A stretch of DNA of 36,301 nucleotides, from IMG/VR virus record IMGVR_UViG_3300042924_006165, positions 1-36,301 of that record. The stretch is one strand, 5' to 3'. Under the pieces are notes generated by a model. That model did no database searches and had not been told where the DNA came from. It saw nothing but the letters and a program-made list of their open reading frames with translations. A program made the position numbers and the translations under genes. Of this stretch, positions 1-36,301 are shown piece by piece (positions within the stretch are counted from its first letter, which is position 1; the number at the start of each line of letters is the position of its first letter). Source of the stretch: a virus.

Positions 1-129
1 AAGAAAGCTAATCATTCTTTAAGGACATTCCGTAAATGGAAGAAGAATGAGGCGGCTAAGAAACAAGCAGAAATAGATAGATACAATAATCTATGTGGTC
101 CAGTAACCATAACATATATAAATAAATAA
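1..129 (+). CDS. C-terminal fragment of a basic hypothetical protein (5' end outside window)
   Basis: An open frame runs from the first base to a TAA at 127-129 and gives the last 42 residues of a protein. The fragment is rich in Lys, Arg and Asn, begins KKANHSLRTF and ends TITYINK. It has no recognisable motif. It is one of only a few plus-strand genes in the window and closes a gene or operon lying to the left. A chance frame is possible but its basic, charged composition looks like coding sequence. Confidence 0.5.
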   Translation, partial: KKANHSLRTFRKWKKNEAAKKQAEIDRYNNLCGPVTITYINK

Positions 130-156
130 ACATACATCTGGGATATATGCCTGATA

Positions 157-171
157 TGTACCATTGGTACA
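157..171. repeat. 15-base perfect inverted repeat
   Basis: TGTACCATTGGTACA has 7-base arms around a single central base, in an AT-rich non-coding stretch 27 bases after the stop of the leftmost gene. The size and symmetry suit an operator for a dimeric repressor. It could also be a weak hairpin. No adjacent promoter is clear enough to decide. Confidence 0.4.
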
Positions 172-208
172 CATTGGGTTATATGTCCCATTTGTTGTAT
201 ATAGCTAA

Positions 209-390
209 GGGCAGAATGTTGTCTTTACGATAAGGTATAAAAAATCCTGGAAAATATCTCAGAATATATAATAAATGTATATTAATCTAAAGAAACATAT
301 ATAGAATATAACAAAATATATATAAAATATGGCAGAATATGTGGGCAAAATTTCCTCTTTACGAGACATGTTTAAATATCCTGGAACACA
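209..390. repeat. Pair of diverged direct repeats (209-256 and 343-390)
   Basis: Both copies begin GGGCA, share TCTTTACGA in the middle and end in ATCCTGGAA followed by an AT tract, with point differences between. The copies are about 48 bases long and 134 bases apart. The second lies inside the doubtful frame 329-529. In the first, the same frame reads a short related peptide (KGRMLSLR) and then stops, so this may be an old duplication of a small gene that decayed in one copy. Confidence 0.4.
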
Positions 391-529
391 TTTATATAAC
401 ATATATATAACATATGGCCCAAAGCTCTTGACAATATGGGTTATATATGCCATGTGGAGCAATGTGGAGTATTACGGGGCTAAGTGGGGAACGCTCAAAT
501 ACATGTATATATATCTAAGTATATATTGA
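329..529 (+). CDS. Possible small hydrophobic protein (doubtful)
   Basis: A 66-codon frame starting at an ATG encodes a peptide rich in Tyr, Ile and Met with a possible membrane segment in its second half. No ribosome-binding site and no clearly placed -10 box precede the ATG, and the base composition is as AT-rich as the surrounding non-coding DNA. In its favour, the segment KISSLRDM has a diverged copy upstream in the same frame. It may equally be chance. Confidence 0.25.
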   Translation: MAEYVGKISSLRDMFKYPGTHLYNIYITYGPKLLTIWVIYAMWSNVEYYGAKWGTLKYMYIYLSIY

Positions 530-664
530 TAACATTTACGTTATAATTAATAGTATTTACTTTGATAGATCTCTGATGAATATGGCTCTAAAAGGTCATA
601 TAAGGCTATTAGAGAGGGTATAAAGGTTGGGGGGATATAGGAGTTAGGAGCATATTTTAGCCAA

Positions 665-838
665 TTAGAATGGAGCTTCTCCAGTATCTTTGGCTATACG
701 TAATTGCTCTCTACCCCATGCATGGAATATGTCTATCTGATTCTGGGTATATAGGCACATCTGACATAGTGAATATACTAGATCACCTTTGGTATATAGG
801 AAGAGTTCTTTATCTATATAACATACATTACAGGTCAT
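665..838 (-). CDS. Small CxxC...CxxC protein (57 aa)
   Basis: The protein begins MTCNVCYIDK and carries a second pair, CQMC, about 20 residues later. This gives a four-cysteine zinc-ribbon layout of the type common in small actinophage proteins. A helical, charged tail follows. Its ATG overlaps the TGA of the upstream membrane peptide gene by 4 bases, so it is the third gene of the operon that begins at 1187. Function is unknown; a structural zinc and a protein- or DNA-contacting role are inferred only. Confidence 0.65.
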   Translation of the reverse strand: MTCNVCYIDKELFLYTKGDLVYSLCQMCLYTQNQIDIFHAWGREQLRIAKDTGEAPF

Positions 839-963
839 TTTAGGCTCCCCGCCTCAAGTTCAGCAATACGCTTTTTTATAGGTTTAAGCATGTGTAGGAC
901 CAACACAAAATCTAATGCTAATCCCAATCCTAATCCAAAGAAAAACCAAAGTAGTGAGTTCAT
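835..963 (-). CDS. Small single-pass membrane protein (42 aa)
   Basis: The peptide has a hydrophobic N-terminal half (MNSLLWFFFGLGLG, then more aliphatic residues), enough for one membrane helix, followed by a basic segment KPIKKR and a short acidic tail. By the positive-inside rule the C-terminus would be cytoplasmic. Its ATG overlaps the stop of the gene before it (ATGA) and its stop overlaps the gene after it, so translation is probably coupled. Function not recognised. Confidence 0.6.
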   Translation of the reverse strand: MNSLLWFFFGLGLGLALDFVLVLHMLKPIKKRIAELEAGSLK

Positions 964-1187
964 GGTTTACCCCTTTTATTTGATTTCTTCTTAGGGTATA
1001 TCATATCTATGTAGTCATTGCCTTTAGCCCAAGCTTTCTTTCTGTTTGCAAATATAGCCTGTGATCTAATTCCACGAGAATTCTCATAATACCATAGCCC
1101 AGTATTATCATCTCTGCCCACCTTTACCCATTTCTTAATGGGCTCTTCATTCATAAAGTCTGTCCCTACACTAGTCATTTCAGTCAT
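960..1187 (-). CDS. Hypothetical basic protein, leaderless start (75 aa)
   Basis: A small protein with a WVKVGRDDNTGLWYYEN segment and a lysine-rich tail (PKKKSNKRGKP). The middle looks like a short beta-rich fold and the tail may bind nucleic acid; both are inferences. It is the first gene of a three-gene operon. The ATG at 1187 lies 6 bases after a good -10 box, so the mRNA probably starts at or next to the start codon. No ribosome-binding site is present, which supports leaderless translation. Confidence 0.65.
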   Translation of the reverse strand: MTEMTSVGTDFMNEEPIKKWVKVGRDDNTGLWYYENSRGIRSQAIFANRKKAWAKGNDYIDMIYPKKKSNKRGKP

Positions 1188-1193
1188 TTGTAT

Positions 1194-1223
1194 ATTATAC
1201 TATATCTATATTATTCTAGTCAA
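1194..1223 (-). promoter_or_regulatory. Sigma70-type promoter for leaderless gene 960-1187
   Basis: On the minus strand TTGACT (1218-1223) and TATAAT (1194-1199) are separated by 18 bases. Six bases then lead to the ATG at 1187. Initiation about 7 bases after the -10 box would put the first transcribed base on the start codon. Confidence 0.7.
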
Positions 1224-1247
1224 CTGCTTTATATGTACTAAATATTG

Positions 1248-1318
1248 CTTCAGGTGTAGGAATCGGACCTACATTATCAGTTTCGGAAACTGCTCTACGA
1301 CCATTATAGGAACCTGAA
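1248..1318 (-). tRNA. Probable tRNA-Arg (anticodon CCG)
   Basis: The minus strand folds as a cloverleaf of about 71 bases. The acceptor stem TTCAGGT/ACCTGAA is perfect over 7 pairs. The D stem CTAT/GTAG encloses a loop with the conserved GG. The anticodon stem-loop has the 7-base loop TTCCGAA with T before and A after CCG. The T stem GTAGG/CCTAC is perfect over 5 pairs. Oddities are C where the second T of the TTC signature is expected, one mismatch at the outer pair of the anticodon stem, and no encoded CCA. It could be a diverged or decaying tRNA. It lies between two small minus-strand genes. Confidence 0.6.
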
Positions 1319-1330
1319 TTATTTAGTTTC

Positions 1331-1501
1331 CTATGATGATAATCCTTTAAATGAGTGACATTCACATACGCTTACTACGTCATATTTCTTTTCATCGATT
1401 TTAGCTATATCGCTATACTTAGCTTTATTCTGACAGTAATGACACTTCTCTGTCTCTTCCGTTTTTTCTATAAATATTTCAAGATTATCTAATATGCTCA
1501 T
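1331..1501 (-). CDS. Small cysteine-rich protein, leaderless start (56 aa)
   Basis: The protein begins MSILDNLEIF and contains CHYC followed about 24 residues later by CECH, a Cys/His arrangement suited to one zinc ion. The rest is charged and probably helical. The ATG at 1501 follows an extended -10 box by 7 bases and has no ribosome-binding site, indicating a leaderless transcript. The downstream tRNA-like sequence may share that transcript. Function is not recognised. Confidence 0.6.
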   Translation of the reverse strand: MSILDNLEIFIEKTEETEKCHYCQNKAKYSDIAKIDEKKYDVVSVCECHSFKGLSS

Positions 1502-1508
1502 AGCAAAC

Positions 1509-1517
1509 ATTATAGCA
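1509..1517 (-). promoter_or_regulatory. Extended -10 promoter for gene 1331-1501
   Basis: TGCTATAAT on the minus strand is an extended -10 element ending 7 bases before the ATG at 1501. No strong -35 box is seen, as is usual for extended -10 promoters. An inverted repeat, GTCAAC-GTA-GTTGAC, lies just upstream and could be an operator. Confidence 0.6.
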
Positions 1518-1627
1518 TAATATGGTCAACGTAGTTGACTGAAAACTATCTATTTTTCGCCGCACTTTTTTCGAACTAATTGTAATATATGTATTAATTT
1601 AAATATAGAATATTGTGTGGAGTACGA

Positions 1628-1633
1628 TATAAT
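1628..1633 (+). promoter_or_regulatory. -10 box of leaderless sulfotransferase gene
   Basis: TATAAT ends 6 bases before an in-frame GTG at 1640. This matches the spacing at other leaderless genes in the window and decides the start. No convincing -35 box is visible. Confidence 0.5.
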
Positions 1634-1639
1634 AGAGCT

Positions 1640-2260
1640 GTGGACTATACAATACTTACATTTCCTAGATGTGGATCTAATTATCTACATCAATTAATTA
1701 TGCAGAAGATTCGTGATCCCAATAATCTAAATGAAAATATCAATATTCCGAAGACTCATTTTATATCTGAGGTAAAAACTAATAAGATAATATCTATTAT
1801 TAGATGTCCTTATGAGACTATGAATTCTATAGTAACTTTAGTTCTCTCCTTTCCAGATAAGTTTAAGGTTATAGATGATTCCTTTGTTGATTCTGGAGAT
1901 ATCCTTATTAATGGACAGACAGTTAGTACCTTCAATGATGGTATCTATCGCTTCCCCGCCAATGAATATATTGAGATATATCAGCATTTAATGGCTAACG
2001 ATGCCATACTGATAGATTACAGGGATCTTGTTTCCCGCCCAGATGAGGTATTAGCCTATCTGGCTAAGGAGCTAAACCTAGAGCTTCTTGATGTAGAATA
2101 TATAAATTATTTATTTGATAGCAAAGAACATCTAGTTTCAAGTAAATCTTCTCCGCTATGGAATACTATCAATTATCCAAAGCATTCACCTGGAGACTTC
2201 AAGATGTTAAAGTGTAAGACTGAATTTGATAAAGCTCTAAAAAAATGTATACTAAAATAA
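1640..2260 (+). CDS. Sulfotransferase-family protein
   Basis: Sulfotransferases move a sulfuryl group from PAPS to a hydroxyl or amine. Close to the N-terminus the protein has TFPRCGSNYLHQLI, which fits the PAPS 5'-phosphosulfate loop (family pattern PKSGTTWL). IISIIRCPYETMNSIV fits the 3'-phosphate-binding strand and helix (family pattern RDPRDVAVS). At 206 residues it is shorter than typical enzymes of 250-300. The GTG at 1640 is chosen because it lies 6 bases after TATAAT and two codons before the conserved strand; an in-frame TTG at 1613 would add nine residues. It is a lone plus-strand gene convergent with the SpeD operon. The substrate is unknown; a sugar, lipid or protein tyrosine are all possible. 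Confidence 0.7.
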   Translation: MDYTILTFPRCGSNYLHQLIMQKIRDPNNLNENINIPKTHFISEVKTNKIISIIRCPYETMNSIVTLVLSFPDKFKVIDDSFVDSGDILINGQTVSTFNDGIYRFPANEYIEIYQHLMANDAILIDYRDLVSRPDEVLAYLAKELNLELLDVEYINYLFDSKEHLVSSKSSPLWNTINYPKHSPGDFKMLKCKTEFDKALKKCILK

Positions 2261-2264
2261 ACTA

Positions 2265-2651
2265 TTATAAATTGATTTGTCCAGATTTTTCAACTACAAA
2301 TCCGTTCTCTCTATCAAAAAGGACATAGTCTAAGGACTTGACGTCAAAGTATGTTTTAAACAAAGCTATTACTTTTTCAAAATCTAGTTCACCGCATGTA
2401 TATAGATCAAACTGGATTAGGCCTGGACGCTCTTCGTCCCAGATATGGAATGCAGCATGGCTTGTTTCAATCATAACAACACCAGTAAGGCCTCTGTTGC
2501 CCTCTTTGTTTACATATGAGGCAAATGGTCCCTTTATGATTTTCATGTCTACTGCCTGAATGAGATCTTTTAAGAAATCAATTCCCTGCTGCTCAGACCT
2601 AACTGGATCTGATATCCTTGCATTTACTAATAGGTGCTTGTGATATATCAT
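2265..2651 (-). CDS. speD: S-adenosylmethionine decarboxylase-like proenzyme
   Basis: SpeD proenzymes cleave themselves to form a pyruvoyl group and decarboxylate S-adenosylmethionine for spermidine synthesis. The 128-residue length fits the bacterial class. The motif VVMIETSHAAFHIWDE places the self-cleavage serine at residue 64 with His65 and His69. DLYTCGELD supplies the catalytic cysteine at residue 86. The residue before the serine is Thr (ETSH) rather than the common Glu (ESH). Some SpeD relatives have switched to ornithine or arginine decarboxylation, so the substrate is not certain. It is the last gene of the operon starting at 3885 and overlaps the previous gene by 4 bases. No spermidine synthase is seen here. 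Confidence 0.85.
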   Translation of the reverse strand: MIYHKHLLVNARISDPVRSEQQGIDFLKDLIQAVDMKIIKGPFASYVNKEGNRGLTGVVMIETSHAAFHIWDEERPGLIQFDLYTCGELDFEKVIALFKTYFDVKSLDYVLFDRENGFVVEKSGQINL

Positions 2652-2833
2652 TTATTATCCTTTACTCTTATCCAACATCCATATTGATTTGGTTCTGCCG
2701 AACCTATATATTCTTGTCCTGTTTCCATATCAATTATTTTCCATTTACCTGGAGCCTTAGTATGAATTACTAAGTCTATTGGAGACTGTAGCTCTAGAGC
2801 TAACCCGCCACCAATTAATTTTCTATGACCCAT
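2648..2833 (-). CDS. Small hypothetical protein (61 aa)
   Basis: A small, probably beta-rich protein with the segment GKWKIIDMETGQEYIG and a C-terminal GCWIRVKDNK. Not recognised. Its stop overlaps the SpeD start by 4 bases and its start overlaps the upstream zinc-ribbon gene by 11 bases, so it is a translated member of the 3885-2265 operon. Direct adjacency to SpeD allows a link to polyamine metabolism, but nothing in the sequence shows one. Confidence 0.6.
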   Translation of the reverse strand: MGHRKLIGGGLALELQSPIDLVIHTKAPGKWKIIDMETGQEYIGSAEPNQYGCWIRVKDNK

Positions 2834-3044
2834 ATTTAATATCTAATCCTTTTGGCGTATGTCTATACCAAGAATCTGGGTACTCTATATGCTTATTTTT
2901 TGGAACTATTCTCTTAATCTTATAACTACACTTAGGGCAATCTCCAACATATAGGTAATTACCAGAATCTAAAACTGAGATTTCAGAGACTAGTCCATGC
3001 ACATTGACATGGCAAAGTCTACAGTATGCGTTAAGTTCTTTCAT
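2823..3044 (-). CDS. Small zinc-ribbon protein (73 aa)
   Basis: Two CxxC knuckles, CRLC near residue 8 and CPKC near residue 37, are separated by a beta-rich stretch and form a classic four-cysteine zinc ribbon. A basic segment IKRIVPKNK follows. It overlaps its neighbours on both sides within the SpeD operon. Related small zinc ribbons recur throughout this window. DNA, RNA or protein binding are all possible; function unknown. Confidence 0.65.
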   Translation of the reverse strand: MKELNAYCRLCHVNVHGLVSEISVLDSGNYLYVGDCPKCSYKIKRIVPKNKHIEYPDSWYRHTPKGLDIKYGS

Positions 3045-3240
3045 TGTAGGCCTGTCCTAAAAATTCACTATTCCATAGATTGGAAAGTGATTCATTGCCA
3101 ATGTCATCAAAGTAGTATCTCTTTTTTTCTGGGCTGTAAGTCCAACCTTTCCAGACACCAAGTTCTTCTTCCGCCCATGTTAGATTGGTTGGGGTTTCAC
3201 TTATAGCACGATCAAATTCTTTCATTAATCCTTCGCTCAT
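3031..3240 (-). CDS. Small hypothetical protein (69 aa)
   Basis: The start is set at the ATG at 3240 (MSEGLMKEF) because it forms an ATGA overlap with the stop of the previous gene; a longer frame upstream would run deep into that gene. The protein is rich in Trp and Tyr (WKGWTYSPEKKRYYF), resembling small WW-like beta modules, but I recognise no family. It sits mid-operon between two cysteine-containing small proteins. Confidence 0.6.
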   Translation of the reverse strand: MSEGLMKEFDRAISETPTNLTWAEEELGVWKGWTYSPEKKRYYFDDIGNESLSNLWNSEFLGQAYNERT

Positions 3241-3497
3241 ATGCCGTTGTCTTCCATATACTTCAAACGCTCTTCGTATTTTTCCCAATATGGCACCCCG
3301 CCCTTATCGTAATCAGATCCTAGTCTATCTAGCATCTCTTTATTTTCAACAAAACTGTTTTTTATATTTTCTTTTAATACTTTTGCTCTATTAGCAAAAT
3401 CTTTACAGGGCTGGCAAAGAGCTGTTTCAAATTCTTCCCAGGGAACCTCAACCTTTATCCAACAGTTATAGCATAGATAGTCTATGTATTTACTCAC
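3237..3497 (-). CDS. Small protein with two CxxC motifs (86 aa)
   Basis: The N-terminal third has CYNC and CQPC pairs about 17 residues apart, consistent with a zinc-binding knuckle. The rest is a charged, probably helical tail with YWEKYEERLKYMED. It overlaps the genes on both sides by 1-4 bases. It is part of the small-gene operon that ends in SpeD. Function unknown. Confidence 0.65.
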   Translation of the reverse strand: MSKYIDYLCYNCWIKVEVPWEEFETALCQPCKDFANRAKVLKENIKNSFVENKEMLDRLGSDYDKGGVPYWEKYEERLKYMEDNGI

Positions 3498-3679
3498 TAG
3501 ATTATTTTATTTTCAGGATTAAATGTTTTTTCGTATTCAAGTAGTCTATCTGGCTGATCTTTTAGAATAGATCTTGCAGCAAGCAATATTGACTCAGGAG
3601 ATAGGTTTGGATAGGGGTGGCTAACCCCAAATGAAATAGATGATAATTGATCTTTTTGCATTTCTTCTAAAGATTTCAT
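3497..3679 (-). CDS. Small hypothetical protein (60 aa)
   Basis: A mostly helical 60-residue protein with the segment HPYPNLSPESILLAARSIL and no cysteines. Not recognised. Its stop touches the start of the zinc-knuckle gene downstream and only 2 bases separate it from the acidic protein gene upstream, so it is clearly part of the same operon. Confidence 0.6.
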   Translation of the reverse strand: MKSLEEMQKDQLSSISFGVSHPYPNLSPESILLAARSILKDQPDRLLEYEKTFNPENKII

Positions 3680-3681
3680 TT

Positions 3682-3885
3682 TTAATCTTCCTCTTCAATC
3701 TCATCCGCTAAAGCCTCAATATCTTCATCAATTAAGTCTTTAAATTTTCTATAAAAAGACCTACTTAATTTTTCTACTTCTTCTATTATCCAGTATAGCT
3801 CTTCTTCGCTAAAATCATCAATATGATCTAGGATAAAATCATCTACTAAATTTAAGGTTTCATTTCTTAGGTCAAAATTAAACAT
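3682..3885 (-). CDS. Small highly acidic protein, first gene of SpeD operon (67 aa)
   Basis: The protein is packed with Asp and Glu and ends DEIEEED. It is predicted to be helical (SEEELYWIIEEVEKLSR). Such small acidic phage proteins may mimic DNA or bind host proteins, but that is inference. The ATG at 3885 follows a -10 box by 6 bases, with no ribosome-binding site, so the operon mRNA is probably leaderless. Confidence 0.6.
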   Translation of the reverse strand: MFNFDLRNETLNLVDDFILDHIDDFSEEELYWIIEEVEKLSRSFYRKFKDLIDEDIEALADEIEEED

Positions 3886-3891
3886 AATAGT

Positions 3892-3921
3892 ATTATACTA
3901 TTGTTTGACGGTTAACGTCAA
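3892..3921 (-). promoter_or_regulatory. Promoter of the SpeD operon, with inverted repeat over the -35 box
   Basis: On the minus strand TTGACG (3916-3921) and TATAAT (3892-3897) are 18 bases apart, and the ATG follows 6 bases later. The -35 box overlaps the TGA stop of the HslV-like gene. An inverted repeat TTGAC-N7-GTCAA spans 3905-3921, covering the -35 box, and may be a repressor site. Confidence 0.7.
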
Positions 3922-4460
3922 CTGTAGTCTTGAACAATTATTTGTGAGGGCAGGCTGGTATGTATATCAAACTTAGCAGACACTTCAATAGCTTTGTTTG
4001 CCGATAAAATTGCGTCTTCTATGGTGTCTATTTTTTGTCCCATGACGTATCCTATAGCTATATTTTTTCCGCTCCCAGTTCCATATACCTTGTAGTCACT
4101 TTTGCTTATAGAGAAATCTGAACCTATATCGAATATTTTACCTTTTACTGATATTAAGAAATTAAAGTCTGCTTCATCATGAGACCAGTCGTAATTTGCT
4201 TTCTTTAGGCATTTCATCATTGATGGAATCATTTTGTTTACCACCCACTTATTAACATCTCCAGATATCTTAGGGGGTTTCCATGAATATGCAATTATGT
4301 CACCAGGCCTTGCGTCTCCCCTTAATCCAACAATTAAGTCTTTGTACTTAATTAACTTTGGGGTTTCTTTGCTTACCATTTTGAAATCTATATCTGTAAT
4401 TTGACTGTCTGCTGCCATGACCGACCAACAGCAGCCCTCTATGCCAACTATGGTTGTCAA
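3918..4460 (-). CDS. HslV/proteasome-beta-like threonine peptidase (copy 1)
   Basis: The Ntn-hydrolase core is clear. After removal of the initiator, Thr1 begins TTIVGI as in HslV. Asp falls at mature position 17 (MAADSQ). A lysine in TPKLIK lies near where catalytic Lys33 is expected. GTGSGKNIAIGYV matches the conserved Gly-Ser-Gly segment. The length of 180 aa fits HslV. The start is TTG, overlapping the previous stop in a TTGA, which fixes Thr as residue 2. No HslU, ClpX or Mpa-type ATPase is in the window, so it may borrow a host unfoldase or act alone on small substrates. It is the last gene of the peroxiredoxin-like operon starting at 5811. A paralogue lies at 16498-17067. Confidence 0.75.
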   Translation of the reverse strand: MTTIVGIEGCCWSVMAADSQITDIDFKMVSKETPKLIKYKDLIVGLRGDARPGDIIAYSWKPPKISGDVNKWVVNKMIPSMMKCLKKANYDWSHDEADFNFLISVKGKIFDIGSDFSISKSDYKVYGTGSGKNIAIGYVMGQKIDTIEDAILSANKAIEVSAKFDIHTSLPSQIIVQDYS

Positions 4461-4630
4461 GAGTTTTTTATATCTGTTATTATAGCCTCACCAAGCTCTT
4501 TGGTAAAATGTATATGACTCTCAGACATCTTATCAAATGCTGGGGCAAGAATGTTTATGATTTTGTTTTTAATTATTGTTTCATAATTTGACAAAATCTG
4601 TTCTGCTTTTAAAAATTGTTCATCTTCCAT
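4457..4630 (-). CDS. Small helical protein (57 aa)
   Basis: The gene starts at an ATG preceded by an excellent ribosome-binding site (GGAGGAATAAATG). Its TGA overlaps the TTG start of the HslV-like gene, so the two are translationally coupled. The product is charged and helical (MEDEQFLKAEQILSNYE). Its position suggests a partner or regulator of the peptidase, but no motif supports this. Confidence 0.6.
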   Translation of the reverse strand: MEDEQFLKAEQILSNYETIIKNKIINILAPAFDKMSESHIHFTKELGEAIITDIKNS

Positions 4631-4771
4631 TTATTCCTCCTTGTTACAGTATTTTATTGAATGATCACATATTGGGTATTCGGCAGATCCTTCACAATTA
4701 CAGGCTTTAGATATGCTTATTCCTTTTTTTATTAAAGACTCTTTAACAATCTGGGGTATGTCTTTGGTCAT
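4631..4771 (-). CDS. Small cysteine-containing protein (46 aa)
   Basis: A tiny protein with a lysine-rich N-terminal helix and four cysteines near the C-terminus (CNC, then CDH and YCN). The spacing suggests metal binding. The start overlaps the stop of the peroxiredoxin-like gene (ATGA) and the stop directly abuts the next ATG. Function unknown. Confidence 0.55.
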   Translation of the reverse strand: MTKDIPQIVKESLIKKGISISKACNCEGSAEYPICDHSIKYCNKEE

Positions 4772-5382
4772 GTTTTTCGTTTATCATTCCACCAACGAAT
4801 ATTGTTTCCGCTATGCCTACCAGCGTTAGTTGATTTTCCAGAAAGGATAATTCTTAAAAGAGCTGGCAATTGGTACCTTAATTGATCAGATGCGGTCGTA
4901 GTAAAAAAATCAATTAATCCATTTAATATAAAATAAGTTGTCAAAGAGTATAATGCTGGTTTTTCTTGACAGTTATACTCAAAAGCAATTAGCTGATATT
5001 TATCACTTAAAAAAACAATTTCATCTAAATTATGTGTTTTTTGTAAATTATCTAGCCAATCCTGTTCTTTATGACTTATCGCATAAATATTTGTTTCTAA
5101 ATTTTTTCCATAATCTTTTTTGCTCTGATTTAAAACCTTTAAATCTTTTACAGCTTCTGCCGAATCTGCGTTAAAAAAATGCAAAATTGTTGGTTTGTCA
5201 AAGTTTACCCACTCGTCATTTGCAATAAACAGTGGCGCTTGAGTTCCCAAAGCTGGGTTGTGCTTAGGATTGTAGGAGTACTTTAAAACACCAGCAATAT
5301 CCATTCCGTGTCGGATAGGCATTTGCAAATCATTACTTTCTTTTTTGCTTAACCGAATTAGTTCAACTTCGGTAGGGTTCAA
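4768..5382 (-). CDS. Thioredoxin-fold/peroxiredoxin-like protein lacking the active cysteine
   Basis: Residues about 40-110 resemble an AhpC/TSA redoxin domain: ALGTQAPLFIANDEWVNF, then the strand KPTILHFFN where a peroxiredoxin normally has its cysteine after the beta strand. Here that site has no Cys. The C-terminal third is basic and ends in an RHSGNN...KRKT tail. It lies directly after a second redoxin-like gene (5383-5811) and upstream of the HslV-like peptidase. It could be a structural or substrate-binding relative rather than a peroxidase. The fold call is moderate. Confidence 0.5.
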   Translation of the reverse strand: MNPTEVELIRLSKKESNDLQMPIRHGMDIAGVLKYSYNPKHNPALGTQAPLFIANDEWVNFDKPTILHFFNADSAEAVKDLKVLNQSKKDYGKNLETNIYAISHKEQDWLDNLQKTHNLDEIVFLSDKYQLIAFEYNCQEKPALYSLTTYFILNGLIDFFTTTASDQLRYQLPALLRIILSGKSTNAGRHSGNNIRWWNDKRKT

Positions 5383-5811
5383 CTAGGGTCTCCAACCTCT
5401 TAGCAATAATGAAAGTTCATAAAACGTTTTATTATTTTGTATCCAAGTAATTTTACCATCTTTTACTAAGGCATCGACAAATCCAATAGATTCCTCTTCA
5501 TTTTCTGATTCTATAACTTGCCAATCTTTTTGAATGGTTTGTTCTACATCATAAACATCACATACATTGCTTAATCCTATTAGTCCTGGAACAGTTGCTT
5601 TGAATGCTTGAACATCTTCTTCATTGTTGTCCCAAACTAAACAAATTTTTGTATCTTTAACGGTGTTTTCAGTAATCATTGTCACCAAAGACTTGCTCTT
5701 CTCATTTGAATTAGGCCTAGCAACTTTTCCCATAAAAATAACAACTGTTTCTTCGCTGGAATTCTGATTTAGCCGTTCAAATCCTGGCGCATTATCTCCT
5801 ACTTTTAACAT
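5383..5811 (-). CDS. Peroxiredoxin-like protein, degenerate active site (142 aa)
   Basis: The N-terminus MLKVGDNAPGFERLNQN matches the start of AhpC/TSA peroxiredoxins (VGDxAPDF), and VVIFMGK fits the following strand. The peroxidatic cysteine expected just after this strand is missing; the only cysteines are near residues 55 and 85. It is the first gene of an operon with a good promoter and an AAAGGAG ribosome-binding site. Two adjacent redoxin-like proteins without catalytic cysteines suggest a non-enzymatic role. Family assignment is tentative. Confidence 0.5.
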   Translation of the reverse strand: MLKVGDNAPGFERLNQNSSEETVVIFMGKVARPNSNEKSKSLVTMITENTVKDTKICLVWDNNEEDVQAFKATVPGLIGLSNVCDVYDVEQTIQKDWQVIESENEEESIGFVDALVKDGKITWIQNNKTFYELSLLLRGWRP

Positions 5812-5845
5812 AAATTAAATCTCCTTTAAATTCTGACCTACCCTA

Positions 5846-5874
5846 ATTATATATTAAAAATCAACCTTAGTCAA
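5846..5874 (-). promoter_or_regulatory. Promoter of the redoxin-HslV-like operon
   Basis: On the minus strand TTGACT (5869-5874), 17 bases, then TATAAT (5846-5851). The -35 box overlaps the stop of the quinone-reductase-like gene. Unlike most promoters here it leaves a leader of about 28 bases carrying AAAGGAG before the ATG at 5811. Confidence 0.75.
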
Positions 5875-6778
5875 TAGAAGAATCTAAGATTACTTTGCCG
5901 TAGGTCTTCCTGCTAAGTATATCATAATGAGCTTTAGTTGCATCTTTAAGGGGGTATTTGAAGTCTGTATATGTATTTAGCAATCCATCCTGAACTAAAA
6001 CAAATAAAGATTTTACAATATCAATAAACTTAGATGGATCCTCAAAACAATTGTGTAGCCAAAATCCAGAAACAGTTTTAGACCCATTCATTAAAATTTT
6101 AGGGTCAATCAAATTAATATTAGTAAAATTTTCATCTGCCATGCCGTACACTACAAGCCTACCAAAATTGTTTAATAAGGCTAAATCCTTTCCGATGTCT
6201 GACCCAGACATGTTTAAGATTACATCAAATTTTTTATTATGTGTGTCAGTTTTAACTCCCATTTTGTTAAAAATTTCAATAACGGAATTTTTTGTAGATG
6301 TAGAATAGACTTCAGCGTTAAGCATTTTAGCCAGCTGTATCGCAATTGACCCAACCCCGCTGCCGCCAGAATATATTAAAACCTTTTCCCCACTATTAAC
6401 GTTTCCCACACTATTAATTAAATGCCAAGCAGAAGCTCCTTGTATAAAAACATGTAAAGCTTGAGAAAATGAAATTGAATCTGGAATTTCTAATGTTAGA
6501 TTTTTCCACAAGTTAGCTTTAGTTGCATAGCTTCCCATTGGGGAGATGCCGATTACTCTTCTTTTATCTTTATCAAACCCAGCAGCCTCAGCTCCAGGAA
6601 TAAAAGGAGTTTTTGATGTCATTAAATATGTATTTTTAATTTGATGCGTGTCTGCAAAATTTATTCCAATTTCTTTTACATCAATTAAGGTGTGTCCTGG
6701 AATTTCTTTTAAATCTGGTACTTCCTCGAACAACATTGAATCTGGTCCACCAAATTTTTTTACTACTATTGCTTTCAT
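5867..6778 (-). CDS. MDR-family NAD(P)H:quinone oxidoreductase-like enzyme
   Basis: A 303-residue medium-chain dehydrogenase/reductase of the zinc-free quinone reductase type. The start MKAIVVKKFGGPDSM and the GINFADTHQIKN segment match the catalytic domain. YSGGSGVGSIAIQLAK near residue 140 is the Rossmann NAD(P)H loop, and the C-terminus KTYGKVILD is typical. No structural or catalytic zinc ligands are evident. Likely substrates are quinones or reactive enones. It overlaps the oxygenase-like gene 6778-7377 by one base and shares its promoter. Such enzymes are rare in phages and suggest a redox or detoxification role. Confidence 0.8.
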   Translation of the reverse strand: MKAIVVKKFGGPDSMLFEEVPDLKEIPGHTLIDVKEIGINFADTHQIKNTYLMTSKTPFIPGAEAAGFDKDKRRVIGISPMGSYATKANLWKNLTLEIPDSISFSQALHVFIQGASAWHLINSVGNVNSGEKVLIYSGGSGVGSIAIQLAKMLNAEVYSTSTKNSVIEIFNKMGVKTDTHNKKFDVILNMSGSDIGKDLALLNNFGRLVVYGMADENFTNINLIDPKILMNGSKTVSGFWLHNCFEDPSKFIDIVKSLFVLVQDGLLNTYTDFKYPLKDATKAHYDILSRKTYGKVILDSSID

Positions 6779-7377
6779 TATATACTTTCTGGCACTAGGT
6801 CAATAATCAAATGTATTCTGTCTGTAGTTCCTTCATTTTTAACAGAGTGGGTATTGCCTTTGTTAATCTCCCAGCATTCTCCCGCCTTCATGTTTATTGT
6901 TGTATTCCCATTTGTAAAAAATGAATGTTCGTTAGTTGTTAAAGCTAAATGATACCTTCTTGTTTTGTTTGAAAAATTTAAAAAATCAACGTCAACGCTG
7001 TCATGTTTATAATCTCTGTGCTCTGGGATTGAGTGCAGAGATCTCAAATTAGAAAGAACAATTGTCCCGTGTATTTTTCCAGGGTTAATTTTTTCTAAAT
7101 ATCTTACAATTGGTTTTACCAATTCCCATAATTCTTTGTCTTTGCTAATAACTTTTGGCTTTAACGGTTTCTTTGTTAAAATAGCTATTTTTATTAAAAG
7201 AGATAAATCTCCAAAACCAACTTCTGCAATTTGATAAGTAGGATTCCAAAGAAAAGAATTTATCTTGGTGCCATCAAAATCTTCTTTCGGAAGCTCTGAA
7301 ACTTTTTTAGACAATTTTTTTATATCAAAATTTGCAATAAACTTGAAGTCAAATTTTCTAAATTCTTCTTTTTTCAT
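6778..7377 (-). CDS. Aspartyl/asparaginyl beta-hydroxylase-like Fe(II)/2OG oxygenase
   Basis: The C-terminal half carries the jelly-roll signature. HRDY supplies His120 and Asp122, RYHLALTT is the conserved strand, the segment around residues 165-170 (AGECWEINKG) follows, and NTHSVKN supplies the distal His177. RIHLIID includes Arg187, which would bind 2-oxoglutarate. The family hydroxylates Asp/Asn in proteins, with related members acting on free amino acids. The ATG at 7377 is leaderless, 7 bases after a -10 box. It is first in a two-gene operon with the quinone-reductase-like enzyme and divergent from a methyltransferase. Confidence 0.75.
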   Translation of the reverse strand: MKKEEFRKFDFKFIANFDIKKLSKKVSELPKEDFDGTKINSFLWNPTYQIAEVGFGDLSLLIKIAILTKKPLKPKVISKDKELWELVKPIVRYLEKINPGKIHGTIVLSNLRSLHSIPEHRDYKHDSVDVDFLNFSNKTRRYHLALTTNEHSFFTNGNTTINMKAGECWEINKGNTHSVKNEGTTDRIHLIIDLVPESI

Positions 7378-7384
7378 ATAATTG

Positions 7385-7413
7385 ATTATATCATAAATGG
7401 TACAATATGTAAA
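7385..7413. promoter_or_regulatory. Divergent, overlapping leaderless promoters
   Basis: Minus strand: TTTACA (7408-7413), 17 bases, TATAAT (7385-7390), 7 bases, ATG at 7377. Plus strand: TACAAT (7401-7406), 6 bases, ATG at 7413. The -35 box of the minus promoter touches the plus-strand start codon. Only 35 bases separate the two coding regions, so the two promoters should interfere with each other. Confidence 0.65.
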
Positions 7414-8135
7414 TGAATAATGAAGAAAAAAAAAGCCCCTCTTCTAGATTTTTTGCGCCTATATCTAAAAACCAATTAAAAAAAACAAATGTATATTCTA
7501 CAAGAGAAGATTTTTTATTAGAAAATTTAAAACAAAAATCAAGAATTGTTGAAATTGGTACGCTGGCTGGGGATTTTGCTTATCACATGCTAAAAGAACA
7601 TAACCCAGAATACTTACTTTTAGTTGACATATTTGGCCAAGAAGATGCGGGAATTTACGGAAAAGAAACAAATTCTGAAAAGAGGTTTAACTCAAAAACT
7701 CATGAATACTGGGTCAGAGAAAGATTTAAAGAATATAAAAATGTTGAAATAAAATGCTCTAAAGGCTTTCAAGGTTTAGCTAATTATCAAAAAACTTTAT
7801 CAAAAAATTCTTCTTGGGGATCAGATGATTATTTATTTGATTTTATATACTTAGACTCAAATCATGATTATTCAAATATTTTAAAAGAATTACTTTCTGC
7901 TGAGCCGTTGATTAAATTGGGTGGATTTATTGGAGTTAACGACTATATGATTAACGGAATTTTTACAGAAGAAATATTTAATAATTCAAGGTGGCAAGAC
8001 GTTTCTTATGGAACAATGCAGGCTACCAGTTTTTTCTTAAGTAAATTTCCTAACTGGCAGGTGATATCTATTGCTTTAAATGGCGCTGGGAACATGGATC
8101 TATTTTTACAAAAAGAATCAGCGTCTGTTAATTAA
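7413..8135 (+). CDS. SAM-dependent methyltransferase (class I)
   Basis: A Rossmann-fold methyltransferase of about 240 residues. Motif I is IVEIGTLAGDFA near residues 45-56, an acidic strand end is LLLVDIFG, FDFIYLDSNHDYSN corresponds to motif IV and LIKLGGFIGVNDY to the following strand. The pattern resembles small-molecule or sugar O-methyltransferases of the Methyltransf_24 type. A diverged paralogue lies at 13996-14700 (MEIGVAWGYYS, GGIIGLNDY). The ATG is leaderless, 6 bases after TACAAT. It is the longest plus-strand gene in the window. The substrate is unknown. Confidence 0.75.
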   Translation: MNNEEKKSPSSRFFAPISKNQLKKTNVYSTREDFLLENLKQKSRIVEIGTLAGDFAYHMLKEHNPEYLLLVDIFGQEDAGIYGKETNSEKRFNSKTHEYWVRERFKEYKNVEIKCSKGFQGLANYQKTLSKNSSWGSDDYLFDFIYLDSNHDYSNILKELLSAEPLIKLGGFIGVNDYMINGIFTEEIFNNSRWQDVSYGTMQATSFFLSKFPNWQVISIALNGAGNMDLFLQKESASVN

Positions 8136-8222
8136 TATTTTTTGATATTTTTTTATAGCAAGACTAATTACAGACAAAAATACTAAGTATATGAAAATAA
8201 TAAAATTCTTAATTTTATTCAA
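8118..8222 (-). CDS. Possible 34-residue membrane peptide (doubtful)
   Basis: A TTG-started frame at 8222 overlaps the end of the small cysteine protein gene and encodes a hydrophobic segment (FIIFIYLVFLSVISLAI) flanked by lysines and arginines, typical of a single-pass membrane peptide. It ends inside the convergent methyltransferase gene. There is no good ribosome-binding site, so it may be chance in AT-rich DNA. Confidence 0.3.
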   Translation of the reverse strand: MNKIKNFIIFIYLVFLSVISLAIKKYQKILINRR

Positions 8223-8346
8223 TTACCTGTGTCTTTTCGCATCTTAAGCAAACTAAATAAGTTTTTCCTGTAAATGGGCATGATGACTCCATTGGCTTGT
8301 GTCCTATACATAAACATGTTAAATTTTTAAAAAATTTTATTTTCAT
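8215..8346 (-). CDS. Small four-cysteine protein (43 aa)
   Basis: CLCIGHKPM near the N-terminus and CLRC near the C-terminus, with a further Cys between, form a zinc-knuckle layout like that of many actinophage small proteins. The ATG overlaps the catalase stop (ATGA). Function unknown; co-translation with catalase does not imply a shared role. Confidence 0.6.
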   Translation of the reverse strand: MKIKFFKNLTCLCIGHKPMESSCPFTGKTYLVCLRCEKTQVIE

Positions 8347-9623
8347 AAATTATTATTTTTTCTAAGATCTATTAAGTCTTCATATAGTCTTTGATCTACC
8401 TGTTTGAAGTTTTGCAGTAAAGGCTCTACAATTCTTGGACTTACCACAGACAAAGCTACGTGTAAATTTTTTGATAGCCTATCTTTAGCTTCAGCATCAA
8501 TCATGTTATAAAAGTTTTTGGCAAATCTGTATATACTATTATTAGTTTTTTCTTCTTCATACTTATACCACAGCTTTCCGTTCACAAAAGTAGTTAGCTC
8601 TTTAGCAACATGTTTTGATATTGGATTTATGTCTAAACCGTTAAGTCTACTTTTTTGAACTAAAGGATAAGTTGTAATTCTATCCAGAAGCCCACCGTCT
8701 GGGGAAAGACCTATTCCTTGGGTAACGTTAGAAGGAGACCATGCCATTTTTTCAATCTCTAACCATTGATGATAATCACAATTGTTTATTTCCACAATTC
8801 CTAATTCTATTAATGGGAATTCTCTGTGTGGCCAAATATTATTCATTCTAAATATATTGAAATCAAATAATTCATCGTTGTTAGTTGGAATTACTTGTGC
8901 ATACATTTTCCATTTTGGAAAATTATTATTTCTAATAGATTCATAAAAATCTCTAGTGTAATAATGAGGGTAATTTAAAGATAATCGCTGGGCTTCATCG
9001 TCTGACATATATTCATTTCCTTGCATTGTTTTAAAATGAAATTTAACCCAATATCTTTCTTTTTCTGAATTAATGAAGGAAAAAGTGTTTACTCCATATC
9101 CATTCATGTTTCTCCATGTTTTAGGAATGCCACGATCTCCCCAAGTCATTAATATGTTATGAGTTGATGCAGGATTTTGTCCAAACCAGTTCCATCTTTC
9201 ATTGTTTTCAAACATGCCAGATGCATAATTAACTTGTTGAGAACTATGAAATTTTTTAATTTCTTTTCTATCAACCACATACTGAATGGGAACATTTAAA
9301 CCAACAATATCAAAAATTCCGTCCTGCTCTGATTCAAGTCTAATTGAATACCCTCTTGTATCCCTGTAGGTTTCAGATGTTCCATGTTGTGAAGAAGTGC
9401 TAGATAATCTAAGCATTACTTTGAATTGTTTGCCAACTTGTGTAAAAAAATCTGACGTGGTGTATTCTGATATGTCATTGGTGCAAGTAAACGAACCACC
9501 AAATCCAGAACCGTTCCCATGAAAAATTCTTTCTTTAGAAAATCCGTTTTTATAAAACTCATCCATTTTTGCCGCTGGTATCGCTACCATTGGGTTTAAA
9601 GATAAAGCTTCAGCAGAGTTCAA
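8343..9623 (-). CDS. kat: Heme catalase
   Basis: Monofunctional heme catalases split hydrogen peroxide into water and oxygen. The key residues are present. The distal His35 is in ERIFHGNGSG and Asn110 in DIVGLNVP. RDTRGYSIR matches the family's RDPRGFAVK, and DRGIPKTWRNMNGYG and WVKFHFKT are close to consensus. The proximal Arg315 and heme-ligand Tyr319 are in DRITTYPLVQ. At 426 aa it is shorter than the usual 480-500, mostly at the ends. The start is TTG at 9623 with AAGGAG 7 bases upstream. It is the last large gene of an operon beginning near 10628. Catalases are very unusual in phages; it may protect the infected host from peroxide, or could be carried in the virion. Confidence 0.9.
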   Translation of the reverse strand: MNSAEALSLNPMVAIPAAKMDEFYKNGFSKERIFHGNGSGFGGSFTCTNDISEYTTSDFFTQVGKQFKVMLRLSSTSSQHGTSETYRDTRGYSIRLESEQDGIFDIVGLNVPIQYVVDRKEIKKFHSSQQVNYASGMFENNERWNWFGQNPASTHNILMTWGDRGIPKTWRNMNGYGVNTFSFINSEKERYWVKFHFKTMQGNEYMSDDEAQRLSLNYPHYYTRDFYESIRNNNFPKWKMYAQVIPTNNDELFDFNIFRMNNIWPHREFPLIELGIVEINNCDYHQWLEIEKMAWSPSNVTQGIGLSPDGGLLDRITTYPLVQKSRLNGLDINPISKHVAKELTTFVNGKLWYKYEEEKTNNSIYRFAKNFYNMIDAEAKDRLSKNLHVALSVVSPRIVEPLLQNFKQVDQRLYEDLIDLRKNNNL

Positions 9624-9639
9624 AGTAGCTCTCCTTAAG

Positions 9640-9846
9640 TTAAACTTTCTTAGGTCGTTTTGTAGGCTTGCTTAATCCTAGAATCGTTTCTCTTCTTATT
9701 CCATGCCTGTTTCTATCAACCCTAAGAGATGTTTTAGAATAATTAGGCTTAGGTCTTCCTTGTGTAGGATTTTTTCTTGCAACGTTGCTAGAAGTTACGG
9801 CTGAATTGTTAGACTCACTCGCTGGAATATTTTCTGTGTTAGACAT
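9640..9846 (-). CDS. Small basic, low-complexity protein (68 aa)
   Basis: A Ser/Asn-rich N-terminal half (SNNSAVTSSN) and a strongly basic C-terminal half (RVDRNRHGIRR, KPTKRPKKV) suggest a disordered, nucleic-acid-binding protein. No family is recognised. It overlaps the membrane peptide gene upstream by 8 bases and sits 16 bases before catalase in the same operon. Confidence 0.55.
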   Translation of the reverse strand: MSNTENIPASESNNSAVTSSNVARKNPTQGRPKPNYSKTSLRVDRNRHGIRRETILGLSKPTKRPKKV

Positions 9847-9946
9847 TTTTATTTACTTTATTCCTGGAATAAGATTTTCCCCAAAAAAATGAAGAAATCA
9901 TTAATAGCCCAATTACCAATGAATGCCAAAAATAAAAACTGCTCAT
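9839..9946 (-). CDS. Small single-pass membrane peptide (35 aa)
   Basis: The peptide begins MSSFYFWHSLVIGLLMISS, continues FFWGK and ends with a basic tail, giving one membrane helix with the C-terminus probably inside. It overlaps the genes on both sides (ATGA with the Lys-rich peptide, 8 bases with the basic protein). No function is recognised; holin-type or envelope roles are possible. Confidence 0.5.
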   Translation of the reverse strand: MSSFYFWHSLVIGLLMISSFFWGKSYSRNKVNKNV

Positions 9947-10047
9947 TTAGAATTTTTCTTTTTTTGTTTTACAGCACGCTTTTCTTTAAGAGTCATCTTT
10001 GGCTCTTTTTTCTTATTAACGTTACCCTTTTGTTCTTTATTTGCCAT
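9943..10047 (-). CDS. Lysine-rich peptide (34 aa)
   Basis: More than a third of the residues are Lys or Arg (KKKEPKMTLKEKRAVKQKKK), which implies binding to nucleic acid or acidic partners. The ATG lies inside the end of the upstream gene and the stop overlaps the downstream start. It is part of the catalase operon. Function is unknown. Confidence 0.5.
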   Translation of the reverse strand: MANKEQKGNVNKKKEPKMTLKEKRAVKQKKKNSK

Positions 10048-10189
10048 TAATAAATTGCCTTGTCTGCTCTGGTGTTGAAGTCATGTCTAATGTTAAACCT
10101 GATTCACCATCTCTTGAAACATCTATAACTGGAGCAGAAACAATTCCTGTTTCGCTTCCAACTGATTCGCATCCGCATTCAATACACAT
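10037..10189 (-). CDS. Small cysteine-start protein (50 aa)
   Basis: The protein begins MCIECGCESVGSETG with three cysteines in a CxxCxC cluster, then an acidic, Thr/Ser-rich stretch ending RQFINGK. It overlaps the stop of the proline-rich gene by one base (TAATG). The N-terminal cluster may bind metal. Not recognised. Confidence 0.55.
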   Translation of the reverse strand: MCIECGCESVGSETGIVSAPVIDVSRDGESGLTLDMTSTPEQTRQFINGK

Positions 10190-10467
10190 TATTGTTTGTT
10201 CCTGCTAAACCAAGAGTTTGCCCAGAAATCTACTTTTTCGTCTACTACTGGTACTGCTGATTGTGCTGGTGCTTCAACAACTGGCGCTGGTGCTTCAACA
10301 ACTGGCGCTGGTGCTTCAACAACTGGCGCTTCAACAACTGGTGCTGGTGCTTCAACAACTGGCGCTTCAACAACTGGTGCTGTTGGCTGCGGACCAGCTG
10401 CCAATGCTGCTGTAGCAGCTGCTAGTTGCTCTGCTGTTGGTTCATTTATACTTAGGTTATCTGACAC
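10189..10467 (-). CDS. Proline/alanine-rich repeat protein (92 aa)
   Basis: An acidic N-terminal section is followed by tandem copies of VVEAPAP/VVEAP (about residues 31-68) and a C-terminal FWANSWFSRNKQ. The repeat DNA lies at about 10258-10380. Such extended Pro-Ala segments usually act as rigid linkers, for example between a membrane or capsid anchor and a terminal motif. The gene follows the small protein at 10470-10628 by 2 bases and overlaps the next start by one. A structural or decoration role is inferred from this context only. Confidence 0.6.
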   Translation of the reverse strand: MSDNLSINEPTAEQLAAATAALAAGPQPTAPVVEAPVVEAPAPVVEAPVVEAPAPVVEAPAPVVEAPAQSAVPVVDEKVDFWANSWFSRNKQ

Positions 10468-10469
10468 GA

Positions 10470-10628
10470 TTACTTACCGTTGTTTCCAACACCAGATCCG
10501 TCTTGTGTTGACTTATCTGTTGATGGGAAGGCTGATGCAGGATCTGCAGCATATTGCTCACCATTCCATGATGTGTTTGTTACTGGCTTAACCTCGTTAA
10601 AACCTGTTAAATCTTTTCCATCTGACAT
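10470..10628 (-). CDS. Small Gly/Asp/Ser-rich protein, operon start (52 aa)
   Basis: The start is placed at the ATG at 10628 because AGGAGA lies 6 bases before it; an upstream in-frame ATG has no ribosome-binding site. The protein is probably disordered, with TNTSWNGEQYAADPASAF and a glycine/asparagine-rich end. It heads an operon running through catalase to 8215. Function is unknown; it could be a minor structural protein. Confidence 0.55.
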   Translation of the reverse strand: MSDGKDLTGFNEVKPVTNTSWNGEQYAADPASAFPSTDKSTQDGSGVGNNGK

Positions 10629-10683
10629 TTTGTTTCTCCTATAGTTTGTATTTAGATGGGAATATAGGTCCATCTATCACCTT

Positions 10684-10692
10684 ATTATAGCA
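10684..10692 (-). promoter_or_regulatory. Extended -10 promoter of the catalase operon
   Basis: TGCTATAAT on the minus strand lies about 55 bases before the ATG at 10628. The leader contains GATGG...CCATC, a possible short hairpin, followed by the AGGAGA ribosome-binding site. No clear -35 box is seen. Confidence 0.5.
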
Positions 10693-10701
10693 TTTAGTTG
10701 A

Positions 10702-10800
10702 TTAAGATTTGTAAAATTTTATATAGCAAGATTCACAGAAATATCCGTCTTTTGTTATTCTAGAAGCATTATTTTGACAGTCTTTTGTGCTGCAGGTCAT
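10702..10800 (-). CDS. Small four-cysteine peptide (32 aa)
   Basis: MTCSTKDCQN and YFCESCYIK give a compact four-cysteine zinc-knuckle. The ATG overlaps the stop of the oxygenase-like gene (ATGA), so the two are translationally coupled. Similar tiny zinc peptides recur in this genome. Function unknown. Confidence 0.55.
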   Translation of the reverse strand: MTCSTKDCQNNASRITKDGYFCESCYIKFYKS

Positions 10801-11597
10801 TGTTTTTTTAATTTATCCCTTTCTACTGCCCATCTAAATAGATCAGCAAGCTTTTCGGTGTGATGGCTAACTTTATCCTCTTCTTTTGAATCTCCAAAAA
10901 CCTTATTATACCTATCTATATACTGTTTAAAATACATATTGATCTCTTCAGCCTGACCTTCTAAAGTAGGAATTACTTTATTTTCATCCTTAAAACTATA
11001 AAAAAGCATAGTTAAATACTCACCTTCTTTAAATTTTTGAGGAACTCGCCAATGTATTGCTAAATTGTTATCAAAAACTAAACATTCATTATTTTCTAAA
11101 ATAAATTCTTCTAGCTTTACCGATATAGGCCACTTTGTATTTCCGTCTAACTGATAATCTAAAATAAATACAGCTTTGCTTGGAGTATCAAAGTGTGGTC
11201 TGAGCATGGGCTCACCAAATTCAGCAGAGTATTTAACTATAGAAACATATTCAAATTCACAATTTGGATTAATTTTTTTTGCATGTTCTTCTGCTTTTTC
11301 CCAAAATTCTTTTGGAAAAGTTTCAGGACTTAAGTTCAAAAAAGTCTTACCAGCTTGTTTTTCTAACTTTATTACTTGAAAATAATCGTTGTTAAAAGGT
11401 TCATGTTTGTTACTTTTTTGACGAATTTTTTGATCTTCTAAATGTTTACGATATTTTTTATCTGTATTTTTTTTGTCATAATATAGACTTTCCCATTTTG
11501 AATCAACCCATTTTATCAAATTTTTTCTAGTATCTTCATCTAAAAAATCTTTAATTAATTGAGACTGGACGGTTTCGTATAAAAATTTATTTTCCAT
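10797..11597 (-). CDS. Fe(II)/2OG-oxygenase-like protein (HxD...HWR type)
   Basis: The central region carries HFD (His135, Asp137, counted from MENKF) and IHWR (His182, Arg184), the spacing expected for iron ligands and a 2OG-binding Arg in a double-stranded beta-helix oxygenase. The surrounding pattern LDYQL...WPI...EGEYLTMLFYSF closely mirrors gene 18549-19145, so the two are paralogues. N- and C-terminal extensions are charged and helical. The ATG at 11597 is preferred because TGGTAAAAT lies 8 bases before it; an in-frame ATG at 11615 would add six residues. The substrate is unknown. Confidence 0.6.
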   Translation of the reverse strand: MENKFLYETVQSQLIKDFLDEDTRKNLIKWVDSKWESLYYDKKNTDKKYRKHLEDQKIRQKSNKHEPFNNDYFQVIKLEKQAGKTFLNLSPETFPKEFWEKAEEHAKKINPNCEFEYVSIVKYSAEFGEPMLRPHFDTPSKAVFILDYQLDGNTKWPISVKLEEFILENNECLVFDNNLAIHWRVPQKFKEGEYLTMLFYSFKDENKVIPTLEGQAEEINMYFKQYIDRYNKVFGDSKEEDKVSHHTEKLADLFRWAVERDKLKKQ

Positions 11598-11624
11598 GTT
11601 ACCCAATTTTACCATTTAATAGCT

Positions 11625-11654
11625 AAAGGGGCAAGGCTTACGCCCTGCCCCTTT
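11625..11654. terminator. Strong GC-rich hairpin, probable transcription terminator
   Basis: AAAGGGGCA and TGCCCCTTT form a perfect 9-pair outer stem with an inner GGC/GCC pair around TTAC. It lies just after the stop of the secreted protein gene (11668) on the minus strand. The short T run favours termination of that gene; the symmetry would also allow it to work the other way. The downstream oxygenase-like gene has its own -10 box. Confidence 0.65.
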
Positions 11655-11667
11655 ATAATTAGATTAA

Positions 11668-12690
11668 TTACTTAATCCAATTAACCTTTAGCTTAGGAAA
11701 CTTTGCGTTCCACTTTTTAGCCAAAGCGTTGAACTTTGTCTTTAGATCTGCAATAGTCTTTTTTAGGGCTTCGTTCTCTGCCTTTAAAGTTGCTGTTGCT
11801 GAATCTGATGAAGCCTTTGCATCTGCAAGCGCCTTATCTGATGCAATCTTGTCCGCTGCACGAGCCGCTCTTTCTGCTGCCAAAGCTGCGTTAACTACCG
11901 CAAGCTCTGATACAACATCACGTACTACAATTGTAGCGCTTACAGAACCTATTGGTGCTGCTAAGCCTGTTACGGCTGTTGCTACTGTTGCATATGCAAC
12001 TACTGTTACTGAACCAGTAGCAGGCATTGTTACTGTCTGCTCTTTTGTTCCAAGTGTTGCTGTTGCTGAATCAGTTGTTAGTGCTGTTGATAGCGCTGTT
12101 CCAGAGCTTGAAACCAAAGTATTAATTGTGGCTCCACTCTTTAGATTTCCAAATACATCGTATCCAGATACCTTAAGAACTTGTGACGTACCTGCTGCTG
12201 CTGATGATGGAGCAGACAAAGTAATTGAGTTCAAAGCACCTGCGGTACCTTGTACATAATAAACTGTTGTTGTTCCTGCACGAGTAATAGATACCGAACC
12301 TACTGCTGTACTTTTAGTATATACATAAAAGTCTGCCGCTGTTCCAGTTCCTGTTGCAATTGATAGTGTGGATGTTCCAGATGATGCTGTTACTGCTGAA
12401 CCAGTTGCTGCAAGAGCAGGTACAATAGTTGCATTTACTGCAACTGCTGTTACTACTGTTCCAGTGTCTACTGATGTCACAGCAATCTTTAATGCATCTG
12501 CTGCATCTACGCTGTTATCTGCTGGTACTGGTAGTGACACAGGAGTTGTTACTACTGTTCCACCCGTTGCTGCAGTTCCCGCCACTGTTAGCGTGACAGT
12601 TCCAGCGTTAGCGCTAGCTGCTGGCGCTACAAGCATTGTGCTAGTCAGGGCTGCAGCGATGATTAGCGATATTTTTTTAAATGAGTTCAT
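11668..12690 (-). CDS. Secreted S-layer-like protein with C-terminal coiled coil
   Basis: The protein has a clear Sec signal peptide (basic start, hydrophobic core, cleavage near APAASANA). About 230 residues of Ala/Thr/Val/Ser-rich beta sequence follow, reading as Ig-like repeats. A coiled coil (AALAAERAARAADKIASDKA) comes next, and a basic end (KKWNAKFPKLKVNWIK). The composition, richer in Ala and Thr and in GC than neighbouring genes, looks like an actinobacterial surface protein. It could have been acquired from the host to alter or disguise the envelope, or be a virion fibre. It has an AAAGGAG ribosome-binding site, a leader of about 60-80 bases and TATAAT at 12759-12764. Confidence 0.65.
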   Translation of the reverse strand: MNSFKKISLIIAAALTSTMLVAPAASANAGTVTLTVAGTAATGGTVVTTPVSLPVPADNSVDAADALKIAVTSVDTGTVVTAVAVNATIVPALAATGSAVTASSGTSTLSIATGTGTAADFYVYTKSTAVGSVSITRAGTTTVYYVQGTAGALNSITLSAPSSAAAGTSQVLKVSGYDVFGNLKSGATINTLVSSSGTALSTALTTDSATATLGTKEQTVTMPATGSVTVVAYATVATAVTGLAAPIGSVSATIVVRDVVSELAVVNAALAAERAARAADKIASDKALADAKASSDSATATLKAENEALKKTIADLKTKFNALAKKWNAKFPKLKVNWIK

Positions 12691-12758
12691 TTATTTTATT
12701 TCTCCTTTTTTTCCACCCCGTTGTCGGCATGGAATCCTTTACTGTATAGGACATATAT

Positions 12759-12764
12759 ATTATA
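12759..12764 (-). promoter_or_regulatory. Probable -10 box for the secreted protein gene
   Basis: TATAAT lies about 70 bases before the ATG at 12690. A TTGACT at 12786-12791 is 21 bases upstream of it, too far for a standard -35 box. The leader contains a short hairpin (CCATGCC...GGGGTGG) before the AAAGGAG ribosome-binding site. Confidence 0.4.
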
Positions 12765-12804
12765 CCCTATAGATATAAACGTTTAAGTCAACCAAATGTC
12801 GCTT

Positions 12805-12981
12805 TTATTCATCTATGAATTTAACATGAAAGCTGCAGGGATCGTTACCTTCATCCCAGTCAATCATTTCAGCATCCGTAAGTGGTGGCCCCTCATGGGT
12901 ATCACAAAATATTTTAGTCACCCAGTTTTTTTCAAGTCCGTACTCGTACCAGTCAGAAACGTTTTTAAATTTATTACCCAT
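12805..12981 (-). CDS. Small conserved-type actinophage protein (58 aa)
   Basis: The pattern WYEYGLEKNWV, CDTHEGPPLT and WDEGNDPC is one I associate with small proteins of actinobacteriophages, which share a Cys-x2-His and a C-terminal Asp-Pro-Cys and may bind a metal. Its ATG overlaps the stop of the basic peptide upstream by one base (TGATG). The role is unknown. It ends the operon that comes from the SGNH-like gene. Confidence 0.65.
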   Translation of the reverse strand: MGNKFKNVSDWYEYGLEKNWVTKIFCDTHEGPPLTDAEMIDWDEGNDPCSFHVKFIDE

Positions 12982-13067
12982 CAGTATATAAACCTTTCTT
13001 TTTTGTTAAGAGCTTTTTTTATTTTTCTTTTAATTAGCCACAGTTTAATTATTTTAAAAATATTCAC
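12981..13067 (-). CDS. Tiny basic amphipathic peptide (28 aa)
   Basis: A GTG-started frame encodes NIFKIIKLWLIKRKIKKAL and an ending KERFIY. Lysines alternate with hydrophobic residues, giving an amphipathic membrane-seeking helix. The GTG forms a GTGA overlap with the SGNH-like gene stop, and the TGA overlaps the next ATG. This tight coupling on both sides supports real translation. Confidence 0.5.
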   Translation of the reverse strand: MNIFKIIKLWLIKRKIKKALNKKERFIY

Positions 13068-13999
13068 CACTGACCCCACCTTTTTTCTGCTTCTTTTTCA
13101 AATTCAAGAGCCCACCATTCATGAAAAGATCTTCCTTTATGCTTATCTCTTTTTTCCAAAGATAAAGTTTCTTTATTTTTTATAAAAAAGTTTTCTGCGT
13201 CTTCCTCATTCATTTTAAAAACTGATTTGTTTTGACCCATAAAGCATATATTTTCAAGCTCAGCAAGGTCCCAGCTTGAAGCTAAAAGCTTAATGTTTTT
13301 TGAATCACAGTATTTTTCAAAAATTTTCCAAGAAATCATAAAATCCATTAAATCATTTTTTTGATCCTCTATAGAAATTAGACTTTTTTGATTAGAAAAA
13401 ACTGAAACTTTTTCTCTATCTACATATTTTTGGTGGTAATACCAGCCCCCTAAATTGTTTTCTGACCAAAAAAAATTTCTGCCTATGTTTGGCAACAAAA
13501 CAAAATAATGTGTCGGTGTCCCGTACTTTTCTTCGTAAACAAAAAAATCTAAAATGACCTGGTGCCAACCAGAACCAGCCCTACCTAAATTATAAAAATT
13601 TCCAACATCATATTTTTTAGAAAATTTTGTGTGTAAAATTTTTCCCCAAGAATCCTCTATGTTTCCCCCAATGCCCTCTGTTTCCGAGCATCCGTTAAAT
13701 ACTATATGAAATTTAGAAGTTTGATTTTTATTAAAATCATCTGACCTGTACCAATCACTATTGTATTTATAAATTACTGAGCCGTCGTCTTTAAAGTTAT
13801 CGGGAAGACGGGCTTCGGTTGGTGCAACCGTAAATTCCCTGTTTCCTACATTCATGCTTTTGTACGGATCATTTAAAGACCAAGTTTGATCAAATTCATT
13901 TCTAAATAACGAATTCAAAAGTGAAGATTGAAGTCCTTTATTATCTAGGTTTTCTAAAAAATAAGAAGGATTTATTTTTGAGTATTTTTTATTTATCAT
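13064..13999 (-). CDS. SGNH/GDSL-hydrolase-like protein
   Basis: Residues 98-170 follow the SGNH order: strand HIVFNGCSETEG with a candidate nucleophile Ser105, then NLGRAGSG (137-144) as the block carrying the oxyanion Gly, then FVLLPNIGRN. A C-terminal His is available at HEWWALEF. The family hydrolyses esters or removes acetyl groups from sugars and lipids. A relative at 19876-20625 lacks the serine. It overlaps the methyltransferase upstream by 4 bases, which hints that both act on the same molecule, perhaps a surface glycan. Assignment is moderate because the motifs are diverged. Confidence 0.55.
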   Translation of the reverse strand: MINKKYSKINPSYFLENLDNKGLQSSLLNSLFRNEFDQTWSLNDPYKSMNVGNREFTVAPTEARLPDNFKDDGSVIYKYNSDWYRSDDFNKNQTSKFHIVFNGCSETEGIGGNIEDSWGKILHTKFSKKYDVGNFYNLGRAGSGWHQVILDFFVYEEKYGTPTHYFVLLPNIGRNFFWSENNLGGWYYHQKYVDREKVSVFSNQKSLISIEDQKNDLMDFMISWKIFEKYCDSKNIKLLASSWDLAELENICFMGQNKSVFKMNEEDAENFFIKNKETLSLEKRDKHKGRSFHEWWALEFEKEAEKRWGQW

Positions 14000-14700
14000 A
14001 GATAATTTTCTTTTCTTAAGTATATATCATAAAATCCTAATGGGTGCAAAGCAATGCCATCTACTGACCATTCTTTGTTTAAGAATAAAAACTCATTTAC
14101 TGATTGATAGGTTCCATATTTGCCGTCTTCAATAATTCCATCATATATTAAATAATCATTTAATCCTATTATACCACCTGGCTTAACAAGATTTTTAACA
14201 ATTTCTAAAAGTTCTTGAATTTTTTTTCTATCGTTAACTATATCAATATATATATAATCAAACTTTTTATCTATTTCTTTAGATGTTCTTAAGGCATCTC
14301 CAGCAATTACATGAACATTTTTATATTTTGAAAATTCTTTTTTTATAAAACTTTCATGACTGTCTTTGTCATAAGTTTGAATATGTTTAGGAAAGCACTG
14401 GCAACTACCAAATTTTCTCTCAGACCAACAAAGCTGATCTTGATCATATGTATCTAGTAAGTATATAGAAGAAGGGCTTAAAGTTTCTGCAATTATTTTT
14501 GAATAATAACCCCAGGCAACACCAATTTCCATATAATCCAAACCTTGTGGCAAAGTTTTAATATATGTTTCTCTATTTGAAAAAAGCTTTGATTTATTAA
14601 GCTGGGATTGATCTATTAGTACTGCAGACTCAATTTGTTCTTGGGGTATTGGGTAGTGTTGAACTCCCTTAATGTTAGATGGCCCAGGAACAAAAGGCAT
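13996..14700 (-). CDS. SAM-dependent methyltransferase (class I)
   Basis: Motif I is LDYMEIGVAWGYYSK, the acidic strand end is IYLLDTYDQD, FDYIYIDIVNDRKK corresponds to motif IV and LVKPGGIIGLNDYLI follows. This matches the order in the paralogue at 7413-8135. A cysteine-containing insert (FGSCQCFPKH) is distinctive. Small-molecule or sugar O-methylation is the likely role. The gene lies between a helical small protein and the SGNH-like gene with 1-4 base overlaps, giving an operon that appears to run from the subtilase promoter at 16075. Confidence 0.7.
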   Translation of the reverse strand: MPFVPGPSNIKGVQHYPIPQEQIESAVLIDQSQLNKSKLFSNRETYIKTLPQGLDYMEIGVAWGYYSKIIAETLSPSSIYLLDTYDQDQLCWSERKFGSCQCFPKHIQTYDKDSHESFIKKEFSKYKNVHVIAGDALRTSKEIDKKFDYIYIDIVNDRKKIQELLEIVKNLVKPGGIIGLNDYLIYDGIIEDGKYGTYQSVNEFLFLNKEWSVDGIALHPLGFYDIYLRKENYL

Positions 14701-14906
14701 TACTTATCCTTAAGATCTTCCGCTGCTTCGTTAAACTTTGACATAAATGTTTGAATTACCCAAAATGCGGTTTCTCCAGAATTTTGTGCCATTGCTTTAG
14801 ATGCCTCTTCTGTTCTATCTTCAATAGCAAGGGCGTTGTACCATTTCTGGTACAACTCCTCACCAATTTCTTTGATAATTTCCTCTAATACGGTAATCTT
14901 ATCCAA
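14700..14906 (-). CDS. Small helical acidic protein (68 aa)
   Basis: A TTG start at 14906 overlaps the subtilase stop by 8 bases. The protein is charged and helical (LEEIIKEIGEELYQKWYNAL) with no cysteines or membrane segment. Its stop touches the methyltransferase start. Not recognised; possibly an inhibitor or chaperone for the subtilase encoded just before it, on position alone. Confidence 0.55.
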   Translation of the reverse strand: MDKITVLEEIIKEIGEELYQKWYNALAIEDRTEEASKAMAQNSGETAFWVIQTFMSKFNEAAEDLKDK

Positions 14907-16068
14907 GGTCAGACACCATCTTTGTATATTTTGCTTTAGTGTCTAGGATTAGTTTACTCTTAGACTCATTTAGATTAATTAAAGCAAGCTGATGCTCTTT
15001 TTCTATTCTAATAATTTCATCATTAAATGATTTATTTATTGAATCTAACAGTTGTTGCTTTGTTGGTCCCGCTGGGACTACTGGTGTTACTGGTGTTACT
15101 ACTGGTGCGCTGGTGCCAGTTCCTTGGCAAGTTCCAACACGAATTGGGCTTGTTGGGATAACGTTACCTTGTTGTCCTCTTGCGCCTTTAGTAAACTTAG
15201 AATTACACACAATAGATTGCATAATTTCATTGTAATTAGACTTAGGGTTATTTAAAACAGCGCCAGCCCAAACTGTTCCAGCAACGATTGCTGAAATAGA
15301 GGATCCTGATCCATTTTTTATTGATCCGTTTGGATTTGTAATCGGCATTGCTCCTAAAGCGTAAAAATCTAACAGTTTGGCATCGTAGTTAGAAAAATTA
15401 CTTAGTTCTCCATATTGATCTGACATGGAAACAGAAACAGACTCTGCAATACATGACGGCCAAGCAATTCTTTTATAGTCTCTATTATTTCCTGCTGCAA
15501 AAAATACTGGTACTTGCTTTAAGAGCAGGTTTTTTATTGAAGGTGTTACTGAATTATCTGAAGGACAGTAATTTACTTGAGGATTTGCTACCAAAGAATA
15601 ATTTGCTTGAGCCATGGCAACGCTTTTAATGTTAAACTTTTCAGCGTTTAAATTAACCCATTCAAGAGCTTTGGACACAGTATTGAAACCAGCATCTTGT
15701 CTTTGAGATGTTCCAGGAACATTACCAATAATCCTAATAAAAACTATCTTAACGTTTGGATTTATAGTTACAGAAACAGAAGCCATTTGAGTTCCATGAT
15801 CAAATCCACCTGCAGACATAATATCTACTGGAAGCTGTGCGGATCCAGGACCTTCCATAAATGATTTTCCGTTTGGACAACTATTCCATTCCATGATACA
15901 TACTTCATGCACAACCTTGTCTTTAAAAATTGGCAGAGAGCTGTTTAAAGCGGTATCTAGAATTGCTATTGCGGGCACAGTGTTTGCTTGTGCCGTAGGT
16001 GCCACCTGAATTAAGGTGGAGGCAGAAAGAGTTACAGCGACTAGCGCTCTTATTATTTTTTTATTCAT
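14899..16068 (-). CDS. Secreted subtilisin-like serine protease (S8 family)
   Basis: A signal peptide (residues 1-29, ending APTAQAN) precedes an S8 catalytic domain. Asp38 is in AIAILDTALN, His91 in GGFDHGTQMA, Asn194 in FFAAGNNRD and Ser257 in GSGSSISAIVAG, the family's GTSMA site. After about residue 310 come a Pro/Thr/Val linker and a coiled-coil tail rich in Lys and Glu. No propeptide of normal size is seen between the signal and the catalytic domain. The protease would act outside the membrane, perhaps on host surface proteins or competing phage receptors. It has its own consensus promoter and a leaderless ATG. An exported phage subtilase is unusual. Confidence 0.85.
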   Translation of the reverse strand: MNKKIIRALVAVTLSASTLIQVAPTAQANTVPAIAILDTALNSSLPIFKDKVVHEVCIMEWNSCPNGKSFMEGPGSAQLPVDIMSAGGFDHGTQMASVSVTINPNVKIVFIRIIGNVPGTSQRQDAGFNTVSKALEWVNLNAEKFNIKSVAMAQANYSLVANPQVNYCPSDNSVTPSIKNLLLKQVPVFFAAGNNRDYKRIAWPSCIAESVSVSMSDQYGELSNFSNYDAKLLDFYALGAMPITNPNGSIKNGSGSSISAIVAGTVWAGAVLNNPKSNYNEIMQSIVCNSKFTKGARGQQGNVIPTSPIRVGTCQGTGTSAPVVTPVTPVVPAGPTKQQLLDSINKSFNDEIIRIEKEHQLALINLNESKSKLILDTKAKYTKMVSDLG

Positions 16069-16074
16069 TTCTAT

Positions 16075-16103
16075 ATTGTACTAAAATACTAAAATCCTGT
16101 CAA
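16075..16103 (-). promoter_or_regulatory. Consensus promoter of the leaderless subtilase gene
   Basis: On the minus strand TTGACA (16098-16103), exactly 17 bases, TACAAT (16075-16080), then 6 bases to the ATG at 16068. The TGA inside the -35 box is the stop codon of the upstream gene. This is the clearest example of the arrangement seen through the window. Confidence 0.8.
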
Positions 16104-16270
16104 GAGTTTTTGTCTAATCTCCTCTTGTACCACTTTCCAGCGTCTAGTTCTGGTTGTGCTAGGTTGTTTGCCTCTAATAAAGTTATCAGCATGTTGTTTA
16201 AAAGATCTATCTCAAACTCAATTTTGATTAATTGAAGTTCTAGCAATCGAATTCTTTCGCTTTTTCTCAT
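16100..16270 (-). CDS. Small coiled-coil protein (56 aa)
   Basis: The N-terminal 35 residues form a heptad-like helix (RIRLLELQLIKIEFEIDLL), followed by a short basic tail with GKWYKRRL. Its ATG overlaps the stop of the zinc-ribbon gene by one base (TAATG). Its own stop forms part of the subtilase -35 box. The function is unknown. Confidence 0.55.
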   Translation of the reverse strand: MRKSERIRLLELQLIKIEFEIDLLNNMLITLLEANNLAQPELDAGKWYKRRLDKNS

Positions 16271-16482
16271 TAAATCTTATCCTTATCTATAGGGGTGGGA
16301 GCAGTTGCCAGACTTCCACAAGCTGAACATTGCATATCTAAAAAGTAAGTTGCAATGTCGTAATCAACAAAAACTACTTTAAGGTTCCAAACAAAGCAAC
16401 CACAAGGGCAAACATGTGTAGGGTATCCTCGTAAATCCATGGCACTACTATAATCTTTTGGATTCAATTCGTTAATGTCCAT
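16270..16482 (-). CDS. Zinc-ribbon protein, leaderless start (70 aa)
   Basis: CPCGC and, about 27 residues later, CSAC form a four- or five-cysteine zinc-binding fold with hydrophobic beta strands between them (FVWNLKVVFVDYDI). The ATG at 16482 follows a TTTACA-17-TATAAT promoter by 7 bases. It heads a small operon with the coiled-coil protein. A regulatory or adaptor role is possible but unproven. Confidence 0.65.
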   Translation of the reverse strand: MDINELNPKDYSSAMDLRGYPTHVCPCGCFVWNLKVVFVDYDIATYFLDMQCSACGSLATAPTPIDKDKI

Positions 16483-16489
16483 ACAGTTT

Positions 16490-16518
16490 ATTATACTCTA
16501 AACTTCAATTATTGTAAA
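16490..16518 (-). promoter_or_regulatory. Promoter of leaderless gene 16270-16482
   Basis: On the minus strand TTTACA (16513-16518), 17 bases, TATAAT (16490-16495), 7 bases to the ATG. The -35 box lies within the last codons of the HslV-like gene. Confidence 0.7.
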
Positions 16519-17067
16519 GGGTGGTCTTACCGACATATTAAATTTTGCAGCGGCTTCTAGTGCTAGCCTTACTCTTTTACGTGGAGTCTTAATGGCTGGA
16601 GTTGAATAAAATGATCCTAAAGATATTTCTTGTCCCGCTCCTTCTGCCATGTAAGGAACATCGGCTTCCCCAATATGAAAATCTGTATCCATTACAAAAA
16701 TTCTACCAGCACCTTGAACAGCAATAATAAATACTCCTCCTTCATCACCATCTTCCGTAGAACCTGGATTTTGATTACCATAGCCATGCTCTTTAAACAA
16801 CTCTTTTATTGATTCTACAAACTTAGTTCTCATAAACTTATCTAAATTTTTAAACCCAACGTTAGGTTTGTAAATTGGCGGGGTCCAACTATATTGTAAA
16901 ATTTGACCCATCCTGAAACTGTCTACAAACCCAATTCCAAATTGACCTACTTTAAAAACTTTTGGGTCTACTCTTTGAAATATTAATCCTGTTTTTTCAT
17001 CAGATGCTGCGGAGTCCCCACCTAGGAGGACTTTATTTTCATGGATTAGGGCTACGATTGCAGTCAT
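16498..17067 (-). CDS. HslV/proteasome-beta-like threonine peptidase (copy 2)
   Basis: A 189-residue paralogue of the gene at 3918-4460. After Met removal, Thr1 starts TAIVAL. Asp is at mature position 17 (LLGGDSAASD). A lysine lies at about mature position 35 (DPKVFK). EGAGQEISLGSF replaces the Gly-Ser-Gly segment, with Ala where HslV has Ser. The C-terminal helix and strand match copy 1 (ALEAAAKFNMSV against ANKAIEVSAKFDI). A glycine/acid-rich insert around STEDGDEGG is unique to this copy. It has its own leaderless promoter. The two copies could form mixed rings or have different substrates; no ATPase partner is present. Confidence 0.75.
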   Translation of the reverse strand: MTAIVALIHENKVLLGGDSAASDEKTGLIFQRVDPKVFKVGQFGIGFVDSFRMGQILQYSWTPPIYKPNVGFKNLDKFMRTKFVESIKELFKEHGYGNQNPGSTEDGDEGGVFIIAVQGAGRIFVMDTDFHIGEADVPYMAEGAGQEISLGSFYSTPAIKTPRKRVRLALEAAAKFNMSVRPPFTIIEV

Positions 17068-17074
17068 GTCTAAA

Positions 17075-17103
17075 AGTATACTAAATGTAAAATTATGTGT
17101 CCA
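17075..17103 (-). promoter_or_regulatory. Promoter of leaderless HslV-like copy 2
   Basis: On the minus strand TGGACA (17098-17103), 17 bases, TATACT (17075-17080), then 7 bases to the ATG at 17067. The -35 box lies in the last codons of the preceding gene. Confidence 0.7.
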
Positions 17104-17404
17104 GTTTGTGAGGGGATATCGATTCTAGCTCAAATAATGCCTGATCTAATTCAGATTTTAATAAAATTAACTCTTCTATGGCCTTATAATATTTATCTTT
17201 CCATTCAGTTAATTCTTTTTCTATTTTGTATAACTCAATTTTAAGGTCTTTTATTTCTAATTTTAAGTGATCTTCTGCTCTTTCTTGCCGTCTAATTTTA
17301 TCTTTTTTAATGTCCCTAAGACTTGCAATAAGGGCAGTTCCAACTCCTGATACTAATGCTGCTAGGAGAGCTAATGTTATTTGGCTAATGTTAAATGAAT
17401 TCAC
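17093..17404 (-). CDS. Membrane-anchored coiled-coil protein (103 aa)
   Basis: A hydrophobic segment at residues 8-28 (ITLALLAALVSGVGTALIA) is followed by a basic stop-transfer region and about 60 residues of heptad coiled coil. This topology puts the long helix in the cytoplasm. The start is GTG at 17404, 8 bases after TATAAT (17413-17418), another probable leaderless start. Holin-like or spanin-like roles are possible but it lies away from the endolysin. Function not recognised. Confidence 0.6.
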   Translation of the reverse strand: MNSFNISQITLALLAALVSGVGTALIASLRDIKKDKIRRQERAEDHLKLEIKDLKIELYKIEKELTEWKDKYYKAIEELILLKSELDQALFELESISPHKLDT

Positions 17405-17432
17405 TATACATAATTATATCACTTAAATTAAC

Positions 17433-17669
17433 CTAAACAATAACTTCTGTCGCTGCAATTTCTTTTCCAATATATCTCTTTTTTAAGATGTATTCCTTAA
17501 TATGATCTAGTCCGTTTTGACGACCAGATAAAATTATAACCCATCTAGGTTCAAATTTTGAAGCTATACAGGTCTCACAAATAAACAAATTAATAGGAAG
17601 AAGAATAGATTTTCTTACCACCAAATTGTTTTTACTTTTATTGCATGAATAACAAAGGATTTTTTCCAT
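17433..17669 (-). CDS. Small zinc-ribbon protein (78 aa)
   Basis: CYSC near the N-terminus and CETC about 22 residues later make a four-cysteine zinc ribbon. The C-terminal part (GRQNGLDHIKEYILKKRYIG) is typical of small actinophage proteins that I have seen without known function. The ribosome-binding site is strong (AAGGAGGGGAATAAAATG), in contrast to the leaderless neighbours. Confidence 0.65.
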   Translation of the reverse strand: MEKILCYSCNKSKNNLVVRKSILLPINLFICETCIASKFEPRWVIILSGRQNGLDHIKEYILKKRYIGKEIAATEVIV

Positions 17670-17728
17670 TTTATTCCCCTCCTTTTTTATTTATATAGAA
17701 ATTTTCTATATAAATCAAACTTAAATTT

Positions 17729-18034
17729 TTACATAATGTTTGCACTTTGTTTGCCTTCCAGCTCGCATCTTACTCCGTAAGACTCTATAATCTTCTTTAT
17801 TTTTGATACATAATCAATAACTATTTCTTTTTTGATCCCGTCAAATTGTAAAAAATTATCTTCGTATAGCCTTAGCGCCAAGAAATCTGGATATTTAACT
17901 ATGTCCATTAGCAGCATTGATGGCCTTTTAATGCTATGAACCGCTTTTTTCATTTCTTCTGTATAAAAGACTGGCTTGTTTGGCTCACCCGTCCACTGAT
18001 TTATTCCATATTTAAAGAAATTTTTATCAGACAT
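17729..18034 (-). CDS. Hypothetical protein (101 aa)
   Basis: A soluble mixed alpha/beta protein with the segments YTEEMKKAVHSIKRPSMLLM and GIKKEIVIDYVSKIKKIIES. No motif is recognised. It overlaps the WhiB-like gene by 8 bases and is the last gene of the long operon coming from 20625. The position suggests co-expression with WhiB. Confidence 0.6.
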   Translation of the reverse strand: MSDKNFFKYGINQWTGEPNKPVFYTEEMKKAVHSIKRPSMLLMDIVKYPDFLALRLYEDNFLQFDGIKKEIVIDYVSKIKKIIESYGVRCELEGKQSANIM

Positions 18035-18335
18035 GTTTTGCCTTAAGCTTTTTCCAAATTTCTTTAGTCTTGTGGGTATTTTTTGTCTTATCTACAGACC
18101 CAGAATTTAAATAAACTCCACCCCAAACTCCATGCTCATTATTTTTTATTGCGTAATCGTAGCACATTTTTATTACTGGGCACGACAGACATGCCTCATC
18201 AATATTTTTTGCAATATTGTAATCAATCTCATATTTTTCATAAAATAAATTAGTTTCCATACCCCTACAAGCACCTAAGTGCCACCAGTTTAAATCTTCT
18301 TTATCTATTCCAAGACTATTTAAAATATTTGACAT
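18027..18335 (-). CDS. whiB: WhiB-like iron-sulfur transcriptional regulator
   Basis: WhiB proteins hold a [4Fe-4S] cluster and bind the sigma-70 factor of actinobacteria. All four ligands are present: Cys23 (LGACRG), Cys49 and Cys52 (EACLSCP) and Cys58 (KMCYDYA), with the usual CxxCxxxxxC spacing. The signature turn GVWGGVYL is at 69-76 and a Lys-rich DNA-contacting tail follows. The length of 102 aa is normal. It is found only in actinobacteria and their phages, so it indicates the host phylum. It overlaps its upstream neighbour by 20 bases. It may redirect host RNA polymerase or alter redox-responsive genes. Confidence 0.9.
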   Translation of the reverse strand: MSNILNSLGIDKEDLNWWHLGACRGMETNLFYEKYEIDYNIAKNIDEACLSCPVIKMCYDYAIKNNEHGVWGGVYLNSGSVDKTKNTHKTKEIWKKLKAKHV

Positions 18336-18549
18336 AATCTTTCTTGATCACCCACATTCCATTTTTAGATACAGGAACTTTATCAACAATACCCCAAGAG
18401 TCATTAAGGTACATTCCTTTTTTACTGCCCCACCCGTTAATATTTTTTTTCCAAATATTTACGGTATAGTTGTTCCAAAAACCTTTATTAGATCTAGAAT
18501 TAAATTTTTTAAAAAAAACATCAATTCCTTTTTCGTTTAAAAATAACAT
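18316..18549 (-). CDS. Small hypothetical protein (77 aa)
   Basis: The start is placed at the ATG at 18549, which forms TAATG with the stop of the oxygenase gene; a longer frame would run back into that gene. The protein is rich in Asn, Lys, Trp and Gly (WGSKKGMYLNDSWGIV), probably beta-rich. It is not recognised. It links the oxygenase/SGNH genes to WhiB in one operon. Confidence 0.55.
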   Translation of the reverse strand: MLFLNEKGIDVFFKKFNSRSNKGFWNNYTVNIWKKNINGWGSKKGMYLNDSWGIVDKVPVSKNGMWVIKKDYVKYFK

Positions 18550-19145
18550 TATGCTCTTTCTATTTCCCACATTTTTAAGTAATAGTTAGACTTAATTTTC
18601 ATGTTAGTTTTATGAGAATCCTTAATGTCATCTGAATCTGGATCGCATAGGTGTGCGAATATCATGTCTAAATATTCTCCTTTAGCAAAAGTTCTTTTTT
18701 CTCTCCAATGAACTTCATGAGTTCCAGAAAAAATTAGCGCTTGATTATCTTGAAGTATATATTTTTCTTTTTCAACAACAATTGGCCAGTCCCCGACAAT
18801 AAATTTTTTAAGCTGCACGTCTAACGTTAAGACCTCTTTATCAAACGCTACGTCATAGTGTGGACTTAAAGATGGGTTAACTCCCGTGTCTAAGGTATAT
18901 CTACAAAATTGAATTCCTAATATTTTTAAATTTTTACCAGAATTTTCAAATGCTTTTTTTTCTACAGTGTCCCATAAATCGGAATCCCCAGATTCTCTCA
19001 TATCAAAAGCGGGAATATAATACAGCTGCTGACCTACTCTTTTATTATTAACAATTTTTTCAATAGGGCATGAGTTAACATAATCATAAATTTTATTTAT
19101 TTGAGATTCAGAAAAAAAATCATTTATAATTCTATTATTTTTCAT
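18549..19145 (-). CDS. Fe(II)/2OG-oxygenase-like protein (HxD...HWR type)
   Basis: The iron-ligand pattern is SPHYDVAF (His96, Asp98) and EVHWREK (His146), with Arg148 as a candidate 2OG-binding residue. LTLDVQL, GDWPIVVEK and KGEYLDMIFAHL align with the paralogue at 10797-11597. The length of 198 aa suits a minimal beta-helix oxygenase. It overlaps the P4H-type oxygenase gene by one base, so two different oxygenases are made together. The target could be a protein, a nucleobase or a small molecule. Confidence 0.6.
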   Translation of the reverse strand: MKNNRIINDFFSESQINKIYDYVNSCPIEKIVNNKRVGQQLYYIPAFDMRESGDSDLWDTVEKKAFENSGKNLKILGIQFCRYTLDTGVNPSLSPHYDVAFDKEVLTLDVQLKKFIVGDWPIVVEKEKYILQDNQALIFSGTHEVHWREKRTFAKGEYLDMIFAHLCDPDSDDIKDSHKTNMKIKSNYYLKMWEIERA

Positions 19146-19879
19146 CAGTAGGTATCCAAGTGTTTATCTGGATCTCCAGGATTTATCCATAATCCCTTTG
19201 AGTCATTAAAGTCATATTTATTTAAAACTGTTTGTCCTAAATCTTTTAAAATATTTTCATTGTCTTTATTTGCAAAAGAAAATGTATACCATATAGGCAT
19301 TGTGTATCTAACTCCTGATGTAACCTTGGTAACTTCATGCTGGTACACGGTTGGGAAAAGTATTAGTGTCCCAGGCTTTGGCTTTATGTCCACTCCGTAA
19401 GCAGGAAATACAATTCTTCCGCCCTCATAGTCTTCACCAGGGTACATTAGTCCTGCAATATTTAATTTATAGTAAGAAGATTTTTCTACTGGCTCCCCGT
19501 TTGGGTGCAAGCAATCTGTGTGTAAAGCTGAAGCCATTCCAACTCTCCATTTAACAAAGTGCAATGAATTCCATGGCTCTGGTGAAACCTCTATGTCGTA
19601 CTTATCCATGTAATGTTTTTTAATCTCTGCATAGATCTTGTCCTGATACTTATTCTGTAAAGCATAAATGGTTCTGTTTTCTTGCTTTACACGAGAAAAT
19701 CTTATATCTTTACCACCAGAAAAGTTTGCGTCATCTTTGTACTGATTTAGGTACTGAAGGATAAGTTCACGATCTGGTTTTTCTAAAAAGTCTTCTATTA
19801 TAATAATATTTGATGGGTCTTGTCCTATCTTTTTGTAATTTGTTTTATACGGTTCCCATGTTTTGGCATCTAAGCTCAT
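19145..19879 (-). CDS. Prolyl-4-hydroxylase-type Fe(II)/2OG oxygenase
   Basis: The catalytic domain is clear: ALHTDCLHPNGE gives His120 and Asp122, EDYEGGRIVFPAYG is the conserved strand, and LILFPTVYQHEVTKVTSGVR gives the distal His181 and Arg191. The protein is 244 residues. The N-terminus IIIIEDFLEKPDRELI is the usual pre-domain helix region. Such enzymes hydroxylate proline or other residues, and related phage proteins are common in aquatic viruses. It overlaps its neighbours by 1-4 bases between the SGNH-like gene and the HWR-type oxygenase. A relative is at 27064-27747. Confidence 0.8.
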   Translation of the reverse strand: MSLDAKTWEPYKTNYKKIGQDPSNIIIIEDFLEKPDRELILQYLNQYKDDANFSGGKDIRFSRVKQENRTIYALQNKYQDKIYAEIKKHYMDKYDIEVSPEPWNSLHFVKWRVGMASALHTDCLHPNGEPVEKSSYYKLNIAGLMYPGEDYEGGRIVFPAYGVDIKPKPGTLILFPTVYQHEVTKVTSGVRYTMPIWYTFSFANKDNENILKDLGQTVLNKYDFNDSKGLWINPGDPDKHLDTY

Positions 19880-20625
19880 TTGTTCTCCTTTTTTATTAAA
19901 TTATTTGAGAAAAAATCATATATATTTTGCTGGTTATACAGCTCATCTTTAGAATTTACAAAGAATTTAAAATCATGTTCGTTTAAAAATTTATTAGTTT
20001 CTCCACACCAAGAAGTCCAAACTAAATTTATTCCAACTTGATCACAATATTGTTCAAATGCTCTCATCGTATGAAGATATCGAATAGCTAAAAGTTGCAT
20101 TGGCAAGTTGTTAGGAACGCTTGCTATGTTATGCTCTTTTCCTTCATTTACTTCTGGCCTGTACTGGTAAAATATTTTTGGCTTATATATCTGGTGTTCT
20201 TCCCAAAACCCTAAATCTCTTATCATTTCTGGGGCTAGCAAACAGATGTTTTTTGGGTTACCAATACTTTTAAAATACTTATACAAATTTGGAACTATTT
20301 TATGTACAGAAGCTCCAGGATAAGATAGGTTAGCAAAAGTTTCTGCTCCAAAATCTTTGAATATTTTGTATGCCCAACCATCTTCTTCTTTTATATCCAT
20401 AGGAATAGTTCTTTCGCAACCCGCAAAAATGATTTCTTCTGGCTGACCTAAAACAAAATCGTCACACCTTAAGCTATAGTTATTTTTTCTATATTCTGCT
20501 TTACTGTCTTCGTGACCTGGTATCATCCATGTTGGATGGTTTTCTACCATAGGCTCAATTTTATTAGATATCCAAACAGAGTGTTTCTGCTTTAAGTTTT
20601 GCGATTGCTCTAAATATGACTTCAA
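19876..20625 (-). CDS. SGNH-like protein without catalytic serine
   Basis: The order of blocks follows the SGNH-like gene at 13064-13999: EIIFAGCERTIP (residues 64-75), then NLSYPGASVHKI (99-110) and ICLLAPEM. At the usual Ser position there is Glu (GCERT against GCSET), so hydrolase activity is doubtful and a binding role is possible. C-terminal aromatic segments (VWTSWCGETN) parallel LLASSWDLAE of the relative. The start is TTG at 20625 with GGAG five bases upstream and a leader after a TTGACA-18-TACAAT promoter. It is the first gene of the operon running to 17729. Confidence 0.5.
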   Translation of the reverse strand: MKSYLEQSQNLKQKHSVWISNKIEPMVENHPTWMIPGHEDSKAEYRKNNYSLRCDDFVLGQPEEIIFAGCERTIPMDIKEEDGWAYKIFKDFGAETFANLSYPGASVHKIVPNLYKYFKSIGNPKNICLLAPEMIRDLGFWEEHQIYKPKIFYQYRPEVNEGKEHNIASVPNNLPMQLLAIRYLHTMRAFEQYCDQVGINLVWTSWCGETNKFLNEHDFKFFVNSKDELYNQQNIYDFFSNNLIKKENK

Positions 20626-20655
20626 TTACACTCCGTTTATTTAATTACTAGTCTA

Positions 20656-20685
20656 ATTGTACAGTAGTTAATGAGTGTTTGTCAA
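20656..20685 (-). promoter_or_regulatory. Promoter of the SGNH-oxygenase-WhiB operon
   Basis: On the minus strand TTGACA (20680-20685), 18 bases, TACAAT (20656-20661). About 30 bases of leader with a GGAG ribosome-binding site precede the TTG at 20625, so this operon is not leaderless. Confidence 0.7.
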
Positions 20686-20710
20686 TCCTTTTTTTACTTT
20701 TTGTCATATA

Positions 20711-21283
20711 TTATTTGCCACAAGTTGGGCATTTTTTGACAACGGATTTAGAAGATTTTTCTTTTGTTTTATTGCTTGATGTTCCTTCAAATTTAGGTCG
20801 ACCAAATCCTACAATAGATACAAGAATTCCTTTTTTATTTTTCTTATAGGCACGAAGTTTTTTACAGCATTCCCCACCATTTCGCTGGCTGCCCTTAGCA
20901 TCTCCAGATGTATTTCCTTCTACGCACCAAACGGTTCCGTCTTCATTGTCTTTTACAACAATACCAACGTGAGAAATTCTGTCTACGCCATCTGATGGGA
21001 AATCAAAATATGCAATATCTCCTGCTTCTGGGTCTGCGATATCTGTATCAATCCATTGCCCAGCTTTTTTAAATGCGGCTGCGCCACCTGGGGTATAAAC
21101 TGTATTGGGGATTTTTACTCCTGCTTCATTTCCACACCAGTTAACAAATGATCCACACCATGGCTGAAAGTCTGCTTTTGTATATTTACCATACTTAGTT
21201 TCATTATCTTTTGGTCCTTCAATGTATCCAACTTCAGCAAGTGCTACTTCAACAAGCTTCTCTGCTGTTCCTTTATCTGACAT
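20711..21283 (-). CDS. CHAP-domain endolysin (peptidoglycan amidase/endopeptidase)
   Basis: CHAP domains cleave amide bonds in peptidoglycan by a Cys-His dyad. The nucleophile is Cys43 in FQPWCGSFVNWC, the base is His105 in RISHVGIVV, and CVEGNTSG (residues 120-127) provides the third polar residue. The flanking motif LVEVALAEVGYIEG is typical. The C-terminus is Lys/Ser-rich and ends KKCPTCGK, perhaps a small zinc or wall-binding tag. Small membrane proteins and a lipoprotein lie immediately upstream, forming a lysis cassette. There is no signal peptide, so a holin is needed for release. Confidence 0.85.
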   Translation of the reverse strand: MSDKGTAEKLVEVALAEVGYIEGPKDNETKYGKYTKADFQPWCGSFVNWCGNEAGVKIPNTVYTPGGAAAFKKAGQWIDTDIADPEAGDIAYFDFPSDGVDRISHVGIVVKDNEDGTVWCVEGNTSGDAKGSQRNGGECCKKLRAYKKNKKGILVSIVGFGRPKFEGTSSNKTKEKSSKSVVKKCPTCGK

Positions 21284-21489
21284 TATTTTACCTTACTCCC
21301 AAATTTTGCCCATACTCTTTCGTGAATAAAATATCCAAGGGCTTCCCAACCTATATATATCAGTGCTCCAAGGCTTGCGTATTCCCACTCACGAGTAAAT
21401 AAATAAATAACTCCAGCAACACCTACAAGGTGAAAAGTTTCCCAACTTAATGTTTTTAATAAAGTTTTTTTTGTGGAATCTTTAGACAT
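21283..21489 (-). CDS. DUF2061-type small membrane protein (copy 1)
   Basis: The N-terminal SKDSTKKTLLKTLSWETFHL, a membrane pair (VAGVIYLFT and LGALIYIGWEAL) and the end YFIHERVWAKFG match the DUF2061 pattern (a K-T start, then YxxHERxW). The start is taken at 21489, which forms TAATG with the previous stop. A second copy is at 32999-33205. Adjacent to the endolysin, it is a candidate holin or holin regulator, but DUF2061 has no established role. Confidence 0.65.
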   Translation of the reverse strand: MSKDSTKKTLLKTLSWETFHLVGVAGVIYLFTREWEYASLGALIYIGWEALGYFIHERVWAKFGSKVK

Positions 21490-21896
21490 TATTTGTCCCA
21501 ATCTGTGTCTACTGGTTGTTCCTCTGGCATAGCACCATCAGGCTTGTTTAATCTACGTGCTTTTGCTTCATCAATTTCTGATTCTAATTTTTTGTCTGCT
21601 TGTGTATTTTTTGCGTCAACTTCTTTATTAGCAATTTGTGCTGCCATCACATCTTTTGCTCCAGATGATCCAATTAGTAAACCAGCAAGAGTTCCTGTAA
21701 TAAATGTTGCAACGCTACCTAGAACATTGAAAAACATCTTGTCGTTTTCTGATTGACCAGTAACTGGCTGTGTGACAAATATTAACGCATACATGATTCC
21801 TGTTGCTGTAATAAATAGAATTGATCCTAGAGTTATACCTAAAATAAATTTAAGTCTTGCGTCTAAATCTTGTGGTGATAATCTTTCTTTAGCCAT
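21489..21896 (-). CDS. Two-helix membrane protein, holin candidate (135 aa)
   Basis: Two hydrophobic helices (LKFILGITLGSILFITATGI and FNVLGSVATFITGTLAGLLI) are joined by a short loop and followed by a long, charged, helical cytoplasmic tail ending PVDTDWDK. This topology, and the position two genes before the endolysin, fit a class II holin. It overlaps the lipoprotein gene by 8 bases. The alternative is a structural membrane protein of unknown role. Confidence 0.6.
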   Translation of the reverse strand: MAKERLSPQDLDARLKFILGITLGSILFITATGIMYALIFVTQPVTGQSENDKMFFNVLGSVATFITGTLAGLLIGSSGAKDVMAAQIANKEVDAKNTQADKKLESEIDEAKARRLNKPDGAMPEEQPVDTDWDK

Positions 21897-22086
21897 TTAT
21901 TTGTTCCTTCATATCTACTAAGTCTTCTGGACAAGCTCCGTTAGCTGTGCAGATGGGTGGTTTGCATTCTGAACTTTCCCAATTTACTGGATCTTGACAT
22001 GGATAACGATAATGACCGTCATACCCGCATCCAGATAATGATAGCATTATTAAGCCAAATAAAGCAATGGGAATTAATTTTTTCAT
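21889..22086 (-). CDS. Small lipoprotein, leaderless start (65 aa)
   Basis: A basic N-terminus, a short hydrophobic core and the lipobox LSLSGC give a type II signal with the lipid-bearing Cys at residue 20. The mature part begins CGYDGHYRYPCQDP and carries several more cysteines. Similar small CGYDGHYRYPC lipoproteins occur in aquatic phages near lysis genes. It may act in the envelope during lysis or in superinfection exclusion. The ATG at 22086 lies 6 bases after an extended -10 box. Confidence 0.75.
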   Translation of the reverse strand: MKKLIPIALFGLIMLSLSGCGYDGHYRYPCQDPVNWESSECKPPICTANGACPEDLVDMKEQING

Positions 22087-22092
22087 ATCCCA

Positions 22093-22101
22093 ATTATATC
22101 A
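22093..22101 (-). promoter_or_regulatory. Extended -10 promoter of the lysis genes
   Basis: TGATATAAT on the minus strand ends 6 bases before the ATG at 22086, so the transcript for the lipoprotein, holin candidate, DUF2061 protein and endolysin would be leaderless. The same nonamer occurs at 24971-24979 and 26199-26207. Confidence 0.65.
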
Positions 22102-22102
22102 T

Positions 22103-22294
22103 TTATTCGTCTTTTTCTGACTTTTCTCTTATTCCAATGGTTAAAAACCATAGGGCTACTGAGGCTATAGTTACATAGCCTACTACTGTTTTTGCGCTGC
22201 CCTCAAGTACTACCCAGGCTACAAAAAATCCTAGGAATGTAAAGTTTTCATTTAGGGCCGCAAAGCCCCATTTTTTTAACCAGTTCATATTCAT
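22103..22294 (-). CDS. Small membrane protein near lysis genes (63 aa)
   Basis: The start at 22294 is set by AAGGAAGG six bases upstream. One or two hydrophobic helices (FTFLGFFVAWVVLEGS and VVGYVTIASVALWFLTIGI) are followed by a charged end REKSEKDE. It is a holin or antiholin candidate by size and place. The gene starts one base after the stop of the large surface protein. Confidence 0.6.
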   Translation of the reverse strand: MNMNWLKKWGFAALNENFTFLGFFVAWVVLEGSAKTVVGYVTIASVALWFLTIGIREKSEKDE

Positions 22295-22295
22295 A

Positions 22296-24932
22296 TTATA
22301 CCTTCCTTCTATATGCTGTGCCAAGAACTATCTGACCAGCTATTATTGTTACAACTACTATATCTTCTGCTTTTTCACGTTCTGGTATAGACATGTCGGC
22401 ACCTATATTAATCAGTGCCTTGCCTAATTCACATTTTTGCTCTTCCGTTAATCCTTCAATTGCTTCATCTGGGTTGAAACAGCTGGCTATTGCATTTGCT
22501 AAAGCTGCTGGACTTTCTAATACAAGCAGTGCAGATGCTACCTCTGCTTGAATTACTACGGGGTTTCCGTTTACATCTTCTCTTACCTCTACTGGAATTG
22601 TAGGTGGAAGATCACGATATTCAAGTCCCGCCGATTCTATGTTTGCAGCAGTTACTGGTGCTCCCTCTGCTGATGACACTAATACGTCTGCAACTAAATC
22701 TTTTTCTGCTAAAGTAAACTTACCGTCTTCGCTTAATGCCTCTGATAAATTAACAACTTCTGCAGTTGTTATTTCTCCATCTGCAGAAAGCATTTCTGTA
22801 ATAAATTCTGCTTCTGCTTCTGTTAATCCGCCCTCTGATAAAGATTCAGATACTTCAGCAGCAATCTCTGCAGATACTTCTCCGCCTTCAGCAATTGCTT
22901 CTAGTACGGCAGAGATTTCAGATGCATCTAAACTGCTATCGCTAATTAAATCAGTAACAACTTCTTGAATATCTTCTACAGAAAGATTTGCACCGCTTTC
23001 GGATATCTCTTCAATAGAAACTTCACTTTCTTCAAATACAGCCTCTGATTCTTCTGCAGGAGTATCAACTGGCTCTGTATCTACAGGCTCTGTATCAATT
23101 GGTTCTGTGTCTACAGGTTCTGTGTCTACAGGTTCTGTGTCTACAGGTTCTGTGTCTACAGGTTCTGTGTCTACAGGTTCTGTGTCTACAGGTTCTGTGT
23201 CTACAGGAGTTGTATCAACTGGCTCTGTATATACGGGTTCTGTATCAACTGGAGTTGTGTCTATTGAGGAACTATTGCCACCAGTAGTTAAATTGGAGCC
23301 TTGTGGTGCGGGTACAGAAATAACAGTCTCGGTATATTGACTTACTGGTCCAGACCAATTAGCAACTCTAACTGTATATGTAGCGCCTTCTGTTAAACCA
23401 GTTAATTGAATAGATGCTGGTGCACCATTTGTATTATATGTTCCCCCAGCATAAGGATTTTCTGCTGTTGGATCATCTGTTACTACTTGATAAAACCAAG
23501 TGTTTGCTGTGTATCCTGCTGGTAACTCAGGTGTAATTGTTACAGTGGTGCCAGCAATAATTGGTTCCGCAAGTACTGGAGCGGGAGTAGGAATGTTATT
23601 ATTGATGGCAGATGTTAATTGACCTGCTTTAGTGTTTAGTGTTGATTGCAAAGAAGTATTTGTTGATACCGCTAAGTTTACGGTATTAGTTAAAGATGCT
23701 GTGTTGATTGCATTTACATTAGAAGTGTTTGTTGTATTTTGTGCAACAACTGGAGAAAGGCTTTGGTTTAGTTGAGTAATTGTTGCGTTTGCTGCATCTA
23801 CTGCTGCCTGAACTGTTGAAGTGTTTGGGTCTACATATGGAGTAAATGCTGAACCCTGACCTATTTGTCCAGAAAATCCAGTTCCAGAATTTGTATCTGT
23901 AATTGGTGTGATAGCGCCATTTGTTGTTTCTCTATAATTAAATCTAGCACCGTTTGGTATTGGACCTACAGCAGTTACATTTGCCATCCATGCACCGTCA
24001 TTTGGATTAACATCAGCATTAAATCTAATTTGAACCATTTGTGTAGAAGCATCTTGTTGCGGGAAAGGTCTTAAGTCCCAAGCAACATCTAGGCTTGTTC
24101 CAGTAGTTGAATATGTAATTCCAGTTCCTGTACTCCAAGTAGTCCAATCCCAGCCAGCAATAGATACAGAAGGTGCTCCTGGTGTATCCCAATATACATG
24201 CCCCTCATTATTTCCAAATGTTATTGTTGCATTTGATCCAACAAACACATTGTTATAAACAGTGCCACCCATTTGCATACCGAATGGAAGGTTCATTTGA
24301 ACACCAGCATCGTCTACTCCAGCCAAAACGTTAACAGTTGTTCCAATAGTGGCTTGTAAATTATTGACTGCTGTTTGAGCAGCATCAATAGCAAGGTTTG
24401 CCTGAGTTAATTCTGTTTGAGCAGTTGCCTGTGCTGTAGAGGCTTCTGTTTTTGCAGTGACCACTTCAGATATTGCTGTCTGAGCTTCTGTTATTTGTGT
24501 TGTTATATTATTTATAGCGGTAGTTGCAGTAGTTACTGTAGCCTTTGCATCTTGAACTATTTGAGAACTTTGATCTATTGGGGTAGCAGATAAATCAACA
24601 TTGTTAATAGTATTAATAGCGGTTTGAACATTACTTATTTCTGTATTAGCCAAAGATATTTTTGATGCTACCTCTGCCACGATAGGTTGAGCTTGAGAAT
24701 ATTCGGTTTGTGCTTCTGTTACCTCCACTAAGGCTGTTTCAGTGGCTGTAATGGCTTGCTGAACCTCTGTAGTGGCGGTTGCAAGTGCTTCATTAACTGC
24801 TTGTTGCGCTGGGCTTACTACTACCTGTTCTTGTCCGCCTTGCTCTGTTGCCCAAGCATAACTTGGTCCAATAAAAAATAGCCAACCTGTAACAAAAAGG
24901 CTAGCTAAAAAGTATTTTAACTTTCTACTCAA
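22296..24932 (-). CDS. Large secreted repeat-rich surface or fibre protein (878 aa)
   Basis: In order: a signal peptide (KLKYFLASLFVTGWLFFI to about residue 30); a long Ala/Thr/Val coiled coil (about 35-205); a beta domain (about 210-365) with DLRPFPQ and Trp-rich strands, like adhesion or NIDO-type modules; a second coiled coil; an FN3-like segment (about 450-540); a PVDTE repeat tract (about 560-635); acidic helical repeats; and a C-terminal hydrophobic helix ending YRRKV that may anchor it. The TTG at 24932 is chosen because GGAG lies 6 bases upstream; a TTG at 24944 lacks this. It may be a phage-encoded host-surface protein or a virion fibre. Its signal peptide and tail anchor favour the cell surface. 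Confidence 0.6.
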   Translation of the reverse strand: MSRKLKYFLASLFVTGWLFFIGPSYAWATEQGGQEQVVVSPAQQAVNEALATATTEVQQAITATETALVEVTEAQTEYSQAQPIVAEVASKISLANTEISNVQTAINTINNVDLSATPIDQSSQIVQDAKATVTTATTAINNITTQITEAQTAISEVVTAKTEASTAQATAQTELTQANLAIDAAQTAVNNLQATIGTTVNVLAGVDDAGVQMNLPFGMQMGGTVYNNVFVGSNATITFGNNEGHVYWDTPGAPSVSIAGWDWTTWSTGTGITYSTTGTSLDVAWDLRPFPQQDASTQMVQIRFNADVNPNDGAWMANVTAVGPIPNGARFNYRETTNGAITPITDTNSGTGFSGQIGQGSAFTPYVDPNTSTVQAAVDAANATITQLNQSLSPVVAQNTTNTSNVNAINTASLTNTVNLAVSTNTSLQSTLNTKAGQLTSAINNNIPTPAPVLAEPIIAGTTVTITPELPAGYTANTWFYQVVTDDPTAENPYAGGTYNTNGAPASIQLTGLTEGATYTVRVANWSGPVSQYTETVISVPAPQGSNLTTGGNSSSIDTTPVDTEPVYTEPVDTTPVDTEPVDTEPVDTEPVDTEPVDTEPVDTEPVDTEPIDTEPVDTEPVDTPAEESEAVFEESEVSIEEISESGANLSVEDIQEVVTDLISDSSLDASEISAVLEAIAEGGEVSAEIAAEVSESLSEGGLTEAEAEFITEMLSADGEITTAEVVNLSEALSEDGKFTLAEKDLVADVLVSSAEGAPVTAANIESAGLEYRDLPPTIPVEVREDVNGNPVVIQAEVASALLVLESPAALANAIASCFNPDEAIEGLTEEQKCELGKALINIGADMSIPEREKAEDIVVVTIIAGQIVLGTAYRRKV
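23071..23205 (-). repeat. 15-base tandem repeat encoding PVDTE
   Basis: Seven perfect copies of a 15-base unit lie at 23101-23205 (plus-strand unit GGTTCTGTGTCTACA), with two diverged copies at 23071-23100 and more imperfect ones after 23205. The unit keeps frame and encodes Pro-Val-Asp-Thr-Glu. Perfect copies beside diverged ones suggest recent slippage expansion. The open frames seen on the plus strand here are shadows of it. Confidence 0.85.
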
Positions 24933-24943
24933 TTGGATCTCCA

Positions 24944-24979
24944 ATATAACAAAATTTTTGTTATATAGAAATTATATCA
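24944..24979 (-). promoter_or_regulatory. Extended -10 promoter with inverted repeat at the start site
   Basis: TGATATAAT (24971-24979) is followed within about 5 bases by a perfect inverted repeat at 24944-24966 (ATATAACAAAA-T-TTTTGTTATAT, 11-base arms). The repeat covers the predicted start site and leader of the large surface protein gene, just before its GGAG. It could be a repressor operator or a 5' hairpin hiding the ribosome-binding site. Confidence 0.55.
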
Positions 24980-25004
24980 TGTATGTTTGTTTAAATACTT
25001 TTAG

Positions 25005-25190
25005 TTACTTAGGATTATCGGTTTTATAAAAGCCATTTCCCTTAAACTGTACACCTACTTGACTAAAGTGTCTTTGCATTCTTAGTCCACAAGCACTACA
25101 TAAGTAAGATGGCTCAACATCTCTTATAGATCTTTCTTTAGAAACAATTTTTTCTGGGTTACACTCGCACTTATACTCATATACTGGCAT
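25005..25190 (-). CDS. FmdB-family zinc-ribbon protein (61 aa)
   Basis: The start MPVYEYKCECNPEKI, the pair CSAC and the end GVQFKGNGFYKTDNPK match the FmdB/CxxC_CxxC_SSSS family, named for a formamidase regulator but mostly of unknown function. The usual first CxxC is CEC here. It touches the nuclease gene by one base and ends that operon. Actinophages often carry one. Confidence 0.75.
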   Translation of the reverse strand: MPVYEYKCECNPEKIVSKERSIRDVEPSYLCSACGLRMQRHFSQVGVQFKGNGFYKTDNPK

Positions 25191-25597
25191 TACTTACCGC
25201 TCTTTTTTCTCTTATCTGCAAGGATTGAAAAGTCTTTAACCTTTGTATCCCCCATGTATCCCCATGCATAACCATCTTCTATCATCTGCTCATTAAGTGA
25301 TTTAGAATCTCCATTAACATAAACCCAACCCAATATGCGACCATACTTTTCTGAGCTGTCTGGCTTTTCAGTTCTAACCACTATGTCTTTAGCATCTTTG
25401 AATTTAGATTTAAGATACTCTTTTGATTCAATTCCTAAACTTTTTTCTAGTTTGTCTGTTGTCCTAGACTCTGGAGTATCTATGCCAGCAAGCCTTAGTC
25501 TTTGAGAATAAGATATACTAAATCCCAAATCAATATCAACATCAATTGTATCTCCGTCTACGACCTTTATTACTTGCTTAACTCTATATTCAAACAT
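25190..25597 (-). CDS. Staphylococcal-nuclease-like thermonuclease
   Basis: The SNase OB-fold residues are in order: VVDGDTIDVDIDLGF (calcium-binding Asp), RLAGIDTPES (Arg and Asp of the active site), EKYGRILGWVYVNG (second Arg) and LNEQMIEDGYAW. The length of 135 aa fits the catalytic domain alone. There is no signal peptide, so it is probably intracellular and may degrade host DNA or RNA. The gene has a leader containing a structured element (25660-25708) and shares an operon with the FmdB-like gene. Confidence 0.85.
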   Translation of the reverse strand: MFEYRVKQVIKVVDGDTIDVDIDLGFSISYSQRLRLAGIDTPESRTTDKLEKSLGIESKEYLKSKFKDAKDIVVRTEKPDSSEKYGRILGWVYVNGDSKSLNEQMIEDGYAWGYMGDTKVKDFSILADKRKKSGK

Positions 25598-25659
25598 AAT
25601 GCTCCTTAAATTTATAATGAGCAGTTTACAGACTTACTCAGGTCAATCAGTTATTTAGT

Positions 25660-25720
25660 GTCGCTGTCTCCCCCGACATACCTGCGACTCCCCGATGAAG
25701 GGGTGCAGATATCTATTATA
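25660..25720 (-). ncRNA. Possible structured leader or small RNA between Hsp20 and nuclease
   Basis: A -10 box TATAAT (25715-25720) directly follows the Hsp20 stop. The predicted transcript begins about 25708 with a hairpin, CTGC-A-CCCC-loop-GGGG-AGTC-GCAG (25708-25682), then a second, GTCG...CGAC (25677-25660). An alternative pairing, GTCGC (in the first) with GCGAC (in the second), would exclude both. GC-rich structure in AT-rich DNA and competing folds suggest a regulatory leader for the nuclease gene or a small RNA. It may also act partly as a terminator of Hsp20. No known riboswitch is recognised. Confidence 0.4.
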
Positions 25721-25723
25721 CTA

Positions 25724-26140
25724 TTACTTTATTTTAATTGTTTTTGGCTTTTTCTCTTCAGGCACAGTACGATCTACATTAATATTTAACATACCGTCCT
25801 TTAGATCTGCCCCAGTCACTTCCATGTACTCACCAAGAGCAAATGAGCGTGTGAACTTACGGCTTGCAATACCCTTGTGTACCACTTCTGCTTCAGCGAC
25901 TTCTGTAATCTCACCCTTAATGATAAGAGTTCCATTATCTACTGACACATCGATGTCTTCTTTGCCAAAACCTGCTACAGCAATAGAAATACGATATGTG
26001 TCTTCATCTAGCTTAAGAAGATCATATGGAGGATATGACTGTGAGTTGACTTTATGTGCATTGTTTAGACGGCTTAACTCTCTGTTAAAGCCAATAAAAA
26101 AAGGATCATTGAAAAGATCCATAGCGAATTGTGTTACCAT
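25724..26140 (-). CDS. Hsp20/alpha-crystallin small heat-shock protein
   Basis: The alpha-crystallin domain runs from about residue 38 to 130: PYDLLKLDEDTYRISIAVAG, then VHKGIASRKFTRSFALGEYM and ADLKDGMLNINVDRTVPEE, followed by KPKTIKIK in place of the usual C-terminal I-x-I. The N-terminal NDPFFIGFNREL is the IbpA-type amphipathic helix. It holds unfolding proteins during stress. Small Hsp20s are common in cyanophages and other aquatic phages, where a role in virion assembly or host stress is suspected. The leader of about 50 bases has AAAGGGG and a possible short hairpin (see findings). Confidence 0.9.
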   Translation of the reverse strand: MVTQFAMDLFNDPFFIGFNRELSRLNNAHKVNSQSYPPYDLLKLDEDTYRISIAVAGFGKEDIDVSVDNGTLIIKGEITEVAEAEVVHKGIASRKFTRSFALGEYMEVTGADLKDGMLNINVDRTVPEEKKPKTIKIK

Positions 26141-26198
26141 TTTATTCCCCTTTCAAGCGAATAATTTAAATTAGGCCCCATTCGGCGACCTATATACT

Positions 26199-26207
26199 AT
26201 TATATCA
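26199..26207 (-). promoter_or_regulatory. Extended -10 promoter of Hsp20
   Basis: TGATATAAT on the minus strand lies 58 bases before the Hsp20 ATG. The resulting leader contains UUAUUC and GAAUAA arms that can pair around the AAAGGGG ribosome-binding site. Confidence 0.55.
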
Positions 26208-26221
26208 TTTACTAAAAAATT

Positions 26222-27058
26222 CTACCAGTCAGACATTTCTTCCATAAGCTTCAAAAGGCTGGATATATTTTTTTGGCTGGTTACTATCATAAAGTCATCT
26301 ATCCCATATTTTTTAGATATATCTCTAATTTCCTGTTTAACCTCTTCCATGTTTCCACGTATTAAATGCTCTCTCTTTTCTAAAACATAAGGTTTTTCAT
26401 ATTTATTAGGGGTCCACTCTTGATAATGATATGCTATATCTTGATCAAGTTCTTCTTTTGTTTCCCTAATTAAAGGGTCAATAATTAATACTACCTTAGT
26501 ATTTTTTAATTTATTAATTGATTCTTTTAAAAATGATTCTTCTAACCCACTATCATTGATAATAGCATAGTCTGTCCATTTATTAGCCAAGTCAATTGTC
26601 ATTGGAGAATTTGCAATTGTATAAGAAATTGGCGCTTGGTCACCCATCTTATTAAAAAATTTATCTGCCCACTTATCTGCAAGCTCTATTCTTTTTTCGA
26701 CAGTATTTATTAAAGACTCGTCAAAATTATACATATCAATTACTTCTTTTTGTTCATCTTCAAGCATTTTTCCAGCAACTAAATTAAATGTTACCCTATT
26801 TTTATAGTGAACATTCATTGTATTAAAAAATCTAATTGCATATTCTGGACTCATTGTGTAAGCCCTAAACGCCATCATAAACTTAAGGTGTTTTGATACT
26901 CTTATCATGCTTTGCAAAAAGGGAACATAGTCTGTTGAAATTATAGAATATGTTAATAAAACAGAATAAGCTTTTGCTCTTTCTAAATCTCTTGCCATTT
27001 GAACTAATTCAGTTTCTGAATCTCCAAAGTCAAACCTGTGCATCCAATGAAACTTCAT
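26222..27058 (-). CDS. Luciferase-like flavin monooxygenase
   Basis: The protein follows the bacterial luciferase-like (LLM) TIM barrel. MKFHWM is the first strand, ARDLERAKAYSVLLT matches the second strand region, and FLQSMIRVSKHLKFMMAFRA fits SsuD-type alkanesulfonate monooxygenases. NRVTFNLVAG corresponds to the FMN-binding NLVTG segment. The length of 278 aa is shorter than SsuD at about 380, with the insertion region reduced. It would use FMNH2 and oxygen, and no flavin reductase is seen here. It follows the P4H-type oxygenase gene by 5 bases, in an operon headed by a TipAS protein. The substrate is unknown. Confidence 0.75.
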   Translation of the reverse strand: MKFHWMHRFDFGDSETELVQMARDLERAKAYSVLLTYSIISTDYVPFLQSMIRVSKHLKFMMAFRAYTMSPEYAIRFFNTMNVHYKNRVTFNLVAGKMLEDEQKEVIDMYNFDESLINTVEKRIELADKWADKFFNKMGDQAPISYTIANSPMTIDLANKWTDYAIINDSGLEESFLKESINKLKNTKVVLIIDPLIRETKEELDQDIAYHYQEWTPNKYEKPYVLEKREHLIRGNMEEVKQEIRDISKKYGIDDFMIVTSQKNISSLLKLMEEMSDW

Positions 27059-27063
27059 AGTCT

Positions 27064-27747
27064 TTATTTCTTATTAAATTCTGAAAATAGGCTCCATTGA
27101 GAAATAGTGTATCTTGTTCCAGAAGTAACTTCTGATACTCCGTGGACATAATGTGTACTTCCTGGAAAAAGAATTAACATATTTTTTTTAGGCCTAATTA
27201 CGTGATTAAACTGTGGAAAATACAACTCCCCTCCTTCGTAATCATCATTTAAATATCCAAGAACCGATAAATGACCGCTCCATAAGTATGGGTATTTTTC
27301 TATTTGAGATTCATAAGTATCGTTTTCATAATCTGGCTCATCTATGTCTAGTATGTCTGTGTGTGGATCAATATAAGTTCCAGTTGGATGAACTATATAC
27401 AAAAAAGGACGATCTTGAATAAATTTCATTTTGTATTCTGAAATTACTGTATTGAGCAGTTTTTTTCTCATTATACTGGTGAACAACTTTTCTTCTTCAG
27501 AAGGCGAATGTTCTTCTAAAGTATCTATTGAGTAAGAATGGTTTACTCCTTCTTTTATCTTATACTTTTTTATAATTGATAATGCAGTTTCAGATTCTTT
27601 ATCTGTTAAATAGTTTTCAATTACCTTTATGTTATTAATACCTGTTCCTATTTGTTTTGTAATGTTATCTGTATTAGCAATCGCAATTATGGTTTCATTG
27701 CTTTTTGCCATTTTAGCGGCTAAACCCGCATTAAGTGGTCCGCTCAT
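27064..27747 (-). CDS. Prolyl-4-hydroxylase-type Fe(II)/2OG oxygenase
   Basis: The core carries IDPHTDILD (His129, Asp131), LSVLGYLNDDYEGGELYFPQ, and LILFPGSTHYVHGVSEVTSG, with the distal His most likely His202 and Arg212 in TRYT. The layout is the same as gene 19145-19879, so they are related. The length is 227 aa with an Ala/Gly-rich N-terminus. It overlaps the TipAS-domain gene by 4 bases and is followed by the luciferase-like monooxygenase, so two oxygen-using enzymes are made together. Confidence 0.8.
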   Translation of the reverse strand: MSGPLNAGLAAKMAKSNETIIAIANTDNITKQIGTGINNIKVIENYLTDKESETALSIIKKYKIKEGVNHSYSIDTLEEHSPSEEEKLFTSIMRKKLLNTVISEYKMKFIQDRPFLYIVHPTGTYIDPHTDILDIDEPDYENDTYESQIEKYPYLWSGHLSVLGYLNDDYEGGELYFPQFNHVIRPKKNMLILFPGSTHYVHGVSEVTSGTRYTISQWSLFSEFNKK

Positions 27748-28202
27748 ATTTTATTTGTCGACAAACTATCCAAGCCATCTTTTCTTTTGTGAGAATAAGC
27801 TTTAATTAATTTTAAAAGGTATTGGCTAAGCCCTGGCGCTTGCTTTTCAAAAAATAAAGCATACTTTTTATTTACTTGAGTTTCTAAGCTAAGCTTTAAT
27901 AGATATTCTTCATCTATCGGAAAAAACCATTTAACATAATGATCAGCAAACAAATCAAATCCATGCTCTGCCCTAGGATCTTCTACTGGAATATTGCTAT
28001 TAATGCACTCTGCAAGGTATGAGTTTAATTCGTGGGCTTCTTCAACCATTGAGTCCCAGTCTTTTCTGGTGTAATCTGCAATTCTTTCCTTGGCTAACAA
28101 AACCAATCTGTCATCTGGAAAATTGCCAGACCATTCTTTCCAAAGCATGGCGCATGTAACGTCTTCAGCTTGCTTGATCCACTTACCTCTATGTATTAGC
28201 AT
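27744..28202 (-). CDS. Stand-alone TipAS-like antibiotic-binding domain protein
   Basis: The protein matches the helical TipAS domain found at the C-terminus of MerR-type TipA regulators, which bind thiopeptide antibiotics. WDSMVEEAHELNSYLAECI with IPVEDPRAEHGFDLFADHY corresponds to the middle, and ALFFEKQAPGLSQYLLKLI to the last helices. It has no MerR DNA-binding domain, and 152 aa fits TipAS alone. A cysteine (LAECI) is present; whether it equals the drug-binding Cys is uncertain. It could sequester an antibiotic or bind another peptide ligand. The ATG lies 8 bases after an extended -10 box. It heads an operon with two oxygenases. Confidence 0.6.
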   Translation of the reverse strand: MLIHRGKWIKQAEDVTCAMLWKEWSGNFPDDRLVLLAKERIADYTRKDWDSMVEEAHELNSYLAECINSNIPVEDPRAEHGFDLFADHYVKWFFPIDEEYLLKLSLETQVNKKYALFFEKQAPGLSQYLLKLIKAYSHKRKDGLDSLSTNKI

Positions 28203-28210
28203 ATATACAC

Positions 28211-28219
28211 ATTATACCA
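28211..28219 (-). promoter_or_regulatory. Extended -10 promoter of the TipAS-oxygenase operon
   Basis: TGGTATAAT on the minus strand begins right after the carbamoyltransferase stop and ends 8 bases before the ATG at 28202, predicting a nearly leaderless mRNA. No clear -35 box is seen. Confidence 0.6.
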
Positions 28220-29641
28220 TTATGAAATTATTTGATGTTGGTAATAATTTTCCCACTCAAGTATGTCTTTTTCGTCATTAATTAAAGGCTGGCCCTTAAC
28301 ATTTAAACTGGTGTTTAACAAAACTGGGACTCCAGTTAAATCAAACCATTGTTTTAGCACTTCATACAGTCCTGGGTGCTGATTTTTATTAATTGTTTGA
28401 ACTCTCGAAGTACCGTCAGCATGTACAACAGATGGTATTGTGTCTGGCTTTAAACATTTAACGGCGTACTGCATATAAGGAGAGCTAAAATTAATATCAA
28501 ACCATTTGCTTGCATGCTCTTCCATTACGACTGGTGCGAAGGGCCTAAATGATTCTCTTTTTTTTATTAAATTTACTTTGTTTTTTATTTCTGGATCTCT
28601 TGGGTCTGCGAGTATGCTTCTGTTTCCCAAAGCCCTTGGACCAAACTCTGCTCTTCCAGAGGCAACTGCAACTATTTTGTTTTCAGCTAAACCTTTAATT
28701 ATTTTATTGACTGGGTACTCCCCGCCCAAATCGTATCCTAGGTATGGAGTCTGCCAATCTAAATGCTTTCCATAAAGAGCCGCTGCTGCACCTAAAGAGC
28801 TTCCAGAATCTCCTGGGTTGGGCATTATCCACACATCATTAAATATTTCCCACAACTTAGTATTTGCTGAGCAGTTTAGCGCACAGCCTCCCATAAAAAC
28901 TAAATTTTTCTTTTTTGTTAAACTTTTTGCATACCGCATAAAGTCTATAAGTCTTTGTTCGTAAACTACCTGAACTGCTGCCGCAATATCAAACTTGTCC
29001 TGCTCTGAAACCCATCCCCAATCAGTAATTCCTTTGTGAAAATTGTATTTTTGTTTATCATATCTAGGAAAATAATTATCTACCTGCTTATAATACTTTG
29101 TCCAATCTCCGTAGGCCGCCATCCCCATCATAATATACTCTTCTTGATTTGGCATAAGCCCGACCAACTGGGTAAAGGCTGAGTAAAATAATCCAAAGCT
29201 TACTGGGTAATTTTGTTTAAATTTTAATTTTATTTTTTCACCTTCTCCTACCCAAATAGTAGAAGTATTATATTCACCAATTGAATCTAAAACTACAATT
29301 GCTGCGTCAAAAAAGCTACTTGTATAATATCCAGCACATGCGTGTGAGTAATGATGGCTAAATGATTTTCTTGGGATACCTTCTATATTAAACCTTGGCT
29401 TCCAGTCCCCTACACCACCCTTTAAAAATAGCCTAGAGGCCTTTAGAAAGGGTTTCTCGTAGTAAGCTATAGCATCAGGTGCACCATATGACAAAGCATC
29501 ATTAACTAAACTATTATTGATATACCAATCATTCTTTTGCTTGCTATATCTTTCTGCGTGTCCCGCAAAAATAATTTTTCCATTTTCTATTAAAGAAACA
29601 GAAGCATCGTGTGAGGTTTCGTTAACCCCAAGAATTATCAT
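28220..29641 (-). CDS. Carbamoyltransferase (NodU/CmcH/TobZ family)
   Basis: These enzymes carbamoylate hydroxyl groups of sugars or antibiotics using carbamoyl phosphate and ATP. The N-terminal Kae1-like domain has MIILGVNETSHDASV, the metal-binding SHHYSHACAGYY (residues 95-106) and VVLDSIGEYNTS with Asp119. MGGCALNCSANTKLW and GDSGSSLGAAA are conserved. The C-terminal domain has GRAEFGPRALGNRSILADPR and RESFRPFAPVV. The ATG at 29641 overlaps the previous gene by 20 bases. At 473 aa it is near but shorter than TobZ. Cyanophages and other aquatic phages carry relatives. The target may be a phage or host glycan or a small molecule. Confidence 0.85.
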   Translation of the reverse strand: MIILGVNETSHDASVSLIENGKIIFAGHAERYSKQKNDWYINNSLVNDALSYGAPDAIAYYEKPFLKASRLFLKGGVGDWKPRFNIEGIPRKSFSHHYSHACAGYYTSSFFDAAIVVLDSIGEYNTSTIWVGEGEKIKLKFKQNYPVSFGLFYSAFTQLVGLMPNQEEYIMMGMAAYGDWTKYYKQVDNYFPRYDKQKYNFHKGITDWGWVSEQDKFDIAAAVQVVYEQRLIDFMRYAKSLTKKKNLVFMGGCALNCSANTKLWEIFNDVWIMPNPGDSGSSLGAAAALYGKHLDWQTPYLGYDLGGEYPVNKIIKGLAENKIVAVASGRAEFGPRALGNRSILADPRDPEIKNKVNLIKKRESFRPFAPVVMEEHASKWFDINFSSPYMQYAVKCLKPDTIPSVVHADGTSRVQTINKNQHPGLYEVLKQWFDLTGVPVLLNTSLNVKGQPLINDEKDILEWENYYQHQIIS

Positions 29642-29951
29642 CTTTAGAATCTCTTTCTGGAACAATTCCGTAGTGTTTTTTTAAACGCCTTAAGCCTTCT
29701 GGGGTTGCGCTAAAAGTAGCTTCTAGATTTTCGTTATAGGAAACAGAAATTAAATTTTCTTTGTATAGCCCAATTAATGTTTCATCAATGTAATCTGTAT
29801 GAGCTTTCCATAATTCTGGAGCAATGTCTTTAGCAATTTCATTTACTTTATAAATGGCTTCGCCATTTTTTTCTACTCCAACAAAATCTATTGCACCAAT
29901 TTCCACATAGTGTTTAAACAAAGCAGAGTCATCTTCTTCAAACAGATTCAT
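29622..29951 (-). CDS. Hypothetical protein, possibly winged-helix-like (109 aa)
   Basis: An acidic N-terminus (EEDDSALFKHY) is followed by alternating helices and strands, including IDETLIGLYKENLISVSYNE and FSATPEGLRRLKKHYG, which read like a winged-helix hairpin (a TxxG-xxxL segment). No clear family. It overlaps both neighbours in the terminase operon by 14-20 bases. A DNA-binding or packaging-accessory role is possible. Confidence 0.55.
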   Translation of the reverse strand: MNLFEEDDSALFKHYVEIGAIDFVGVEKNGEAIYKVNEIAKDIAPELWKAHTDYIDETLIGLYKENLISVSYNENLEATFSATPEGLRRLKKHYGIVPERDSKDDNSWG

Positions 29952-30177
29952 TGCTTTTTTCTATTTCAACTAAAGATTGTACATATTCCGAAAAATGCTT
30001 TCTAATACCTCCTGTGGGTCTTGATCCAATGCTGGTCCAGATACGGGAATATTCTTTTATATTGTAATAAGTTGTTGGACAAACCTTTACACCATTGTAG
30101 TCTTTAAGAACAATAGGAAGCGGAACATGCTTTCCACAACATATACATTCTTTTGCTTTTTCTTGATACATGCTCAT
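29938..30177 (-). CDS. Small cysteine-motif protein after terminase (79 aa)
   Basis: KECICCGKHVPLP and VKVCPTTYYNI supply at least four cysteines, with further aromatic and basic residues (SRIWTSIGSRPTGG). It resembles a small zinc-binding HNH-lacking domain. The ATG overlaps the terminase stop by 4 bases. Function unknown, perhaps linked to packaging. Confidence 0.6.
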   Translation of the reverse strand: MSMYQEKAKECICCGKHVPLPIVLKDYNGVKVCPTTYYNIKEYSRIWTSIGSRPTGGIRKHFSEYVQSLVEIEKSNESV

Positions 30178-31973
30178 ATTATCATCATCCTATCCATTGC
30201 TTCCTTGAGCTCTTGTGGTATTCGGGGAGCTCTTATCATATTTTGAACGTACTCTTCTTCTTTTGTAACTCCAAAATCATTATCATAACTCATTGACTCA
30301 TAGTTATGTATTTTTATTTCTTGATTTGTATCAAACCTTGTATGAGATATAGCATTAAATATTGAACCACAAACAGCATCCGCTAAATCTTTTGATCCTT
30401 TTCTTGGATGGTCTACCTTATCCCTCATAATTCTTAGCTGTAGCAATTCATCTATAAGCAAAGGAATGTGTGGTCCTTTTAATCTTTCTTCTAGAACCAC
30501 CATTGCCATATCGTCGTAATGTTTTTTAGCAACAGATAACAACTCTGTGTTTATTCCATACTGCTTTAATTGCTGCATCATGTCATGTGAATTCCATCTA
30601 TCAAAAGTGCATAGCCTTATTTTAAATCCTTTAGTTTTTAAAGACAATATGTAATCCTTAACCTCAGTAAAGTCTACTGATTTATCTGGAGTTGGCGTCC
30701 AAAATCTTACGGCATCTACTTCAACTATTGGTGCAGGCTGAGAATATGTATCTGTTACTTTTATATTAACCCATTTTTGAACGTGAGACATTGCAACAGC
30801 ACAATGATCGTGCTTTTGAGCAAGGTCAACATGAATAAAATATTCTTTATCTGGATCTGGTGCAAACCAATCTTCAAATCTCCCAAATTGATCTACAGCT
30901 ACTCCTAAATTACTAAATGATTTTTCAATTTTTTCTCTTGATTTAAAAAATGCATCTATTGCTTCTGAAGGCATGCATGCAAATCTTCCAAGAGCATCTG
31001 GTGCGTTCTTGTAAAAAGCTATTTTGAAATCCTCTATACTTCTTGTAGGATTAACTTCCCATGTTGGCCTTCGAAGTGCGTACATTCCTGGGTACTTATA
31101 AGAAATAATATTATCTTCTTCCCACTCTATATCAAATTCATTACCCGCAGTTCCATCTGGTAGATCTTTTTCTAATTTAAATCTATGAGATCTAACTACA
31201 ACTTCTTTGTCTGCCACAACATCATCATATCTTTGCTGGATGTAGTCATTTTTATATCTTGGAAAAGATAGCAAAATTACCTTGCCATAGTCTGGAAATC
31301 TAGAGTCTACGGAAGCACGATACATTTCATAAATAAGGCTTCCTGTTTTTGCCTGCTCATGCCCAGTAGTATTTTCAACACTAAATCCAGATATCTCATC
31401 TAAGATAACTACTATTACGTTATAGCCTTCCCAAGCCTCACGCTCAGAGTGTCCAGAGTGTACGGTTATATTTTTATTAAATTTTATTTCAGAAGCTTTT
31501 TCAGAGTATTTTCCAACAAACCATGGGGACTTGTCAATTCTAGTTCTAAACCCTTTAAAGAATACGTTGCTTGCTTGCTGGGCGTTAATGGCAATATTGA
31601 TAATGTCTATTGAATCGCCAGGAGGTTTTCCGTAATAAGACGCTGGGTCTTTTAAGCAAAGCAATAGATATACAATATACGAAACTGCAATTGTTGAGCA
31701 GTAGTCTTTTCCAGATCCTTTTCCTAGCTGAGCAACTACCTCGTTGGCAGTTTGCTTAAACATTCTATGTCCTTCTTCTTCTCCAAAAAGTTTTATTAAA
31801 GTAGACTCTTTATACACCTGTGAGCTTTTTTCAATTAATGTGTATTGATATTCTGAAAGTTCTGGTAGACCTAGATATTTTTCATCAGTTACAAAATCTC
31901 TTAGCGATACTGGCTTTTCGTCAAACTCTTCGCCATCAAGCATGTCAATGATATCAGAAAAATCAAATGACAT
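30174..31973 (-). CDS. terL: Terminase large subunit
   Basis: The protein packages DNA into capsids using an ATPase motor and a nuclease. Walker A is QLGKGSGKD (82-90), Walker B is VIVVILDEIS (Asp192, Glu193). The RNase-H-like nuclease has FIHVDLAQKHDH (Asp383), LCTFDRWNSHD (Asp458) and GSKDLADAVCG (Asp532). The length of 599 aa is normal. The gene overlaps the small-subunit candidate by 11 bases. Structural genes such as portal and capsid are not visible here and probably lie outside the window. Confidence 0.9.
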   Translation of the reverse strand: MSFDFSDIIDMLDGEEFDEKPVSLRDFVTDEKYLGLPELSEYQYTLIEKSSQVYKESTLIKLFGEEEGHRMFKQTANEVVAQLGKGSGKDYCSTIAVSYIVYLLLCLKDPASYYGKPPGDSIDIINIAINAQQASNVFFKGFRTRIDKSPWFVGKYSEKASEIKFNKNITVHSGHSEREAWEGYNVIVVILDEISGFSVENTTGHEQAKTGSLIYEMYRASVDSRFPDYGKVILLSFPRYKNDYIQQRYDDVVADKEVVVRSHRFKLEKDLPDGTAGNEFDIEWEEDNIISYKYPGMYALRRPTWEVNPTRSIEDFKIAFYKNAPDALGRFACMPSEAIDAFFKSREKIEKSFSNLGVAVDQFGRFEDWFAPDPDKEYFIHVDLAQKHDHCAVAMSHVQKWVNIKVTDTYSQPAPIVEVDAVRFWTPTPDKSVDFTEVKDYILSLKTKGFKIRLCTFDRWNSHDMMQQLKQYGINTELLSVAKKHYDDMAMVVLEERLKGPHIPLLIDELLQLRIMRDKVDHPRKGSKDLADAVCGSIFNAISHTRFDTNQEIKIHNYESMSYDNDFGVTKEEEYVQNMIRAPRIPQELKEAMDRMMII

Positions 31974-32499
31974 TTTTGGACTCTATTATCTCTATAGGTT
32001 CAACCACTCCAGTTATTTGCGAAAGTCTTTTCATAATTTCTCTTCTTATATCTGGGTAGTCCTTCGCAACATCCCTTAATATTGAAACTAAAACATCTTG
32101 CTTTCTTTCTGTTTCTGCAATTTGATCTGCAATTTCTTGATTATCTAGTAATCCAATTTGTTGCAACATTGCAATTCTTTTTGTCTCTATGTCAGCAATT
32201 AATTTTAACGCAGTAGCCTTTACGTTTAATTGACCTTGCTGGTCTGCATCATCTACAGTTTTCCAAGCTTCTTTAATAAGCATTGCATAATGTTGGTCTG
32301 CGCCAGAGACAGCTTCTTTTGCTCTATCTCTAGAAGTAGAGTCATTTTTAACAATAGACTTCCACTCATCTATATACTCAACGACCTCAGCTCTTTTAAA
32401 GCCAGTCAATGAAGATATTTGAGCAGGATTACTTCCTTTTAAAAGTTCTTCAACTACTTTATTCATTCGATCAAAATGATCAGATAATTCAATTTCCAT
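31963..32499 (-). CDS. terS: Probable terminase small subunit
   Basis: The N-terminal part (ELLKGSNPAQISSLTGFKRAEVVEYI) is a helix-turn-helix of the kind that binds the packaging site. It is followed by long charged helices (KLIADIETKRIAMLQQIG) suited to a ring-forming oligomer. The length is 178 aa. It lies immediately before terL and overlaps it. The ATG at 32499 is 8 bases after a TTGACA-17-TATACT promoter, so the packaging operon may be leaderless. Family membership rests on context and HTH, not on a clear signature. Confidence 0.65.
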   Translation of the reverse strand: MEIELSDHFDRMNKVVEELLKGSNPAQISSLTGFKRAEVVEYIDEWKSIVKNDSTSRDRAKEAVSGADQHYAMLIKEAWKTVDDADQQGQLNVKATALKLIADIETKRIAMLQQIGLLDNQEIADQIAETERKQDVLVSILRDVAKDYPDIRREIMKRLSQITGVVEPIEIIESKNVI

Positions 32500-32507
32500 A
32501 TGTCATA

Positions 32508-32536
32508 AGTATACTTTTAGTTGACTGAAATGTCAA
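32508..32536 (-). promoter_or_regulatory. Promoter of the terminase operon, with inverted repeat
   Basis: On the minus strand TTGACA (32531-32536), 17 bases, TATACT (32508-32513), 8 bases to the ATG. The -35 box overlaps the TGA of the upstream gene. An inverted repeat TTGAC-N6-GTCAA (32521-32536) covers it, as at the SpeD operon promoter. Confidence 0.7.
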
Positions 32537-32856
32537 TTAGAATTGGCTATTTTATATAATATTAAGTATCCAATTAAATCATCTATATCGTTATCTCCAG
32601 CAAAACCCTTATTGTTTCTTACTCTATTCAATTTATCATCAATTCTGACCTTTAATTGCTCTTTAGAATCCGCCGTTGAAAATATTCTTGCAGGCTCAAG
32701 GGCTGAATTACCGTATGAAATATTTTTTTCAATTAGCATGTGTGCAATTTCATGACAGGCATCCCATATTTTCATTCCAGCTGGCGCTCCGACTGAACGT
32801 AAATATAAATCCTGACAGCTAAAGTTTTTTACATCTTCATATACTGGCTTAAGCAT
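32533..32856 (-). CDS. Phage DUF1599-like protein (107 aa)
   Basis: The segment MLIEKNISYGNSALEPARIF followed by KVRIDDKLNRVRN and DIDDLIGYLILYKIA is the pattern of the phage DUF1599 / nucleotide-modification-associated group: a helical fold with acidic pairs that recalls MazG-type pyrophosphatases. The biochemical role is not established. It overlaps the HTH peptide gene upstream by TAATG. Confidence 0.65.
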   Translation of the reverse strand: MLKPVYEDVKNFSCQDLYLRSVGAPAGMKIWDACHEIAHMLIEKNISYGNSALEPARIFSTADSKEQLKVRIDDKLNRVRNNKGFAGDNDIDDLIGYLILYKIANSN

Positions 32857-33002
32857 TATCTCCTCCTAATTAATTCGAACTTAGTTAAATATCTCTGTAT
32901 AGTCATAGCAGAGGTTTTACATTCAATAGCAATCTGTGTAACACTTCTTTTCTGAACCACATATCTTCGATACAGCCACTCTTCACTTTGGTACAACTTC
33001 AT
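32856..33002 (-). CDS. Small helix-turn-helix protein (48 aa)
   Basis: After WLYRRYVVQKRS comes VTQIAIECKTSAMTIQRYL, a clear helix-turn-helix (TQIA, then TIQRYL as the recognition helix), like the HTH found in recombinases and homing-type endonucleases but without any catalytic domain. The ATG overlaps the DUF2061 gene (ATGA). It is a candidate small transcription factor. Confidence 0.65.
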   Translation of the reverse strand: MKLYQSEEWLYRRYVVQKRSVTQIAIECKTSAMTIQRYLTKFELIRRR

Positions 33003-33205
33003 TTTCTTCCCCATTGTATCATATTCCAACCACGCTCATGTGCGTAATAAATAAATATTTTAACAGTAGTTTCCCAAAAAGCAATTGTTATAGATAGCGA
33101 AACATTTTTTGTAATCACGTAAGCAACAGCAACAGAGGACAAAGTTCCCCATATGCGATAACTTAATGCCTTAACAAAAGATCTAGTCTTGGTTACTTTC
33201 ATCAT
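32999..33205 (-). CDS. DUF2061 small membrane protein (copy 2)
   Basis: KTRSFVKALSYRIWGTL at the start, two short hydrophobic segments (VAVAYVITKN and IAFWETTVKIFIYY) and the end YAHERGWNMIQWG match DUF2061 closely, better than copy 1 at 21283-21489. It is not beside the lysis genes, which argues against a dedicated holin role. The start may be the ATG at 33205 or the next codon. Confidence 0.75.
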   Translation of the reverse strand: MMKVTKTRSFVKALSYRIWGTLSSVAVAYVITKNVSLSITIAFWETTVKIFIYYAHERGWNMIQWGRK

Positions 33206-33314
33206 CTATATCTTCCTTAAACATATTTTTAATATATCTATCTTCTGCATCTGCAATTCCTTGTCCAACATTAGATGCCCAGTTCTTTACGTTTTTCAGT
33301 AGCCGAAATAGCAT
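33183..33314 (-). CDS. Small overlapping gene (43 aa)
   Basis: The frame starts at an ATG inside the 3' end of the kinase-fusion gene and overlaps it by 44 bases, then runs past its stop and overlaps the DUF2061 start. The product contains KNVKNWASNVGQGIADAEDR and an acidic end, an amphipathic helix followed by charged residues. The small NWASNVGQGIADAEDRYI-type protein looks like known phage small genes. Function unknown. Confidence 0.5.
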   Translation of the reverse strand: MLFRLLKNVKNWASNVGQGIADAEDRYIKNMFKEDIDDESNQD

Positions 33315-34032
33315 GAATCTCTGCCCCCAAATCTACTTGTTCAATCTTATATCCTACGTCACGACCATAAACAATATTAGTAATGTTAGGAAGTCTTAGC
33401 ACTAATGCGCCATCCATAAATTTATCTTTAGCAATGTACTCTTTTACCTGATCAAACTTAAGTGGATCTTTCTCACTTGTATTGTATGTATTTCGTACTC
33501 CAAGTAATACTTGGTTAGTTCGTTTACCAGCTTCTTTATATAAAGCGTGATGCCCCTCATGCCATGGTTGATAGCGACCAAGCATAAGTGTTGTTGGTGC
33601 AGACCAATCATGCAAGCCATGTTTTTCAATTATTTGAGATGCTTTTTCTTCAGCATTTAGTTCATGATTAGAAAAATATGCGTTGGCAATTTCAGGGCGC
33701 TCAAACATTTTATTTGTATCTTCAAAACGACTTTGCGTAATAGTATCCATAAATATTAAAATATTTGGCTTACCGAATGCTTTACGAGTTTCCGCTGTTG
33801 GGCAAACAAAGTCTACAATAACTGGAGCAACTCCTTGATTGGCAATAAGTCTTGCCATAGCCCCCATACGTCTTGCTTGTTCTATGCGATCTTCTGGAGT
33901 AAATCCTAAGTCAGAATTAACAGTAGCTCTTACCTCATCTGCATTAAGGTGAATAGCATTAATTCTTTCTTTTAAAGATTTAGCTAATTCTGTTTTACCA
34001 GAACCTGGAAGTCCTATAATTTGAATAATCAT
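33271..34032 (-). CDS. APS-kinase-like / nucleotidyltransferase fusion
   Basis: Residues 1-130 form a P-loop kinase domain like adenylylsulfate kinase: Walker A GLPGSGKT (7-14), HLNADEVRATVN, and ARLIANQGVAPVIVDFVCP. Residues 145-253 form a cytidylyltransferase/NMN-adenylyltransferase-like domain with GRYQPWHEGHHAL (HxGH at 158-161) and ISATEKRKEL, the counterpart of the family's ISxTxxR. Such fusions occur in cyanophages and other aquatic phages with an uncertain role. APS kinase makes PAPS, the donor used by the sulfotransferase at 1640-2260, so a link is possible; NAD or CDP-sugar chemistry is an alternative. It overlaps the RuvC-like gene by 4 bases. Confidence 0.75.
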   Translation of the reverse strand: MIIQIIGLPGSGKTELAKSLKERINAIHLNADEVRATVNSDLGFTPEDRIEQARRMGAMARLIANQGVAPVIVDFVCPTAETRKAFGKPNILIFMDTITQSRFEDTNKMFERPEIANAYFSNHELNAEEKASQIIEKHGLHDWSAPTTLMLGRYQPWHEGHHALYKEAGKRTNQVLLGVRNTYNTSEKDPLKFDQVKEYIAKDKFMDGALVLRLPNITNIVYGRDVGYKIEQVDLGAEIHAISATEKRKELGI

Positions 34033-34601
34033 GTTTGCCTTTCTGTAAGCACCTTGTTTGCATAGTGTGCAATTCCAAATGAATCTGCAACATCAAAATC
34101 TATTACATTTAAATTATATTTTTTATTAAAATAATCAACGGTCCTTTGCTTTCTCATATTCCTTAATTGATTTTTGTACCATGAGTCTGCATACCCAGGA
34201 TTTTCTAATCTTATAACAGATTTTTCATCCTTTGTTGGATTTTTGTTGCCAATGAACGCCTGCCACGAGGATGGGCTAATAGTAATAACCTTAGCACCAG
34301 TAGACATAAGCTCAGCAATAACAACCCCATAGACATAAGATAATTTTATCACAGCATCTGGTGATCTGACAAGCACTGCTCCCTCTACGGCAACATAATC
34401 ACTCTTTAATTCTTTTAACATTAAATTCATTCTAACCTTGGCATTATATATTTTTTCATAAATATCTTGTCCTGCTAAATTTATTTTCCCCCATTTAATT
34501 GGAACTGAGTTTTCCATTAAACAAAAGGCTATAGATGTAGTTGAGGCATCGATGCCAAGTACTCTATTTGCTTTTGATTTTACTAAACTAGCTAAGTTCA
34601 T
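34029..34601 (-). CDS. RuvC-like Holliday junction resolvase
   Basis: The RNase-H-fold resolvase residues are present: Asp18 in RVLGIDASTTS, Glu73 in YVAVEGAVL, and Asp170/Asp173 in IDFDVADSFGIAHY. The length of 190 aa is normal. It would resolve branched DNA before packaging or during recombination. It lies between a zinc-finger gene and the kinase fusion, and close to a RecB/Cas4-like nuclease, forming a DNA-processing group. Confidence 0.85.
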   Translation of the reverse strand: MNLASLVKSKANRVLGIDASTTSIAFCLMENSVPIKWGKINLAGQDIYEKIYNAKVRMNLMLKELKSDYVAVEGAVLVRSPDAVIKLSYVYGVVIAELMSTGAKVITISPSSWQAFIGNKNPTKDEKSVIRLENPGYADSWYKNQLRNMRKQRTVDYFNKKYNLNVIDFDVADSFGIAHYANKVLTERQT

Positions 34602-34866
34602 TTATCAAGTTCCATATTATTTTTTTACTATGCTCTATAATATTTTTTTCACAAACAGAGCAAATATCTGAGTTGTTGTATCTACTTAACTTAGTTTTGC
34701 ATTTTTTGCAATTTCGAACAAGACCATTTTTTATAGACTTTTTTTCGTAGTACTTCTCCATAATCCTTTTGTTGGTAGCCATTCGGCAGCACTCATCGCT
34801 ATGATACTTTTGATTATGAGTTTTTGGCTCAAATTCTTTTGAGCATTCTTTGTTTTGGCATATCAT
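34588..34866 (-). CDS. Double zinc-finger protein (92 aa)
   Basis: The first zinc site is CQNKEC with a distal HSDECC, resembling the zinc finger found beside HNH nucleases. The second is CKKC with CSVC. The linker is Lys-rich. It overlaps the nuclease gene upstream by 4 bases and the RuvC-like gene downstream by 14 bases. A DNA-binding accessory role is inferred from the neighbours. Confidence 0.65.
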   Translation of the reverse strand: MICQNKECSKEFEPKTHNQKYHSDECCRMATNKRIMEKYYEKKSIKNGLVRNCKKCKTKLSRYNNSDICSVCEKNIIEHSKKIIWNLINELS

Positions 34867-35648
34867 AATTTAGGAACCTTATAGGACTCTATTTGAACTG
34901 TGCCTATTAGTCCTGAGTAACATTCTTTTTTTACAGGGCAATAAGTGCAAGGCATTTTGGATTTTGTTGCTCCTGCTGGTTTCATTGGAAGATCTCCGTC
35001 TTTAAAATTATCCCAAACTTCACACATCCACAAAAATGCTTCCTCAATGATTTCAGTATTTTTTTCATTCATGGAAATTGGAATTACTATAAGTTCCTGA
35101 GTGTTTTTATTCTCATACAGAAAAAATCCTTCTTTAGCTTTTTTAAGTTTCATATAAGTCAATAGCTGTAGAAGGTGGTTGGGTGTTGGCTTCATCTCTG
35201 ATTGCCTTCCATCCCAAACTTCTTGCTTTGCTGTTTTAATTTCACCAATGACTGTCTCTCCATCATATTCCATTATTAAATCTATAAATCCTCTAATTGG
35301 GGGATACTCATTTACAATCTCTTCTTCTTCCGCTTTCCACTCAGGCATTGTGGATATTAACTTTTGAAGTCTTTCGTGTGCCTGTGTTCCTTGTGACATA
35401 TTGGCAACGGCAACTGCGTCATTATCGTCAATAAACATAGCACCAGAAAAAGCCATATACCAATATCTTGGACAGGTTCCATGACCGTAACCTAAAGAGC
35501 TTGGGCTAAATGATTTTTTTGTCATCTCTCCATCTGCTCTTTTTGTATTACGATACGCCTCATCAAGCAGTTGAGCAAATTTTTCTGGATCGAAATGCTT
35601 ACCAGTATGCTTTTTAAACTTGAGGTTCTTTACTATATCTCTACCCAT
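34863..35648 (-). CDS. Cas4/RecB-like PD-(D/E)XK nuclease with iron-sulfur cysteines
   Basis: The nuclease core is His91 (GTQAHERL), Asp123 (RGFIDLIMEYDG), Glu136-x-Lys138 (VIGEIKTAK) and the QxxxY motif (HLLQLLTYM, Gln160-Tyr164). Four cysteines, Cys59 (GTCPRYW) and Cys233, Cys236, Cys242 (CTYCPVKKEC), match the Fe-S cluster of Cas4 and AddB-type nucleases. The length is 261 aa. No cas genes or CRISPR array are nearby, so it is probably a recombination or DNA-degrading exonuclease. It starts the DNA-processing group after a small membrane protein. Confidence 0.85.
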   Translation of the reverse strand: MGRDIVKNLKFKKHTGKHFDPEKFAQLLDEAYRNTKRADGEMTKKSFSPSSLGYGHGTCPRYWYMAFSGAMFIDDNDAVAVANMSQGTQAHERLQKLISTMPEWKAEEEEIVNEYPPIRGFIDLIMEYDGETVIGEIKTAKQEVWDGRQSEMKPTPNHLLQLLTYMKLKKAKEGFFLYENKNTQELIVIPISMNEKNTEIIEEAFLWMCEVWDNFKDGDLPMKPAGATKSKMPCTYCPVKKECYSGLIGTVQIESYKVPKL

Positions 35649-35800
35649 TAATCTTTATTCCATTCATCATTATCTATGTCCTCATTTAGGTCAAAGTCAA
35701 AAACTTCTTGTTGCCCAACCCATTTTAAAAATTTAGATAACGCTAAACCTGAAAGGATCGCTGTTGCTGATATTGTAATTAAAGCCCATACTTTTTTCAC
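35648..35800 (-). CDS. Small membrane protein with acidic tail (50 aa)
   Basis: A GTG start at 35800 follows GGGGAG by 7 bases. One hydrophobic helix (ALITISATAILSGLALS) with basic N-terminus is followed by an acidic tail (FDLNEDIDNDEW). Its TAA overlaps the nuclease ATG. Not recognised. Confidence 0.55.
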   Translation of the reverse strand: MKKVWALITISATAILSGLALSKFLKWVGQQEVFDFDLNEDIDNDEWNKD

Positions 35801-35836
35801 TTAATGTCTCCCCAAAAAAATATAATTATTATGTCT

Positions 35837-36301
35837 CTACCCATTGTTTGGCACCCACATTTTTTCTTTTCCTTTATTATGATATCTAGCCATAACAAAC
35901 AATAAGTCTGATAGACGATTTAAATACTTAGCAATGTTTGGATTTACGTTTTCTATCTTCCAAACTTCACGCTCTGCCCTTCTTACAACAGTCCTTGCAT
36001 TGTGCAGTGGTCCTGTTGGCAAAACAAAAGATCTTAAAGGTTCTAGATACTCATTATAGTCATCAATTACATTTTCTAAATATGTTACTCTGTTTTCAGA
36101 TATTGTTATTGTTGAAGCACCTGCAAGCTCTGCGCCAAGATCAAATAAGTCGCTCTGAACTCTTTCAATAATATTATTATACTCATCGGTTGCCATTCCA
36201 ATAGCAGAGTTGGCCTCATCTACAGCACCTATAGCTTCCATCATAGGGCTAGTTTTAGATACCCTTTCGTTATTAGCGTTAGAGGTTTGCCCATCATCGC
36301 C
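35837..36301 (-). CDS. PduO-type cob(I)alamin adenosyltransferase (5' end outside window)
   Basis: The enzyme transfers the adenosyl group of ATP to reduced cobalamin, making coenzyme B12. The frame continues without a stop to the right edge, where GDDGQTS...RVSK matches the family's N-terminal TGDxGxTxL...RVxK, so the ATG at 36244 is internal and not the start. Further signatures are IGAVDEANSAIGMA, LHNARTVVRRAERE (ATP-binding Arg residues) and KYLNRLSDLLFVMARYHN. A phage might supply it to support a B12-dependent class II ribonucleotide reductase, which is not in this window. The last residues ending WVPNNG are complete. Confidence 0.9.
   Translation of the reverse strand, partial: GDDGQTSNANNERVSKTSPMMEAIGAVDEANSAIGMATDEYNNIIERVQSDLFDLGAELAGASTITISENRVTYLENVIDDYNEYLEPLRSFVLPTGPLHNARTVVRRAEREVWKIENVNPNIAKYLNRLSDLLFVMARYHNKGKEKMWVPNNG

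Follow-up and report, generated by a model that had tools for sequence, protein, structure and literature searches.

A phage-borne branch of the catalase fold with a rebuilt distal heme pocket

Monofunctional heme catalases (EC 1.11.1.6) employ a distal His, which aids cleavage of the peroxide O-O bond, and a distal Asn, which helps to orient H2O2, within a pocket that is made tight and hydrophobic by Val, Phe and Phe residues, Phe161 stacking over the heme. Typical catalases reach kcat values of 1e4 to 1e6 per second. In the coral catalase-related allene oxide synthase (cAOS) and hydroperoxide lyase of Plexaura and Capnella the catalase core is put to a different reaction. cAOS combines this core with Thr66 and Leu150 and acts on fatty acid hydroperoxides, and the Capnella enzyme is a poor catalase with a kcat of 303 per second (PMC5617202). 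According to Gao 2008, as cited in the same paper, mutation of Asn148 alters the rate of a catalase and not its chemistry. With respect to viruses, a catalase is encoded by the cultured tailed Acetobacter phage phiAO1 (LC644971), set in phage genes near baseplate genes, and another one of 694 amino acids by the giant virus Tupanvirus. An exact-phrase literature search for phage-encoded catalase retrieved no paper.

We analysed a 36,301-nucleotide stretch of viral DNA (IMG/VR record IMGVR_UViG_3300042924_006165; hereafter “the window”) which harbours a gene of the catalase family. Its product shares with the small-subunit catalases (KatA of Pseudomonas aeruginosa and Helicobacter pylori; PF00199) the fold as well as Arg354, Tyr358, Arg365, His75 and Ser114 (human numbering) at an identity of about 29-35%, but, compared with KatA-type enzymes, has Asn148, Val74, Val116, Phe153 and Phe161 replaced and a wrapping segment shortened by about 35-40 residues. 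It resembles cAOS in the changed Val74 position (Thr66 in cAOS) and in the small aliphatic residue at the position of Phe161, which in cAOS is Leu150 by counting from its distal Asn. Set beside the phage protein from published residues, however, cAOS retains the distal Asn (N137), has Thr66 instead of Phe and is fused to a lipoxygenase which the phage protein lacks. Instead of the coral-type combination of Thr66, His67 and Asn137 with a lipoxygenase partner, the phage protein thus presents Phe-His-Leu, and cAOS is not found among its best 60 PDB sequence matches. The phiAO1 catalase differs from the window protein as well, being a large HPII-type enzyme of 708 codons with the canonical VGNN motif. 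Among the viral structures of BFVD only the Tupanvirus catalase is significantly similar (E 3e-33); it is 23% identical to the phage protein. Taken alone, the annotation of a viral catalase would suggest peroxide defence; in the present case it would mislead, as the family match is strong although the catalytic Asn, along with a large part of the pocket, is replaced in a clade known from phages only.

Fold and active-site residues

The catalase-fold gene is an intact open reading frame of 426 amino acids on the minus strand (8343-9623) with a TTG start codon and a Shine-Dalgarno sequence AAGGAG (9631-9636, minus strand) 7 bases upstream. As stated by the initial annotation it is a complete member of the catalase family, matching Pfam Catalase PF00199 with E 3.1e-86 (290 bits versus a cut-off of 25) and, more weakly, Catalase-rel; in PHROGs no family is matched. 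The AlphaFold2 model calculated from 29 sequences (pLDDT 84, pTM 0.86) has H. pylori KatA as its best structural match in the PDB (E 1.7e-36, TM 0.83 in Foldseek), and the nearest profile matches are likewise ordinary KatA enzymes. The protein does not belong to the large-subunit (HPII/KatE) type: it scores 198 bits against the HPII model whose cut-off is 1102, and, ending at residue 426, it lacks the C-terminal flavodoxin-like domain.

A HMMER alignment with four solved catalases pairs the catalase motif G-N148-N149-T-P without any gap with G-L109-N110-V-P of the phage protein. Accordingly, the catalytic distal Asn148 is Leu109 (codon TTA, 9297-9299, minus strand) while Asn110 corresponds to Asn149, and MAFFT alignments give the same pairing of Asn148 with Leu109. 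The pocket table, which comprises about 115 catalases, uses as its numbering ruler a human catalase sequence written from general knowledge; the Asn-to-Leu assignment is also obtained without this ruler in the HMMER and MAFFT alignments. The initial annotation had correctly named His35, Arg315 and Tyr319 but had taken Asn110 for the distal Asn. Its conclusion that the catalase is intact and should be active rests on this misalignment and is not supported as regards a normal catalase, Asn148, Val74, Val116, Phe153 and Phe161 all being replaced, identically or by similar residues, across the phage clade.

In the window protein Val74 is exchanged for Phe, Val116 for Thr, Asn148 for Leu, Phe153 for Gln and Phe161 for Ile. 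On the minus strand the codons of Phe34 (human Val74) and of the distal His35 (His75) are located at 9519-9524, that of Gln114 (Phe153) at 9282-9284 and that of Ile122 (Phe161) at 9258-9260. The proximal heme site is complete, Arg315, Tyr319 and Arg326 aligning with human residues 354, 358 and 365 (Arg315 to Tyr319 encoded at 8667-8681, minus strand). Compared with EC 1.11.1.6, the proximal Tyr ligand with its Arg partner and the distal His are therefore present; the distal Asn is Leu, the hydrophobic pocket formed by Val74, Val116, Phe153 and Phe161 has become Phe, Thr, Gln and Ile/Val/Thr, and both the N-terminal arm and the normally long wrapping segment, features of the intertwined tetramer of catalases, are shortened. 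In the window copy the arm comprises 34 residues before the His versus 74 in the human enzyme, hence is about 40 residues shorter. Judged by these residues, the predicted protein is not a canonical heme catalase, and we nevertheless consider it very likely to bind heme. The modelled distal loop preceding His35 is poorly defined, with pLDDT values below 50 at residues 27-34, so that the placement of Phe34 is not readable from the model.

Phage lineage and clade

The window encodes a terminase, an endolysin and a carbamoyltransferase. It is syntenic with a related record of 110,973 bp (G001), with 80-98% DNA identity in the aligned blocks. Since both record ends of G001 meet inside the window, G001 represents a near-whole genome of about 111 kb; it encodes a DnaE-type polymerase, portal, head protease, tail proteins, ribonucleotide reductase, a DnaB-type helicase and RecA. 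A further record (G002) is 99.997% identical to the window over 30 kb. The catalase-fold gene lies within syntenic phage genomes (G000-G011) from several samples, as expected for a phage auxiliary gene. The initial annotation had named host chromosome joined to phage DNA as a possible source of error; contamination by host DNA or a chimeric join is excluded by synteny across these 12 records, which all belong to a single lineage of related phages.

The nearest cultured phages found are the Streptomyces phages BillNye, Circinus and Wakanda (Stanwilliamsviridae, Loccivirinae), whose portal is 58-59% and whose DnaE-type polymerase is 57% identical, from which we infer that an actinobacterial host is likely. 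A 340-residue signal-peptide protein, considered as a further clue to the host, has no match in 396 Actinomycetota genomes. As to the survey of related phages suggested by the initial annotation, three scans of IMG/VR yielded 11 contigs besides the window which carry this gene type. Unlike the window phage, BillNye, Circinus and Wakanda show no catalase match. Catalases in records of a “phages” collection (Acinetobacter, Listeria, Enterococcus, Staphylococcus and Clostridioides; about 27-35% identity, several unannotated) were taken, collectively rather than record by record, as probable host DNA.

Two of the 11 contigs are truncated within the gene, one after only 50 residues. The pocket comparison is based on ten full or near-full phage copies and that of the wrapping segment on nine full-length ones. 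Down to an identity of about 39%, all ten copies possess Leu148, Phe74, Thr116 and Gln153, with Ile, Val or Thr at position 161, and all ten retain His75, Ser114, Arg354, Tyr358 and Arg365. The canonical catalases of the table, in contrast, invariably have Asn148, Phe153 and Phe161, while Phe74 and Thr116 are found in none of them; position 74, beside the distal His, is Val, Pro or Met in catalases versus Phe in the phage proteins. The full-length phage copies have a wrapping segment of 42-44 residues, whereas in none of 75 small cellular-type catalases is it shorter than 77. In the tree the phage proteins group together in a single clade (SH-aLRT 100) on a stem of 1.34 changes per site; this clade persists after removal of the pocket columns, and the pocket changes are common to subclades that are only about 40% identical. 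The dN/dS ratio between the window copy and that of G001 amounts to 0.074, indicative of purifying selection, and ranges from 0.11 to 0.26 in most other within-subclade pairs, where many synonymous sites are saturated; for distant pairs this saturation renders dN/dS unreliable. Among the sequences sampled, this predicted catalase-fold branch is restricted to phages, and its distal pocket is rebuilt alike in every known copy.

A profile of the clade assigns 576-795 bits to the complete phage members and 324 bits to the best match from 396 Actinomycetota genomes, where the 12 best hits carry the normal Asn-Asn motif. In three further phyla (395, 398 and 292 genomes, 1,085 in total) nothing falls under E 1e-115. 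The phylogeny by which the initial annotation had hoped to find a donor leads to a phage-only clade, and no equally close cellular relative is present among the matches listed for 1,481 genomes of four phyla, which, being samples, may have let a rare cellular relative escape. Recent transfer from a sampled actinobacterium or member of another sampled phylum was rejected on these grounds.

Operon and cargo slot

The catalase-fold gene is the seventh of a tight operon on the minus strand, preceded by six short genes which overlap or nearly touch one another. An extended -10 promoter, TGCTATAAT (10684-10692, minus strand), precedes the operon and is found at the same position in G001. Motifs of the TGCTATAAT type are modestly enriched in the window (9 observed versus 3.8 expected, with 2 of 100 shuffles reaching 9), and all nine lie on the coding minus strand. 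In order of transcription, all on the minus strand, the promoter is followed by genes for a 52-residue protein (MSDGKDL..., 10470-10628) with a Shine-Dalgarno sequence AGGAG, a 92-residue Pro/Ala/Val/Glu-rich protein of VVEAP repeat units with a GTG start (10189-10467), a 50-residue protein (MCIECGC..., 10037-10189) overlapping the next gene, a strongly basic peptide of 34 residues (9943-10047), a probable membrane peptide of 35 residues (9839-9946) and a basic protein of 68 residues (9640-9846). Downstream, a gene for a 43-residue Cys-containing protein (8215-8346, minus strand) overlaps with its start the stop codon of the catalase-fold gene. The small peptides and the single extended -10 promoter were thus described correctly by the initial annotation, and the small reading frames recur with their overlaps or close spacing at the same places in G001. 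The repeat protein, for which a family search gave no match, varies in its number of repeats, comprising 92 residues in the window versus 100 in G001. The region of the 50-residue gene recurs in further contigs, where it was detected via its antisense reading frame.

The 68-residue protein, for which a search for cultured relatives found none, occurs in most of the related phages, whether or not they carry the catalase-fold gene, and marks the position directly before a variable cargo slot. We read 80 related loci anchored on a conserved peptidase-like neighbour. Six of them contain a catalase-fold gene, and from 35 of the 36 loci extending at least 3 kb beyond the 68-residue protein it is absent, other genes occupying the slot. 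Ten such slot proteins were scanned: seven are 2OG-Fe(II), TauD, JmjC or P450 enzymes, the others being a TylF-like methyltransferase, a CDGSH finger below the cut-off and a protein without assignment. Adjoining the catalase-fold gene in the window and in G004 are a methyltransferase gene and one for an aspartyl/asparaginyl hydroxylase-like 2OG enzyme (6778-7377, minus strand, in the window; PF05118, E 4.3e-13), while in G005 and G006 the gene is located near a KAS III-type synthase, an alpha/beta hydrolase and a carbamoyltransferase. These neighbours vary between subclades without any constant pathway partner, and the proteins scanned include neither a lipoxygenase nor another obvious source of organic hydroperoxides. 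As an association, which does not amount to proof, this neighbourhood fits oxidative tailoring and not peroxide defence.

Candidate functions

Since the same rebuilt pocket is found in every known phage copy, the protein probably does not act as an ordinary catalase that removes peroxide and would have been turned to another oxidative reaction. The pocket changes, with His and proximal ligand kept, together with the precedent of cAOS, lead us to prefer a heme enzyme that uses peroxide for a new purpose to a slow catalase serving defence. Our best reading, on which sequence and model leave us evenly poised, is that of a catalase-fold heme enzyme recruited as oxidative tailoring cargo. That the protein is not an efficient catalase appears fairly likely; for a tailoring enzyme of some kind we put the prospect slightly short of even, and we suggest yet more tentatively that Phe-His and Leu in the pocket may define a phage-evolved class performing a new heme-dependent oxidation (for instance as a peroxygenase or hydroperoxide isomerase) in a viral small-molecule or surface-modification pathway. 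The protein would be expressed during infection from the operon promoter, bind heme via its retained proximal site, dismutate H2O2 poorly at most and use a peroxide or hydroperoxide to oxidise or rearrange a larger substrate, and would be one of several iron-dependent enzymes for tailoring (2OG dioxygenases, TauD, JmjC, P450) that replace one another at one cargo slot. A new activity would extend the repertoire of the catalase fold beyond the coral oxylipin enzymes and add a heme enzyme to the oxidative enzymes which large actinobacteriophage-type viruses exchange at this slot. With a protein of this small size and ten natural variants available, the function can be tested directly.

The main rival, corresponding to the reading of the initial annotation and given a smaller yet appreciable probability, is a genuine catalase or peroxidase of lower rate shielding an infected, possibly peroxide-sensitive, aquatic actinobacterium. 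It is compatible with the catalase fold, with retention of the distal His and the proximal Tyr and Arg, with ordinary KatA enzymes as closest profile matches and with the relationship to actinobacterial phages; moreover, cultured acI freshwater actinobacteria require added catalase for growth (Kim 2019, as cited in PMC7308576). As mutation of the Asn is described in PMC5617202 as altering rate rather than chemistry, Leu148 alone is not decisive. Five pocket positions, however, are altered together and have long been maintained, Phe74 occupies a place next to the distal His that is filled by Val, Pro or Met in catalases, and sampling of the slot in relatives revealed dioxygenases and a P450 but no other peroxide-removing enzymes. 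Peroxide defence is a possible reading but no longer the simplest one. It is very improbable that, as the initial annotation had conceived, the protein is packaged in the virion together with the small proteins of basic or Pro/Ala-rich composition: although the co-directional run with these peptides is conserved in G001, the operon proteins scanned match no structural PHROG, we found no other evidence of packaging, and absence of the gene from most relatives that keep the 68-residue protein marks it as an accessory outside the particle plan. Loss of catalysis in favour of heme binding, small-ligand binding or a structural role is unlikely, too; it would agree with the missing distal Asn and the alterations at positions 74, 116, 153 and 161, but neither the distal His and Ser114 nor the proximal heme site varies down to 39% identity, which points to retained catalysis.

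Further catalases in phage and viral contigs

Two large HPII-type catalases encoded on IMG/VR contigs (L039 and L040) constitute a further non-canonical group on the catalase fold: their distal His75 is replaced by Asn and their Val116 by Ser (human catalase numbering). The gene of a canonical HPII-type catalase lies close to baseplate genes in Acetobacter phage phiAO1 (LC644971.1, 23390-25513), providing a precedent from a cultured phage for the carriage of catalase by phages.

Enzyme genes of related phages

The syntenic relative G001 harbours a cytochrome P450 gene (L011:11450-12892, corresponding to G001:71450-72892; PF00067, E 3.9e-72) whose product resembles P450s of terpene and RiPP tailoring, and in contig stretch L314 a second P450 gene occupies the cargo slot, the variable position following the 68-aa basic protein gene. 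G005 encodes a KAS III-type acyl synthase (L153:2635-3666; PF08541, E 1.1e-28) near its catalase-fold gene, where the gene of an alpha/beta hydrolase (L153:9848-10663) is also located. Phages of subclade B possess a thioredoxin gene (L157:11017-11319; PF00085, E 1.1e-25) placed in the same late region.

Further genes of the window

The 340-aa signal-peptide protein (11668-12690) shares 74-96% identity in most of these phages and about 50% in one, other genes of the same phages being much more diverged. Its gene has a higher GC content, and it may have been exchanged among these phages. The protein encoded at 33271-34032 has an APS-kinase-like P-loop domain and, after it, a nucleotidyltransferase-like domain. 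In G007-G011, the gene of its homologue immediately precedes the catalase-fold gene. The VVEAP repeat protein (10189-10467; 92 aa) differs in repeat number among close relatives (92 versus 100 aa), and an HslV-like peptidase homologue (16498-17067; phrog_1040) is kept across the whole phage group.

Follow-up and report, generated by a model that had tools for sequence, protein, structure and literature searches.

A mosaic cassette of carbamoyltransferase, TipAS-domain and oxygenase genes in an actinophage-like virus, with a possible role in surface tailoring

Nol/NodU-like carbamoyltransferases and 2OG-Fe(II) oxygenases are tabulated for T4-like cyanophages in passages of PMC3037559. A passage of PMC9146016 places the carbamoyltransferase of a cyanophage in pyrimidine synthesis, a role that would not fit an enzyme of the NodU/TobZ type, and an excerpt of PMC9301287 describes as cryptic the use that viruses make of prolyl 4-hydroxylase. 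Term searches within PMC10202952 and PMC6802176 found no mention of carbamoyltransferase, hydroxylase, oxygenase or catalase, and within PMC10914622 none of hydroxylase, oxygenase or carbamoyltransferase. Literature searches, with subscription journals mostly outside their scope, returned no title on a phage TipAS and nothing on prolyl 4-hydroxylase in actinophages, on carbamoyltransferase with tail fiber glycan or in hypermodification, or on-topic joining luciferase-like monooxygenase with phage carbamoyltransferase or P450; for Skp1 hydroxyproline in phages, the match concerned chloroviruses only.

Here we analyze a 36,301-nucleotide stretch of viral DNA (IMG/VR record IMGVR_UViG_3300042924_006165; hereafter the window) from an actinophage-like lineage, related to phages of actinobacteria, whose longest observed contigs reach 110-118 kb. 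Four genes lie at 26222-29641, all on the minus strand, in the order and at the coordinates of the original prediction; its family assignments are recovered by Pfam for the carbamoyltransferase (CTase), the TipAS-domain protein (TipAS) and the prolyl 4-hydroxylase-type oxygenase (P4H), and by structure for the LLM-fold enzyme (LLM). The cassette is located between the terminase gene and that for a large exported protein, and comprises, with its borders:

30174..31973, minus strand: terminase large subunit (terL), border on the CTase side; phrog_9, Streptomyces phage matches
29622..29951, minus strand: p29622, small conserved gene preceding CTase, kept in relatives
28220..29641, minus strand: CTase, O-carbamoyltransferase of CmcH/NodU/TobZ type, 473 aa; PF16861/PF02543, phrog_1601, PDB 9s2t
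28211..28219, minus strand: promoter-like extended -10 element TGGTATAAT; kept 11/11, motif enriched in the window
27744..28202, minus strand: TipAS-domain protein, stand-alone, 152 aa; PF07739, Foldseek 2mbz
27064..27747, minus strand: P4H-type 2OG-Fe(II) oxygenase, 227 aa; PF13640, phrog_61, PDB prolyl 4-hydroxylases
26222..27058, minus strand: LLM-fold flavin/F420-type oxidoreductase, 278 aa; AlphaFold, Foldseek, hhalign
25724..26140, minus strand: Hsp20 gene, bordering the cassette on the downstream side of LLM; PF00011

The terL product is ~61-62% identical to those of Streptomyces phages such as Francob. Pfam and PHROG profiles gave no match for p29622, and the Hsp20 gene, 45-100% identical across syntenic loci, is itself exchanged between clades. 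Elsewhere in the window, two methyltransferase-domain genes, one Asp/Asn-hydroxylase-type gene and one 2OG-FeII_Oxy_3 gene score above their Pfam cut-offs, as had been anticipated, while the sulfotransferase proposed with them is weak (Sulfotransfer_3, 20.2 bits vs a cut-off of 27). Two window genes without a Pfam match (10797-11615 and 18549-19145) were judged 2OG-like. A catalase gene is also present in the window, and relatives carry peroxidase, AhpC, CMD/AhpD-like and GPx families.

The CTase, which starts at the ATG at 29641 within an ORF opening at 29665, matches Carbam_trans_C (9e-56), Carbam_trans_N (4e-38) and the Nol-like carbamoyltransferases of phrog_1601 (2.8e-105), and contains an N-terminal Kae1-like and a C-terminal YrdC-like domain (PF02543/PF16861 test, both families above cut-off). 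H96 and H100, invariant in 10/10 members, form the HxxxH that we take to be the metal-site motif of the Kae1-like domain. From its family, we infer that the enzyme carbamoylates a hydroxyl group. The CTase family is common in this group of phages, with at least 560 IMG/VR stretches. The window protein also has matches in 143 phage records, of which 98 are from Synechococcus phages, and every one is at <60% identity. The P4H matches 2OG-FeII_Oxy_3 (PF13640, 7e-11), and its iron site is intact, with HTD, YVHG (distal H) and GTRYT (R) kept in the window and 11 relatives. PF13640 oxygenases were found in 18/18 long phage contigs, at 1-13 genes per contig, and not in Francob. A collagen-like phage substrate for P4H is disfavoured, since the listed window and G001 (a near relative, 110,973 bases) proteins contain one short GXY run and no convincing GXY tract.

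The promoter-like element TGGTATAAT lies directly 3' of the CTase stop codon and 8 bases before the TipAS ATG, which has no Shine-Dalgarno-like sequence in front of it; judged from this arrangement, it probably gives a (nearly) leaderless transcript. It is kept in 11/11 upstream regions read (the window and 10 loci), including locus L130 with its otherwise diverged flank. TGRTAHAAT occurs 15 times in the window vs 5.97 ± 2.08 times in shuffled sequence; a sigma-70 consensus scan listed no site at 28211-28219. This conservation is consistent with the predicted promoter at the CTase stop serving TipAS, P4H and LLM.

In close relatives the gene order is conserved: CTase-TipAS-P4H-LLM was observed on 19 of the 20 IMG/VR contigs readable at all four positions, several of them near-identical. 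TipAS was found on 23 contigs plus three remote relatives; because at least 6 of the 23 carry a TipAS identical to that of the window, these contigs are not independent. All four genes are under purifying selection (dN/dS 0.03-0.31, CTase 0.04-0.10; identical pairs and two pairs with saturated dS left out). Further away the set breaks up. Relatives with terL at 79-82% lack TipAS and P4H and have p29622 and an SGNH-like gene between CTase and LLM, so that p29622 is on the opposite side of CTase from the window arrangement; L130 has CTase-TipAS-P4H without LLM; distant relatives have AhpC/D or other genes after CTase; and among 62 additional CTase loci, which include some from contigs already counted, most have other neighbors. 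Lack of conserved order and independent gene origins without co-expression had been named together as grounds for refuting the prediction; the differing gene histories agree with half of this, while the order is conserved in close relatives. A fixed four-gene system, at odds with this mosaic content and these histories, is not supported. Because the set breaks up in distant relatives, we regard the four genes as one state of a mosaic cassette and no fixed pathway.

Such turnover could mean that the genes are unlinked passengers of an insertion hotspot, with unrelated roles in carbamoylation, oxygen-dependent hydroxylation and redox defence. Consistent with this, gene content turns over at the locus; between the window and L027, LLM has a dS of 0.40, CTase one of 2.79 and terL one of 1.63; in the dN/dS analysis, P4H appears to have been exchanged by itself among members of the close clade; an AhpC-like gene directly follows CTase in 8/95 cases; and many redox genes lie nearby (the catalase of the window and the peroxidase, AhpC, CMD/AhpD-like and GPx genes of relatives). 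On the other hand, P4H overlaps TipAS by 4 bases in the window, an overlap present on 22/22 contigs with this type of TipAS where the junction is visible (4 bases in 21, 8 in L130); one promoter-like element is common to TipAS-P4H-LLM; and LLM lies beside 2OG-oxygenase-type or SGNH-like genes, in several settings, far above control. Unrelated roles appear rather unlikely to us.

The last point rests on counts that use our own labels and ORF calls for 140 loci on 139 contigs (L042 and L126 share one) and that are not phylogenetically independent; 24 loci repeating a contig, non-IMG/VR loci and unlabelled ORFs of <90 aa were left out. The P4H and SGNH labels denote BLAST matches to window genes or representatives, and the P4H-labelled window genes 10797-11615 and 18549-19145 are among those without a Pfam match. 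LLM adjoins a 2OG-oxygenase-type or SGNH-like gene in 57/89 cases vs 22.8 ± 3.9 in shuffled gene order, and CTase adjoins an SGNH-like gene in 51/95 (15.9 ± 3.4 shuffled), while none of six control genes of our choosing exceeded the shuffled value by more than one standard deviation. Beside 2OG oxygenases, CTase shows no enrichment (7/95 vs 11.2 ± 2.8), and CTase and P4H therefore need not share one molecule. A P4H-LLM-SGNH-like-P4H module recurs with differing flanks on 12 contigs, some near-identical, and takes the form P450-LLM-SGNH-like-P4H at L082; the five long contigs with the P4H-LLM module lack PF02543. SGNH hydrolases are recognized by blocks I (GCSxTxG/GDSH), II and V (DxxH). The SGNH-like label rests on motifs: blocks I, II and V are visible in a consensus of 24 members (PDB GDSL 4rw0, E 0.11), a G[DCN]S-type motif occurs in 41 of the 60 members shown, of 72 dereplicated, and Pfam gave one weak PF19040 and one weak GDSL-family match among the 24.

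G001 carries a second tailoring cassette among tail-fibre-type genes, flanked by a laminin-G gene and by fn3 and Mtd_N (tropism determinant) genes. It holds an SDR gene, two P4H-like genes (one matching PF13640), a GT-like gene with no Pfam match, two genes that are 2OG-like by eye, and a sub-threshold DUF6065 match. The glycosyltransferase family PF11397, which we take to be that of the Skp1 hydroxyproline GlcNAc-transferase, occurs in 7/19 records, directly after CTase on L139, and was not found in G001, the closest long relative; PF00535 was not found in 13 actinophage-type contigs (G001-G013), and no glycosyltransferase was recognized beside the window cassette among the window genes scanned.

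TipAS matches PF07739 (3.8e-10, 40.7 bits vs a cut-off of 23.8) and no other Pfam domain. Its AlphaFold model (pLDDT 69) is weaker than that of LLM; the best Foldseek match is TipAS 2mbz (E 0.0039, probability 1.00, query TM 0.62), with no match at E <= 0.001. AlbA is a further, weak match (E 2.1). The fold, as a thiopeptide-binding one, raises a rather unlikely reading in which the cassette performs small-molecule chemistry on a host metabolite or environmental antibiotic, TipAS acting as a drug sink while P4H, LLM and CTase inactivate the compound. It would draw on the weak AlbA match, on CTase relatives in the PDB that tailor antibiotics (decarbamoylnovobiocin carbamoyltransferase, GdmN and TobZ) and on the Foldseek match of the LLM model to F420-dependent KvPepI. 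However, in a weak alignment (sequence E 0.08) the two cysteines of TipAS 1ny9, one of which is presumably the covalent thiopeptide site, align with I and K in the window protein, which disfavours capture through the known cysteine and weakens the originally suggested disarming of a metabolite. Of the protein's own cysteines, C66 is absent in L130 and L139 and C17 is kept in L130, not L139; CTase and LLM persist without TipAS beyond its 23 contigs and three remote relatives. We class it as a TipAS-fold, not a thiopeptide-capturing, protein.

LLM scores below the cut-off for Pfam Bac_luciferase (19.3 vs 27.9 bits); the assignment holds because its AlphaFold model (mean pLDDT 85) matches the LLM fold, with SsuD 1m41 as top Foldseek match (E 2.6e-13, query TM 0.76), and hhalign pairs it with E. 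coli SsuD at 97.4%. By its model, then, LLM is a TIM-barrel LLM-fold enzyme. S151, aligned with a serine of the SsuD GGSS stretch, which presumably has a role in cofactor binding, is invariant in 24/24 members. The family comprises 94 confirmed IMG/VR stretches, 80 of them kept, whereas a search of 50,697 phage records gave no match; new here are a family absent from the searched phage records and seen only in phage contigs of IMG/VR, and its position beside 2OG-oxygenase or SGNH-like genes, well above the shuffled-order control. Of two bacterial genome scans for its source, both limited by peptide patterns, the first confirmed no relative and the second gave three partial matches (21-30%), so that recent acquisition from a known bacterial gene is disfavoured. 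SsuD and MsuD, the nearest solved folds and sequences, might suggest organosulfur scavenging by a SsuD-like sulfonate monooxygenase with a taurine-dioxygenase-like 2OG partner. This we consider very improbable: C54, R226 and H228 of SsuD (55, 227 and 229 when the start Met is counted), which we take to be its catalytic residues, align with S41, I192 and D194, and the Pfam match of the oxygenase is to PF13640, with none to a taurine dioxygenase family. Least probable of all is DNA base hypermodification, in which a 2OG oxygenase would hydroxylate a base, as TET/JBP-superfamily enzymes do in some phages, and CTase and others would decorate it: P4H-type genes of L082 and G001 match Tet_JBP weakly (22.1 and 16.7 bits; cut-off 34.9), and a P4H-type gene adjoins recA both in G001 and in the other group that bears LLM, but PF00145 (C5 DNA methylase) and PF00303 (thymidylate synthase/hydroxymethylase) were not found in 18/18 related contigs, possibly fragments, which disfavours C5-methyl or hydroxymethyl-pyrimidine modification.

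We tentatively favor, at a probability of about 0.42, the view that a mosaic cassette tailors surface or virion structures by oxidation and carbamoylation, with TipAS as a ligand-binding partner. Close-relative synteny, selection, the promoter-like element and tailoring context speak for the tailoring system first proposed, though not as a fixed four-gene set. CTase would add a carbamoyl to a hydroxyl, P4H would hydroxylate a side group of a protein or glycan, and LLM, as an oxidoreductase using flavin or F420, could act on a substrate of the same kind as that of P4H; TipAS, presumably co-translated with P4H, may serve to bind a ligand or substrate instead of trapping a drug covalently. As one state of an accessory set between terminase and the exported-protein gene, the cassette, together with genes of methyltransferase, sulfotransferase-like and SGNH-like type elsewhere in the genome, would diversify tail fibres, exported proteins or host-surface glycans chemically, for instance as decoys against superinfecting phages; substrate and purpose are proposals, set beside the families, turnover and neighbor associations that we observed. 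It is also conceivable, though doubtful, that actinophage-like viruses have in common with a second group of large phage contigs an undescribed system of oxidative tailoring, composed of phage-specific LLM, P4H-type oxygenases, SGNH-like esterases/acyltransferases and sometimes P450 and TipAS, whose product might be a natural-product-like decoration, made or installed on phage or host surface molecules. A recurring module that joins oxygenases, the LLM family, SGNH-like genes and, in one relative, the tail-fibre region is a target for virion and surface proteomics.

Compared with known systems, the CTase resembles the antibiotic O-carbamoyltransferases 9s2t, GdmN and TobZ in having both Carbam_trans domains (profile E 3.1e-59 to 1.8e-41) and is shorter, 473 aa vs 576-702 aa for their PDB chains. 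LLM, by its model, shares a fold with SsuD/MsuD and KvPepI (Foldseek E 2.6e-13 to about 1e-11), but has <=18% identity to structures among the 50 structural alignments listed and 278 aa vs 381 aa for SsuD. The PF07739 and fold matches are shared with the TipAS/AlbA/SkgA ligand-binding domains, whereas the window protein is a stand-alone phage gene without the MerR part and, relative to 1ny9, lacks a cysteine at both aligned positions. Francob-type Streptomyces phages, which we take to be cluster BE, share the Cas4-RuvC-terminase order and a terL ~62% identical to the window's, but terL is followed in Francob by small genes and tRNA genes, unlike the window cassette, and the whole Francob record has no PF13640, PF02543, PF00067 or PF07739 match. 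As in passages of PMC3037559 on T4-like cyanophages, carbamoyltransferases and 2OG oxygenases are sporadic, host-like phage genes; those passages place the oxygenases in a 2OG/nitrogen model and do not include LLM or TipAS, which here join both families in one mosaic cassette.

The CTase-TipAS-P4H-LLM cassette is borne out by ORF calls, Pfam, and PHROGs, in both coordinates and families, as the original prediction had given it, and lies on the minus strand, which carries most genes of the window:

28220-29641, minus strand, CmcH/NodU/TobZ-type carbamoyltransferase (CTase)
28211-28219, minus strand, promoter-like element TGGTATAAT, directly after the CTase stop codon (28220-28222) and upstream of TipAS
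27744-28202, minus strand, TipAS domain gene
27064-27747, minus strand, P4H-type 2OG-Fe(II) oxygenase (P4H)
26222-27058, minus strand, luciferase-like fold flavin/F420-type enzyme (LLM)

The weakest of the four family calls is LLM, whose Pfam score is under the cut-off; its structure model (pLDDT 85, from 24 window and IMG/VR sequences) matches SsuD, MsuD, and the F420-dependent KvPepI, and profile comparison with Escherichia coli SsuD gives 97.4%. TipAS is identified by a Pfam match and a modest structure model with TipAS 2mbz as top match. The virus likely infects an actinobacterium, since its terminase large subunit (terL) is ~62% identical over full length to those of Streptomyces phages such as Francob and it carries a WhiB gene (PF02467, 1.7e-11). 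Phages of Nanopelagicales, lake actinobacteria, have been isolated (PMC10202952). The window spans 36,301 bases, with GC of 0.29-0.40 in 2-kb windows. A catalase gene lies at 8343-9623 (3e-86), and a QOR dehydrogenase and an Asp/Asn-hydroxylase-type 2OG gene (5867-7377, 1-base overlap at 6778) form a further oxygenase-oxidoreductase pair. The protein encoded at 33271-34032, kept in relatives, has an APS-kinase/AAA-like first part (PF01583, 1.6e-15, residues 2-85) and a second part that looks nucleotidyltransferase-like by eye and has no Pfam match.

TipAS was found at 14 IMG/VR loci by single-sequence search and 21 by alignment search, with no match among 50,697 phage records; counting loci of other scans, 23 distinct contigs carry the window type. 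CTase precedes TipAS, and P4H follows it with an overlap, on 22/22 contigs where each is visible, LLM comes after P4H on 20/21 reaching that far, and the full order stands on 19/20 with all four positions in view, although the independent evidence is smaller than these counts because several of the contigs hardly differ from the window. Where present on TipAS-bearing loci, terL is 98-100% identical to the window's, except at L130 (78%), which is also the exception to the four-gene order, with SNase next among its labelled genes. In a second clade (terL 79-82%), TipAS and P4H are absent from the cassette locus, which usually reads terL-p29938-[SGNH-like]-CTase-p29622-[SGNH-like]-LLM-Hsp20 (p-numbers, unnamed genes numbered by window position; SGNH-like, a motif-based label). 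CTase itself occurs on at least 560 confirmed IMG/VR stretches, PF02543 on 10 of 13 long actinophage-type contigs, and the CTase neighbors at 62 further loci vary (SGNH-like, P4H-type, AhpC-AhpD, QOR). The proposed synteny is thus kept in close relatives, whereas TipAS/P4H or LLM are missing in others.

Within the window, the last 4 bases of TipAS are shared with P4H, and LLM starts 5 bases past P4H. The original prediction placed a promoter at the CTase stop, and this is plausible from the sequence: TGGTATAAT is kept in 11/11 upstream regions read, similar elements precede several further window genes, and the motif is over-represented in the window (15 vs 5.97 expected); on the other hand, a simple sigma-70 scan listed no site at this position. 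The element lies 6-8 bases ahead of the TipAS ATG with no Shine-Dalgarno-like sequence, a leaderless-gene layout. A divergent TGRTAHAAT pair (7385-7393, minus; 7398-7406, plus) occupies the gap 7377-7413 between the Asp/Asn-hydroxylase-type gene (6778-7377) and a CmcI-like methyltransferase gene (7413-8135).

The computable dN/dS values of the four genes are 0.03-0.31. Between the window and L027, a related locus, dS differs by gene (LLM 0.40, CTase 2.79, terL 1.63); at L008 and L010, P4H dS is 0.81-0.89 vs 0.10-0.14 for TipAS. Such unequal dS argues that the cassette genes are swapped individually, one by one, with unlike histories.

The LLM family has no PHROGs match and none among 50,697 phage records (E 1e-3); IMG/VR yielded 94 confirmed stretches, of which 80 were kept. 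Outside the cassette, LLM adjoins p11668, which encodes an exported-type protein, in other actinophage-type contigs, directly follows a cytochrome P450 gene with a 4-base overlap at L082, and belongs to a conserved module, P4H(285)-LLM(265)-SGNH-like(219)-P4H(181), on 12 contigs with differing flanks (records up to 205 kb). We shuffled gene order within each of 140 loci: LLM adjoins a 2OG-type or SGNH-like gene in 57/89 cases (shuffled 22.8 +/- 3.9, maximum 34), and CTase an SGNH-like gene in 51/95 (15.9 +/- 3.4) but a 2OG-type gene in just 7/95 (11.2 +/- 2.8), counts that are not probabilities because related contigs are non-independent. The controls, which share much of the same relatedness, gave (expected in parentheses) HSP20 7/46 (11.7), terL 9/55 (16.0), SNase 3/56 (14.7), CHAP 14/47 (12.1), whiB 5/36 (7.1), and pept 0/30 (5.7).

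P450 genes (PF00067, in 4/19 records searched) lie at 71450-72892 of the relative G001 (L177:11450-12889; E 9e-74) and at L082 6757-8004 (E 9e-63). A radical SAM/SPASM gene follows LLM on seven loci (L084, 9129-10130; L064, L070, L071, L074, L087, L088), the PF04055 and PF13186 assignment coming from the L084 scan only. Redox-defence families near LLM in relatives comprise KatG-like peroxidase, AhpC, CMD/AhpD-like, and glutathione peroxidase, with genes at:

L071, 12497-14560
L079, 10005-11238
L081, 15063-15524

As to what the cassette may act on, the usual DNA hypermodification routes are disfavored, since neither PF00145 nor PF00303 was matched in any of 18 phage contigs. G001 (110,973 bases; CTase 96%, TipAS 74%) has a second cassette, bordered on one side by a laminin-G gene (50952-52652) and on the other by an fn3 gene (60047-61363) with an Mtd_N tropism-determinant gene (61396-63099); by their domains, these bordering genes are probably tail-fiber genes. 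It holds an SDR, two P4H-like genes (one PF13640 at 2e-14, the other without Pfam match), two further genes 2OG-like by eye, a GT-like gene with no Pfam match, a sub-threshold DUF6065, and others. L137 carries a comparable cassette in which one gene matches PF11397 below threshold, and L139 has a clear PF11397 enzyme (1.6e-21) directly after CTase; this family, that of the Skp1 hydroxyproline GlcNAc-transferase, occurs in 7/19 records searched, G001 not among them. A large P4H-type gene stands beside recA in G001 (12656-14561; PF13640 3.5e-11, PF00154 1.4e-37) and likewise in the other LLM-bearing group (L055/L059/L069). Downstream of the window cassette, 22296-24944 encodes an 882-aa exported-type protein with a signal-peptide-like start, Pro-Val-Asp-Thr-Glu (PVDTE) repeats, and a sub-threshold extensin match; the repeats vary among relatives (Ala/Glu/Arg-rich in L139), and naming this protein as the substrate is a guess.

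The original prediction of a tailoring system is partly supported: the order on 19/20 contigs favors it, whereas the four-gene set is broken up in more distant relatives. The cassette would act on a predicted surface, virion, or small-molecule substrate, with TipAS as a possible ligand-binding partner. On L139 and L147, a 26% TipAS relative (22.0 bits, just below the Pfam cut-off of 23.8) is followed by a QOR gene of the zinc-dehydrogenase type that overlaps it by 1 base, so there are two arrangements in which a TipAS-like protein is coupled to an oxidoreductase. The TipAS family is named for antibiotic capture; the window protein, however, has I and K where a weak alignment places the two cysteines of TipAS 1ny9, and of its own cysteines C66 is not shared by L130 or L139 and C17 is shared by L130 only. 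The LLM family and TipAS were not found in catalogued phages by the present searches, and they stand beside phage accessory enzymes of an already known kind, those of the NodU and 2OG families.
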